Assembly (NCBI GenBank): GCA_918026815.1
Contig: CAKJVC010000160.1
Location: 466,268 to 530,267, forward strand
From: Chalara sp. BL73
Lineage: Eukaryota > Ascomycota > Leotiomycetes > Helotiales
Length of the DNA stretch: 64,000 bases
Direction: 5' to 3'
Both the position numbers and the translations under genes were made by a program. Below are positions 1 to 64,000 of the stretch, in pieces. Position 1 is the stretch's first letter, and each line of letters opens with the position of its first letter. The notes under the pieces are model-generated. The model was given only the letters and a program-made list of their open reading frames with translations. It was not told the DNA's origin and searched no databases.

Positions 1-700
1 CACGCCATAATTAAGCTAGAACCATTTTTTTAACGAAACAGTGTAAAATAAAGTCTTAAATAATAGTTTAATATTAAGGACTAACATGGTCCCTGTCACC
101 TTTGCACATGCCCAACACATGACTATTCAGTTATTATTCCTATTCGAGACCAGCGGCTCGTACATTGGGTCCTTACCAGTTCAGCGGTTCCTTTGAGCTC
201 AGCCTTTCTCTCCTCAGTTTAGAATCCTCGTAATAAAACCTCTCTTACAGCCATACAAGAGCCTAGATTTCGACTCGTGACATCCCCCTACAGAAAGTTG
301 AGGAGCGCAGGCACTGATCAAACAGGCACTTTGCAGTGAAATACCTCATCGCAGTATTAATGCCAGTATATTAATACCCTACCATAGCTTCCTGCAATCA
401 GCGCTGTGAGGCGCCGCATAATCTTAGCGCAGCTTTACTGGGCACAGAAGAATATACACGAGCCTTGATGAAGCAATAGCATCGGCGCCAACGATTCAGC
501 GGCGAGTACAGCGAAGGCTTGTCCTCGCCGGGTGGGAGGCTCGGGCAAGACTCAAATCTGCCTATGACATGCGCAAATTAAACGTGAGAGGTAGTACGTT
601 GCGTATCGGCTCTTACCATATAAATCTCACACTTTATGTAGGTATTAGGCCGTCTTTGAATCGATGCTAGTAGTGTTGATACTACTGAGTCTCGCTTTGC
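1..700. other. Gene-free stretch
   Basis: No open frame with recognisable protein features on either strand. It lies just upstream of the decayed NLR relic and may hold further unrecognisable parts of it. Confidence 0.4.
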
Positions 701-869
701 TCAGATAGCTATTATCCTACAGATAGAAAACAACCTGGAGAGTGTAAAACGTATACTCAGAAATACGCCAAGATAATGGCTGCTTGTGTTTGGTAATGCG
801 GACAATCCGAATCTCTCTTTGGCCTCATATTTTCTGATTGGTGGTAGTGGTGATGTTCTTATCGCCACC

Positions 870-1510
870 CACGATCTAAGTTGCAGCAAATACAATACTG
901 GCGGTATCGTGAGGTTGGACAATTGTCGATCAATGATTCGGTGTTATTACTGACTAAAATCGCATACAGCCAGATAGATGTCAGCGACATAGATCGTGCC
1001 ACTGTTACAGATCGCAAAAGCAGTTGGATGTCTTGCATTAGCTGTCGCGCAAGCCAGTGCATATATACGCGAGACATCGCGCCCAACAAGGGACTTTCAG
1101 GACCTTTTTCGTAGACGACAGGAAGTGGTATTGGATTACTACTCGAAATACTATAGTACCGACTATAAATACAGCATCTACACAGTGTGGCAGGTATCAT
1201 TGGGCAAAATTGAAGCAATGTCAAGCCAAGGATCGGAATTAGTCTTCATCTCGCTACGGAAGTTCTGTTTTTACCACTACGAGCAGATTCCGTTCAAGAT
1301 GTTCAACAAGGCCTGGCATAATCACAGAGAGGATCCAATCGCTCCCAGCTCGTGGCTTGAACAATTTAACGACAATAGCGACCATCAACTAGCTGCACAA
1401 GCCTCAGTGAGTTTACTAGCGTCGTTCTCCTTGGTTACTAGAGACTCTGAGATGATGCTGTCTCTGCATCCCCTTGTTTAACGGTTTCTCGCGAGATATC
1501 TCTACATAAG
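870..1510 (+). pseudogene. Relic of an NB-ARC/TPR (NLR-type) protein
   Basis: The best stretch is 996-1481. It reads a helical segment AKAVGCLALAVAQASAYIRE, then YKYSIYTVWQVS, FCFYHYEQIPFKMFNKAW, SLLASFSLV and SLHPLV. This is the order seen at the end of the nucleotide-binding domain of fungal NB-ARC/TPR receptors (family motifs AxxLGxLPLALxQAGAYI, FFHYExIPxxxFxxAW, LSLHPLVHxWxRDR). The frame stops at 1479-1481. One base later another frame continues with NGFSRDIS, matching the expected end of the motif, so a single-base shift is visible. Upstream, 890-1000 reads similar helical sequence in a different frame. There is no start codon, P-loop or TPR array, so this is a decayed fragment. The family assignment rests on motif order only. 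Confidence 0.5.
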
Positions 1511-2177
1511 CTTTCTTTAAACACAACAATTCAGCATCGCTGTGTCTCAAATGCAACAAGGAGTAGAAAAGGACAGGCATCCACGGTAAATATACCCAAA
1601 CACTGGAAATAAGTATTCAAAAACCGATTTGGCACTACGCCAGATAGAACGCAAAAGTTAAGTTGGTCCGGCTTTGAAAATTAAGCACGTATCTGTGAAA
1701 GAAATAGAAGTATTTATGCCTCAGAGATGCTTGCCGGCAGCTCAGCGCAAAATTCCTCGAACTGCTTAAGCCTTAGCAGTTAACCCATTCAATGATTCAA
1801 CATGCCATCCTCGGACTCCCAGTCCCTGCCAAAACTCGGTTCTGGCAGCCTCCAAATACCTCTCTAAACTTATCCAAAGGACGGGCCAGCTCACGTCCTC
1901 AAGCTCCAGCGTTACAGTCCCAGGCGCGAAATGGTGGGTTCCAGTGTTGATGGCGAGATATCTGAGATTAGAGGCGTTGGTAGGGATGGCGGGAGGCGAG
2001 ATATATCTGAACGAGGCGTGGTTTCATAAAGTTGCTACTGTTGAAGGTATGAAATTGATGCCGATGGAGATAGGGTGAAGCCCATTGCGAGATGAGGGAA
2101 CTAAGTCTTTTTTATGTTTTTATGATATGGTAGAACGGGGTATTGGTTTACTTTTTTTTGAAGCGCTAAAATCACTG
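1482..2177. other. Intergenic
   Basis: No supported gene. A G-rich stretch around 1920-2080 has short open frames but nothing recognisable. It contains the 3' flank of the HET gene. Confidence 0.4.
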
Positions 2178-4484
2178 CTATGCTAGCCTGACTAGTTCCT
2201 CAGCACCTGCACTAAACCACTCGTAGCTCATGCTGTCTCCTTCGTAACTCATGATACGGAAAATGCCCAGGCGGTGGAAAGTCCCATCAGCATTTTGATC
2301 CAGGATCAAGCCTAGATTTCGCGTTACCGGGAGTGCCCAAAACTCCTCGATTAGCTCTTCGGCAATGTCAAAAATGCCGTAAGCAACTATTTGGTCGAAT
2401 GGACATGCTTCTTTAAGAAGTGAAAGGTCGTTATCATTGAGTACCGTTGCAGGCTCGAACAGTATCGTTCCTCGTGCTTGTGGCGGTAAGTCATCAGGCC
2501 GTTGGCGTCGACGGTAGCCAAGGGTCTCATACCAATCTAGCAGTCGAGCTTGCGGGGTCGAAGTGCAACGTAGTCGTCGCAGCCGACCGTACATCTGAAG
2601 CTCACATTGTGGCATGTGCAGAATGTGCGCATCACAGTCATCTTGGGCCGTCCACCGCGTAAAGTCGTCACTTGCAGGCCGTACAAGAAACGCGCTGGGT
2701 CGGCCTTCAACTGGATATGGGGGCCATTTCTTCTTGTTATCCCAGCCGTGCTGAACTGGGCCATTCAAGGCTGCCCAAGACCACGAGGGAGCTTGCGAGC
2801 GGGCTGGTCTCCGTAAAACTGCCAGAGTCTTCTCATGCCTCAACGGCTCCACCATCCAGCGAATCTGATATCGAGGTTTCCAGAGCAGGCCTCGCGGCAG
2901 ATCGCTCTCCCACACGCCGGCTAGATATCGTCCACCTATTGTCAGACTTGCCATTATAGCCAAACTAGCAATTGCGGCGAAGATATCGCCAGGGTTCGTG
3001 AGTGCCCTCGCCGTATAACCCGGTAGAATCTCTGCGTACCAGTGATCCAGCAGCTCAAATCGATTAGTGTCTGGCAAGCCTCGGGGAACGACTACTCCCT
3101 TTGGCTGTACGTCGCGATGATGGAAGAAGGTCCACACTCTATCCTCGTAAAGCTTAGTTGTCTTACAAGAAAAGTATACTCCCTCCCTGCTGAAGATAAG
3201 CAATCTCTTGCTCAGTTCTGCCTCTTGTAGGCACCAACCTCGCAACTGCACCGGGTCAGGGTCGAACGTTGTCTTAAATTCAGCCCTATCAAGGCCAACG
3301 TAGAGACCATCGATTTCTCGACCAGTCTCATCATACCTTCCATACTGAAAGGGGCATGGTGGAACCATAGGCTTGAAGCTATTTCGCAGAAACCCAGATT
3401 TACTATCACCAGACCGTGCCGCCACTATAGTCAAATCCGCATTTCCATACACCTCGCTCATTCTTGCTGACTCACGCTCCCAGTCGTTCTTGTTCTCCTG
3501 GATTATGCAAAGCGCATCAATCCAGATGAACCGAAATCCGAGTTCGCGAGCCACTTGGAATGCTTCGCGATACGTTTTGAGAAGCTCTCCTTCATCAATA
3601 AACTGCTTCATCGACTCCAAATTCTCGTCACGCAGCATGAGGGACTCTGTGGCGCCGATTCCCCAGCAGTAAGACAAGGCTGCATATGGCTCCCGCAAAT
3701 TTTCCGCGGCAATGAGTCGGGTGGGTGCGCTAGATTCTGAATTCGGAGAACCAAGAGCGATGATACGTGTAGGCATCGTGACGGCACCAGCAGGGGCAGC
3801 AGAGGCACAAAACCGATGGTGATGTTCACGACAGATCTCGAGCCACTTCCGGCCAAGCTGCATGCTTAGGTTAGGAGTTTGGTCCGCGTAAGTACATCTC
3901 TCTGTGAAATGCTTCGCGGCCGGTGTGTCTGGGATTAAGGTAGCGGTCAGTAGATTCTCATTTAGACGGAGAGCTAGAATGTGATGAATTAAACACGGTC
4001 GCTACGTATCACCCCTACATGATTCGAAGATTAGGACACCTTAATCGCCCTTTTAAATCTCAACCTTAGTCCCGAATAATTTAATAAACCCTCACTCACT
4101 CTCAAGAGCAAACAGGCAAATTCCCGGCCTGCTCAAACCAAAATTGTAGGTTAAAAAGCGAGACTCGATCTTGACCGCACTCCCGCGGTTCGTCACTGTT
4201 TTTGACATGTCATGTAGCCCATAATCAGGCTCAGTGTCATCATAAAAGTCGCCATACAACCCATACACTTCGTTTAAATTATCTCGGACGGCGGGCTTGG
4301 AGGTATCGAGCCGCGTAATGCCGTCCACAGTACGCCAGAGCAGAAGGCAGATACCGCAGCTTGGTTCAGCCTCCGCACAATCCTTCAGCTCGCCGAAGCT
4401 GCCATGGTGCTGGAATATCTTGTTATGATCGAACTTGCGGAGGTAATCCACCGAGATTTCTGTACATGCTGCGCATGTAAACAT
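2178..4484 (-). CDS. HET-domain (heterokaryon incompatibility) protein
   Basis: Two exons, 4484-4100 and 3928-2178, are joined across a 171-bp intron (donor GTGAGT at 4099, acceptor CCAG ending at 3929). Phase fits exactly and gives 711 aa. The N-terminus has the C-x2-C ... C-x2-C layout typical of these proteins (CAACTEIS ... CGICLLLW, residues 3-62). The HET core starts near residue 210 with YAALSYCWG, followed by FRFIWIDALCIIQENKNDWE and YGNADLTIVAARSG. After it come LRGWCLQEAELSKRLL and APSWSWAAL, the usual C-terminal landmarks. In this family the HET domain triggers cell death after non-self fusion, or serves NLR-like immune sensing; the partner cannot be told from sequence. No stops or frameshifts are seen, so it is probably functional. 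Its coding frame runs cleanly through the join, which supports the model. Confidence 0.88.
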
Positions 4485-5077
4485 CGCACGAGACGAGAGC
4501 TAAATTCAATGTCACTAGAAAGTGTTACTCTCCAAAATGTTTCCTATCCAAGAGGAGCTTGGTTGTAGGAGACTGCTTGTATAACATGTAAAAGCCACAA
4601 AAAATACATTTTCGTGCATCAGTCGCTAAATTTATGTCAGCAAGAACCATGCAAGAAAAGAATACTGATCACGTGAATATGCTGTTCATTGTGTCGGGGT
4701 GCTAATAGCTAGAATAATCCTCTGCAGTTCTACAGTGAGGATACTCAGCAGCATCTGGAAACATGGTGAGCCTATTTGTTGCGTAAACATCCAGGACAAG
4801 AAGGATGCAAAATTGACTAAGCTGGATTCGTCTTCCGACAATACAGCCAGCGGGAAGAGGCAACGACATATATGAACTTCAATTTCCATCATATTCATAT
4901 CTTAATATATTGTGCCATCTAGAGATAAATTGCTCTGGCCAAGCCTCTCTGGTAAAAGATGGCCGCGAATATCAGCCGGAAATTATTTGTTGGTGAGGCA
5001 GATATCGTCTGGATCGACCCCCAGTTGTCGTTATATCCTAAACCACTACCGTTCAGACACCCAAATTTTAAGACCTC
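4485..5077. other. Intergenic between HET and 2EXR genes
   Basis: AT-rich. It should hold the HET promoter (its start is at 4484, minus strand) and the 3' end of the 2EXR gene. No other gene seen. Confidence 0.5.
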
Positions 5078-5899
5078 TTACTTTGAAGAAAGGCCAAACT
5101 GATCAGGAGCAAAGCCGCATCCCTCCCGCTGAACATAATCCGAACGATTGACAACGGTGACAGCAGTCGGTAGAACCTCTCTCCCTTCGGCGCTATTCTG
5201 ATTATTTGTATACCGGTGACTTTCGCCCGTGTTGCAGCGCGAGAGGAAATGTGCCAAGGCATATGGGCACTTATGCTCTTGAACCACGAGATTCAGCTTT
5301 TCGACATGGCCATCGAAGCACGCGAGGAGAAAGTCGAACATCGCCACCGCATGAGAGCACGTCATGCGGTGATGGGCCACCGTTTTGTCGTCATCTTCCG
5401 ACCAAAAAGCGTTCTTGTCAAAGTCGGGCGCAGTTTTGACGTAAAGCGTGAGCTCGGGGACGTTGCAAGGGGCGGCGCCGCTTCGTGTTATCAAACGCGT
5501 TTTTTCGTCGGAGTAACCGTAATGGAGAGTGGACCACAGGCCACTGAGTGGTTGGGGTCGCCTGAATTTAGTAGGTGTCGGGCAAAGGATATCCATCGAG
5601 AGATTGAGATAGTAGCCTCGACCAAGCTGAGGTTCGAAGTACATGCGATAAACTTTCAAACCCTGCATCCGAGATTCATAGCACGCCGACAAGACTGCAG
5701 GTTGAGGCGACATCACGGATGCCTCGTCGTCCAGGTTGCCTCCTTCAGGTCGGTTAAACGTCGAGTGCTTCAGTTTCTTTCGTATCGCTTTGGACGGCCA
5801 GATGTTGACGATTCGAGGCAGTATACAATACTCCCAGATGTTAATACGCATTTCAGGTGGCAGCTTCATGAAACAGGTAAACTGAGCCAATGCGGCCAT
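5078..5899 (-). CDS. 2EXR-domain protein
   Basis: Single exon, 273 aa. The N-terminus (residues 7-32) reads FTCFMKLPPEMRINIWEYCI...PRIVNI, the hallmark of the 2EXR domain (F-x2-F-x2-LP-x-E-hR-x2-hW-x6-PR-hh), an F-box-like module greatly expanded in plant-associated ascomycetes. The middle has the usual LSACYESRMQGLKVY segment and a DILCPTP stretch, both typical of the family. Biochemical role is unknown. The ATG at 5899 is taken because the 2EXR motif begins directly after it. No frameshift is seen. The C-terminus after about residue 215 is not recognisable. Confidence 0.8.
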   Translation of the reverse strand: MAALAQFTCFMKLPPEMRINIWEYCILPRIVNIWPSKAIRKKLKHSTFNRPEGGNLDDEASVMSPQPAVLSACYESRMQGLKVYRMYFEPQLGRGYYLNLSMDILCPTPTKFRRPQPLSGLWSTLHYGYSDEKTRLITRSGAAPCNVPELTLYVKTAPDFDKNAFWSEDDDKTVAHHRMTCSHAVAMFDFLLACFDGHVEKLNLVVQEHKCPYALAHFLSRCNTGESHRYTNNQNSAEGREVLPTAVTVVNRSDYVQREGCGFAPDQFGLSSK

Positions 5900-7105
5900 A
5901 TTTCTCTGAATAGGCTGGTCCGTATAGTTGATATCGTTCAGTCCTGATAAATCTCGTGGTAGATAAATCTAGTGGATAAATGTTGCGTCAGATATCTCAC
6001 TAACCATAATACCAAAATAAAAAATCACGAAAACATCGAGACTTCGCAAAAGCTATTTAAACCAGCGATCGTTTCTTATCAATCACGGCACATGACCTCA
6101 ACCAAAATCTTAGTTCTGGACCAGTAGCATTAATTCGGAACCGGGCCCTCGCTATCCTCAAGTAGCGACCAGATGGCAAAAGTCAAAACTAGAAGAACTT
6201 ATTTTCCGCGCTAATATAGCGGAAAATTCCCAGAAAACGATTCGGGACTTGTCTCCAAGCGTCTGTCAAATGCTGGAGCTAGATCGTCCGACGATGCGGT
6301 GCATCAAGCGGTAGGAAGGAAAATAAATCTCTGTAAAGTAGAGAACCTGAATAATGCTGTATCGAGCGAAACGACGACCGCACGTTTACCGTCCCACCTG
6401 TGAAACTTTGCACCAGAGAAAGAAAAGTCTCGAAACATATCCAATAGACTGTACGACGCTCAATTCCACGGTTCAGTGATCATACGTATCACATTAGTGA
6501 CAGCTGAGGCTATATTAGAAGCCTGAGACGTAGATATTGGTATTATTGGTTGAATAAAAGGAGAGGGGAGAAGGGTGAGAAGAGAAGCTCCAGAAGATGG
6601 AAGTTGTTTCCATAATCAATACTGTTAACGGCGAGTATGGGCATGGTTCCAACTGATCTCCAATAGCAATAACAAGAGTTATACATTCTTCAAATAATCC
6701 TTGGCATAGCGCCAAACAGTCTACGGTGTTATGAAGCTAATAATGGCCAGGCATTATGACTACTCTTTCAAACATGTCGGGGCTTTGATATAACAGCGGA
6801 GTGCTTGAAAAGACCAAGACGCGCGCAGTTGTTGTGGAATATTTTAAAGGCTCATTTCTATGGAATATTACGAAAAGCTCACATGGCCAGACTTACTCCT
6901 GCATTTTGTCCTCAGATTCCCAGATAATGTACTGGAGCTAGTGGAAATATGCATAGTAGCATTTGACTATTGCCGAATGGCAATCTTTTGTGGAAGAATC
7001 AAGAAACCGGAATGCCTATATCTGCTATTTCCATACACTAAATTTTCTAACTACCATAATACAATAGCCATTTGTTTGCGCTCTTATGTGCCAAAGCTAC
7101 ACTCA
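5900..7105. other. Intergenic
   Basis: About 1.2 kb with only short random frames on both strands. It contains the 2EXR promoter and the 3' side of the membrane-protein gene. Confidence 0.5.
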
Positions 7106-8759
7106 TCAGACCATCGATAGCGGTCTTTGTTCCCCATGCCCGGTGTTCTCACCAGGTGCATAATCCACGATGTCTATCTCCTCCAAAGAAATATTCTCGG
7201 TGCATATAGGGGAAGAATCTCTAGATGGTTGGTCATCATCAAATTGCGGGTTTGAGCAAGCTGGTGTTGCGGAGTGTGGGTAATCGAGTAACGTGGCTGA
7301 GGATTGTCGTGTGTGCGATACTTGACCACGGCTCTGGATGAGATAGGTGAAGTCCGGTAGGCATTGAACAAGCATTGCGAAGAAACCCTCAATCGCCGCC
7401 CAAAATATCAGGTATTGTGTGCTGACCCGTCCATCTGGCGCGTCGTCTGAGGGCACGACCCGTACAACAGCGATAATCATGGTTGTGATTCCAACGGTGG
7501 AAATGATTCCAAATCCAACTTTCTCCCGAATCGAAGCACGCCTGTGTCGGGAAAGATGCACGAAAAGTGCTAATACTATATTGCACGGTCAGAATAGGTA
7601 AAGAGAGTATTGGGGATGACAATCGTACTGAGCAGGTTGGTTGTGAAATCCGCAGCCGCTGAGAACCACAAGCTGACTGGATGGGATATCACATCGCGAA
7701 GATTCAGACATTCTCTTACCGAATCTTCGCCATAACGAGCCTCTCTCCGCCGACCTAGGACATGCTCCACGTTTTTGTAAATGCAGGCAGGCTTGTTATA
7801 AGTGAACCAAGTGCGGAAAGAGAGGAAACTCGCTAAGTCAGCAATGATGCAACCCACGAAGGTGACGACGGTCAGAAGAATGACAAAACGTCGGGAATTC
7901 TCATATTTTGTAACTCCGAAGGTGGCATTCTTTAGCAGAGCAAGTAAGGATATTTTTACAATCCATAGGGCAAGCCAGAAGAAAATGACACCACCTCGTA
8001 GTAGGTAGAGCATGTTTGGCACTAGTTGATGTTATCGAGGATCTTGAAGCAGACATTTAGGCGCAACAATGGCAAGCTTACGGGCGTCCGAGAGTGATTC
8101 ATTGGAGATGGGATCCCCAGATACCACAGCATAGAGTGTGGGCATCGCGACGATGAACAGACAGCACATGATGACAAACGAGATTTCGGCTACATATGCT
8201 AGGATAGGCTTGGTGTCAGCTCATAGGCAATAATTACTCTTGGACAAGGGGGGTTTGGGTGTATCCATTGACAAAGCTGACAGACGGATGGACACAGCAC
8301 TTACAAGCGCCATCTCCAGAGACATACAAAGGAACTCTAGATTTGAGACGAGCAAAGCTTCGAAGGCCGAAGACGAATATCGAGAGAAACATGACAGTTA
8401 GAAGGACGCTCTGCACAAAAATCAGTTCTATCTTGTGCTGAACCAGTGGAGAACTGACGTGGTTCAGCGACTGACTGATTTGCTGGTTAGGCATGATGTT
8501 GATCGCGTTGTGGTCTAGATATTTTGTGTTGGATCACAGATTTGGAATTTAGATATGCCCTACCAGTGAATGGCAACAATGGTAAATGTGAGGAAGATGC
8601 ACATCAAAATTCCAAAGATGATGGCAGCTCCTTTACGGCGAGGGAGAAAAAATGTCGAGCTTTCTGCTGGTTCCGTTTTGGGTGCCACATTTGGTCATTT
8701 CCATTCGCTGCTTTTGGCAAGAATGATAAAGCATTCGGATCGCAGAAAAGCCGAGGCAT
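7106..8759 (-). CDS. Fungal rhodopsin-like integral membrane protein
   Basis: The secure part is four exons: ...8305, 8198-8082, 8021-7629 and 7575-7106. The introns (8304-8199, 8081-8022, 7628-7576) have clean GT-AG ends, and the last has CTGAC near its 3' end. Phases agree through the stop. Starting at ATG 8494 gives 389 aa. Helices include FVQSVLLTVMFLSIFVFGL, FVIMCCLFIVAMPTLY, VIFFWLALWIVKISLLALL, FVILLTVVTFVGCIIADLA, FTTNLLILALFVHL and GIISTVGITTMIIAVVRVV, with an acidic cytosolic tail. This is the pattern of the plasma-membrane rhodopsin-domain (PF20684-like) families, function unknown. The ATG at 8494 overlaps a CTAAC branch-like motif before an AG acceptor. The true start is therefore probably ATG 8759: 8759-8567 encodes a further N-terminal helix (AAIIFGILMCIFLTFTIVAI), but only with one single-base frame change near 8675. 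Confidence 0.7.
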
Positions 8760-9703
8760 TTTTGGGTAATACCTTCCAGTTTACCTATCGGCATAAAATG
8801 CAAGGCGGTGATAATGGCAGGGCGGTGAGTCAGACTGGCAGCTATTTATCTTCAGGCCCGGGGGCATGTTCCCAACGCGAAAATATAATTGCCTCTGTTC
8901 ACGCACGTCTACCCATTGGGAATGCCCTCGTTCTGTGATCTTAAAAGAACCTCGTCCTCGGCATGTAACTTGAATTAGACCTCTTTTGTGTCTTCCGCAT
9001 CTTACATCACCACATGATTCTGAACGAGTACCTTTTTATAGTAGCACGCACTGATTCTAATCCATTTCCAAGGACAGTGAAAATGACGAGCTTATTTTGA
9101 GCACTGCCTGTAGTAACACTAACCGGGCCAATGCCACTGTATATAGATAAAGAAATGGTCATTCATTCAATATTAAAATCAACCAAGAATAGAACGTATT
9201 GAAGAGTTATAGAGCAACAAAGTTGGCCGCATTGCGCTAAGTGAACAGTAAGTATGATCCAAAGCATGCCTATCGGAAGCTGCAGGCCAGATATATCAAG
9301 ATATTTGAATTTTATATTCTATCCCTCACGGGTCTTGCTCAATACTCAACACTGATGTGAAATATATATAGTCGACGAGGTGACTTCTGAACCGTGTTCC
9401 ACACCACAATAATATCTCGTGATCCACAACAGACGCCTCAATACATGCCAATATATGTAAAAATAATTTGAGGGATCTTCTCGCCGCTTGATTTGTGCTT
9501 GTGTTATGAAGTGGAGTGTTACCAATCCCCGCATCTGTATCCGGTTAAATGCGAATCAGGATGGAAGGCTGGGCGTGCATTGCATATTGATACGCTGGTG
9601 ATGCTGCACAAAACCTTTTCTCAACGTCAAAGACAACCCCTCTCCTTCTTCCAAACTCCAAACCCCTCTTTAAAGTATCAGAAGAACTCAGAACCAACCT
9701 ACA
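8760..9703. other. Intergenic, shared promoter region
   Basis: Lies between divergent starts of the membrane-protein gene (minus) and the methyltransferase (plus). A CT-rich tract at 9610-9670 precedes the methyltransferase ATG. No other gene seen. Confidence 0.5.
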
Positions 9704-10522
9704 ATGGCACAAGTCAAGAAAGAGTACGACGAGCAAGCAACCACCTATGAATCCTTAACCCAGCTGCCCCAGGGCCTCTTGGAGCAAGAGCTTGTCGGCT
9801 CTGCGATCGGTGATTGTACGGGTCTTACGGTCCTCGACCTCGGCGGCGGTACCGGCCTCGTAAGTAATTCCTATCGCAACATGTTCTCTCATAAAGACCA
9901 ACAACACGCATAGCGCGCCCGCGACGCCATCGCCAGAGGTGCTGCTTCCGTGGATGTAGTCGATGTTTCGCCCGAGATGCTCGCGTCCGGCCGCGCCAAT
10001 CTCGGCGGCGAGCCCAAGATCCGCTGGTTCGAGGCCGACGTCTCGAAGCCGCTTTCCCACCTTGCGGATCTGAAGGAGGGGTATGACCTCGTCATGGCGA
10101 ACTGGGTTCTTGATCACGCGGAGAGCGTCCCTGCCCTGGAGGGGATGTGGGCTAACATCTCTGCTTATGCGAAGCCTGGTGGCCGGTTCGTGGGTATCAG
10201 GTCGGATGATCCGTGGGGGAAGACGCTCTTGAACGGGACGTATGGGATCAAATATAAGGACCATGAGAAGGTGGAAGGGGGGGTTAGGTTTAAGTATGAG
10301 GTTTTTCTGGAAGGGAAGAGTATTATGGAGTTTGAGGCGTCGAGTATGGAGATTAGTTATAGTGGGAGCACGGAGCTGCATGAGAAGTATGGGTTTGAGG
10401 ATGTGATTGTCGAGGATATTGGGAAGTCGAAGCTGTTGAAGGATGACCCGGAGTATTGGGCTTTGTGGATTGAGGAGCCGAGCTTTAAGGTTGTTTCAGC
10501 GAGGAAGAGGAAGGAGACATAG
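9704..10522 (+). CDS. SAM-dependent class I methyltransferase
   Basis: Two exons, 9704-9859 and 9914-10522, with a 54-bp intron (GTAAGT ... GCATAG). Phase 0 at the join; 254 aa. Motif I VLDLGGGTGL (residues 43-52) forms the SAM-binding loop and sits exactly at the exon junction. It is followed by the acidic motif II VDVVDVSPEML, motif III-like FEADVSKPL and the motif IV region DLVMANWVLDHA. The C-terminal half has the alternating strand pattern of Methyltransf_11/25 proteins. It is likely a cytosolic small-molecule methyltransferase, but the substrate cannot be read. The 3' half is G-rich, unlike most neighbours. It is not part of an obvious metabolite cluster, since the neighbours are a membrane protein and a HET pseudogene. 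Confidence 0.85.
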
Positions 10523-11254
10523 AGGTAGAGTACTTTCAGAGCGAAGTTTTGCCATTTCCTTTGTAGTAGTGGGTGCGGCATTCAGCCTTCGTATGCTCAT
10601 ATTCTCTACCAAATTGCGTACCTAGGCCTCTGAGGCATATCTGTTCAGGGTGAAAAATTGCTAGCAAGTTCTTATGTCAGCAAAGGTTACTGACCGAACT
10701 GCTTTCACCTATGTATTGACGTCCTCACGATTGCTAGCCAATAATAGCATCTTATTTTTGGACTTTTAGGAAATGAAACTAGGTCGGTGAAATGAATCAC
10801 TTACCTTGCAGACTTTCGAACTCAATGGGGCCACGAGCAAAGGAATTTTAAAGTGAGATTATAGAATTTAGGAGTGTCTTGCAGAGCATAGAAACTCCGT
10901 GGCGAAACTGGTTTATGCCTAAACTGTAGCCCACTCTGCCGTCAAAATCTAACATATCCTGTGTTTCTAGTGCAAGGAAAAGCTTCCTAATTTCTGCTTC
11001 TGGGATGCCCAGATCCGTACCAAGAGGAATAGACCAAAATCCAGACCTTTCAAAGCAACGAGTTATAACTGAGGTCGTCGACGGAGGCTTGCTCTCAAGA
11101 CTAATCCGACTAGTCTATTATAAGGTAAATCGACAGGCGTCTGGGTGTATATTCGCTGCAGTAGCGGGAGCAAGAAGATTTCATCGTCAAGATTGTATAC
11201 ACTGCCTCCATTCTCAATTGTGAAATCAGGGCAAAATGAAAGCTGTGGTAATCG
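10523..11254. other. Intergenic
   Basis: No supported gene. Holds the 3' flank of the methyltransferase and of the HET pseudogene. Confidence 0.45.
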
Positions 11255-12600
11255 TCAGCCGCCTGAATCACCGATCATAATAGGAGTTTGTTTTGTATCC
11301 TGTTGATCTTGATGATTTTCTGCATTGCTCTCCAATTCGTTAACGCTATACCGCCTATCCCCGCTGGAACTATGTATAGGTGGAACATAAGCATAAGTGA
11401 GATACTTTACCCGTAGATACAATATTCCATTTATAATACGACCAAAGATACTGCTCTTAGAGGCAAGTTCAATATCAACTCCGGAAATTTCTACTACAGG
11501 AAAAGCATCTAGGGTCAATTCAGGGACGTGAGATAATATGTAGCATGAAACAGGTCCCCGAATAGACGGCCAAGACCAGGTCGGTGGCGTATATTCAGTG
11601 AACCTTGAGCATTGACCATTGAAATCATGCGATGACCAGAGAAGCTGCATCAGGAATCTGTCGTTACCCCATTACCGAACATAATACAGTGTCTGAATGG
11701 ATTTGCTGAAGACAGCAGCTAAACCAGCACTGAAAATTGGTTTGTCACTGAAAAAGATCAGAGAACAACCCGAATAGATGTCCGCGATGTCCCCCCACAA
11801 GAATGGCTCATTCTTTGGGGCACTCCCTGGGTTGAATGCACGGAGACACCGGCATTCTGGTGCTTGACTATATATAAACAATGCGCGGGCCATGCGAGAA
11901 TGTCTGGTGAATATATTTTTTAGTGGCCGTGGATGAGATTCCGAGCAGCGTCACTTCCGGCACTCCCAGTTGCTTTCGCCCGAAATGGAGCGTTCTAGCT
12001 GATAGCAGCCTTTTTTGGACCACCCACCGTCTTCTGCATAGCGGAGCGGATTCAACTTCCCTGTACCACTCGCTGGCGTCAGTCACATCGAGGACATCAT
12101 TCGTTTTTCTTGATCTTGAAGGAAAACACCTTGTGCTCCCTTATGTGCAGCTATGACTGCGATATTGCGGGCACCTGCGAAGACTCAGACTCCCAGCCTC
12201 TGATACTGTCTTGGATTATGCAAAGGCTACAATCCAAATATCTCTGTCAAAGTTGCCTTGTTGTAATTAAAGCATTTTAGAATGATATAGGAAGGAGTTC
12301 AAATTCGACTCCCTTTCTCAAAGTTACGGTGTTGTTACTTTTTAATTGAGAAGAAACCTGCCCACCTCAACAACGGCTGAGTATGAGATATTCTGACCCT
12401 GGAACTACTTCGGAAGACAGCGCAAGACGTGATGAAATTTCACTCCCGGGTCCTATATCTACCAAGCGGCTAGGAATAAATTGTGGTGGAGAGGTTTCCG
12501 GATGGATGATGGCGCATTCAATGAGTGTAGTGACGCAAAAATGGGGCCAGTCCTTCGCTCTGTCCCATCCGGACAGTGACCCATACAAGTTCTGCACGTT
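11255..12600 (-). pseudogene. Degraded HET-domain gene
   Basis: Read from 12600 down, HET landmarks appear in the right order but in changing frames. They are PSRLVDIGPG and YLILSRC (near 12400), RYLDCSLCIIQD with GWESES (12240-12181), RNIAVIAAHKGAQG (12170-12130), RRRWVVQKRLLSARTLHFG (12040-11970), FLWGDIADIYSGCSL (11800) and PPTWSWPSIRGPV (11590). Three in-frame stops lie between 12375 and 12240. One replaces the Trp of the C-W-G motif (TGG to TGA), another the Gln of FQDA. Frames shift near 12175 and 12080. In the functional family these segments form one contiguous domain, so this copy is dead. TGG to TGA and CAA to TAA are the changes expected from C-to-T (RIP-type) mutation. Confidence 0.8.
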
Positions 12601-13516
12601 GTCATCTGATTCACGTTGAGAAGGGATATTATCCGTTAAGAAATAAAGTACACATTAGATGCGCCTACTCACGCCACAAACCGAATAAAAACTTATCGCA
12701 GGTAACTTCAAGCAAGGAGTCGAGACTTAGGGGAATTCCTCGCAACCATCGTATCACATTAAGAACAAGAAATCTTTCCTGAACTGTCTCTTTCGATAAC
12801 GAATACCGTAATCCTAATCGGTGCTGAGTAACAATTGAGGCCGCCCTCTTTTCATCCCCTTGCCCTATTCTCCGGATGAACGGGCGATTTAAAGGTGAGG
12901 CTGCCTAAAACCAATACGACTTCTCCCATGTCTATAACCTTCCACCCTCGTCCCTGTTCTCCACAATCCCGCATCGTACGTCTAGAACGGCTTATCATAG
13001 AGAGTGACATAAGCATCTAAGCTCTGTGACCAATGCGCAAATGGAAATCACTCAAACGCAGTGAACACGAGGTTATAATGGAGAGAGCTTCGATGCGGGT
13101 TACTGAGTCTAATCTTAATAATGCAGTATAATGAAGTATGCTATAGAGTTATGAGTCTTTATACCAATGTTCCAGCCTAAACAGCAGAGTTCTCAAAGAT
13201 ATCGCTCAAAATTGAAACATGAAAACAAAGAATATAAGTCTCTCCGCCCCTCATCACAATAAATGCTATTTCAGACCCAAACTATGAACCAATACGTCAT
13301 CGTTGTGGACTCCCAGCTAACCCGCGCAAATCTTCTGTCAAATCTCGTAACGGTCGTTGCAGAATCCTCAACGAGCGTAAACCATGGATGACGGCTCAGT
13401 AAATGGTCCAATATCTTCGTTTCCGTCGCTTACGAGTTGGCTTAGATGACTATAGCCTTCTTTATGATGCTCCACTAGCAGTGGGATTCCGGGCGCCGAT
13501 CTCAGGTAACCGGAGC
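12601..13516. other. Intergenic
   Basis: No supported gene. The 5' remains of the HET pseudogene may extend into 12600-12960. The rest is the 3' flank of the Gln/Pro-rich gene. Confidence 0.4.
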
Positions 13517-15258
13517 TTAGGAGTCATGGCCAGAATTAGATGAATGCATCCTCTCAATATAGCTTCTCCTCATATGCCCTTTTGTGGTTATTTTCACGTC
13601 CACGTAGCCATCATCAGCTTCCTCGTAATCTGTCCTACATTCGGCGTCCGTCAACCTCAAGGTGCTAAATGGAGAATGCATTGATTGAATGATTGTGGAA
13701 TCCAGCGTACTTATATAGCCAGAATCGCGGAGGCTGGAATGAACCGAGACATTCGAGGAGTTGACTAGGCGGTGACCCACTGGAACTCGGCCTGTTGCAG
13801 TCTGTTCGATGTAAGAGGCAGGAGTACCTGGTGCAACAAGATGTGGTATTTTGAGGTACTCTTGGCGGATGGCCATGGAATCGTGACTTCTAGTTCCAAC
13901 TCCTTTGATTCGTTTAGGGGGGTGACCCGTAGGCCAATTTTCTAGGTCGACTGTAACCATGTTCCCCTCCTTCACACAAACATGGCCCCAATGCCGTACG
14001 TTAGGTCTAACGTCAGATCCCTTGTGCATAAATTCGAACTTTGTTGGTGGATCTATTGGTAGAGGACATTGTGGGGGTGGGATGGGGCAGGATAATATCG
14101 AGAAGCTGCAGCAATTCCTCCTAGAAGCTTGCGTAGGTCCATGTTGTCCTGCAAGCGTACTGCTCGGATGTTCGTGACTAGGCGAGACGTGGATCTGATC
14201 ATTTCCTGGGCTGGTTGCAAAGAGCTCGGCAGCTTGCGATGTGCTCTGATATGGGGGCTGAGAAAAATGACAACACTGCCCATCGTATGCCAGAGAAGAT
14301 TGCTTTTGTGGCGCATTGCGTTGCGGAATGAACCGCTGACCGTCCAAAGGCAAGATTTGGTCTCGGCCAAAGTGATCCACACTCACAGAATAATTCTGAT
14401 AGAGCGAATCAGAACCAAGGAACTGCTCGAAAGCTATTATATTTTCGTCGCTTGTTAAATTCCTTTGGCTTATGTCGCGGCCTAATAGTTCATTTGGTTC
14501 CTGCAGAACGGCATGTCCTACTGGGTATCCTCCCTCATTCACTTGGCTCCCTGCTCGCGGGGGGTGGCCGTCTTGCTGGGGCTGGTGGTGGGCTTTCTGG
14601 TGGGGTGGTCCGGTAGCTCCAATTAATAACTGAGATGCGCTGTCATCTAGTTTATCCCTGGGGCCATTTCGCTGAGGGGGCGAACCATATTGTGCAGGGG
14701 ACAATTGCAGATCTGAATCGTTGGGTGAACCCTGGGCAACACCTAGCTGAAATATACTGTAAGGAGCCGGAGAAGTACTCTGGGGGTAGTTATAAATCAT
14801 TGGGTAGTGATTGTTTTGATAAACAGGTTGATAAATACTTGCAGCGTGTGGTGGCAGATCTTCTCCTATGGCCTGATGCTGCCCATGTTGGGGAATCTTC
14901 TGCTGTTGTTTTTGAGGGAAAAATATTGGAGAATTCTTGGTATGGTGACCAGCTGGTTGTTGATGCGATGGGCCGCTCTGGAGTGGTCGATATTCCTTAA
15001 CCTTAGACTTATGTCCCTCAGATGGCCAATCCGGGAATGTCCTCTGGTACCATCCTTTCACTGCATTGTATTTGGTCCTATTCAAAATACGTCAAGCTCT
15101 AACCATTTCCCAAGGCGGTGCTAGCGCGGGTCAACTAACCTGTCCTTGAAGACGTCATGTGCCATCTTCGTACAGATGCTTTGCGGTGTAAACCCATCCT
15201 GTCGCAATTTTAGAACCTCCGGCTTCCATTCCTCCAATAGCTGATCGTATCCCGTCAT
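13517..15258 (-). CDS. Gln/Pro/Ser-rich protein with weakly Clr5-like N-terminus
   Basis: Two exons, 15258-15140 and 15077-13517, across a 62-bp intron (GTTAGT ... GAATAG). The join gives 559 aa with matching phase. The first ~60 residues (EEWKPEVLKLRQDGFTPQSI ... MAHDVF ... YNAVKGWYQRTFPDW) form a short helical unit with spaced tryptophans. It resembles the fungal Clr5 domain (W...I..LY..G.TL..V...M ... W), but the match is loose. The rest is low complexity: Gln-, Pro-, His- and Ser-rich, with few hydrophobic stretches, as in disordered transcriptional regulators. It ends with the basic motif KGHMRRSYIERMH. A nuclear regulatory role is an inference. Alternatively it is a lineage-specific disordered protein. 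The ATG at 15258 was chosen because it puts the N-terminal unit in frame. Confidence 0.7.
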
Positions 15259-17840
15259 GTGAAACCTGATTATGGCAGTCGAGCGGTATGGGTACGAATG
15301 TTAACGACCCCCAGTTGGTTCGTAGAGAAGCGTGAGCTGACCTGCAGCGATGCCACAAAAGCTTGCAACAAGTATGAATACTCTTAGGGAGTCTTTTTGT
15401 TACATGCTGTGTGGTATTCGAATAGTCCTGATTACCCAGGAGAGCCAGGGTGCGCTCGGGGAGATCGGGTTTCTTGTTGTTCGTAGAATACAGCAAGCTG
15501 CAAGGCTGTGGTGTCAATGAATGTGTGGGTACGAGGTAGCTACAAAGGAGTGACAATTCAATACTGGTGCGATTGGGCAATGAAGGACGAGAAACAATGA
15601 GAATGCTATTACCTAGGAAGGGAAGAAGAGAGAGAGAGAGAGAAAGGAGGTCAAGTTGCCAGCAGGATGTGAAAAGGTGCCTATAAATCTGGCTGTTAGG
15701 GCCATGACCGTGTCGAAACAACAACCCACAATCCACCACTTTAACTTCAGTCACTTCAGTTCCAACTAAAGCAGGTAGTAACAGTGGCGGACTACAGTGC
15801 AGCCCGTGTCATGCGGCTGCCGCTGAAAGGCGCTGGGCCACCCACATCTGAAATTTTGGAACTGGCATTCCACTCAGAAGAACGATTATCAAGGCGACAG
15901 CCAGGTCATTTATTCTTGGGAGTCGTTTCCTTAAGGTGTAGGTAGTTGAAGGGAGGTAGTTTAATAAAAACACAAATTAGGGAAACTTCCAGATTCAGCT
16001 TCGCTCGTGTAATTTCTTAATCAACACGGATTCTTCAGGCTTCCAGACCGCCTGTCTCACCACCGAGCGGCGGTGAGGTGGCAATTGTGTGGCGAGATGA
16101 CGGAAGTTTTATTTGTAATGAACATGCTTTCAAAATCTGACCTGTTTGCGCGTATGGAGAAAGAAAAATGATAATACCACAATTTATTGAGGCTGAGTCA
16201 AGCAACAGAACTAGTACGGGTACACTATACTTCGATTAATCATGTAGTGAGGCTCAGCTAGACAATAATCTAATTGGATTAGACTTTTGTTTTTGTTTTT
16301 GATATGGCCAGTGCTTATTCCTGACTAGCGAAAGTGAGATTGCACCCATGCTAGTGTTGTTACGTTATTTAACCGCTGCGCCTGCGGGGAATTGTAGGTG
16401 TGACGACTCATCTCATGCATCGATCGCCACAAGGACTCTCTATCACTCATGACAAACTTCACCCCAGCGCTACATTTGTTTGAAACCATCCAGGCCATCC
16501 GCAGCATGGTCGCTTTCCACTGAGCCACAGGACACGCAATTAAAGTTATCGATATCTTAGTAGTGTTTGTTTCTGGTATCTGGACCGGGCACAATGGACG
16601 ACCGCGAAGGTCCAAAAATGCAGACGATAGCAAGTTCAACAAAAGGAAGGAAAAAAAGAGGAAGGAAACTCTTCAGAGCATGACAGTTTAAGAAGGGAGC
16701 AGTCAAAAATTGAATTAGACCAGGACTACTGATAGTGTCCTCTACAGCCGTTTAGAAGTTCACAGTGCAGTGCTTTCAAAATTTATTATTATTCCCTAAA
16801 GAGACTCGCTGGTAAACGTGCCGCGTCCTTCTAGTCCCGGATATATTTCGAGCATCACATCGCATCATCCCGAGTAGCAACTGACAAGTAATTCGCACGA
16901 GAGACGGGAGTGACAAAGCAAAATCAGTTATGTTACTCATTCCGAGGATCAACGAAGATCCTTAAATCAGATGCCTATAATCACCGTGTCTCGAAACTCG
17001 CCTCGACTTTACTGCACCACTTCACTCCAGTCATATATCACTTCATTCCATCCTTGCAAATTCAACGCCGCCGTGGCCACCCGAGGCCAGCATTCTTCAG
17101 TAGTAGCCACGCTTTTTATTCCCCACGGCTATGCTCCCGCCCTCAATATTTACGAATCGCGATGCAAAACTACGCCAGTGCAGTTCCTGTATGTCTGCAT
17201 AACATGCAGTATCTCTTTATAGGAATGATATTCCACGTTTCATATTTCTCCACAGTAGATGTAAGAAATGAACTTAGTATCCTATCAATTCCTTCATGTT
17301 ACGATCCCGGTGACCCGTTTCCTTACTATGGCTTCACTACATAAACCCGATTTCAAAGTGAAGTGGAGTTTTCCACCTATCCATACCATGCCCAGAGTCT
17401 TATAAGGTAAGAACTTAACTTCACTATTCTCGCGGGCCCATTTCATGGGCTATATATGAACACTGGTCTCCAGATGACAGAGCATCTCAACTTTCTTCCA
17501 ATTCTAAACTTCGAATCAATATTCTGTTCCCAAATAAAGTGTTACCTCAATCTCGATTTCTTCTAGGCGGAACATACGAACGCATCTATTTCCTAGCATC
17601 TTTGACCTTAAATCAAGAGATATACCCATAGATCCACGTGAATACGCTCCAGAAAGTAGGTAAGTCATTCCCTTCAGACACCACATGGCTTAACCACTTC
17701 ACAGATCTGCGGGCCGCCATAAAATGAAGATGTCGAGCAAGGAGAATTGCAAGGGAACCATAACGCCACAAAGGTACGTCTAGCCGTGCAGCACTATTCC
17801 AACGCTCAAACTAATACTGAAGCAGATATTCCCACCAACC
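15259..17840. other. Gene-poor stretch
   Basis: Includes the promoter of the Gln/Pro-rich gene. A minus-strand frame at 16642-16325 has a hydrophobic leader but no usable start: the candidate ATG is followed at once by CTC TGA. Plus-strand frames at 16910-17344 show no protein-like pattern. Confidence 0.4.
15624..15644. repeat. (GA)n microsatellite
   Basis: A run of GA dinucleotides about 20 bp long in the 5' flank of the Gln/Pro-rich gene (CT-rich on that gene's strand). Confidence 0.8.
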
Positions 17841-18986
17841 TCAGTATCCTTCTTCCACCGCAGCTACAGTTGGGACTCCAGATTCGCAATCTGCATATAC
17901 GTACTCTTCGTGCGATTCAGGAGAGCGCGTGTCACGAGAGACTTTACTAGCAGGAGTCGGCGCATGGGTGGACGTTAATGCCTCGGGATCAAATTTCGGA
18001 TCTTCTGACAGCGGCGGAACGTAATGCGACACTGGATATTAAATTCCTTGACATTTATAGTAGCCTAGTACTTCGGGTGGTGCTCGTGGGAGGAGTAACG
18101 GTGTTACCTGTAACTGAGTAGTCCGTAGAACATAAGGCGATGAGTGTCAAACCCAGATTGCTGAAGAGCATTGGAATGTCTCCCAGTTGAAGGAGTGTTA
18201 GCTGCGATAGGATGGGCTGTTTTCGAATTTTCCACATCGAGGAAATGAAATTACTACCATAACCTGGTCACTCGGAATGCTGTACAGAACCTAGCGTGCG
18301 GTCGCCATTCTGATCGACTCGTGGTAAGTTCTCATTACTAAGCTTGTAGATTCCGCTTAGCGTGCGTTCAAAGCGGCTGACAGTGGCGGCTGGCCCTTCC
18401 ACTACACGACTCGTTACGCTGTGATGGCTCTTAATATCTAGCCCCATGTTTACCTCTGAGACCGCCGATGCACCAGCTTCAACCACCGCCCGCTCGCCCC
18501 ACTTCAAACACGACGCCCCTCGCCTGTTCCTGACTATTGGCTGTGCTGGGGGTCGGACCTAGAACTCACCCATCAATTTATTTGAATGTCCCAGCTGGAT
18601 TTTGCATCTCTGATGGGTGGGAGCGGTGCTGTGCTTGCATAGGCAGAGCGAGACGAACCAGACCTCTTTTGTTTGGCAACAAATATGACCTCACCATTAC
18701 TGAACGCTGTACAATTGGAAAGATTGTCATTGTCGGCCGTCGACCTATAATCACCATTTAACATGATTGGTTTATCTGCGATGCCGTTGGCGCTTAATAG
18801 GGTACTATGGCTCTGCCAGATGCTCTCTACCCATGGCTCCCATCTCCCTGTCACCTCTACTGGTGTCTATTGTTGCCGTTATTCTTCCTGCTCCATGGCA
18901 CCGTCGGCTTGTCCACGAAGGGCAATGCTGCATCGCTGCCCATCTGATATGCTGACGCTTGTGCTACCTTGCTGACCCTCATGCAT
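17841..18986 (-). pseudogene. Degraded minus-strand coding region, unknown family
   Basis: From ATG 18986 one frame reads protein-like sequence (MHEGQQGSTSVSISDGQ ...) to a TGA at 18573-18575, but with TAA and TAG inside a Gln-rich segment near 18885-18870. Restoring CAA/CAG at those points is the simplest explanation, meaning two C-to-T changes. Further protein-like frames follow at 18507-18268 (ending RVDQNGDRTLGSVQHSE), 18237-18108 and 18042-17841 (VSHYVPPLSEDPKFDPEAL). The last two join through a plausible intron (GTAACA ... TCCAG, phase fits). I do not recognise the family. It could alternatively be a living gene with more introns than I can place. Confidence 0.35.
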
Positions 18987-20153
18987 GGCATGAACCTGTG
19001 ACGACTCAGTGGACGTAATGCCCACCCTGTGCTCAGGCTAAAGCATCAGCAGCTCACGTTCAGGTACTAAAACGGAACCAGGGAAGAAATAGTTGAGTTT
19101 GACTTATCTGGTACTTAAAGATACCAGCCTACTAACCGGCCTTGGGACAAAAAAGAAATTGTGTTTAACTGCCGAATTGGCCCATCTATAAGGTGCGTTG
19201 ATCCAAGGGAACGTGACCTGCAAGACACCTTTGCAAAATTTACAACCCATGGCAGCAGTGACTTTTAATGAATGAGATGTCTCCGAAATTAGCACGTCAA
19301 TATCTGAATGATCAAAATTCTTTGATCTTGCATCTAGGTCATCTAAATAAAATGATTCCCAAACAGTTTTACAACTGTCACAAAACCCCTCTCAGCTTGC
19401 CAACTCACCGTTTTCTCCAAATTCTGATTCCATATGTCCCAATTCAGCCTTGATATGTTTATTTCATGCTCATATGAGTTGCTAACGTGGTAATTACGAG
19501 CTATCTTACTCTGCAATTTCTTTGACAGGTTTGCGCAATCTTTCAGAGCTTCGCGACAGGATTGATTCGTTTCCTCTTGCTCTATTTCAAGCTCTCTATT
19601 CAGTATTCGTATTTCAAGTTTTTAAGTGGAGAGCTTCATCTGCATGGTCACGAAAGTTTGATTCCTGCAGAGAGTCATGCGCGTTTTCGTGTGTCGTCTG
19701 CTGCGACATGGGAACTTGTATAAATCAAATCAACAACTTCAAGTTGAAAGAAAATTTTGTGTTGAGGTGTAACACGAAAACGAGTTGGAGTGGCGGGGTG
19801 TTGAGGCTAATGGAGCAGCTGAAGACAGGTGTGGGACAAAAAAGTTCATTCTTTTGCGTAACTTATGCAGGCAGCCTTATTGTTTTCCTCATGACCACTT
19901 ACGGAGTGGTCGCTGTCAGTATGTACATAGAAGATAAAGTGGTTTATGAGACCAAATATTATATACATGAGGCTTGTACATTTGTATACTTCAATTTGTC
20001 CAATCGACGTCCAAACGGAGCACTTGGCCAAGTCTGGCTAGATCTTTAACCTTCCCTGAATCATAATAGCGGCGTGTTGAATGTTATTAAAGACAAAATC
20101 TTGTAATATAATTAAGCTGAACCGATCTAAGAATCGCAATTACATGGCACGAG
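18987..20153. other. Gene-poor stretch
   Basis: A 175-codon plus-strand frame at 19522-20049 has two hydrophobic runs (LFQALYSVFVFQVF, SLIVFLMTTYGVVAVSMYI), but codon use and composition look random. I do not call it a gene. Confidence 0.4.
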
Positions 20154-21098
20154 CTAACCGTCATGGTCAGTATTCATCCAGATATGCTTTGTACTATCCA
20201 AATTCCTCTTCAGATCGTTAATTTTGTGCTCCCACGACGCACTCCCATCCTTCCCAAGAGGCAATCTCAGAAACTCCTCCATGCCCTCCGCTTGGCCTGT
20301 TTTCATAACCACGTCCCAGATGGCCCGAACCCCCTTCTCCACATCTCCCATCATCTTCACTTCCTTGTTCTTCCCGCTAGCCATATCCTTCACCAATTGC
20401 AAGATCTGCTCCGTCGCCGTCCCTGCATACTCGGCCGGCATCTCTTTCTCGCCCAGAATCAGATTAGCTGCGAAAGGAGTACGGAAGGCGCCGGGTTCGA
20501 CGAGCAGCACGCGGATTCCAAGCGGCTGCACCTCGCCACGGAGAGCTTCAGAGAAACCTTCGATGGCAAATTTGGAGGCCGAGTACAAGGTCCGCGAAGG
20601 CAATGCTCGAATCCCGGCGGCGGAGGAGATATTTATTATCGTCCCTGATTTACGCGCACGCATAGGCGGTAGGATAAGCCTCGTGAGGTGCATGGGGGCG
20701 AATAAATTGACTTCTATTTCCGCGCGGCAATCATGATCACTTCAATTTAAGTCCAATTGTTAGTTTGAGTCTTTCCATGGATTATGATACGGGGCTGAAG
20801 ATCACCTGAACGACTCAAATGCCCCAAGCAAACAGTAACCAGCGTTATTAACGAGAATGTCAATTCTTCCATATATTTTGGTAGCTTCTTCGACTACGGA
20901 CTCGACGTCTGGACCACAGATATCGAGGGCAAGCCATTTCCCACCAAGACCCTCGACTTGGGAGACAAGATCTGCGGACTTGGAGGGATTTCGGGATGTT
21001 GCAACTACCCTGTGGCCATTCTTTAGGGCGAGGAGAGCAAGAGCTGCTCCGAATCCTGAGGAGCATCCTGTTATGAACCAAACGGGCGAAGAAGACAT
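20154..21098 (-). CDS. Short-chain dehydrogenase/reductase (SDR)
   Basis: Two exons, 21098-20806 and 20739-20154. The 66-bp intron has donor GTGATC, branch CTAAC and acceptor TGAAG. The joined frame gives 292 aa. It is a classical SDR: the cofactor loop is TGCSSGFG (residues 9-16), and ATSRNPSK follows, where the Arg favours NADP(H). Next come the NNAG motif (84-87), catalytic Ser in IINISSAAG, and YSASK carrying the Tyr and Lys, then the PGAFRTPF segment. The splice junction restores GAFESFSDHDCRAEIEVNLF, the expected helix before the active site. It acts on an unknown small alcohol or ketone in the cytosol. It is divergently placed, 627 bp from the asparaginase gene, so the two may share a promoter. 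Confidence 0.9.
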
Positions 21099-21725
21099 GA
21101 TTTTTTATATTTTGGAAATCGATCTGAATGCTATTTCTGAATTAACAATAAGTTTAACGATACAATGAAAGATTCACCGACGAACTACTTATGTAATGCC
21201 CCTTCAACGCTGCTATAACTATTGGGCTCATAAAAAGGCGTTAAGCAAGTAATCGACGTGCCAAAATCCGTTAAATCCGGCAGAACCGTAAACAAAATTC
21301 AACATTTGGAGATCTTCATTGTTGAGTGTCCCGACAAGTCTTGTTTTTGCCAAATCCTACCCTCTCTCCGGTCATCTGCCGTTTATATCTGCTTTCAGAC
21401 TAAGACTGATCAGGAAACTCCAGGATGCCCTGGGAAAAGGGGTTATGCCTTGGCAATCTCGCTTAACACACAAAAGGCTTGAAAATTGCCATAATCTTGT
21501 CACGCTCAGGTTACCCTGTATATAAAAGCGCTAACTGTTAACCAGAACTTTAAATCCCACTCTTGGAGCACCAGGTACCCCTCGTTGCGATAAGCCTAGA
21601 GCTCAATGCCGAGGGAGCGATAACGTCAATAAACCCTTGATTCACACAACATCTCGTACGATATCCTTCATTGCATCGTCGTTCTCCCTTTGCTTAGTCC
21701 ATGCCGATATCATTATACCTATACA
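21099..21725. promoter_or_regulatory. Divergent intergenic region, SDR / asparaginase
   Basis: A 627-bp gap between two head-to-head genes. No distinct binding site is claimed. CT-rich stretches precede the plus-strand start. Confidence 0.35.
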
Positions 21726-23123
21726 ATGGAGTACAAAGCTCAATTCAAACCTAGGCCCCCACCTATCACACCACGTCTCGTCATACACGGTGGTGCGGGA
21801 AATATCCTCCCCTCCAACCTCCCTCCAGAGAAATACAAAGCATACCACGACTCCCTCCTCACCATCTTAGCCACCTCCCACCGTTTCCTCACCTCGCCAT
21901 CCTCTTTTCCACTTGGCACCTCGAGCTCAGTATCCGCCCTCGACGCCGTAACCTTCGCCATCTCCCTCCTCGAAAACAACCCACTCTTCAATTCCGGCCG
22001 GGGCGCCGTGTTTACCCGCGATGGCGTTCAAGAGATGGAAGCTTCGGTTATGGTCTCTAAAGGCAAGAAGAAACGTGGCGTTGGTGTTATAGGTCTACAA
22101 CATGTGAAGAATCCTATAAAGCTCGCGCGAGAGATGCTGGTGCGTGGAGAAGAGGATACAGAGTTTGGGAGCGAGAAGGGAGCACAGGGCGCGCAGGGAC
22201 ACAGCCAGTTATGGCGGAGCACGGCGGAAAAGTTGGCAGAACAATGGGGGTTGGAGTTGGTGAAGAAGGATTATTTCTTTACCCAGGCTCGGTGGGATGA
22301 ACATATTAGGGGCTTAGAAAATGAGAAGAATGGAGGGCTTGCTACCTGGGATGCGGAGGAATTTGTGTCACAGGGGACGTGTGGTGCCGTTGCGCTGGAT
22401 AGCGAGGGTGTGTTGGCTGTGGCTACGAGTACGGGTGGTATGACAAATAAACTTACAGGGAGGATTGGAGATACACCTACTCTTGGAGCTGGCTTTTGGG
22501 CCGAGGAGTGGGAAGAGGAGGCGCCACCAAAGGAGGAATTAGATTTGAGGCAACCGGGCCCGAGCTTTATCTTGAGTGGCGTATTAAAAGGATTGATGGC
22601 AGATTGTTTTCCTAGTTTAACGATATATCAACCTATACCACTGGAGGGGAAGACTTTGAGGAGAAACGAAAGAACCTTTCGCTCAACAGCGATGTCAGGC
22701 ACTGGAAATGGCGACTCCTTCTTGCGGACGAACGCTGCACGCACCGCTTCTGCGATTGCCAGATATCGAGGATCAAGATCTGGTCAGAAGACCTCGCTGC
22801 AAACTGCTGTCACTGAAGTAGCTGGTCGCGGCGGAGAGCTTGAGAAAAGTGCTGGTGATCGATTCAGGAAGACTGGTGAAGGTGCAGGCGGGATCATTGG
22901 CATTGAGCTCACGGTAGTCCAGGATGTATATGGCGAGAGGAAGTCGGCGAGGTCACATATTGTGGATGATTTCAACTGCGGGGGGTTATTCAGAGCAGCA
23001 GTAGATAAGAAAGGCAAGGCCGTAATGAGGCTTTGGAAGCCCAACCAGCATCCTGGTCTGGAGAAGTACGAAGGAGAAGGCAAGAAGTATGACTTGGATG
23101 ATTGGATTGATGAGAGCCTGTAG
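21726..23123 (+). CDS. Ntn-hydrolase asparaginase-like protein (isoaspartyl peptidase / threonine aspartase family)
   Basis: Intronless, 465 aa from ATG 21726. An in-frame ATG at 21690 would add 12 residues, but MEYKAQF directly precedes the conserved start. The N-terminus PRLVIHGGAGNI is the family signature, followed by ALDAVTFAISLLENNPLFNSGRGAVF and EMEASVMV. The autocatalytic cleavage site is QGTCGAVALD, with Thr218 the predicted nucleophile. STGGMTNKLTGRIGDTPTLGAG supplies the substrate-binding Arg and Asp. The family cleaves itself before the Thr into alpha and beta chains and hydrolyses asparagine or isoaspartyl bonds. A charged insert (about residues 255-275) and a long C-terminal extension make it larger than bacterial enzymes (about 320 aa), as in fungal taspase-like members. 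Confidence 0.9.
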   Translation: MEYKAQFKPRPPPITPRLVIHGGAGNILPSNLPPEKYKAYHDSLLTILATSHRFLTSPSSFPLGTSSSVSALDAVTFAISLLENNPLFNSGRGAVFTRDGVQEMEASVMVSKGKKKRGVGVIGLQHVKNPIKLAREMLVRGEEDTEFGSEKGAQGAQGHSQLWRSTAEKLAEQWGLELVKKDYFFTQARWDEHIRGLENEKNGGLATWDAEEFVSQGTCGAVALDSEGVLAVATSTGGMTNKLTGRIGDTPTLGAGFWAEEWEEEAPPKEELDLRQPGPSFILSGVLKGLMADCFPSLTIYQPIPLEGKTLRRNERTFRSTAMSGTGNGDSFLRTNAARTASAIARYRGSRSGQKTSLQTAVTEVAGRGGELEKSAGDRFRKTGEGAGGIIGIELTVVQDVYGERKSARSHIVDDFNCGGLFRAAVDKKGKAVMRLWKPNQHPGLEKYEGEGKKYDLDDWIDESL

Positions 23124-23565
23124 ATGAGTCTTTGCCAACGGTTCTTCTGGATTCTCTCGATGTAAGCATCTGGATATAGGAACCAATTGATGAATACTCA
23201 AACTATGATATATTCATATCATTCTCTCTCGCTCGTTCCATTATACGGTTTACGGCCGTAGCCCTATGAGAAAAGTGGGGCCGCACTCAGTTACTTCAAC
23301 CCCAAGAAAAATCCATTTCTTCGAAACAACACGCGAGTTGATGCTCTTACCTGATATTCAATCTTCTGGCTCGGGTTCTTCTAACAGTTGTTCAGAAATT
23401 CACAAAAAATAAAAGAAGGCAGTGTCAAATAGGAGCAACCAGATTCTGAGGCAGGACCTGGTGATCAACACCACACTTGGAGCTGCCGGATATCTCTCCA
23501 TAATTCAAACCTTGGTACTGAGGTCCTTAGGAGTTCTCCAAATCATCTCTCTGATCAACCCATAG
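23124..23565. other. Intergenic / possible 5' part of esterase gene
   Basis: From about 23415 to 23562 the esterase frame is open and hydrophobic (VINTTLGAAGYLSIIQTLVL ...), but it lacks an ATG and ends at TAG 23563-23565. The same TAG could be the 3' end of an intron (ATCAACCCATAG). Confidence 0.4.
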
Positions 23566-24699
23566 GCTCTGCCATTTATAACAGCTTCTTTTGGGCTTCA
23601 CTGGGCTACAAACTCATGGTTTGACATTGCCAAGCACGATGGAGCACATACCTCTGCCCCAGTGATTGCAGGAAGGCTGCCGCTCTTTGAGACCTTGAGC
23701 CACTTCTTCCGCCTCTGGAGCATCAAAGGGCTCGTATTTCTCGTCATCTACATTCGGCGTCTCATCCGCCCAGCCTTACCCACCACCCTTCCGACACTAC
23801 TAAAGAGCTACCCATGCAGGCCAAAGCTCACGAACCGCATCTTCATTCCACCAATATCGGAGAAGAAAGGTCTGCTACCGCTCTACATCGATATTCATGG
23901 TGGTGGCTTCGCCTTCGGAGACCCCGAAATTGACGATGAGTTCTGTTCGGCTTGGGCAAAACGCACTGGCATGTTGGTTGTGAGTCTTGATTATCGGAAG
24001 AGCCCCATCCATCGATATCCGGTTCCGGTCCACGACGTTATAGCTGTGGCTCTTGCTGTCATCCACGATAGAACACTGCCGATTGATAAATCGAGGGTTG
24101 TGATAGGTGGTTTTAGTGCCGGTGGTACCCTTGCTCTTTCTGCATGCCAGTCTCCAGAGTTGAAGGGTATCGTCAAAGCTGCTGTTCCATTCTACCCTGC
24201 TGTAGACTGGAGTACGCACCCAAGCGAGAAATTCAAGTTAAGGCTATATAAGGAGCATGTGAGGGATAGTTTGGCGAGCGTCGGTCCGGCTATGAGTTGG
24301 GGATATATACCATCCACACAAAATCGACGAGATCCGCTTCTCAGTCCTATCTATGCTACCAAGGACGCACTTCCTAGGTGGATTTTCATGGTTGCGCCAC
24401 AATATGATATCTTAACTCGGGAATCCCGTATCATGATGCAGAAGCTTGCTGGCATTAAAGAATTAACAAAGGAGCAGGAGATTGAGTTTGAGGTTAATGG
24501 GTATCGTTGGAGCTTGATCATGGGAGCTACGCACTCTTTCACACACTCCTTTAGGGAGAGCAAGGAGATCCAAGCTGCGAATGCCGAAAGGTGCGAAAGA
24601 ATATACTCGGAGATCTATGAGTGGTTGAAGAATGGCCCTCTGGCCGAAGAGAAGCAGAATTCGAGATACAGCTTGGCCGAGAGTATTGCAACCGCATGA
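23566..24699 (+). CDS. HSL-type alpha/beta hydrolase (esterase/lipase), 5' end unresolved
   Basis: The frame is open from 23566 to the stop at 24697-24699 (377 codons). It carries the hormone-sensitive-lipase family signature: oxyanion motif HGGGF (near 23896), nucleophile elbow GFSAGG (Ser in G-x-S-x-G, near 24112), an acid in APQYDIL (near 24405), and the catalytic His in GATHSF (near 24533). A hydrophobic N-terminal helix (IKGLVFLVIYIRRLI) suggests membrane attachment. There is no in-frame ATG before the oxyanion motif. Either a short first exon lies upstream (acceptor at 23564-23565) or the start has been lost. The catalytic half is intact, with no stops or shifts. Substrate is unknown; carboxyl esters are expected. 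Confidence 0.8.
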   Translation, partial: ALPFITASFGLHWATNSWFDIAKHDGAHTSAPVIAGRLPLFETLSHFFRLWSIKGLVFLVIYIRRLIRPALPTTLPTLLKSYPCRPKLTNRIFIPPISEKKGLLPLYIDIHGGGFAFGDPEIDDEFCSAWAKRTGMLVVSLDYRKSPIHRYPVPVHDVIAVALAVIHDRTLPIDKSRVVIGGFSAGGTLALSACQSPELKGIVKAAVPFYPAVDWSTHPSEKFKLRLYKEHVRDSLASVGPAMSWGYIPSTQNRRDPLLSPIYATKDALPRWIFMVAPQYDILTRESRIMMQKLAGIKELTKEQEIEFEVNGYRWSLIMGATHSFTHSFRESKEIQAANAERCERIYSEIYEWLKNGPLAEEKQNSRYSLAESIATA

Positions 24700-27600
24700 G
24701 GCGTGGATATCAGACCCTGCAAGCCAATGGAGTGCTGGGTGTGGACGACGTGAGATCTTGCATCGAGATGTTATCGTAGTTTTGGCTTTGGAGGTATCTG
24801 AAAGCTCGTAGCGAGCCTGCAAGATCACCGCTGACCCTCCATTGGACTTTTAGACCGCAAAGAGCGCATTCAAAAGCTTACGCGGAGGTGGAGCAAGGGC
24901 TGATCGCTGGGTCCGTGTCAGATATACGGAGACGCTTTATATCTATGAAGCTTTAAACACCCCATTCGGCCACAGAACCCAAGCTAGTTAACACAAACGC
25001 TCCAGCCCATCTCTCTAAAATATTCTTCCAGAGCATACTCCGGTAGCAACTTGCTTTTCTGCTCCATATTTTGTGCCCGCCGATTGCAGGATCATTGTGA
25101 TCGAACTCGTCATGAAAAAATTTCGTTATCCAGATGCTAAAATCTGCTTCTTACAAGTAGGCAGCCTCGCATTGCAGGATTGAATATCCTTAAGGAGGAT
25201 GTATCTCATCGAGGTTCGTAGAATCAAAGTCACTTCGGGGTCACGAACGAAAATAAGGGTATGCTGTATTAGCCTATTTAGCCATGAAAATGTCCGACGG
25301 TAGGCATGTGGCAGTGTATTATTTGTAGCCATTCTCTTAGAGGACAAGTAGTTTGTCGGATAATATCACCTTATACTTATGCCTTATTGACAAGGGTTAT
25401 ACGTGACGTCACTAGGCTCTGGTGAGCTGCATTATGTTTATTTCACGCTAATACCCAGTTAGACTGGCGAAAAGGCCATTTATTAGTCCATGATTTACCG
25501 GGAAATTTTGCGCGCCCACGCAGCCACAGCACCATGACAAACATTTATCAGTTGTGAGGGTAAGGTGCATAAAGCATGTTACGGTATCAAGATCTGCGTA
25601 TTTGCCTGTACAAGCCAACTTTTGTTATTTGCAGCTCGCTTAAAGGGTGTCACATGGACGAGGTATGGTAACATCGCAGCAAGATCTTCCTTTCCCCTTG
25701 TAACCTTGCGATGACGCTGTGCGCCAGTCTTGGCGGTTTCACGGTACCACAACGTTAATTACTTATCAGATAAACGGGAAGCTTAAGCTGCGATGACCCA
25801 AATCACAATATCGCTATGAAGGGCAGACCCATGTTCCTATCCATCGGGATTCAATGTTCTCATCTTCCTGTTATACCTTGGTGGATCACTAGGTTCAAGC
25901 ATCGTGCGGAGACTGGGGATATCTATCCAGGTACCGAGTGAGGAGGCCTGGCTTCCAGGGGTTCGTCCAGTATCCCTGGCCCGGTGCCTAAAGATTGATT
26001 CCTCACGCTATGTTGTATCCCGCCATGCCCGGTTATATGCGTCTGCTGTTGGGAGAGGTCAAGATCGGCTCGAGGCTGCGGTCATGGTTCGATTTGCTCT
26101 GGCCTATGCCTCGGTTGCCAGGCGAGCTTCGACTCTTTGGAAACATTCCCGAGTTCTGCTATGAAAAAGGCCGGGTTGTGGCTGTTGCTGTTGCTGTTGC
26201 GCTGTGGTACACGGAGCAATCGTGCCTCGAGCAGATGCTGGCATACGACTGCCGGTGCTGGGTGGCAGTTAGTATGGCAATGACCCCCCAGCGGATGCGC
26301 AAACTGTCGATAATATGGCATATTAATTGCTAGGATGTGCTGGTGGGTCGGGTTGCACTACTTTCTGGTTAGCTCTTTGCCGTGTTTTGGATATGGCTTC
26401 CTGTACAGACTGTGGCAGCCTCTTTTTCGCTGCTCAAGGCGCAACACTGTCCCAGCATACAAGAAAAGAACAGCTGGGTTCCTTTTGGCGTGCTTCATTT
26501 GTGATATTTAATGTCGTTAATGTTTTTTTGGAGTAGGGCTATCATTGAACGCAAGTGCATTCTTTTAAGATCCAGTTGCCAAGTGAAAAAAATGCCGCTC
26601 CTCTTTCTGCGGTTTTAGCAACATCGTTACAAACAAGACCTGGAGGTGGCTGCATTTGTTTTCTGTCTCTTATCTGTATGCAATAGAGAGTAATGATGAT
26701 ATTTTGCGGTTCATTTTAGCATAATCAAACAATATGTTTGAGAGATTTGAGAATCTGTACTCGACAACACAACCACATGTTAATCAACCTCTTTGATTTT
26801 TGCCATTAATGCCACTTACTGCAAGTGCATCCTGCATTTAGACCTGCTGAGTTTCCGAGCAAGCTATTCGTGCGATCATTTCAATTATTTTACTCTCAAT
26901 ATCGCTTCAAAGATTCACCGATTAGCACCTCTATGTTAAAATGATGTGATGTCTTGATTTTTGATGCCTTGACTTCGCAGACCCGAAACTTCCGTCTGAG
27001 GTATCAACATGAATATGGTGCGATCTTAGTTGCTTCTCTACAAATTGACGTGCTAAGCGAATACCTATTTCTCCGTGGTTGTCTATGTGCTGCTTTGCAC
27101 ACAAAGTTGAGATGCTCACTACTACTTCCAGGAAATCTGTCTGCGCTCCTACAACTAGAGTTGTACCCATAAGTAATATATATTAACAATAAACAAGTAC
27201 CTGACTTGCACACCAATACCATAGGACAACAGCGCCACCAGGGTTTTGCCACAATATAGATCTTGCAGTAAGCTTGGCATTGTTTCATTTATATCTGGAG
27301 TAACATGTGGAGCATTTATTCGGAGTTATTCCGTGGTTACATTGGGTCATGCAAAAGAGTGAAATTTGAGCTTATTTCACGATTTCGTAGGCATATCACG
27401 TTCGTGGTCAATTTCGGTCTCGGCATTTTTCTCCAGTGGTGGAAAATTCCTCGACAATCCTATTGAGGCTCAATATCAAGGTTTCAAGATGCTTACTGGC
27501 GTTGCTTTTCTTCCGCTTCCGGAAGATCCGCTAAGGAATACCCCGCGAAAATATTCTGGGGTAAAGAAATAGCCAACTGCTTGCATGTGGCTAGTCAGGG

Positions 27601-27909
27601 GGATCATTTTAAGCTTTGGTATACTCAATTTGGATGGCGGACAATGATAATCCATGAGAGCAATACTATGTCACGATACTGGATTATGTGCGATCTAGGA
27701 ACCCTTAAATTTTGTTTCCAAGATCCACCTATCAAATTCATGTATGGCAAGAAGTAAACGCTGTAGTATGCTGTGTAGCACCTTTGTACCATAGACTATA
27801 TTTTGTTTCTGGTGATGATAAAAGAGACGGTTAGCCCCCGATATTTGGCTCGGTACCCATCAAAAACTTAGTCTCAAACAGTCAAAGTCTTCTATCAACG
27901 CTAATCAAT
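24700..27909. other. Gene-poor stretch (3.2 kb)
   Basis: No gene supported on either strand. Plus-strand frames at 25904-26333 overlap each other with no recognisable motif and may be a decayed coding region. A GCT/GTT-type repeat lies at 26175-26202. The last part is the pectate lyase promoter. Confidence 0.45.
26175..26202. repeat. (GTTGCT)n short tandem repeat
   Basis: Imperfect hexamer repeat, about four units of GTTGCT/GCTGTT. Confidence 0.7.
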
Positions 27910-29036
27910 ATGAAGTTCCTCGCACTTTCACTCGGCTTCGCGGCTCTCGCTACGGCTTCACCAACTCCAACGGTCAACGAGGTCCACATTGAGAAGCGTG
28001 CCAGTCTTAACGATGTAAGCAATTTGCTTGGTTTTATCTATCAATCTCGCTAATTTATTTTATAGGTCGGAACCGGTTATGCTTCCCAAAATGGAGGAAC
28101 CACAGGTGGCGCTGGAGGAACTACCACCACTGTTTCAACCTACGCTCAATTTACTGCCGCTGTTGCCGGTACCGCTAAGAAGGTCGTAGTCGTCAGTGGC
28201 GCCATCTCAACTGCCGCTGCTCAAGTCAAGGTCGGCAGCAACACTAGCATCATTGGCAAGAACTCCGGTGCTAAGCTCTCCGGTTTTGGTCTGTAAGTCT
28301 AACATATCTCCGCTCCTTCCCATACAGTATACTTACCCATATCAGCATCGTCAAGAATGAGAAGAACGTGATCATCCGAAACATTGCCATCTCTAAGGTC
28401 CTTGCTGGCAACGGAGACGCCCTCGGAGTCCAGGTCGCAACGAACGTCTGGATCGACCACGTCGACCTCTCCTCAGACCTAGATCACGACAAGGACTACT
28501 ACGATGGTCTGATCGACTTCACTCACGCTGCTGACTTTGTCACCGTCTCCAACTCCTACATTCATGACCACTGGAAGGCATCTCTCGTTGGTCACTCCGA
28601 CTCCAACAGTGCGGAAGATACCGGACATCTCCGCATCACCTACTCCAACAACTACTGGTACAACATCAACTCCCGTACCCCCAGCCTTCGCTTCGGCACT
28701 GGACACGTCTACAACAACTACTTCCTAAGCGTCAACGACGGCATCAACACCCGTCTCGGCGCGCAGGTCTTGGTTGAGAGCAACACCTGGAGCAGCAGCA
28801 AGAAGGCTCTTTACAGCACCGATGCCGGATATGCCGTTAGCGTTGACAACGGTAAGTTAATGGCTCTTTCAGGTAAATTGAGAGGTTGCTGACCTCGACA
28901 AATAGACTTTGGTGGTGCAGAGTACTCTGCTCTCGCTGGTACACTGAGATCCGTTCCATACAGCTACTCCAAGGTCGGTAGCGGCAACGTCAAGTCCGCC
29001 GTCGTAGGCAGCGCCGGCAACACCCTTAGCTTCTAA
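27910..29036 (+). CDS. Secreted pectate lyase, polysaccharide lyase family 1
   Basis: Four exons: 27910-28014, 28066-28292, 28346-28851 and 28906-29036. The 51-54 bp introns are GTAAGC..TATAG, GTAAGT..ATCAG and GTAAGT..AATAG. All phases fit; 322 aa. Residues 1-17 (MKFLALSLGFAALATAS) are a signal peptide, followed by a propeptide ending in a Lys-Arg (EKRA) Kex2-type site. The mature enzyme is a PL1 parallel beta-helix. VWIDHVDLSSDLDHDKDYYD and DFTHAADFVTVSNSYIHDHW hold the calcium-binding acids, and RTPSLRFGTGHVYNNYF holds the catalytic Arg. It cleaves polygalacturonan by beta-elimination outside the cell, a plant cell-wall degrading activity common in plant-associated fungi. No neighbouring pectinase is present. 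Codon use is strongly C-ending in exon 3, consistent with high expression. Confidence 0.95.
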
Positions 29037-30152
29037 GCGACTACCATAGGACGACGGCGAGTGAGTGGGGAGATGAGTGGGACCTGTGGTTTTCAAGGAG
29101 AGAGGATTGGGGGTTGAGCAGTGATGAATATTCTTGCACATAATTTTCGAAAGGGAAATTGGTAGTAGTTAATGACAATTTTGTATATGCTTGAATGTGT
29201 TCATGGAACCAGTTTCCCCCCCTTTCATCAAGGCTCTTTAATTTCTCCTAATCGTAATGAAAGCTTTTGACGAAGTTGTACTTCACTCTTCACTCTTTAA
29301 GGAATTTACCTCGGATATGGCTTTGGGGAAAGAACCTGCCCCATACACCGGAAGCCTTCGCATGCGCCACCTTAACGGAGTCATTTTCATTTCACTCTTT
29401 CTTAGTTCCTTGGACGCTAACGATAGGTTCAAATGATCCAATGTACTTGATACTTACCTTTCGGGACTCCGCTCACGAGCAAAGTGAGCTAGGGACTCGA
29501 GTAATTGCGTGTCTTCTAACAGAGCTAGACCTCCTTCCCCATATTGGCTTCTAATTCGCAGGGCGGTTGTGGGATCATCGCATGGTCGCCTTTGAGATGA
29601 GTTTTTATCAGCCTACCAGACGCAACCGATATATGACGTGATTAAATGCCTTCTGCAAGCGTGTAGACGGGAGGATCAGTAGACCCCTTGCTTGGCTGTG
29701 GTGATGCCATTATATTGCATGTGGCAGAAAACTAAACTGGTTGCAAAGAAAGCAGAGAAGGGAGCAAAACACTTTCCCTCAAACTAGGTATACCTCGAGG
29801 GCAAAGAGCCTGCTTAAGATCGAACCTGTACATCTGCCACATTACTGAGTGTTAAGGCTGGGTACGTCAAGCTAATTTGCCAATCCCTGGCAGGGATACA
29901 TATCCTTCATTGCCAGAACCATGGTGATGTAACCAAGAAATCCGCGAACCCGATGTTGGGTAGCCGTTTGAACTCTCTTTTTGTAGGTTCTATATCGATT
30001 CCCTACTATTTTCTTTGGAGGAGAACACGAAAGCGCGAAATGGCCAATAATAATGTAAGCTTGCAGGGTCGGGTGCTTTAAATATGACGAAACTAAATTA
30101 AGGCACAGGTTGAGGACTACGTCAAGAATTTTGTGCCCCCTGCAAATGAATG
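29037..30152. other. Intergenic
   Basis: Pectate lyase 3' flank followed by 1 kb with no supported gene, up to the Tc1 insertion point. Confidence 0.5.
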
Positions 30153-30154
30153 TA

Positions 30155-30185
30155 CAATCACGTGATTTATTTCTTCGCCACTTGC
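30155..30185 (+). repeat. Left terminal inverted repeat
   Basis: 31 bp, pairing with 31424-31454. Three adjacent mismatches at positions 11-13; the flanking blocks CAATCACGTG and TTTCTTCGCCACTT are identical. Confidence 0.9.
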
Positions 30186-30271
30186 AAAAAATATACCTTA
30201 TGATAGAATCAAGGATTTAAACAGAACCACAAAGCCAAATATGTTGTAACTGGTATTGATTGAAAGCTAAT

Positions 30272-31327
30272 TCAATACTTAGTCGGCCCTCCTTTGTTTT
30301 TTATACAAAGATCTAGCCTTTTAGGCATAGAACTGTTTAATTTCAAAAGGGTTTGTGGGTCAATAGTAGGCCAAATTTCTTCCAACGCTCTTTCCATCAT
30401 TCCTATATTTTTGATCTTGTGACGCTTTTTCCTAATAGCATTCTTGATTTGCTTCCAAAGATTCTCAATTGGGGAGAGATCAGGAGATTGTGCGGGCCAC
30501 TGTAGTCTCTTGATTCGTTGCTTATCTATATACTTTCGTACGATCTTTGCTGTATGCCATGGAGCGTTATCTTCTTGCATGACAACTTCTGGCCTGTATT
30601 TCTTTCTTATTCTTCGGTAAAAAGGTATAAAATACTTCTTAACAGTCTTTAAATACTTTGCAGCGTTCATACGGCCTCCATTCTCGATAATCACTAAAGG
30701 GCCCATTTCGTCACCGCAATAACAAGACCACACTCCAACTGTTGTACGGCCTGATTTAAAGCTTGGTCGAAGGTTTTTCTCTAGGTATTCTTCCCCAGGA
30801 CCTCTTGTAACTCAATATGTATTGCTATCTTGTCCAATTTCGAAAGTAACTTCGTCCGACCAACAGACCTTATTCCAATCCCTTTTGTTCTTTTTTTCGG
30901 CTTGACACCAAAGCTTTCGACCAAATTTGTGTTGAGGTTTAAGGTAAGGCTTACGGCGAGGGCGGCGTTTGTGTTTTCCAGCTTCTGCAAGTCGATTTCG
31001 TATAGTTGCAATAGAAAGTTGCTTCCCTGATTTGGACGGCGTTGACAGTGCTTCAAGAGTAGTTTTTGTATCTAAATTTGCTACTCGCAAAATGTGTCTA
31101 TCATTTCGTGGATTCGTTTTTCTAGGACGCCCAGGCCGACGTTTAGTTATAAAGCTGAAATCGCCAGTCTTTTCAGTACGTTGAATGATAGATCGAATCG
31201 TAGAACGAGGAAGCCCAGTTTCAGCTCGAATTTGAGGCACTTTGTTTCCTTTCATATGAAGAGTCCATACTGCCTTTCTTTCAGCTGGCGAAGTCTGTTT
31301 TCGATCTGTTTTTGGATGGCAACACAT
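30272..31327 (-). pseudogene. Tc1-like transposase, one in-frame stop
   Basis: The reading frame from ATG 31327 to TAA 30272 is open apart from a single TGA at 30814-30812; otherwise about 351 residues. The N-terminal half has a homeodomain-like helix-turn-helix (SPAERKAVWTLHMKGNKVPQ, TGLPRSTIRSIIQ) and an arginine-rich GRPRK AT-hook-like linker. The catalytic residues are all present: Asp in WSDEVTFEI, Asp in QEDNAPWHTA and Glu in SPDLSPIENLW, with exactly 34 residues between the last two (DD34E). TGA could come from TGG or CGA by one transition. As written the protein would end between the first and second catalytic Asp and be inactive. It might still be mobilised in trans through intact TIRs. 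Confidence 0.9.
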
Positions 31328-31423
31328 AATCAAATGGATAATTCATAGGAATATGGATAATATTGAAAATAAAAGCTGTAATGGTGTGGTGGGGTGACCC
31401 CGCCACATCCAAATTTGGTTAGT

Positions 31424-31454
31424 CAAAGTGGCGAAGAAATATTGCACGTGATTG
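31424..31454 (-). repeat. Right terminal inverted repeat
   Basis: Reverse complement of the left repeat with three mismatches; ends CACGTGATTG next to the TA. Confidence 0.9.
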
Positions 31455-31456
31455 TA

Positions 31457-33043
31457 CATTGGCCGTGCGTTTGCCGAAATCAACAACCAGCCATTTTCAA
31501 AGCGGGACTCAGCACTCATGATGCTGCCCAAGTGGGATGCTTATCACCTAGAAAATTACCACGCTCAAGGATCGAGAATGAAGTATCAGCTCTGGAGCGA
31601 ACAATATCATCGGGGAAGCGCCGATATCATCACATTTAGTGCTGATCACAAGAGTTATCTTGCGTCGCAGAAACACAATAGCTGTTGAAAAAGTTCTGGG
31701 GCAATTCAGTCCTAATTTATGCGTTTCTTAAATTGCTAAACACGATAGCCCTCTTTTTTTATCGCAGATATCCAATGCCACCAATAATAGGATTGTTCTT
31801 GCAGAGCATGAATAATCAAATATACAATATCTGCGGATTGGGCCGCGGCAAGTGATTTCGGCCTTAGTTCGCTAAGAAGTACAACCTCAAACGTTCAGTT
31901 CGCCACTGAATTAAAGACGTGACGTGGTTACGGTAAGCCTACATTTAATTCTTTAAGTTAATCACAACCAGCTTTCTATGAGCCTGCTGCTAAACTAAAG
32001 CCTTAGCAATCTGTTTAGTACAAATGTTAAAAGAAATATAAGATAGCTAACAATGTGTTAAGAAGAGTTTATTATGGTGAGGATTTTAATAGATTTCATT
32101 TTAACAATAGCGTAGTACTATTTACAGGCTTAAGGGAGACCTCTTTAAGACATTCATTTATTATGTAACAAGTTTGGACAAGTTTATTCAGGACTGAATT
32201 TCATTACTGTAAATGGATTCCATCATACGTGCAATGTTGTATATTTGCTCAACATAAACGCTTACCATGATGAAGTTTGATTACTGACTTGATTACTTTG
32301 ATTACTTTGATTTTAGTAATAAAATCAAATCAAATCAGAGCTGATTACCTTGATTAGTAATTGATTCGTTGATTACTTTTTTGTCACACTGATGATGCTT
32401 AGTGATTATCGAGAGTAATAGGAAGCTGAGGATTGAGAACGGCGCAAGGAGAACCAAATGCTCATGAGCCGGAGGTGTCTGATATCGGAAGGTTTTTCTG
32501 AAATATAATGCCAGAAGCCAAATTTGGCCCTTGTTCCACTTCTGAAGACCACTTCAATAAGCAACCAGGCGGGCCTGTTAATCCTTGGGCACAAATCCAC
32601 GCTCAGCATACGGAACAGCCCAAAAACTGGGGACATAAGCTATTGCACGGTCTAAGATAAATACCTATGCTGTCAAAATGCTGCCTCAAATAACTATGGT
32701 TCAATCGAAGATTAAAACCGAACAATTTTGTACTACTTGTAGGCATAGGATGAGCCACTAGCAGCACTAACGTGTTTTCAGTCCTTCCATGTGGCAGTGG
32801 CTTGCGTAGTGTGTGTCAGTGAGTCCATACAAATGATGCAGCACAGGTGTGTGGTAACATAGAAATATGCGAGGCCTACACAACCTTAAAAATTGATTTC
32901 CCCCGTGCAAGGTTAGCATCAGCGCTGTCAAAATCACTTCGGAGCCTGTAGCTTCTATCCTAATTTGCCCTGGCCAAGATCCATCTCAGATTAGTGAGAC
33001 TTTACACTCCTCACGACATCGCACACATGGATAACTAGGAAGA
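31457..33043. other. Gene-poor, repeat-like stretch
   Basis: No gene supported. Contains the TTGATTAC-type repeat at 32270-32385. A 66-codon frame just right of the element (31483-31688) has no recognisable motif. Confidence 0.4.
32270..32385. repeat. Degenerate TTGATTACT repeats with hairpin
   Basis: Several copies of TTGATTAC or its variants in both orientations. They include a perfect 10-bp inverted repeat (TTTGATTTTA / TAAAATCAAA) around a 4-base loop. Could be a transposon end or simple slippage. Confidence 0.6.
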
Positions 33044-33442
33044 ATGGATCATTTCCATGCGTTACCTGTAGGGCAACCAGGAGGAAATAAATTTTCATAT
33101 TGGCTCCTCACAGGCTGGGAGGAGACCAACGGCTCCGGCACTAAAGGCAAAATCGCCGACATCAAGCACGTCGACTACTGCTATATCACCGACATATTGC
33201 TGCTGGGCTGGAGAACGAACGGGGAGTGCAACGCCTTGCAGCGGAGGTTCACTGAGAATAAGTCAATGGAATGGGGAGTGCAGTACCGAATAAAGGCGGG
33301 TGGTCTACTTAGGCGGGCGTACAACGACTTTGGTAAGTTTGTTGTCGCCGCGCAGTCGTCGGCCAACCCGCTTGACATGTTTCTTAAGACAGTTCAACTA
33401 CGCAAGATTGATGGGCCATCCATGTTTCATCCGACGGCCTGA
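33044..33442 (+). CDS. Small hypothetical protein
   Basis: A 132-aa open frame from ATG 33044, composition protein-like (YITDILLLGWRTNGECNALQ, YRIKAGGLLRRAYNDFGKF). No motif recognised, no signal peptide, no intron signals. It lies between AT-rich decayed DNA and may be an orphan gene or a fragment of a dead one. Weak call. Confidence 0.3.
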   Translation: MDHFHALPVGQPGGNKFSYWLLTGWEETNGSGTKGKIADIKHVDYCYITDILLLGWRTNGECNALQRRFTENKSMEWGVQYRIKAGGLLRRAYNDFGKFVVAAQSSANPLDMFLKTVQLRKIDGPSMFHPTA

Positions 33443-34934
33443 CCGCCGCAAGGCTAGAACAGTGAAAGCGATAGTGGTATCATAATATATATTGGCCCTA
33501 ATTCGCCATACTACACACCGCATGATATGATATTTTTACTTTACATACGTACAATAATTAATTAGCAATTTTATATCATATTACACTATACAGTAGTATT
33601 TCTACGTACTGCGTACGGTTACAAAACTGGTTTTAGCTATATATAGTATTACTACCGTATAGTAAGTTACCGTATTGGATTTTTATATTAATACTGAGTT
33701 TTTTTAAAGGAGTTTTATACTAATGCTATTGCCTTCACTGGTCCAAATACCGGATCTCCTTGGCTTGGTCGAGGCAATTCTGGACTGTAGATTCGCTGCT
33801 AATTGCAACTGGATCCTCTGGAACGGCCAGTCTCACTATTTCCTCTCCTTTCAGCGACTGAAAAACATTCGTCAAGGCTGTTTTATTGCCTCTCCTTCTA
33901 TTTTTTATTCGCTTCTCTGTCGGTGAGGCACGCACATTAGCCGTAAGAAGGCTGTGCAGTCGTTTCGAGAATTACTCTATCGTTCGATTAGAATACGCAG
34001 AAGCCATCGTAACTCTCCCTTTTGCCCAATGTGGGGTGCATTGAAGCCAAAAGTAGTCAGCCGTGACGGACGGAAAGCTCTCAAATATATAAAAACTGTG
34101 ACTGTACGCCTAAACTCAATTTGGTGTAGTGCACAGGGCCGATGCTCACCAGGATTATCGGCTATAGCAGCTCCATAGCAATGCCAAAGGAGACAACTAA
34201 CCAGCCCTTTCTCCTCCTAGAGGTGTTACCCTTCTGTCTAATAAGGCACGGCAGGTCTCCAGATTCTGCTCTACATGGTTAGAGTCAAGGTTAATAAAAG
34301 GCGACTAGGTTTCAATGCCTGGGGCAAATTTTAAAGAATAGCTTGTAAAAAGAATGCGGTTGAAGCAGACAATAATATAAAGAAGCTGAGTCCAAAAAGG
34401 GCTCTAGGTCGCGACACACCACGACAGTGATAGCATAACCATGATGAGTATGAGCGAAGTGATGACGACCGTACTTGACGCACATGTAAAAAAAGAGAAG
34501 GGTTTAAACTAATTATTCCTTAGGAAATCCGAAAGAGTCTAGAATATCATAAGGCTTCCCTTAGAGTAGCAAATCGATCATAAATTATCTCAATTACCAA
34601 AACCACTGGGAGCTAGAGTATGTAATTGTAACTGACTATGTGGACCGTCGATGCTTTATCTTCCCTCGAGGTACGCAACCCTATCCTCCGAGATATTCAA
34701 TTGAAAACGATCTTGGTATCTAAGTCACTGGTCACGTTGTCAAATCTAATCACGTATGGAAATGGTTTTCAGCTCGTATTAATATGGGGCTAGAGCCTGG
34801 GCCAGCTCGCTTGCGCTCCCCTGTCCCCCATTCTAGGCATCACTTTCCCAACAGTTGCATGTCTCGTCTTTCCATCGAAGCTTGCGATTGTCTCCATGAT
34901 TTCTACCAAGACTTGACCTCGAATAAGAGTCAAT
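33443..34934. other. AT-rich decayed DNA
   Basis: 33480-33720 is very AT-rich with many TA steps and short palindromes. 34270-34440 contains lysine-rich frame scraps that could be remains of a transposon. No intact gene. The last 100 bp precede the TPR-HET start. Confidence 0.45.
34820..34833 (+). repeat. 14-bp direct repeat, left copy
   Basis: CCTGTCCCCCATTC, identical to 39329-39342, placed 101 bp before the TPR-HET start codon. Confidence 0.6.
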
Positions 34935-37900
34935 ATGGCGGAACCCCCCCAAAGCCAAGCTGACAGGTTAACGGCGATCTTGAGAGTAGTGAGATCATAC
35001 GGGGGCGTCCAGCAGACACTCGCTTCCGGCGCATTGTCTCTAGAGGAAGAATTATTTCTCAGATCACAAATAGTGGACATGCTTATCCAGAACTACGACC
35101 AAGTAGGACAATATCACTACATACAAGATGCTATTCAGCACCTAGAGACGATTCTGCGTCGTGTTCCACGCGACTCCCCAGACCGTGCCAAGCATCTTGA
35201 CCGTTTGTCGTATGTAAGGATGTCAGAACATGTGGCCTCAAACTCACGACACGCCCTGGAAGAGGCTGTGTCAAATGGACGCCAAGCCAAACAACTGAGC
35301 GTCACTCATGATCTTCTACATCGCGACCCGAACGTGTATTTCACTATTCTGACAAACTTTGGCTACGCCCTGTCTCAACGGTACGCACTAACACTGCAAG
35401 CTCCTGATCTTGAGGAAGCCATCGTATGTGCAAAGGAGGTATATGAGCACGCTCCAAAGGACTCCAAGGAATACTACATGAATATCAATAACCTTGCGTC
35501 ACGCCTCCGCCTGCAGTATCGTCTAAGTCAAAATCTAGATGATATCAACGAAGCGCTGAGATTAATCAGGGAATTGCAATCGAGGACGGCTCCTGGTACA
35601 ATTGAGCATGATGTGGCCGCTGGACAGCTAGGAGTTATAAGCGCAGACAGGTTCAACCAAACCAAAGAGCTCCAAGACTTGGATGAGGCACTTGGGTACT
35701 GCAGGTCAGGACTCCATAGCTTACCTGCAGGCCACGAGGCAAGAGTACCTTCGCTCAGGCAGATTGTGCATCTATACAACGCAAGGTATGACAAGACGGG
35801 TGAAGAAGCCGACTTAAAAGAGCTTGTCTGCTACTCTGAAATCCTATTTCGCGCGATCCCGCCAGGCAACCCTTTCCAAGGCAAATATCTTCTCGATTAC
35901 ATGGGCAATCTCCAAAAGTTAGCAGATAAATCGCAGTCGCTTGACAATATTCGGAGTAATATACGACTAATTGAGTTACTCTTGACCAGTATGCCATCAA
36001 GCTACCCCGAGAAGAACCGGTGCCAAGCAGTTTTGGCTGATTTCTACTTGAGTCAGTACAACTTGTCTCAAGACCTTCAAGACCTTGTCACATGCGTAGA
36101 TTCTATTCACACCGCAGTGAGTAATTATAATAGAATGGCTGACGAAGGCGGCTCGTCACAAGGCACTGTTCAAGAATCCTGGCTTTGGGATCTTACACCA
36201 GCGTTGGGGCGGCTTGCTAAAGCACCACTGGACAACCCTATGAGAAAGGCAGCTGAGAAGGGATTGCCAGAGAAATTGCGCACTTGTCGCGAGTCCCAAA
36301 ACTCCGCATTTAGTGGGCTCAAGCAGTTCCACCTACAGAACGGCCCGCTGTTGGAAGTGCTTGCTGAGGCTATCAAAGCTGGGCGAACCCTTTCCGACGA
36401 TGAGATCAATATTGAGCTAACAAAGCTGAAGGAGAAGAAAGAGGCTACCGCTAGGAAACGTCCACAGAGAGGAGTGTTAAAATCGAACGATTACAAGACA
36501 GAACTTGGTCTTCGACAACTAGCAATAGATGAACCCAAAAACATCATAATGGACCTTAGTGGGCTCATGGGTAATATCCTAGGCTGGGAGGTAGACAAGA
36601 ACTATACGCCGGAGGAGTTTGCTGCCATGCACACAGAGATGGAACAAAAAGCACTAGATAAAGCCCGATCAGGGGGAAGGCACCCCAACATGCGACTGTG
36701 TAGCATGTGCCGAGATGAGGTGAAAGTACTGCAGCCGGCGGTGGACGGCTTTGAATTGACAGCAGAGAGTGCCTGGCTACCCTTCGGGAATTACTTTCAG
36801 CTCCGGCAAAGATGCAACTGCTCCATTTGTTCTCTCATTCTGTCTGTAATTACGACGAAGTCAGGCGCACTCCACCCGCGGCTTGCGGCCATAGATCGAG
36901 AGGTTCAAGGAATTCGCTTGAGTAGCGGCAGACTCTCGACCGGGGAAAAGCTGATGCGGTTTGATTATGGTATGAAACATGTTAGTGAGCTAAGGGTCTT
37001 GACGTCTCGAAACTACTCTCAGGCCCTTCGGCAAGCGTGGCAAGCAGATTCGCAGTCATCACTCTCAGAAATTCTTGATAATCACAATGGCCCAATCTAC
37101 GACCCGGGCGGCCAGCAAATTAACCGAAGCTTAATTAAATCGTGGTTGAATGACTGTGATAATAACCACAGCTCCGCCTGCAATCATCCGCGAAGTGGAA
37201 AACGGGCAGATACTGATATTAATCTAACCCTTATCGACGTCCAGGAAGAATGCTTGGTATCTGCGTCCTCTGATGCCAAGTATTTTGCCTTGAGCTATGT
37301 CTGGGGCCAGGTAGACATGTCTAAGACGCTCAAGTCAAACTATGATGAGCGAAAGAAGCCTCACTCTCTGGCGACGGTACGTTTTCCAAGGACGATCCGG
37401 GACGCAATGGCATTCATCCAGTCGCTTGGTGAGAGATATCTCTGGGTTGATGCCATCTGCCTGCTGCAAGACGATGATGCCCAAATGGCCCGCGACATTC
37501 CAAGAATGGATATTATTTATGGGCAGGCATTTGCTACCATTGTCGCGCTCGACGGAACCGATGCGGATGCTGGCTTGCCAGGAGTCTCGGCGGGAACAAG
37601 AGAGCCTCAAAAAATCACAACTCTCACGATTTCAGACAATTCGCCTAACCTCGATGACGATCCGGATAGCAAATACAGAGAGACGGCTAGTCTTATAGCA
37701 ACGCCGCGGCCGCTGCACCTAGCCTTGGAGCTCTCTCGGTGGAGCACTAGAGGCTGGATTGTGCAAGAGCATCTCCTTTCGAGGCGTTGCCTTTTCTTCG
37801 CGCCGGATGCTCTGTACTTTCAGTGTGGTCAAAATACCTTGAGTGAGGGCGGCGCCAACGAGGAGTTTCAAGCACTTATGTTGGACAGAACGCCTCTAAC

Positions 37901-39080
37901 AGATAGTCACGTCCTAAACCAGGCAAATCGTAACAATCCCTTGTCTAACCTGGCAGGTTTGTACGACCTCGCGCTGCGTGAGCGGCTCTCTAAGGCTTTC
38001 AATGCCTACGCAAAGCTCGTCGAGGTCTATAGTAGTCGCGATCTGTCCTTCAAATCTGATATTCTCAAGGCGTTTGGAGGAGTGTTTGCAGTACTTGAAG
38101 AACATTTTGACAGCGCAACCCTCCATGGACTTCCAGCTGTGGTCATCAGCCACGCCCTTCTATGGTCACCTGCGGCAAGGCTTCCGCGTCGAGGACGTCA
38201 GCTGCCATCATTTCCTTCTGCACTTACAACACCTGATTCAGAGTTCCCAACCTGGTCGTGGGTAGGATGGGATGGTTCTGTAGAATATCGCCTATTCGAG
38301 AATTCGAATGGGAGAATTGTCCTCCCCACGACAAGTGTAGCGGCTTATTATCAAGCGAGTAACGACCCTATCGCCGAACCCATACAGGAGACAAAAAGAG
38401 ACCTTGAGCCCATTCAGCCACAGCCTAGCAAGGATGATCAACAAGACATCCCCAGTGAAAGTACGGATGGCGATGATAACAAGAACGAGCCCCAGGATAG
38501 TCGTGTTCTCGCCAAAATAATTCCAGACCTGGTTCGTGGCAGTACCTGGTTTGTAGGAGCGGCGCAAACACCAGACAAGAGACAAGACTCTCACATTGAG
38601 ACCAAATTGCTACGTTTTACGGCTCGTACGGTTGCACTTCCAGCATTCGTTGTCGCGGTAGAGAAGGAATATTTAAGTTCTCAGTCCCAAGTTCATATTC
38701 GAAGTTCCCAGGCCGTCCGCCGCATTCTGGATCGCAACGGCAAGCACTGCGGGCTATGGTGGGAGCAGGCCGGGTACGGATATGTGGGATTAGGTATGAG
38801 TCCGGCGTCTGAGGCCAAAATTGACCTGCTGGAAATATCACAGTACGGGCCTGCGTATCGTCCCCGCAAGGGCCCTTACCTTGTCGAAGGTCCTATTAGC
38901 ATATTTGACAGTGATGAGTTCCCAGCTGTGGGACCTGAGAGTGGGCTCATCAATATCTTGGCGGTTGATTTGGACATGGGGCTTCCAGATGGGATCGGTG
39001 AACGATGTTCGGTGGCCGTGATACATTCAGCAGCATGGGAAGCGGCGAAACCACAGGAAAAAGAAGTCCGAATGGTGTAA
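34935..39080 (+). CDS. TPR-like/HET-domain fusion protein
   Basis: A single uninterrupted exon of 1,381 codons. Residues ~15-470 are helical repeats of the TPR type, with phrases such as LTNFGYALSQRYALTLQAPD, NLASRLRLQYRLSQNLDDIN and LYNARYDKTGEEADLKELV. These resemble the TPR arrays of fungal CHAT/TPR and NLR proteins. A charged linker (~490-520) follows, then C-x2-C (LCSMCRDE, ~586) and CNCSIC (~626), matching the N-terminal cysteine module of HET proteins. The HET core is at ~775-885: YFALSYVWGQ, RYLWVDAICLLQDDD, YGQAFATIVALDG. GWIVQEHLLSRRCLFF (~938) and FPTWSWVGWDG (~1104) follow. The intact frame argues for function. HET is a cell-death effector domain; here the TPR array could be the sensor or scaffold without a NACHT/NB-ARC motor. 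That role is inference. Confidence 0.88.
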   Translation: MAEPPQSQADRLTAILRVVRSYGGVQQTLASGALSLEEELFLRSQIVDMLIQNYDQVGQYHYIQDAIQHLETILRRVPRDSPDRAKHLDRLSYVRMSEHVASNSRHALEEAVSNGRQAKQLSVTHDLLHRDPNVYFTILTNFGYALSQRYALTLQAPDLEEAIVCAKEVYEHAPKDSKEYYMNINNLASRLRLQYRLSQNLDDINEALRLIRELQSRTAPGTIEHDVAAGQLGVISADRFNQTKELQDLDEALGYCRSGLHSLPAGHEARVPSLRQIVHLYNARYDKTGEEADLKELVCYSEILFRAIPPGNPFQGKYLLDYMGNLQKLADKSQSLDNIRSNIRLIELLLTSMPSSYPEKNRCQAVLADFYLSQYNLSQDLQDLVTCVDSIHTAVSNYNRMADEGGSSQGTVQESWLWDLTPALGRLAKAPLDNPMRKAAEKGLPEKLRTCRESQNSAFSGLKQFHLQNGPLLEVLAEAIKAGRTLSDDEINIELTKLKEKKEATARKRPQRGVLKSNDYKTELGLRQLAIDEPKNIIMDLSGLMGNILGWEVDKNYTPEEFAAMHTEMEQKALDKARSGGRHPNMRLCSMCRDEVKVLQPAVDGFELTAESAWLPFGNYFQLRQRCNCSICSLILSVITTKSGALHPRLAAIDREVQGIRLSSGRLSTGEKLMRFDYGMKHVSELRVLTSRNYSQALRQAWQADSQSSLSEILDNHNGPIYDPGGQQINRSLIKSWLNDCDNNHSSACNHPRSGKRADTDINLTLIDVQEECLVSASSDAKYFALSYVWGQVDMSKTLKSNYDERKKPHSLATVRFPRTIRDAMAFIQSLGERYLWVDAICLLQDDDAQMARDIPRMDIIYGQAFATIVALDGTDADAGLPGVSAGTREPQKITTLTISDNSPNLDDDPDSKYRETASLIATPRPLHLALELSRWSTRGWIVQEHLLSRRCLFFAPDALYFQCGQNTLSEGGANEEFQALMLDRTPLTDSHVLNQANRNNPLSNLAGLYDLALRERLSKAFNAYAKLVEVYSSRDLSFKSDILKAFGGVFAVLEEHFDSATLHGLPAVVISHALLWSPAARLPRRGRQLPSFPSALTTPDSEFPTWSWVGWDGSVEYRLFENSNGRIVLPTTSVAAYYQASNDPIAEPIQETKRDLEPIQPQPSKDDQQDIPSESTDGDDNKNEPQDSRVLAKIIPDLVRGSTWFVGAAQTPDKRQDSHIETKLLRFTARTVALPAFVVAVEKEYLSSQSQVHIRSSQAVRRILDRNGKHCGLWWEQAGYGYVGLGMSPASEAKIDLLEISQYGPAYRPRKGPYLVEGPISIFDSDEFPAVGPESGLINILAVDLDMGLPDGIGERCSVAVIHSAAWEAAKPQEKEVRMV

Positions 39081-39305
39081 TTTACAGATTGCCTGTTGAA
39101 TAACTAACCCTCCCATCCCTAACCTTTTTTGGACAGCTTTGTGACCTTTCTCATCATATCACAAGTTCCTGTCACGATCCTTGCGAAAGGTAGATGTCGG
39201 ATCACTCTACCTGTGGCAACACCACGTCTTTACGTGGATTGCTTAGGTTGAATGTGATTTTTTTGTTGAAGATTGAATGGAGGAATGAGGATATGCCCCT
39301 TCCTG

Positions 39306-39330
39306 GGTCATGTGACGGTGTCACATGACC
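39306..39330. repeat. Perfect 11-bp inverted repeat, 3-base loop
   Basis: GGTCATGTGAC and GTCACATGACC around GGT. The arms contain TCACATGA, an E-box-like core. It could be a protein-binding palindrome, an RNA hairpin at the 3' end of the TPR-HET transcript, or part of a repeat unit together with the adjoining 14-bp repeat. Confidence 0.75.
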
Positions 39331-39342
39331 TGTCCCCCATTC
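39329..39342 (+). repeat. 14-bp direct repeat, right copy
   Basis: CCTGTCCCCCATTC, identical to 34820-34833. It overlaps the end of the hairpin by two bases, 249 bp after the TPR-HET stop. Confidence 0.6.
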
Positions 39343-40050
39343 AATAGCTAATCTACGTACAAACAGTAGATGTATTCTAAGCCTGAGGCTCGGTAATCCA
39401 CGCTTACACATAGAACCTAGAATAAAAAGAAAACATATTACAAAACGCAAGAACAAAATTTGAAATTGTTGCATCAATACTAAATTCAGTGGCTCTGCTT
39501 GTAGTCAATTGACAATCTTAAGCCTGTGCGTATCGCGCAGTGCGACATAGGCGCTATAGAATCGTGGCTTTAAGTTACCGTATAGCCCAGCGATCTCTGC
39601 AAGCATGCTATATGCTTTAGCAAATACCTCAAGGAAGCTTTTTTATATCAATCCCGCGGAAAAGTGTTAGTTTTTGCTTGCTGGTAAAAGCTTTAATTGC
39701 AGCTATAAGTGTTGTTTTTACTATATTCGAAAATGTCTTTCAGATAAAATACAGTTGTATGTAAAAACCCTCCTTGATGCTAGGCATGTGTTAGCGCCAA
39801 GCCCGTGATGGCACTAGTACATTATTTTTTATGTACTAGCAAGGGGACAGCAGAAAATCATTAATCGCTAGGAACTTTTCAGAAATTAACTAAGCTTCCG
39901 CACACTACAACCATCCTACAATTAATAATATACACACTATAGCGCTGTACGCCAAGTATTCACCGTACGTCACTGACATCTTCCCTTTTAAATCCTTTTG
40001 GTCAACAAAATACATGATTCCATTAGTATTTGAGGGCTATTGAAAAATAG

Positions 40051-41157
40051 CTAGTTGGAAATTTCAATCACTACTTTACCTTTGGCGTGCCCACCCTCGA
40101 CTCTCTTGAAAGCATCCTCAAACTTCTCAAAAGGAAACACGCTATCCAAGTTGGGTTTGACCTTGCCCTCTTCTAACAGTTTAGACACTTTGGCCAAGTT
40201 CTTCCCGTCAGGGACCATAATGAAGAAAAAGTTCTTGACATCCTTCCCCTCATACCCCTGCGGTCGCGCGCTCTCTGGTGGCTGAAAGATACTCATTAAC
40301 AGCCCTCCATCTTTGACTGTCCACCAAGCATCCTCCAATGACTTTCGGCCAATGGTATCAATCACGATATCGACTTTCTTTCCCTCTCCTTCCGCCCAGG
40401 CTTTCAAATCCTCTGATCGATAGTTCAGCACCTCAGAGGCACCGAGAGACCTCACAAAGTCAATGTTGTCAGGACCACAAGTCCCAATAACTTCTGCGCC
40501 GGCAACTTTCGCCAGCTGCACGACCCAACTTCCCACGCTGCCGCTGGCAGCCGTAACAAGAACTCGCTTCCCACGATACCCTCCATCCTCAATTCCGGAT
40601 TGCACAAACAACGCCTGCCATGCTGTCAAAGCGCTCAATCCCACAGTCGCGGCGTTAGCCCAACCCAATCCCTCTGGGATAAGTGCCAGCTCCTCCGTCG
40701 TACCGATGGTATACTCCCTGGCATTCCCGGTTCGGTAGTAATTCGTCCTTCCGTATACTTTAGACCCGGGCTGGAAAGGCGAATTAGGTGGAGCGGAAAT
40801 CACGATACCTGCGACATCATCGCAAGGGACTAGGGTTTTGGTGGCAGCAAACTCGGCTGGCGGTGGGAAGTTGGCGGTCCAGAGAAGCTCGCCATTGCAG
40901 GGTGATACTGTGTGGACTTTGATGAGGTGCTCATCTTTGCTAAAGTCTGGTGTTGGGACGGGGAGGGTTGTGAGGATGATGGATGTAGACTTTGGGTCTG
41001 GTTGGAGAAGCGCACGTTGTGTTTTTGGGAGAGAGGATGTCATTATTTTGGCTCTTTGGTTGAAAATTCCTCGTCGTGGTACTATCGGCGGAAGGGTCCT
41101 GGAACTTTTAGTGATAGACGATTTGATATTGAAAAGGAATCTTGAAGATGCTTTCAT
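40051..41157 (-). CDS. Zinc-independent MDR oxidoreductase (quinone oxidoreductase/enoyl reductase-like)
   Basis: Intronless, 368 aa. Residues 1-38 are basic and hydroxylated without acids (SSRFLFNIKSSITKSSRTLP), a likely mitochondrial presequence. An internal ATG (MTSSLPKTQRALL) could give a cytosolic form. The GroES-like half contains LIKVHTVSPCNGELLW and PCDDVAGIV. The Rossmann half has VTAASGSVGSWVVQLAKVAG (G-x2-G-x2-V NADPH loop), then IDTIGRKSLEDAWWTVKDGG. The structural-zinc cysteines of alcohol dehydrogenases are absent. The last strand GGHAKGKVVIEI is the usual MDR end. It reduces an unknown quinone, enone or enoyl substrate with NAD(P)H. It is divergent from the cupin gene. Confidence 0.88.
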   Translation of the reverse strand: MKASSRFLFNIKSSITKSSRTLPPIVPRRGIFNQRAKIMTSSLPKTQRALLQPDPKSTSIILTTLPVPTPDFSKDEHLIKVHTVSPCNGELLWTANFPPPAEFAATKTLVPCDDVAGIVISAPPNSPFQPGSKVYGRTNYYRTGNAREYTIGTTEELALIPEGLGWANAATVGLSALTAWQALFVQSGIEDGGYRGKRVLVTAASGSVGSWVVQLAKVAGAEVIGTCGPDNIDFVRSLGASEVLNYRSEDLKAWAEGEGKKVDIVIDTIGRKSLEDAWWTVKDGGLLMSIFQPPESARPQGYEGKDVKNFFFIMVPDGKNLAKVSKLLEEGKVKPNLDSVFPFEKFEDAFKRVEGGHAKGKVVIEISN

Positions 41158-41665
41158 GACTTAGTTGTTTAGATACGGAAATAAAAACGAAAGTGGTCCC
41201 TTTTATCCCTCTTATATCGACCCTACAACTCGGTATCTCATCGACCGATCTTATCCTTTCATCGATGTGGCTTGACGGTAGTTTCCATTCCAACCCCTCT
41301 CTGCACCTCGCTTACCCTACATCCACTGACCGTCTTCGCCAAGCCCGCGGGGTATTCACTTTGACCAGAGTTAAATGTTGTAGCCTATTCAATTTCATGC
41401 CGATAATCGACATTATCGAGATTGATTAAATAATCCCGCGGGGCTAGGTGCAGAGAACAAATCCCGAGAGGCACGTGACCTCGGCTATTGGTCATTTTCC
41501 CATGAGACAGAGGATGGGGAAAAGAGTTTGTGTAACAATGGAAGTGTTTAAATATGCTTTCAAATGAGGAGTTGAGTTTCCTAAACAATTTCCTCCTCGT
41601 AAAGAAATATATTCACATCAAATCTCACACTTTCTTCAGCCAAGAGCTATATCAAATCCGAGAAC
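41158..41665. promoter_or_regulatory. Divergent promoter region, MDR reductase / cupin
   Basis: 508 bp between two head-to-head starts, with CCTCTC- and CCGCGG-type GC patches (41296-41355, 41437). No specific factor site is claimed. Shared regulation is possible. Confidence 0.35.
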
Positions 41666-42172
41666 ATGGGAGGCACATTGGCATCCGACCTTGGAATCAA
41701 GGAGACCCCTTATGATGCATCGTGAGCACTACATCCTCTCACTATGAAATTCTATCGCCTCTAATACTCATTCAGCCGCCCCATGCCAGATGTTCAGTTG
41801 CTCTACACCCGCGAAATTCCAAATGCTCCGGGCAAGTCCATTGTCGGCATCCTCGTTACGTTCGCTCCAGGTACATCCACACCTCCACACACCCATGGTG
41901 GAGCTTTTGTCGCCGTTGCCGTGCTTCAAGGAGCTGTCTTTAACAAAATGAACGATGATCCTCTCAAAGTTTTCAAAAAAGGCGAATCGTTTTTCGAGAA
42001 CCCAGGATGTCATCATGTGGTCAGCGATAACTTCGATCGAGGTGTAGGAATTGCCGGCGGGAAGGGAGAAACAGCTGTGATTTTGGCTACGATGGTGGTT
42101 GATACCAAAGCCGCAGAGGCAGGGCTGGAGGCTTTGGTTGTTATCGATGAGGAGTATCGACCGAAGCAATGA
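41666..42172 (+). CDS. Small cupin-domain protein
   Basis: Two exons, 41666-41721 and 41776-42172. The 54-bp intron is GTGAGC ... CTAATACTCATTCAG. 150 aa. One cupin fold. Motif 1 is APGTSTPPHTHGGAFVAVAVLQGAV, with two metal-type His (H-x-H) but not the usual Glu. Motif 2 is FKKGESFFENPGCHHVVSDN, with the third His. Small single-domain cupins bind a metal and may act as dioxygenase, isomerase or binding protein; the role here is unknown. The first exon encodes only 18 residues before the fold. It shares a promoter region with the MDR reductase, so they may be co-regulated in small-molecule detoxification (inference). Confidence 0.85.
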
Positions 42173-43347
42173 TAGGTGTTCCTCGAGCATAAGCTCAGGA
42201 CTAATCAGTCGGCTTAGCGCATCATAGGCTGTACGAAACTTAGCTTCTGACAAACATCCTTTAACTAAACCTAATACATTGTTGGTCTTGGCGTATCGGA
42301 TTCTGAGGAAGGACAAATTGGCCAGGTTACCCACAACTTGAAATATAGCGATTCTTAATATACTGGTTTGACCAACTTGAAAGTTTTAACAGACCAAGCT
42401 CGCAGCTCTCATGCTGACTACAATTTCAACTATAATTTCTGGTCTGAGTTCTACAAATCCAATCCACCATCCATTCTATCACGTGATGGCTAACTTCAGA
42501 GATTCAGTTCCCAAAAGTACATACCCCTAGAAAAAGCCAGAATCGCCTAAGGATGGACTTGCCAAATACGGATCCACTACCACTTGGATAAAATGGCTTG
42601 AGTCTGGCGAAGTGTGCTTACCTAATACCCCTCCCCTGTATTACCGAACCCTGTCTGGAGGTTTGTCTCCCCCAACTGATTGCCGCGGACAAGCTTCTCA
42701 CAAACAGGAACACACAACGTAAACGCATTTATAGAAGGAGCTAATTCCGTCCTGGCCAGCTCTCTTTTTGCGGAATATGCTACTCTTTGCGTGAGATGCA
42801 ATTTCAAAGAGAGAACGATTGTAACTCGCCTTGTATCGCGTCATCTATTTTCAAGAATTTGCTCTTGATGCTATACATTCAGAACTCGCGACTGCAACGA
42901 GCTAATCGGAGATATCCTATTATTCGCCGCAAGTATGATCGGTGGTGATCGATCATCGAGATCTCCCAAGGGGCGTTGTGTGGAGAAAAAAAGTCAAATC
43001 GTGTGAATGAAGAATGACAGTCCGTTTTTCGAGGCGCACAGTCAGCAGCCAAGACCTGCATGCTGCGCTGCTAGTTACCTCCGTTTCTGTTGCTTGCCTG
43101 CCTGGTCTTTTTACATCTCTTGTTCATGATCCCGGCATTTTATCTTCTTGAATAAGCAGATCAGGCGATCAAGGCTAGAACATTTATATCGTCGATTGTG
43201 CTTGTTTGTTCTTCGCCACACCCCTCAGTCGTCTTTCATTTCCACGATTCAAGTGTTTGCTCCGTCCAAATCAGAGCATTAGTCACATGCTACCTTAGAA
43301 AACAGAGATGACAAGCAGATACAATCCATCAGTTGACTATCTTTAAA
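42173..43347. other. Intergenic
   Basis: Cupin 3' flank, then about 1 kb with no supported gene, then the promoter and 5' leader of the Zn2Cys6 factor. Confidence 0.5.
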
Positions 43348-45349
43348 ATGACATCTCAGGGCGACCGCTCATTACCAACAATCATCAGATTCCGAAATTC
43401 GCTAGCATGTGTTCCTTGCCGTTCTCGTCACGTGAAAGTACGTGTTCCCGCCACAGTGCGATGAGACTTGCTAATAAAAGAAGTGCGATGCCGCAAAGCC
43501 GAATTGTGTACGATGCGGAATGGACGGAAAAGCGTGTTTTTACATGAAATCCCGACGAGGAATGCGATACAAAGCCCCAGCACCTGATGAATCAGAAACA
43601 CAAGTCACCGTCGCAACATCCGCGCCAGCGCCACCACTTCTCCCCAAGGCGACTTCGTCCAAAACAACAAGTCCAGCATCGGACCTCTCAAATCAGCCCT
43701 CGCAGCTTTTGACACCTTGTTCAGCGACACCAGCGTTTCACTGTCCCCTTTCCCAAAAAAACACAGCTTGCCTTTCTAATAATTCTTCGTCACCACCCCC
43801 CACCAGCAAAGAGCCCTTACCCAAGCCATCCGAATCAAGCCTTGAAACTAACCTCAGCCTGTATTATACATTCTTCCACAATGCTCATCCATGGGTTGTC
43901 CCTCGTGCTCGGCTTGACCGCCTTGTTCAGTCCAGCAGATCGCAAATTGAAGAACTCTTAGCGGTTATGGAATATGTAGGCTCCACATATACTGCCGAGG
44001 GGCAATCCGAGTTTCTGCGCCAACGGGCTCTCAATTTGATGTCATTGCCTTTCCTACGAAAGACTGCTTTTAACGTGCAAGCTTTGCTGGTCCTAGCGGT
44101 TGCGGTTCATTCTGGTGGTGATTTCCAGCAGGCGAGAGCAACTCTTGATCGAGCGATCAGCATTGCGTTAGAGATCGGCATGCACTTTAAATCTTACGCC
44201 ACAGCAAATGCTCGTGGAGACCCGGTCATAGAAGAAAGCTGGAGAAGAACATGGTGGGGTATATTCGTGGTGGATGGATGCTTCGAAGCTACTCACAGGT
44301 CACAAACTTTCCGAACATGGCACATTCATGCCGATGTGGATCTACCCTGCGAAGAATTGGACTATGCAAAAGAGGTAAGTACGCTTTCCGTCGACTAGTA
44401 AGGTCATACTGATGGTTGTAAGGATATCCCACAGCCCCACACCGTCGCCGAGTATGAAGAGCGTGACTTTGCAGATGAAGAAATCATATTTTCATCCTTC
44501 GCATATCTTATAGATATCCTAAAGATCCTTGGATCAGTAATGGCAGTAGTTAACACCACGGGTTCCAACCCTGATTCCATAATTGACGACGCTGATTCCA
44601 GCCTCTTAAATTGGAAGCTCCACCTCCCAGATTCTAAGAAAGACGTTCTTCGCACCGACGGCGAGATTGATGAGCCACTCTTCCATGCACACATGTATTA
44701 TAACGTGTAAGGCTTTCCCCTCCAGTTAGGAGTAACAAAAAAGAGTTTGAGGAAGACGGGAAGACGGAAATTCGAAAATATTGTGCTGATGAAAAGCAGA
44801 ATCCAAGTTGTCCTCCACCGGCCACGCTCATGCCTTCTTCACAGCCCCGTCGAAAATACTTCACAATGTGCTCCACCATCCCCACCTTCACATGTTCCAC
44901 CTACAAAACAACATATCTACCATCTCTCCACCAAGAAAGCGCTCTCCGCCGCCGAAGCCGCGCTCACGATCTTCACGCTACCAACACCACTGATAAACCA
45001 TACACCTCTTGTCGTCTGCGGTGTTGCGCTCAGCATCCTGGCTTCGCTTTCGGCTTGTTCTTGGGTCTTAGATGGGAATGAGTATGAGGCGGCGAGGAAT
45101 AGGATACGCCTGGGGATCGGAACGCTGAGGGTATATGGCCGCACTTGGCCAGTAGGACAGCGGACCTTGATGGAGATTAAGAGCATTGCCCGAGAGGTAT
45201 TTCGCATGAAAGATGAGAGGAAGGTGGCTGAGATGGCAGCTGTAGATTTAAGTTTCCCAGAACTGGAGGGGTTTGATGAACAGAGCTATCTCGGGGATTG
45301 GCAGACTATGGAATACCTTTCCAGTTTGGATATAACTTCGATGGTATAG
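43348..45349 (+). CDS. Zn2Cys6 fungal transcription factor
   Basis: Four exons: 43348-43437, 43484-44374, 44423-44706 and 44800-45349. Phases fit; 604 aa. The first intron (46 bp) splits the zinc cluster: ACVPCRSRHVK from exon 1 and CDAAKPNCVRCGMDGKAC from exon 2, together C-x2-C-x6-C-x6-C-x2-C-x6-C. A basic linker follows (MKSRRGMRY). After a Pro/Ser-rich stretch (residues ~70-150) comes the fungal-specific middle homology region: LYYTFFHNAHPWVVPRARL, LRQRALNLMSLPFLRKTAFN, VLAVAVHSGGDFQQARATLD and EESWRRTWWGIFVVDGCFEA. Exon 3 joins to YYNVIQVVLHRPRS, the conserved helix of the family. It is a nuclear DNA-binding regulator; targets are unknown. No metabolic cluster is obvious nearby, although the cupin and reductase lie 1-3 kb upstream. 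Confidence 0.9.
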
Positions 45350-45990
45350 TTTCTAAAAAATTGCTTTATTACTATAAATCACAGCATAATTGCTAATCTA
45401 GTTCAAGAGAGATTTAAGACATCTAATTGCATCGTTTTATATATTTACAATACAAGACCGAAGGTTGTGTGTGTGACAGCGGTGAAAGCTGCTTGCTCAT
45501 GTATTGGGATCTTACTCAAGGCCAAGAGACCAAAGTGCACTGCCCCATTCCACTATTCAGGACAATATAGGGAAAAGGAATAAGTCCCGTGACCTCGAAA
45601 GCCCCATAATTTAAGCGAGCGAGCCCCTATATCCACCCTTAGACAACAGATATGTCTAGAACTCATGAAAGCACACTCAGAGGTATACTTGGGGTCGTCT
45701 ATTCTTTGATCTCTCAAATATGAAGATTATCGCACTTTTCCAAGCTTTAACAGAATTCTCATCTTTTTAGAAAGCGGATTGTTTCCGCAAGCGGTAAACA
45801 CTCCATTGTCCTCGACTCTTGATGACAACAAAGTCGGCGATGCCTTTGTTATCTACAAAAGAGCCCTGGGCAGCCCATTACCAAGGCCTCTCGTCCCAGA
45901 AGCTGTGCTAGTATTTTCGATGCGGATAAAATACGAAATTCCCGACGAGCACGATTTGTTCAGAAGTGGTAGACTCGAACAACCCTTTAG
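45350..45990. other. Intergenic, promoter of first VHG-repeat gene
   Basis: No other gene supported. A 97-codon frame at 45779-46069 overlaps the start of the next gene and looks like a shadow. Confidence 0.5.
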
Positions 45991-48900
45991 ATGGCATCAG
46001 CACCACCTCCACCTCCACATGGAGGACCGCCGCCTCCGTCCGGCGGGGGTAATTCCAATCAGCCGGTGAGCCGTGCGCCAGCCATGAGGATTCTTAGATA
46101 TGGTCCGGGCGGGAGAAGCAGGGTTGTCGAGTGGTCGAAGGCCAAGCCAGAAGAGATCGCCGCGTACATTAACGAGCAGCGCCAGAAATACCATCGCAAC
46201 CCCTCGACTAAACAGCGAGGAGACTACAACGTATTTGGTACGGAGTGGGATGTTCCGGTATCGCTCGAAGATGTCCGGAATAATATCATGAACGATCCTC
46301 AGCGGCCTAAGTATGATAGGTCACGCGGAAGGAATAGAGCCAAAATTGATACACCACGGGGAAGGCCCCTTTCGACAGACGCACCACAAACACCGAGCCA
46401 TGGTAGCTATGGAGGAGATACGACAGAAGCGTCATCTAGCGATTCTCAACAACAATCCCAAGATCAAATCCCTCCGCAATCTCGACAAACTTTATTGCAG
46501 AGAAGCACCACGACTCAGTCAATTGAGGAATCCTACAATGATGTGTCACAAATCCCCCTTGACAGAGATGACTATAATAAATCATACCGACACATTCTCG
46601 TTCGAGACAATGCACTTAACGAATGGAATCGCCACGCAGGCAATACCATACCGTATGTGGCAAGTGGTGGCTACCCACTGGAGGTATCGCAGTTCCTTCT
46701 TTCCATCGACCGCCGGATAAGACCTCACGTATCAGACGTAATAAACGGCCAGCGAGACCTCGTTACAGTGCAGGATTTCGTGAATGCCTCGATCGACAGC
46801 ATCCACACATGGACTGACGAGGACATTCAAAAAAGTCCACTTCTGCGTAACTTCGCGCCCACATGGATTTCTTATCTGCGCCGCGTGCTGCCACGACAGG
46901 ATAGAGAAAACGAGCCTCCCCTTCATCCATGCTTTTTTGCGGATCTTTTAAATGCCACCCAGTACCTGAAAAGCGACAGAGCACCGCAGGTATGGGAAAA
47001 CAGGCTACGTAATGGTGGCTATGAGTTTGGCCCAGGAAGGGCCGTTCAAAAACGGGCTATAGCTTCACGTAATATCGACTACGCACAATTGTACGACACT
47101 AACGATGTAGATGACTACGGGCAGCCCTACCTCCATTACCTCGCACGAGCCAGCCCGCAGGCGGAGTGGGATAGACACGCAGACCAGCCATTACTACCCA
47201 AAATCTCTGATATTGATCTATCGCACTTTTTGCGCGCTATCGACCGCCCCATAAGAAACGAGGTTGTGGTGTCGATGGCAGCGACAGCACGAAGCGAAAA
47301 TGTCATTACCGTGCAGCAATACATCCAGCAGTTTGTCGATAGTATAGTAGGCACGATCCACTCATGGAGGTCAGGCCGGGACCTCGGACCCGGACTGTTA
47401 CAATTTATAGACCCAAAATGGCGGTCAGCTTTGCAGAAATTCTTACCGAGACAGCGAATATACCCACCAGAGCCTCCTTTCTATCCGCTGTACTTTGTGG
47501 ATATGTTGAACGCCATAAGATACGGGGCCGAACTAGGCGAGTGGATTTGGAGGTTGAATCTGCACGGGCTGGAGTTCTCACTATCTACAAGAGAGATACA
47601 GCCGCTAATAGGGGGCCCGATACCTATCACAGACCAGCAAAAGCCACTAGTCACATCTGTTGGCCGTCAGCCCCGAATTACGCTTGTAGGGTATTTACAA
47701 AACCTACTTGAGGTAATAAGGAATCGAGACCGAGCCAACTATTCACCTGATGTTCATGGCTCTGAGGCCTTCTATGCATATCTTATCACAACAGACCCAA
47801 AGCTTGAGACAAGACGCGGAGCCACCGAAGCATTCCAAGATCGAGGATACGATCCTCAGATCAGCGGAACGCTTCACGAATTTTTTAATCCGCACACCCG
47901 TGTCACGACAGGGGATGCTGAGCAGGATACGAACCAAGGCTATGATCCTACTGTACATGGACCTCTTCATTACTGGCGAAGATGCGGACGGCCGACCACG
48001 GAGAGTCTTTTGCAGGAGTATGGAGGGCTTGGTTGGGACCCGCAAGTTCATGGAACCATCCAGCAGTGGAGTTTCATGGGCCGTCCAACCCGCGAAGAAG
48101 CCATGGCAGCAATCCAACAGGTGCGGGGTATCCGCGAGGGATATTATCCTCCAGAGCACGGATCAATTCACCAGTGGTTTGCACAGCATCTCAAGCCTGG
48201 TATCGAACGGTCACCACAGCCGCAAACTCCGGCGCAGGCGCAAAGAAACTCTAGACGGCCTGCTCCGACGCCATGTTCGGAATGTGAGAAGGACGGTTTC
48301 GGGCCGATGTGCGACAGGAAAAGGCCTTGTATTATGTGTAAGCGTTACAAGAAAGAAAATTTATGCCAGGACAGCTCGCAACCCACCCCATTCTCGCTTG
48401 GTCAGCCTTCTGGCTCACAGCAACAAGGTGAGTTCACCGTACCACAGCAGAGAATCCGCAGAAATGTTCGGATCAACTTTGATCTCGTCAGCGCCGACGA
48501 ACGAGATGATCTTTTTCAAACTATTGGTAAGCAAGGCTCTCCATCAAGCAATGCCACGGTCTAACTTTAGGTTTGTCAAGAGCAGCGTAGATTCGCCCCT
48601 CAGTTCAACAACGGCCATCCCGGGCAGATGCTCTGCGGTGTCTTAGCTTTGGAGCACGCCATCAACGCAAACAGGAGGTTGAGAGGGGATCAACGCCAGA
48701 TCACCCATCAAGAGCTTTTCAATCTTATATTCAACCCCACGTCAAGACAGCCAACGCCAGCATACCGGCGATGGATGGACCGTCGAACAAATGCTACCCT
48801 GAACAGACGAGTGCTGCTTGAAATATCAACATTGTCTGAAAGCCACATGCTAGCAATTCTTCAGATACTTGCTGAGGACCACGGCGAGCTGTATCGGCTG

Positions 48901-50448
48901 GGAGTGATTACCGAAGTTGGTGAAAACGTCGAAGCTCGGTTTGGCAATGAGGATGTTTCGCTAAGGGCAGAAATGCTGTCTACTTGGGATGGAGGGGACA
49001 TATTATGGGTTCACAACCAGAATGCTCATACTCAAATTGCGCATTGGCAAGGGCTTTCAGATACAAATGATCCTGTCGGCATACGGACGGTGCAAAGCTG
49101 GGGCTTTCAAAGGTCGGATCTTCCCGCAGCAGCGGAGCGGCTTTATCGCCGTAATCGAATCGCGCAAGAGATATCTGGCAATGCGCCATCTCAGTCCCGG
49201 GAAGCCTCTGAAGCCGCGAACAGGCAACCGCTAGTAGACGCGACAGAGATGATGGTGCAACTTTTGGCTCAGCACAATCGACAAGCCGAGATGGTGGGGA
49301 GACCGCCCGCGACATTTCCTACTGCGCAAGCAGTCTTACCGCAATCAAGTACGCCACAACGACAAACCCTGCAGAGTACACGAGATAGTGGCAGAATATC
49401 TGCTCCCCCATCAGACCCGAGACAAAATACGAGAAAGCGTAGAGCAGATGATAGCATAGAGGATAGTACACCAAAACGAAGACGACAAGGGCCTAGCCCC
49501 CGTGTGGATCAAGCACCTGATAAACCTTTTGATGTACAAGCTTACTTTAGGTCTCCAAACACGAGAGATCTTATGAACCACGCCGCCACGGCGATTGCAG
49601 CAAGCCCAGTACATCACTATAATCCGTTCGCATTTGACCCTTTCAGTAACAGTGGCAACGAAGAGCCGTTCGGCGCCGTTTCCGGCGAGGGCAATGTCAA
49701 TGAAAGACCAGAGGCCGATATCCTCGCCGAGCAACAAGTCGAAGAACCAGTTCCCACCGGATCGGGTTCGCATTTATACTGCCGGCAGGAGAACAATACG
49801 CCGATATGGGTATTGGAAGGATATCCGCGCGGGATAGATACCACAAACTGGGGAGCTTCAACCACGGCATTCGTGCGAGAGACCAGCCGATGCAAAGAGT
49901 TCAACCCCTTCAAACCAACTGAACACACCTTGGTGAACATGGGCCAGGCGCAAGGCGGCCAGCGATGCAAAAAGTCCAAACCGGGATTGCCATGTCAACA
50001 CCTCTGGCATGATGATAATACCAAAATGCTCACCTGCCGCGACTGTCGCGATGATGCAATCTGGAACCATTGGCCGGCACGAGCCAATGGGGGTTTTGTA
50101 GATTCTTCGTCGTACGTTGAGAACGCCAAACGATTTTATTGTTCTAGCTGCGCCGATTCCGTTGTTCGGAAACATCTTTCCCGCCGGAAATATGAGATGG
50201 CGAAGGGGACGTGCATCTGCGTTGACCAGCTAATGGAGAACTGGATATGCCGGGTGCACCGGTATCAGGCGAAGGTAGCGTGGTTGAAGAGAGACGATGC
50301 GATGATAAGGGAGGAAGCTAAGGATCCTAATTCTTCCATTCAATGCCCGGCTTGCAGGGAACGCACGCAGGAGCCGAGCTCAGGCGTCTGGATTTGTCGA
50401 TGTTGCGGGCAGGAGGTCGTTTCAATGGAGCGGCTTCGGAAGCTCTAA
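45991..50448 (+). CDS. VHG-repeat protein A: repeats, Cys6 zinc knuckle, putative cysteine-peptidase-like core, zinc ribbons
   Basis: Two exons, 45991-48526 and 48581-50448. The 54-bp intron (GTAAGC ... CTAAC ... GTCAAG) joins in phase; 1,467 aa. Family unknown to me. Visible parts: Pro/Gly-rich start; a basic motif (~32-113, IAAYINEQRQKYHRNP); a helical module present twice (~194-346 and ~362-530), each with H-x-L-x-R ... EW-x-RHA and a late W-x-x-R-L region; five ~30-residue repeats (~583-737), e.g. GWDPQVHGTIQQWSFMGRPT; a Cys6 knuckle at 762-792 (C-x2-C-x8-C-x5-C-x2-C-x8-C); then GQMLCGVLALEHAI with Cys864 and ILWVHNQNAHTQIAHWQGL with His1000, spaced as in papain/OTU-like peptidases. After a disordered, basic stretch the C-terminus has several CxxC pairs, the last CPACRE ... 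CRCCGQEV resembling a zinc ribbon. A nuclear or chromatin setting with ubiquitin-type proteolysis is speculation. Paralogous to the next gene. Confidence 0.75.
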
Positions 50449-51075
50449 TTAGACTACTCTGATGCTACTATCTCAAGAATTTCAGACAGAAGGAGATCGC
50501 TACACATGAATGCATCCAATGCTGGCGGGACAATAACATCTCTTGATGTCACTAATAATTTCAAAACATCCATAGTATCGATCTACCATAGCATTGACAG
50601 AACCCAAATTATAGTCATATCCACAAATACGGTAGCTCAACTGTAGATTTAGCTATATATATATAATCTAGAAAGTAATATCCAGCCTACCTCAATCCAA
50701 GCCCATAGAAATATCAAATACACTCACAAGTCGAGGTTCCAATTTGAAATTTCTAAGCATTGTCGACGCACAATCAGACCGAGCAAATTAGTAATTCGCC
50801 GGATCGTAAAAGAGCCAGGGCGCCGCAAACAATAGCAACTGCAAAGATAAACAAAGAGTCGGCAAAAGGACAATAGGGGTAATCATGTGGTGCTAAGCGA
50901 GCCAATCAGAACCCCCAATTGACCACAATACCGTCCTATTGACATGTTTCAATCGATCTTTGAGCAAACGTTTATAGAATCGAGGGAATTCTTTGTCTTC
51001 TTTGAGCGCAAGTACTCTTTGTAGAAAATGTTCGGACGTCGTTGTCAACTGCTGATTTTATAGCCCTGAGGCAAA
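50449..51075. other. Intergenic between the VHG-repeat paralogs
   Basis: 627 bp, AT-rich with a TATATATATA run near 50655. No gene. Holds the promoter of the second paralog. Confidence 0.5.
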
Positions 51076-54000
51076 ATGGACAGGTCCGCGTCCGATCGAG
51101 AAGTATCAAATAGGGAATCTTCGCGGCCATCAGGTCAGAGAGGACGTAGTCGCGCTCGATCTAGATCGCCCAATCTACCAGGCTACCAGGATGGCGCTGG
51201 TGACCAAGCTCCTGGCCGGTCTTTCGTGCAACCAGGTGCACAACATCCAGCTCCACCTGCTCGTCAACCTCCTGCTCAACAGCAAGCTATCCCGTACCTC
51301 CAGCCCTCACCCTCGGGTCAAGGGGTGCAATCCGTTGTTTCTTCGTACATGGGAGTGATTCCCCTCAAGAAACCCAACTTCAACATTGTGGTGAACGGCG
51401 AGAGAATCCCAGTTGAACGCGCATCGGCCGAAGAACTGCTTGATGCCATCAATGACTATGTCGACCGCCATGGATACCATCCCAATCGGTATGAATATTT
51501 CGACCGCAGGCCAAGGAGGCGTATGACTTTCCAAGACATAGAGAGCAATCTTGTAGACGATAGAAGACGCAGGGCATATGTTGATAATCAGCGGCGCTTG
51601 GCAGCTGATAGAGCGGCTGAGGCGGTGAGGAGAGCCATTGATGAGGGACCGCCGCTGTTAGAGGATCAATCGCAAGAACCGGACTTCGATGGCTATGGAG
51701 GACAGCATCGCCAATTCCCCCAATGTGGGACCACACAAGACAATGTAGTTGATGACAGTCCTTTTGTCAACAACAATGAATGGCAAGCAGCTACTCGGCG
51801 GTCACCATCACCCGTCCAGGAAAATCTATACGGTGATGGCGATTATATCGTCAACCCAGGCGACAATGCATGGGGCAATGGCGACAATGATGACCCTTAC
51901 AGAATATACGGCGCTGATGACGATGATGATTCAAGCAGCTCAAATCGCCAGCGATTACCATCTCCAGAATTGCCGGTGTTGCTCAGACCGCCGGAGGTGG
52001 AACGGCTGCTCGGTCGCTTAGGTAGTCCATATGAAGAGTATCACCGTGCAAGAAACCAGCATGACGGGCTGCCAGACGAGGAGTGGGCTCGATTTTACTG
52101 GTCCCTCCCTGAAGCTGCTCAAGCAGAGATATTTCAAGATGACGTACTGATAGAAATAATATTCCATGGTAAGACAGTAACAGACTATATTTCTGGAATC
52201 ATTGCAAAGATATTAGAGCATCCTCCTAGTGTGCCGCTAGAAGTATTCAAGAATATCCCGATAAGTCCTGACTGGAGGGACTTTCTCACAACCCTTGCTC
52301 AGCCTGGGGAGATAAAGCCATGGTATTGGGTTGATATCATGCACCACATAATGAGTGGGATAAGCCCCTTACAGTGGCAAACTCGGCTTGAGAGATTTCA
52401 TCTAGGAGTTTTTGACGATGGGTCCGTAGGATATCTCGGAAGCACAACATCTCCTCTATCGAGTCCTCCATCAAGTCCTCCAGAGGAGCTTACCCAGTTT
52501 GTTGAATTAGAGCTAGCCATAGTAAGGGAGCGAGAACTCGCTGCTCATTTGAGAAATTTGGCAAGGATGGCGAGAGAAAGGCCATCACAAATATTTTCTC
52601 CAGATGTGCATGGAACTATCGACCAATGGATCAACCTTCCCGAGAGGTTTCGAAAACTGGGCATTACCTCCAGCACGTCAAGGTCTCTGCTGATCCGGCT
52701 ACTCAAGCCGTACGGGTATGACTTGGATGTCCATGGCAATATGTTCGAGTGGGTAGCCGCAGGTATGCCTGATGGAAGGGGCCAGCGACAGCAGAATCCA
52801 GATTATTATCCTGCTGTGGTAAGTGCCTTCATCGTGAAAACAATCCAAAGCACTGCTAACTCTGTATAGCATGGAACTTTCGCACAATGGCAGTCTATGG
52901 GATCACCATCAAGGGAGAACCTTATTGGGTCTGCTTCACCTATGCGAAGAAGCGATAGATACGACCATACCGTTCATGGTAATTACTTTCAATGGGATGC
53001 CATGGGACGGCCATCCGTAAACATCCTCTTAGCAGCGGCGCGCCGAATGATCAACCTCCCCGTAATGACAAATTATGGTAATTCGCCGTCTTTCAACAGC
53101 TTCGGGGAATATGATCCAAACATGCACGGGACTGTGCATCAATGGTTTGAAGGTTTTCCTGATCCGATTGCTGAAAATCGCCGACAAAAACACCGTGAAC
53201 AGACTAAAACTCTAGTCTCAAGGAAGCGTGGGGGCCGAAGCATAAGAAGGAATAACCCCCTAGAGTTCTTACAAGATAGCCAGAACGCAAATAAGAGAGA
53301 AAGGGTGCTATTTCGCCGTACAAAAGTGGCATGCGTTGTATGCCAACAAAATGGTATTCCGCCTGAGCGATGCGGATTAAGGCGGCCTTGTCAGCGGTGC
53401 GTTCGCATAAAAACCCATAGAATATGCAAGGATGAGAATGAACAGAACGATCCATTTATGCCAGGTCGAAGATGGGCAAAGGAATGGGAGAGCCAATGGG
53501 AAAAGGAATTCTTCATAAGCAGTGAGTCTGACAAGGACAGCAACAATGATGACGATAATAACGGAAATGACGGCGAGGACGATGATGACGATGATTCCAG
53601 TGCCTCGGATGGGGGGTATGGTGCTGACATCGGCTATGGCGACGACATCGAGGCAATAGACGCCAACACTGAGTCTATTGACGACGTTCTAGTTGACGAC
53701 GGATCTAGCGTAGAAATAATTGGTCTGCATGAAAATTTAGCTGCCCTGAGAGAGGCCATTGGTGAGTTCTAATCTGCCATGGATGGATTCCATGCTAATA
53801 TCTATGGAAGACTATTGGATGTTTACGCCGGTATTCAATCATTCCGTTTCAGACCACTGTGGGTTCCAAGCAATGGCTGATGCCATCACCTCAACGAGAA
53901 GAATCTTGCTTGGTCCTGATGCGCAAGCTGTTTCGGGCCAAGACCTGCTGGAAATACTCTTCGAAGACCAGGGCAACAATGAACTTGTGCCGACAGAGGG

Positions 54001-54757
54001 ATTTCAGAATTATATAGATCAGCAGCCTATTCAGAGTCAGCAAGAGCTTCGCAGATCTCACACCATCAGCGATGAGCATTTTAGGGCCATATTGATCCTT
54101 CTCGGCCACGGAGAGGGCACGGAACCGTATCGGTTGGGAATCATCGCGAGAAGCGGTCCAGATCAAGAAGTGGTCCGAATATATACCATAGATCCACCAG
54201 GTTCCGAAGACGAGCCTATATTATGGATTGTAAATGATGGTTTTGAGGATATAGCTCCTGCAGACCTTGGCGCAATCAACCACTGGGAGGCACTTGGCAC
54301 TCCTCTGGCAAATAGTCCACATCCGGACACGGCATGGTTTAATAACTTGCGACATGCCATGGATTCTGTGAATGATTCGAAGATCACAATGGACGACGGT
54401 GCTCAATCTCCCCATGTGGGAAGTTCTGCCAATGCAGGAGAGGGTCCGTCTTCGGCGCCGACGCCTCGGGTTAGAAATGGGAAAAGAAAAGCTTCAAGAG
54501 ATGGCGCTGACGGAGAACAAAGTCCCAAAAGACACCGAACGTCATCCGCTTCGTCAAATGTGACAGTTCCGAGGCCAGCCTTCCCCGCTACTCCTTCTCC
54601 AAGCGACGTCTTGTATACGTCTTTAAATGACGTCGCAGACTCGCAAATCAATCAGTACGACCCAGACGCGTTGATAAGAGGTCAAATTAATCCTGAGAAT
54701 GATCCACTCGCAGTTGAACTTGAAAATGAGATGAGAAGGATGTTTGAAGATGGGTGA
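51076..54757 (+). CDS. VHG-repeat protein B: tandem paralog without the C-terminal zinc region
   Basis: Three exons: 51076-52818, 52870-53761 and 53811-54757. Introns are 51 bp (GTAAGT..TATAG) and 49 bp (GTGAGT..GCTAAT..GGAAG). 1,193 aa. The first intron interrupts a repeat unit, and removing it restores YYPAVHGTFAQW. The second sits at the same place as the intron in paralog A, and joining gives MFTPVFNHSVSDHCGFQAM, aligned with A. Order as in A: RS-rich start, basic motif (LLDAINDYVDRHGYHPNR, ~98-175), acidic stretch, one helical module (~318-451), five VHG repeats (e.g. RYDHTVHGNYFQWDAMGRPS), Cys6 knuckle (CVVCQQNG ... CGLRRPCQRC ... C; x9 in the first long gap), an Asp-rich tract, then the Cys/His core (Cys895 in DHCGF; His1036 in NHWEAL, after ILWIVNDG). 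It ends where A continues into zinc ribbons, so it is either a shorter natural form or truncated. Confidence 0.72.
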
Positions 54758-55092
54758 GATCCAAGAATCCATCCTAGAGATGGTGCTTCAGAGACGAGTG
54801 CATTCTGTCTGGAAAGGAGGGTGTGAAAATGAATCACAACCCATTCACAAACCTATCGCAGCTTTCGGTGCATCAAAGCTTGCCGACAAGATGTTCGTAC
54901 TTCCCGCCATAAAGAAATTCCAGAGAATTGAGCCTTCAAGTTCAGTATTTTAAAAGCCCCTGAAGCGTGTTCTTGGTCTCCAGGAAAGGTTGCAAGAATC
55001 AAGAGATAGGGTTGTATTTCTAGCTATGGCGTATAACACTGCAGGATACGCTGGCGCGACAATGATACTGAAGGCACTTCAAGACAGGTAGG
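54744..55092 (+). other. Possible coding remnant downstream of protein B
   Basis: One frame reads protein-like sequence (GEIQESILEMVLQRRVHSVW ... KLADKMFVLPAIKKFQRIEP) to TAA 54951-54953. It then continues past the stop (RVLGLQERLQESRDRVVFLA ... MILKALQDR) to TAG near 55091. It could be a lost C-terminal extension of protein B in another frame, or an independent small gene with a broken frame. Confidence 0.35.
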
Positions 55093-55715
55093 GCCGTGGC
55101 TCTAAAAACTATTTAAAGAATGATAGTTCATCGCATCATATGCCAATAGTGGCGGGCCACACGAGGTTGTAGGGCGGTGGGTGGAGAGACTGGTGAAAGA
55201 GACTGAGTTTAGACTAGGTATTGTCTCACAAAGCAGAGTGTAATGACGGCGAGTGGCGCCGTAGTCCCAATGATTAGTTGCCAACACGAGGTGGCGGTGG
55301 CTCAATATGGAAGCACTGATTAAGCAGAAGCTATGACGCGCCCCTAAATAGATACTCGAAAGGGTTCAAGTATACATACAAGACAGAATTTCCAGCCTAA
55401 TGCTTCGTATATCTTAGATGATCGAAAATAGTGGAAGATGAATGTAGCCTGTGTATCTCAAATTCAGATTTCGAGAATATAAATTTGTTGTGTGACCAAA
55501 GGAAAGCCTCCTCGCGGGCTGAGTAGAATATATTGAATCGAACAGATTATATCGCTATGTACAGCTATCATAAAACATTCATAAAGACAGTCGTATATCA
55601 TCAAAGTGGATTGTTCCTTTCGTTGCCGTATCCTCCTTTCACACAATTATTAGTAGCCATGAACTTTTGTCTGCCTAACGAAAATAGGACGTGTTCATCT
55701 CTTGAGCTGACCAAC
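55093..55715. other. Intergenic
   Basis: No supported gene; 3' flank of the neighbouring minus-strand gene. Confidence 0.5.
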
Positions 55716-57331
55716 TCAGATGTCGATTAATTTCGGGCGATGGCTCAGCTCGCTCTCTCTTTTCATCGCCTTATCTGTCTTATTCCTCTTCAAGAAGATT
55801 GAAAGCGCATTACTCTTCTTGTCCTTTCTTTCCTCAATCATTAACGGCTCCTTCTTCTTGCCTTTGCCTTTGACGCTTCCCTCGTGCATTGTCTTAGACC
55901 TCCTGCTCTTCCCACCCTCCGATGGCGCAATACGACTTGAGATCACAGTCTCACTGGTTGCTTTCATAGGGTTCCGAGGTCTAATCGTGGACTCACTGTC
56001 CGCCCTCCGCAACGTGCGTCCACTTCGACCGCTGACGACACTTTCCACCTCGACAAGCCTCTCTTCCCTTGCTCGGTCACGGATCCGCTCTTTTTCTGGC
56101 GCATAGCTTCAGGGGTGATGAACTCCCCATCAACGCTAGTAGCGACGGACCGAGCCTCAACCTCTGCAATACCGCGTCGCCAAGTATCAATTGTGCTGAG
56201 CTCCCTTTCGTCATACACAAGGGCCTCCTGCATCTGATGCGCCTCTTTCTTAACAGCCGCATCGTTCTGAAGCTTCTTAATAATTTTGAACCCTCCAAAC
56301 ATAACAACAGTCACGCCCACGGCAAGTCCTCCGGCAATTAAAAATTGTGGAGAGGCCAGCAGAGCAAAGGCGGCAGGTGAGCTGGTCTTCAGCGCTGCTA
56401 GAATACCCGGACCCATCTTTGAAAGGATATTAGACAGTTCCGCCAAGGTGAGTGCGACTGCAGCCATAGCTTCGGGATTAGCTTGCAGGTTCGTGATGAT
56501 AGCTGTGGCGCTGTTGTGCAGGCATTGCGCTTCAAGAAGCAAGGCATCAAGCTTGCTCATCGTTGTAGCCAGCTCCTGCTGATCTTTATTGGCAACAGCA
56601 GAATTGGCGCGAAGCTCAGGTGGCAAAGGTCCATAAGCAAGGTTCATATCTATCCCCTCGTCATCTTGAGCATGTAAGTCGGGTACCGAATTTACCCTTC
56701 TTGTGACCTGACTTGTATATGGAGGAGGCAGTGTCTCTACACGACTGAGCTGGCTAGCGTTGAAGTCGTTGGGTGAACGAGGAGATGGAAAATCAGTGTG
56801 TCGACGTACGAGGTATGGTGTGGATGGCTCTGCGTTTTCTATGTATGGTGAATGGTACGATTTTGGTGATCGGTGTGATCTATGTTCTCCACCATGGTGA
56901 CTCGAAGATCGTTTACTGTGTCTGCTCTTTCCACTCCGCGCACTGACTACACTTCCCTCACTGACCATTGAGAGATTTCGCATTGTCAATGGAGGGCGAG
57001 ATACGGCGTCCCTTGGGCCATACTCATCGTGTCGACGAGAACGGTGGGATGATCGAGAGTGTCTCGAGCTGGCGATTGACCGTGTTTTCCTCTCGGCTTG
57101 CGCCAACCTTTTATCAGATTTCTCCCTTATTCTTGCTTGGTGTTCCGCATGCAATGCCTCCTTCTTCTCTTTGTATGCATCCCTTGCATCCTTGAAGATG
57201 TTCGCAAGATGCTTGCCCTGCATCGAATTAGTAGACAGCTCCAAGCAAAGAGTTGACAATCGAGAGAGGCATACCGTGCTGACTACTTTGCCAGACTTAT
57301 TGATTATAGTTACTGTCTCCATAAGAGGCAT
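55716..57331 (-). CDS. Conserved-looking fungal protein with coiled coil, basic/Ser-rich region and central hydrophobic helix; one frameshift
   Basis: Exon 1 is 57331-57275. A 57-bp intron (GTATGC ... CTACTAATTCGATGCAG) is a multiple of three and so stays open if unspliced. Exon 2 is 57217-55716. The spliced N-terminus reads METVTIINKSGKVVSTGKHL, then a charged helix (FKDARDAYKEKKEALHAEHQ). A Ser/His/Arg-rich stretch, a PPPY motif and a helical region with a glycine-rich hydrophobic segment follow (FLIAGGLAVGVTVVMFGGFK, a possible membrane anchor). At 56091-56095 five A (on the coding strand) stand where six would keep frame. In the shifted frame the sequence continues as charged, low-hydrophobic protein (ERIRDRAREERLVEVESVVS) to a stop at 55716, about 519 aa in all. 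Without the shift it ends at 55964 (455 codons). Function is unknown. A consensus error or a real mutation are both possible. Confidence 0.7.
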
Positions 57332-58111
57332 GATGAAAGAGTTGTGTCGAAGACCAGCTTCGATGCTTTGTGCTATTGTCCCAATTCCAATGTTGCGGTG
57401 AGAGAGATCGAGATACCGACGCCAGCATGAATCATATATGCGAAAAGATCCATACTGTTCCGGTAACTTCGGTGTTAGATCCCGCGCAGGCTGAGGCCGT
57501 TCTTGAGGAATGGCTATGGTTTGAGACTTTTCAAAGCATCGCGCTCAAATAAGTCTGGCGCTGAACCAATGGGCCAAAGATCTTCATGGTCTCAGGAAAC
57601 ATTGAATTGCATGGAAATCTTTCGGGTTTATGAGAATCATTGGAATGTGTAGACCTAATTTGAAGCGATTGACAGCGCATAGGTCAATTGACAAAGGGCC
57701 TGTTTCGTTTATAGCAAGTACACAGATAAAGATGATGTATGCTTCTACGTGATTAGAACTTGAAGCAGTTGGTCCTTGTTTCTCTAAGTTCAGAGACACA
57801 TTTGAGTCAGCTCTGCTACATCGAGGACAAACGTAGCTGCTTGTAACAGCCTGAACTGTTCATAAGACGTCGTACCTTGCGTAAGTCGGTTACGTGTACG
57901 TCACCTTTGAAAATGATGAAATATGATTCGGGAGTCGGATGGTGGCGCATTCTCGCAACGCCCTGATCAACATCAAATGTGAGCCGAAGAGGGTCAAGCC
58001 TCAATTACCCCTCCAAGCTGGAAGTCACTCACAAGATACTTCTCCCCCACCACCACCATCATCATCACCACCCACCAAATATATCTGTCTGCAGCTCTCA
58101 AAATCTCTCTC
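57332..58111. other. Divergent intergenic region
   Basis: 780 bp between the preceding minus-strand gene and the phosphoserine phosphatase gene. Ends in a CAC/CAT repeat. No gene supported. Confidence 0.5.
58048..58073. repeat. (CAC/CAT)n microsatellite
   Basis: Trinucleotide run of mixed CAC and CAT in the 5' leader of the phosphatase gene, about 40 bp before its start. Confidence 0.8.
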
Positions 58112-59543
58112 ATGATGGCTACTACCACCACAGCGTCAACCAGAGCCAGCCGACCCAGCTTCGGCGCATCCATGCGTAGTGGATCTTATCTGCAAGAGCA
58201 TCAGCAATACCGACCCCCTCATCAAGATGGACATCCCGGAATTGACAGCATAGTAGAAGGGCTTCAACGGGCCTCAGTATCCCCTCCTCCCACTAAGCGT
58301 ATGGCAAGCTTCAACGGATTCCATCGCCAAAGTCGCCACCAAAGATCATTGACAGCGGGCTCAACCACCCTTGTCGCATGCTCATTGCCAGCCTCCCGCC
58401 GGAGCTACCTCCGATCGATTGATTGCAACTTTGATTTACAAGACAACGGCTCCGCGAGCTGTGATCAGCGACTATTCGCTAGGACGTGCACCGTCTGGCG
58501 ATGCGTCAACAGTCTCAACCACTATTCCGCCAAACCTGGCACCTGTCCGGACACTCTCCAACTTCCCTCTCGAGCCCCCAACACCAGACCCAGAGCCACT
58601 TGACCATCTTTATGGAAGTTACATCTCACCGCTGTGTTTGACTTCCTTCCTTCACCTCATCAGCTCTCTTCCATCCCGCCCAGGCTCCCAGACCCTCTCA
58701 TCTTCCCACCGCTGTCTCAACAATCCCGAACACCCCACAGTCGTCGAGCTCTCGCCTCTCCAACACCCGACCCTACATATCTTTCACTTAATGAGTTGCG
58801 AAAGCACGAGCTTCTTTATCGCTTCGAGCGTGAATGGAACGTCGATGTCATTCTACAAGCCGACACCGTGCTCCGTCGATATCCGCGGCTCGTGGTGTTT
58901 GACATGGACTCCACGCTCATTCAGCAAGAAGTAATCGACCTAATTGCTGCCTCCATAGGTGTTGAAGCTGAAGTATCCGCTATAACTGAGCGAGCAATGA
59001 ACGGGGGCTAGATTTCTCTGCATCCCTACGAGAACGGGTTAAGTTGCTTAAGGGGTAGACGAAGATATCTTCACAAAATTGAAAACTGTCATTACGCCAA
59101 CCAAAGGCGCCAGGGAATTGATCAAAGCATTAAAGAAGCTTGGTGTAAGGACTGCTGTTTTATCGGGCGGGTTCATTCCCTTAACACAATGGCTGGCCGA
59201 TGACCTCGGACTCGATTACGCATATGCAAACACCCTAGAGTCTGACCCCACAACTGGGAAGCTCACAGGCGAGGTGCTAGGCTCAATTGTCAACGCAGAG
59301 AGAAAACGGGATCTCCTTCTCGAAATCGCCAGGAAGGAGAATGTAGCATTAGAGCAAGTGGTCGCCATAGGCGATGGAGCGAACGACCTTCTCATGATGA
59401 AGGCGGCGGGTCTCGGGGTCGCATTTAATGCAAAGCCTGTGGTGCAGTTGGAAGCCCAAGCTCGTTTGAACGGCGGGACGCTACTGGATCTCTTACATGT
59501 GTTCGGCTTCACTTTAGAAGAGGTTCAAGCATTGATTCAGTGA
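58112..59543 (+). CDS. SER2: Phosphoserine phosphatase (SerB/Ser2-type), frame broken by about four indels
   Basis: HAD-family enzyme, last step of serine synthesis (O-phosphoserine to serine), cytosolic. Catalytic parts are intact: VVFDMDSTLIQQEVIDLIAA (nucleophile Asp in D-x-D-x-T), LSGGFIPL (Ser), the conserved Lys region, and GDGANDLLMM (Mg-binding Asp). The frame changes four times. The N-terminal frame from ATG 58112 (MATTTTASTRAS) gives way near 58360-58400 to the frame reading RLIATLIYKTTAPRAVISDY and DHLYGSYISPLCLTSFLHLI. It returns near 58670 (SIPPRLPDPLIFPP). One base is missing at the G run 59003-59007, after which LDFSASLRERVKLLKG is readable for 45 bp. One more is missing at the G run 59052-59055, before GVDEDIF. 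From 59055 it is open to the stop. No intron explains these. Conservation around the breaks suggests consensus errors or very recent decay. Confidence 0.85.
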
Positions 59544-60136
59544 TAACGGGGAAGGAAATAAAGTAGATGCAGAAAAAGGACTCAAGCAATAGCGTGAGCC
59601 TATAAACATCTCTTACGTACCCATGTCCTTAGAGTTCGGGTGTTCAAGAATATATGCACCAAAGGTAGAATTTTGGACAAGGTGGGCCTGGAGTTGGAGG
59701 AGTGTACCTAGGGACATAAAAGATATCCAGATGAGAGAAGCAATAATGAATACATGATCCACTTGATACCGACAAGATTTTTTATTTTGTTTCCTTCCAC
59801 ACTCGCTCCTACCTGCTACCCCTATCTACCCTTGAATATGCTTTCAAAATTGTATTCTGGAATATTCCGACTGTGTCCAAGTATAATTCTCGGAAGTAAA
59901 ATAAATATCATTGAAGGTTTAGTTATATTGCATCCATATCATACACAATGTGTACCCTATCATTGCCGTCCTGCGAAAAATAACGCCTTCCCTGATCTTT
60001 TTGAGAATATAGGTTGTACACCAAAATTGGTGGCCGAAGCGACGGCCTCCCTTTGTATATTCTGTATAGTCCCATGATGCCGTACGACTAGAATCTAAAT
60101 GCAAAAACGCCGTACGGTGTCCTTCCCGACAAAACA
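59544..60136. other. Intergenic between convergent genes
   Basis: Two 3' flanks; no gene supported. Confidence 0.55.
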
Positions 60137-62184
60137 TCACGTCTCTGGAGCCGCTTCTTCCGATTCCTGGATCGTTTCGGCTACTGGGTCATTCAGTTGC
60201 TTCTCGAGACCGCCTAGAAGATCTGGAAAACTATCATCCTCATCATCCTCATCATCCTCATCATCCGCAGTTGGTGCTGCAGTTTCTGGAATTGTTTCGA
60301 CGGCTGCCACTTTGGGCGAGTCATGTTTAGGAGCCACAGCTTCTTCGGAGGGCGCTTCTACAACTTCCGGATTCGACACATCCTCTGGTTCAGTGGCTGG
60401 GGGTGCTTCATCATTATCATTGCCCTCGATTGCATTACTTGACTTCTCGACGATATCAAGTAACATTTCTTCCTCCTCTTTCTCCTCCTTGAGGAGCTCC
60501 GCTGCCGCAACAGTCTCAGCGACACCTGGCGCTGGTGGAGGACTTGGAATAATCGGCGGTGTTGTAGTCGCCATCTCGCTCTGCATTGGTTCATTGAGTA
60601 CCTCGATTCCGGGAGCTGCAACATCAGGCACTGGTTCTATAGGCTGAATATTGGCAGAAAGAGGGGTGCGGTGGTAGGTGCATCTAATGGCGAACTTGGA
60701 GTGGACGTTGTCAATGCCACATTTTTCAGCGGACTTCCTGCTTTGACATCTGATTCTTCAATCTGTAGTAAGGAGGAATTGCCACATCTTCAACCTGCTT
60801 GATTTCGCTTTCTGTTGTGGCTGGTATATCTGCCACTGGCGGAATATCAGACAGAGCTGAAACATCCTGAGGTAGTTTGGAGGGCGACTTTGGATCAGCG
60901 GAGGTTTCCTGATCATCGTCACCTTCCTCGCCATCATCACCCTCGTCGTCGGAAGAATCATGTGCGGAACCATCAGCCATTTCTGTGTCCTCGCCATTAG
61001 TAGGATTAGAGTCTGCTCCATTTTCCTGTTGAGTCTTTACACAACATTAGCGTTATGGCTTTTGAGCATACAGACATGACTTACTTCAGAATCTGCTCTA
61101 CCATCAGACACGGAGCTTTGCGTGATGCCATCCACATCTACAACTTGAGGAGCACTAGTGGGACCTGGGGTAAGCTTTTGCTTTTTCTTTCCCTCCCTGG
61201 CCCTTTCATTTTCCTCTTCGGTATTCTCTTCGGAGGAGTTGGTGTAAGGAGACCTTCGCCTAGAGAAGGCGCAGTTACAGCCGGTACAACTGTCTGTGAG
61301 ATGACCTCTCCATCAATTTGTTGACCTGGTTGAAGCACCACATTCTGTACATATTCATTTCCTGCCGCATCAATCCGCTTCACAGTCGCTTTTGTGATGG
61401 TTGGCCCAACATTTGTAGGCTTCGCAGCAACAGTCCTTAAATTTTTCCTTCGCGCGGCCAAGTATTCCACGTCCGGGCCTTCCATATGTCTAGGTATCTG
61501 CTTCCATGCTTTTGCTGTGAATCCTTTATCTTTGGATTCATCATCTTTCTTCTCCGGCTTCTCGCCCGCAACAGCTTCCGGGTCAACTTCTCTTCCTCCG
61601 CCGGTGCCGTTCGTTTGTATATCCTCCCTGAGCGCGCAGCTCTTAGTAGATCCTGACTGTGTTGGGGAAGAAGGTGGGAGTCTTTGGGCATTCCATGTGG
61701 GAGCTCTACAGCCCAGATGTCATTTTGAGACGTGGTGCTTTCTTGAGTCGCTGGTGGAACTACGGCCACATAATCGCGCCGCCAGTGCCGTATCGGCAGG
61801 CCCTCATACATATCATGGTCAACATATCCTGTCCGATTCTGCCGTCTATTTTGCGCTCGGTTATACTATATGATTGTCGTTAGAATCTGATGCCACGGTC
61901 GTACAATTGGAGCATATTTCTTTAGAGGAAACATCATCTTCCTCTAGCTCAAGCTTAACATCATCCATGAAACATATCGACGCTGCATATAACAATTTCT
62001 CATCAGACATTGCCGCAATGGTCAAAGCATAGCAAATAAACATCAATTCTCTGATACGGACAAGGTCTGATGCGAACGCGCGAGATTGAATTAGATGGGA
62101 GGGGTATTCGAGTCATAGTGCTGGTTTTAATGCAAAACTGCGTTTCCACCCGAATAAAAGAATACTACTCACAGTTGGTGCCAT
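60137..62184 (-). CDS. Acidic, largely disordered protein of unknown function; frame broken by about four indels
   Basis: Proposed start ATG 62184 (MAPT), then a ~300-bp intron (GTGAGT at 62172, acceptor ATATAG at 61866), exon 61865-61085, an intron 61084-61026 (GTAAGT ... GCTAAT ... CAACAG) and exon 61025-60137; about 560 aa. The ordered part is N-terminal: [40 protein letters not shown] and [13 protein letters not shown]. The frame then slips near 61590 (next [20 protein letters not shown], then [20 protein letters not shown]), near 61185 ([20 protein letters not shown]), near 60765 and near 60665. Each slip fits one or two missing bases. The C-terminal half is Asp/Glu-rich with a CTCATCATC-type repeat encoding [11 protein letters not shown] do not recognise the family; a nuclear role is possible from composition. 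The first exon is the least certain part. Confidence 0.6.
60233..60266. repeat. (CTCATCATC)n coding repeat
   Basis: About four 9-bp units, encoding an Asp/Glu run on the minus strand of the acidic protein gene. Confidence 0.8.
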
Positions 62185-62923
62185 GATGCACGCCTTTCCA
62201 TCGAGTGGTTCATTAACGTTGTCACCTAGCCACAAGTTGACGCGACGTTCGAGTGGAGTTTACATTATCGGAGATATGTAAATCCGTACCGAGCAAGGTT
62301 CCCCATTGAGCCCCTGCATCAGCAACCCAGAGGTTCATGTTGAAATATAAGATTTTAAGTTAAAAGAATTAAAATGTGAAAAGAGAAGTATTAAGAGGCA
62401 CAATATTAACTTACTTCTTAAGAGGATAAGCGATATAGTATTCTGGACCTTCGCCTCAAAACGCCATACAAACGCCTAGAAGCGCTGGGGTTGGAGGCGA
62501 TCCGTCTTGTGAGTAAAGAGATCTAGTTATTGATAGAGTATACAAAGACAAGCCTGAAAGAATTTTTTGAGCTGGTATACCTCAAAAAGGGTAACCTGTG
62601 ATGAAAAGAATGATAGTAACCCCAGGCCATCCAGATTAGCTCACTTCTTCACTTGAAAATGCTGGAACATGAAATGACCTTTTAATAATACTCAAAACGC
62701 TTATCGGAGAGTGGTATATAATGACCAACTGGGCATCTATGTGAAACTCCGCGAATATCAACGCCCGTCTTCCTTGTGTACATTATCATACAAGTGGATG
62801 CTCATTCCGCCAGGCTCAGAAATATACAAATCATCTTATTTATTATGGAGAGCCGAGGTGTCCGTAGTTCAGTCCCAACTGCAACATATCAGTATCTCAC
62901 ATCTAGCATATTTAAATGTTTAC
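62185..62923. other. Intergenic
   Basis: Between two minus-strand genes: promoter of the acidic protein gene and 3' flank of ISD11. No other gene supported. Confidence 0.5.
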
Positions 62924-63547
62924 TCACCCTGTGTCCTTCTGGCGTACTATTTCATTCCTTTGTCCTCCCTGCTTGCCCTAACGTTTAATCAGCACAGTGA
63001 TGGGACATATCATGCAGTACACATACTGATTTTCCACCTTCCACCACCAATCTGTCCAATTGATAGAACTGGCTAACGACGGTTTGTCTCTGTTGAAACC
63101 ATCAGCATAGTGCTCTCTAAGTGCTTCTTCTCCTGTCACATCGATTCGGCTTCCCTGTAGAGGTATCATGCACAGTTCTCACTCCTATGCGCGACGCCTT
63201 CTTGGTTCCGACGTACCTTCATACTTTGGAGCTCTTTTAAACCCTTCTGTATCAGCTCCTGAATCTTCCTCGAGTCCTGCACATCCTTATGTTCCCTGAA
63301 AGCATCCCTCGTCCTTCGTTTGGCATATTCCCTAAAGTTGTATGCTGCAAACTGTTCGCCCTGCCGCAATAATTGTCGATACTACGAAAGGTAAGCATGA
63401 GTCTCATGCTCAATATTCAGTTTTCTGGTAGACGGTAATGTGATAATAATATGAGTGGCGGAACAGAAAAAAACAATAAGGAAGAAATCTTACCAACGAC
63501 CTTGCCTGTTGGGCTGAATCACCTTTCAAACTATTGACCACCGACAT
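62924..63547 (-). CDS. ISD11: Isd11/LYRM4-type iron-sulfur cluster biogenesis protein
   Basis: Four small exons, 63547-63494, 63381-63217, 63089-63027 and 62977-62924, all joined at phase 0 by GT-AG introns of 49-127 bp; 111 aa. The first join creates the diagnostic LYR motif (SLYRQLLRQ) from TTG|TATCGA. It continues [20 protein letters not shown] (the family F-x-x-YNFR-x-YA pattern), a helix [17 protein letters not shown], then [20 protein letters not shown] and a tail ending RQKDTG. Isd11 binds and stabilises the cysteine desulfurase Nfs1 (with acyl carrier protein) in the mitochondrial matrix and is needed for Fe-S cluster assembly. The last exon has a GTGAGT directly at the stop, so a further exon cannot be excluded. 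Unlike its neighbours this gene shows no frameshift. Confidence 0.92.
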
Positions 63548-64000
63548 AGTACTAAGCTTTGTATGAGGAGCGCTGCCAGCAAGAGATGCAGATGCTCATT
63601 TGATGCTGCGGTCACCAAAAATGCCCTTTGGAACGGACTCAACTATCCCCAAGAGGAACTAGCGTCGGCCTATGCTAGCTCCGTCTTTTCGATCAAAGAT
63701 CTAATCTTATCTCTTCTTATCTTATCGGCTTATCGAGAATGATAAACAAGATTTCGAATTTTCTTCATAAAGGCATGACATCCTTGGTGTTTCCTCTGAA
63801 GCACAAATTCACTGACAGCAGTCTGTCATACAGTACAGTACCGCAATTATAAGCTTTTCGAGATGGAGTCTCGGAAAAGCCGCTCAGCATACAGTGTGAG
63901 CCTCCTGACATTACTGTATGACTCCAGCTTTACCCCAATTTCCCTTTTCCCTTCTCTTTGAACAATGCTTGGCAGCAGCCGCACCGTGAATGAGCACGTT
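63548..64000. other. Intergenic, ISD11 upstream region
   Basis: Contains a cluster of CTTATC/GATAAG-type sites at 63690-63740 (several TTATC in about 50 bp). These could bind GATA factors; otherwise no gene. Confidence 0.45.

Follow-up and report, generated by a model that had tools for sequence, protein, structure and literature searches.

Two large adjacent genes on the same strand of a contig from the fungus Chalara sp. BL73 (Ascomycota, Helotiales) raise the question of what their products might do, and whether they represent an undescribed protein system, which a sequence-only reading had held plausible. Here we report that these genes, A and B, form together with a third gene, C, a real orphan family, which is a modest discovery; "protein system" goes too far, since what was found is a small paralogous family with neither partner genes nor a mechanism. 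Gene C, a relative in another fungus (P0001), the likeness of a six-cysteine knuckle to that of Pho7 and a duplicated helical module in A are new relative to that reading. The window refers throughout to the whole stretch of DNA that was analysed (64,000 nucleotides), and the gene models within it are as follows.

45991-50448, plus strand: gene A, exons 45991-48526 and 48581-50448, modelled from the open frame, splice sites and homology to P0001 and gene B
48527-48580, plus strand: gene A intron, 54 bp, phase 1, GT...AG
51076-54757, plus strand: gene B, exons 51076-52818, 52870-53761 and 53811-54757
52819-52869, plus strand: gene B intron 1, 51 bp, GTAAGT...TATAG
53762-53810, plus strand: gene B intron 2, 49 bp, phase 1, at the position of the gene A intron

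The products comprise, as first described, 1,467 aa (gene A, one intron) and 1,193 aa (gene B, two introns), and both frames are open, with no internal stop in either gene. The introns of A and B are predicted from sequence and homology. Two acceptors were tried for the gene A intron, and only that at 48580 keeps the frame; for gene B intron 2 there are three frame-preserving acceptors (49, 91 and 109 bp), and the 49-bp one was taken because it restores the F-x-P domain start common to A and C. The gene A intron and gene B intron 2 then split a codon four residues upstream of the F in a common F-[A/T]-P, and the earlier statement that they agree in place and phase holds. We consider it extremely unlikely that A and B are artefacts of gene modelling or assembly. 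Such an explanation could point to intron calls resting on sequence and homology rather than RNA, and to homopolymer indels on contig C49, where part of the locus recurs almost identically, but P0001, from another fungus, is 87% identical to A across residues 18-1467, A, B and C are homologous to each other, and the coding frame ranks top of six by codon usage for A as well as for B.

A comparison of A with B (BLASTP) gave E-values of 1e-21 for the repeats and knuckle, 4e-10 for the C-terminal domain and 0.001 for the N-module; these significant values and the common intron position and phase bear out the claim that the pair arose by duplication. Common to both genes are the N-module, five HG...W repeats, the six-cysteine knuckle and the C-terminal domain X, and for these the module order proposed earlier stands, but the helical module is weak in B and the last Cys/His-rich domain is present only in A. 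Gene C, on contig C60 of the same genome, is a third paralog that carries the N-module and two X domains, lacks the knuckle and the HG repeats, and has an intron in the same place and phase as A and B; the genome has at least three family loci (A, B and C).

The sole protein match, obtained in two of three large protein searches (approximately 8,000 candidates scored in each), was P0001 (B0O99DRAFT_721386, a hypothetical protein of Bisporella sp. PMI_857, Helotiales). It has the same modules as A and is itself uncharacterised, and a literature search for B0O99DRAFT found no mention of it. The P0001 model differs from A in that the end of the knuckle gives way to residues that look like a translation of the window in an alternative reading frame, and in a C-terminal Cys/His domain that is 12 residues short; apparently, P0001 is mis-annotated through the knuckle. 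A gene B query (region 340-1060) did not retrieve P0001 although their pairwise BLASTP E-value is 5e-17, and therefore the protein search misses relatives of approximately 26-28% identity. A, B and C apparently constitute a small, lineage-restricted family, which may be wider than the distribution seen.

For most of the protein, searches of Pfam, NCBIfam and PDB sequences returned no characterised family, in agreement with the first reading. Matches below curated cut-offs or with weak E-values were taken as chance, the strongest being DmmA-like_C in the A C-terminal segment (E 0.0011; 19.3 bits, cut-off 27.4), WRW in the A repeats (E 0.018), CoiA_N, DUF6197 and UBX in the B N-module (E 0.031, 0.034 and 0.084, respectively), EspG in A domain X (E 0.039) and CDC10 with the X profile (E 0.81). 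The modules that precede the knuckle are:

46084-46320, plus strand: N-terminal module of A (residues 32-110), matching B (E 0.001) and C (E 7e-4) weakly but significantly
51379-51582, plus strand: N-terminal module of B, 40% identical to that of gene C (E 9e-17)
46615-47037, plus strand: A helical module copy 1, internal duplication, helices in a very low-confidence model
47158-47583, plus strand: A helical module copy 2, internal duplication
52090-52410, plus strand: B helical region, weak likeness to the A module (z 2.5-3.4 in shuffles)
47737-48192, plus strand: five HG...W repeats of A, from motif counts against shuffles
52591-53157, plus strand: five HG...W repeats of B, with intron 1 inside the repeats

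The two helical copies in A are 34% identical (E 7e-20). A helical module had been ascribed to both genes; it occurs twice in A, but in B it is seen only weakly, with z-scores of 2.5 and 3.4 (scores reached by 9/300 and 2/300 shuffles, respectively). Starts of a loose HG motif number seven in A and six in B, where shuffled sequences average 0.28 and 0.33 (maximum 4; 2,000 shuffles each). The five repeats were recovered in both genes, but the exact "GRP" ending given for them occurs in A3, A4 and B4 only.

The knuckle follows the repeats:

48271-48372, plus strand: A Zn2Cys6-like knuckle, C-x2-C-x8-C-x5-C-x2-C-x8-C; the A/B profile matches Pho7-type domains
53329-53436, plus strand: B Zn2Cys6-like knuckle, C-x2-C-x9-C-x5-C-x2-C-x8-C; Pho7 DNA-binding domain, E 0.0097

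All six cysteines align between A and B, with the order CxxC-C-C-xx-C-C kept. An A/B profile of repeats and knuckle had two PDB matches at E ≤10, both of them Zn2Cys6 DNA-binding domains (6o19, Pho7, E 0.03; 6e33, named C27B12.11c, E 0.052), and the B knuckle alone had four (6o19, E 0.0097; 6e33, E 0.01; the next, E 1.2). We take C27B12.11c to be Pho7 as well, and 6e33 and 6o19 align the same residues to the B knuckle. Conversely, no Pfam family, the Zn2Cys6 model included, matched either knuckle segment even at E 10. The A and B knuckles share with Pho7/Gal4-type clusters the six cysteines in a CxxC...C-x5-CxxC...C arrangement. Pho7, too, is without the lysine through which Gal4 touches DNA bases (PMC5559640); according to the same source loop 1 of Pho7 has six residues (C295 to C302), while that of A has 8 and that of B 9. 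The last loop likewise has 8 residues against 6 in Pho7, and loop 1 has little basic charge (one basic residue). The "divergent Cys6 knuckle" of the earlier reading can hence be kept for both genes and refined: judged by its sequence, it resembles a divergent Zn2Cys6 cluster, closest to that of Pho7.

Together with NLS-like clusters further downstream, this likeness might suggest that A and B are conventional Zn2Cys6 transcription factors whose accessory parts are atypical. We regard this as unlikely; the knuckle is internal and its loop 1 long, Pfam finds no Fungal_trans domain, and gene C has the N-module and X without any knuckle.

Domain X and the regions that follow it are located at:

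48586-49062, plus strand: A domain X, with Cys864 (codon 48634) and His1000 (codon 49042)
53813-54301, plus strand: B domain X, with Cys895 (codon 53858) and His1036 (codon 54281)
49432-49488, plus strand: A bipartite NLS-like basic cluster, from a sequence pattern
54479-54541, plus strand: B bipartite NLS-like basic cluster, from a sequence pattern
49888-50427, plus strand: A-only Cys/His-rich C-terminal domain, ending in a zinc-ribbon-like C-x2-C...C-x2-C, with sub-threshold eL43 matches

A, P0001 and B all have the Cys/His pair of X, but neither X copy of gene C has either member (Thr/Arg and Ser/Cys instead). X has been retained twice in C without the pair, and therefore a non-catalytic role is enough for family membership. 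OTU peptidases have the pattern C-x-x-x-A-[LM]...H-Y, which C-G-x-x-A-[LM]...I-L-W...H-W in X resembles. X could accordingly be thought of as a highly divergent papain/OTU-like (deubiquitinase-like) cysteine peptidase, active in A and B and a pseudoenzyme in C, where both residues are missing together in each copy. Both AlphaFold models are of low confidence and too poor to rely on; that of X has five helices followed by three strands. Its Cys sits in the first helix and a His-aromatic comes later, an order that resembles OTU/papain-like peptidases, but the His lies outside any strand. Moreover, the two residues were selected post hoc, and no likeness in sequence, profile or fold was detectable: no Pfam peptidase, including OTU (PF02338), matched any of the five X domains; a PF02338 search of the genome itself gave four loci, with A, B and C not among them; the X profile found no relative among PDB sequences (best, CDC10 as above); and Foldseek with the X model gave no match at E 0.001, with no OTU/papain-like chain among the best 50 of 81 Foldseek rows or the four VIA rows obtained with this poor query model. 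With hhalign, X against an OTU profile built only from the four OTU sequences of this genome scored 14.5, which is less than the reversed control reached (16.1) and less than the 95th percentile for 100 column shuffles (16.4; median 11.7, maximum 18.1). A peptidase role for X is unsupported, and we hold this identity to be unlikely. It is very unlikely that the family represents a new nuclear enzyme class of fungi, in which the HG repeats and a Zn2Cys6-derived cluster would tether a cysteine peptidase-like X to DNA or chromatin, and A and B as active members would act together with C as a pseudoenzyme.

In A, B, C and P0001 alike, a bipartite basic cluster lies C-terminal of X. There are further matches to the pattern in B (at residues 147 and 707) and in C (at residue 151), and therefore it is not specific. 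The final Cys/His-rich domain (approximately 180 aa) had been assigned to both genes and is in fact confined to A; its C-x2-C...C-x2-C end is like an eL43-type zinc ribbon, but with sub-threshold E-values of 0.31 to 2.1 this probably reflects shared spacing alone.

The surroundings of the locus bear on whether the family could be part of a genetic-conflict or self/non-self repertoire, or else derive from a mobile element, as its cargo or as a domesticated remnant. Its apparently narrow distribution, the partial C49 copy and two HET-domain genes in the window (2181-4001 and 34932-39077) are compatible with this, as are, for cargo of a Starship-type element, DUF3435 (captain-like) pieces on C60 (539435-540775), on the same strand as gene C and approximately 131 kb from it. 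However, fungi of this kind commonly have HET genes; none of at least 43 DUF3435 match pieces is on C139 or C49, the contigs with A and B; no ungapped direct or inverted repeats ≥20 bp, such as terminal repeats, were found in 44500-57600; the base composition of the A/B locus resembles that of the neighbouring DNA; the family loci found in the genome are three, as a lower bound; and viral-contig scans with X (21 stretches matched) and with repeats plus knuckle (338 stretches) confirmed no relative. A bacterial/archaeal scan with repeats plus knuckle matched 11 stretches, none confirmed, and scanning the window for Rfam families and tRNAs gave no match. We judge such an origin highly improbable.

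The reading we tentatively prefer, at slightly less than even odds, is that A and B arose by tandem duplication within a small, apparently lineage-restricted family whose products would be nuclear zinc-binding regulators or scaffolds, with X binding a partner. The bipartite basic signal after X would bring A, B and C to the nucleus, the divergent Zn2Cys6-like cluster and adjoining HG repeats might anchor A and B to DNA, to chromatin or to some partner in the nucleus, and X, the domain that defines the family, would be the effector that binds a further partner. In favour of this reading are the paralogy of A, B and C, their common intron, the six cysteines kept in both knuckles, the two Zn2Cys6 matches in PDB, the basic cluster that recurs after X, and the two X copies of C that have no Cys/His pair. 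Against this nuclear reading stand the absence of a Pfam Zn2Cys6 match at E 10, the long loop 1, a gene C without knuckle and repeats, the non-specific basic pattern and the poor structure predictions.

Large multi-domain orphan proteins mostly stay "hypothetical", whereas three paralogs with a common intron, an 87%-identical relative and a recognisable zinc cluster make a coherent, testable family. If X is enzymatic, the family would link fungal protein processing with a zinc cluster of a DNA-binding type; otherwise it would still be a clear example of how a nuclear protein family expands through tandem and internal duplications.

Genes A and B lie in tandem on contig C139, to which the window belongs, and a third paralog, gene C, was found on contig C60 of the same 58.7-Mb genome (199 contigs). 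The gene models and annotated neighbours are as follows.

Window 2181-4001 (-): HET-domain (heterokaryon incompatibility) gene, PF06985, E 8e-29
Window 34932-39077 (+): HET-domain (heterokaryon incompatibility) gene, PF06985, E 6e-32
Window 43478-44395 (+): Fungal_trans regulator, upstream of gene A
Window 45991-48526, 48581-50448: gene A, two exons, 1,467 aa, no internal stops
Window 51076-52818, 52870-53761, 53811-54757: gene B, three exons, 1,193 aa, no internal stops
C60:406419-408747 (-): gene C, model of 758 aa, one 52-bp intron

The coordinates and lengths of A and B in the sequence-only reading proved exact, and in a codon-usage comparison based on seven other open frames of the window the proposed frame of each ranked first of six. 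That A and B arose by duplication was supported: the open frames are intact, BLASTP aligned the two proteins over the repeats and knuckle (79/299 identical, E 1e-21), the C-terminal domain (50/179, E 4e-10) and the N-module (30/104, E 0.001), and the sole intron of A and intron 2 of B share position and phase (phase 1), falling in the codon four residues ahead of the F in the common F-x-P.

Using B as query in the own-genome search identified gene C through its N-module (E 9e-16) and two C-terminal-domain matches (3e-13 each). Its N-module is closer to that of B (40% identity, E 9e-17) than to that of A (E 7e-4) and two domain X copies come after it, the second preceded by an intron with position and phase as in A and B; the HG repeats and knuckle are absent from the model. 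The 3' end is uncertain because an additional basic open frame follows (L033:3025-3918, minus strand, on the stretch after gene C); it holds further basic clusters and may be a 3' exon of the gene. Own-genome protein searches returned as family loci only A, B, C and a copy on contig C49, counts that are lower bounds.

The N-module (approximately 70-80 aa) is common to A, B and C. A holds two copies of the helical module (34% identity, E 7e-20, z 25), which is weak at most in B (z 2.5 and 3.4), and a Cys/His-rich C-terminal domain is present in A only. Both A and B carry five HG...W repeats, and a loose HG motif was counted 7 times in A and 6 times in B vs shuffled means of 0.28 and 0.33. These repeats align in the same order, and the five-unit array therefore probably predates the duplication. 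In a structure model of exon 1 of very low quality (pLDDT 36), the repeats contain helices.

The knuckle reads C-x2-C-x8-C-x5-C-x2-C-x8-C in A and C-x2-C-x9-C-x5-C-x2-C-x8-C in B, and was not recognised by Pfam. A two-sequence profile of repeats and knuckle had 6o19 (Pho7; E 0.03) and 6e33 (named C27B12.11c; E 0.052) as its sole PDB matches at E ≤ 10, and the B knuckle alone matched the same two entries at E 0.0097 and 0.01, the next of four matches being at 1.2. PMC5559640 places the Pho7 cysteines at C292, C295, C302, C308, C311 and C318, and describes Pho7 as lacking the base-contacting lysine of Gal4. Judged by its sequence, the knuckle looks like a divergent cluster of the Zn2Cys6 type, and it is the one identifiable module of the family.

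Searches of 5.8 billion proteins with three queries gave a single match, from two of them: P0001, hypothetical protein B0O99DRAFT_721386 of Bisporella sp. PMI_857. Bisporella is a genus of Helotiales. P0001 is 87% identical to A across A residues 18-1467, with a knuckle interrupted after C-I-M by S-R-N-P-P-H-S..., a stretch resembling the window read in another frame (ORF 47720-48646); the public annotation therefore very probably contains a false intron, mis-spliced through the zinc knuckle. B as query had no match, and these searches revealed no annotated B relative in Bisporella sp. PMI_857. The distribution of the family is likely narrow, short of proven because the B search also missed P0001, to which B aligns pairwise at E 5e-17.

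Domain X (approximately 160 aa; one each in A, B and P0001, two in C) has 16 invariant columns across the five sequences, including F-x-P, H-x-x-A-x-L, L-G-x-I, I-x-W and W-x-x-L. A Cys (residue 864 in A, 895 in B) is followed by a His (1000 in A, 1036 in B), an order as in papain-like or OTU-like enzymes, and a peptidase was considered. The pair is replaced in both copies of C (Thr/Arg and Ser/Cys), and support for a peptidase came neither from Pfam on the five sequences, nor from a PDB profile search, nor from Foldseek or VIA searches with a low-confidence model (pLDDT 43), nor from hhalign against the OTU domains of four loci in this genome, where the score of 14.5 compares with 16.1 for the reversed control and with a median of 11.7 and a 95% point of 16.4 for shuffles. 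X is therefore not assigned as a peptidase, and partner binding is the more economical reading. After X, the four proteins A, B, C and P0001 all carry a bipartite basic cluster, a pattern that is matched at two other places in B and at one in C.

Pfam matches were obtained for 6 of the 10 scanned open frames of the window, namely the two HET-domain genes, an asparaginase, an alpha/beta hydrolase, a zinc-binding dehydrogenase and the Fungal_trans regulator, whose frame starts with a partial canonical-looking zinc cluster. A 526-aa open frame at 55967-57544 (-) has no Pfam match and contains a hydrophobic segment. Ungapped repeats of at least 20 bp were absent from window 44500-57600. The genome holds at least 43 DUF3435 match pieces, on 15 contigs, many with stops, representing captain-like, mostly decayed elements; none of these 43 is on C139 or C49. 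Pieces on C60 share the strand of gene C and lie approximately 131 kb away from it, and gene C could therefore conceivably be mobile-element cargo by origin.

The first 8,559 bp of C49 (426 kb) match window 48868-57427 at 99.8%, and the two diverge past 57427. This stretch may represent a haplotype, a segmental duplication or an assembly overlap; eight of the differences are single-base indels in homopolymers, so that an unpolished haplotype or overlap may be a better account than a genuine second copy.

The module order, homology and cysteines are observed features. The sequence-only observation is confirmed, and its interpretation holds in part: the genes form a real, small and apparently narrow family, for which the term protein system says too much. 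Most likely, the basic cluster would carry the products of A, B and C into the nucleus, A and B would dock through the zinc cluster together with the repeats, and X would let all three engage a partner.
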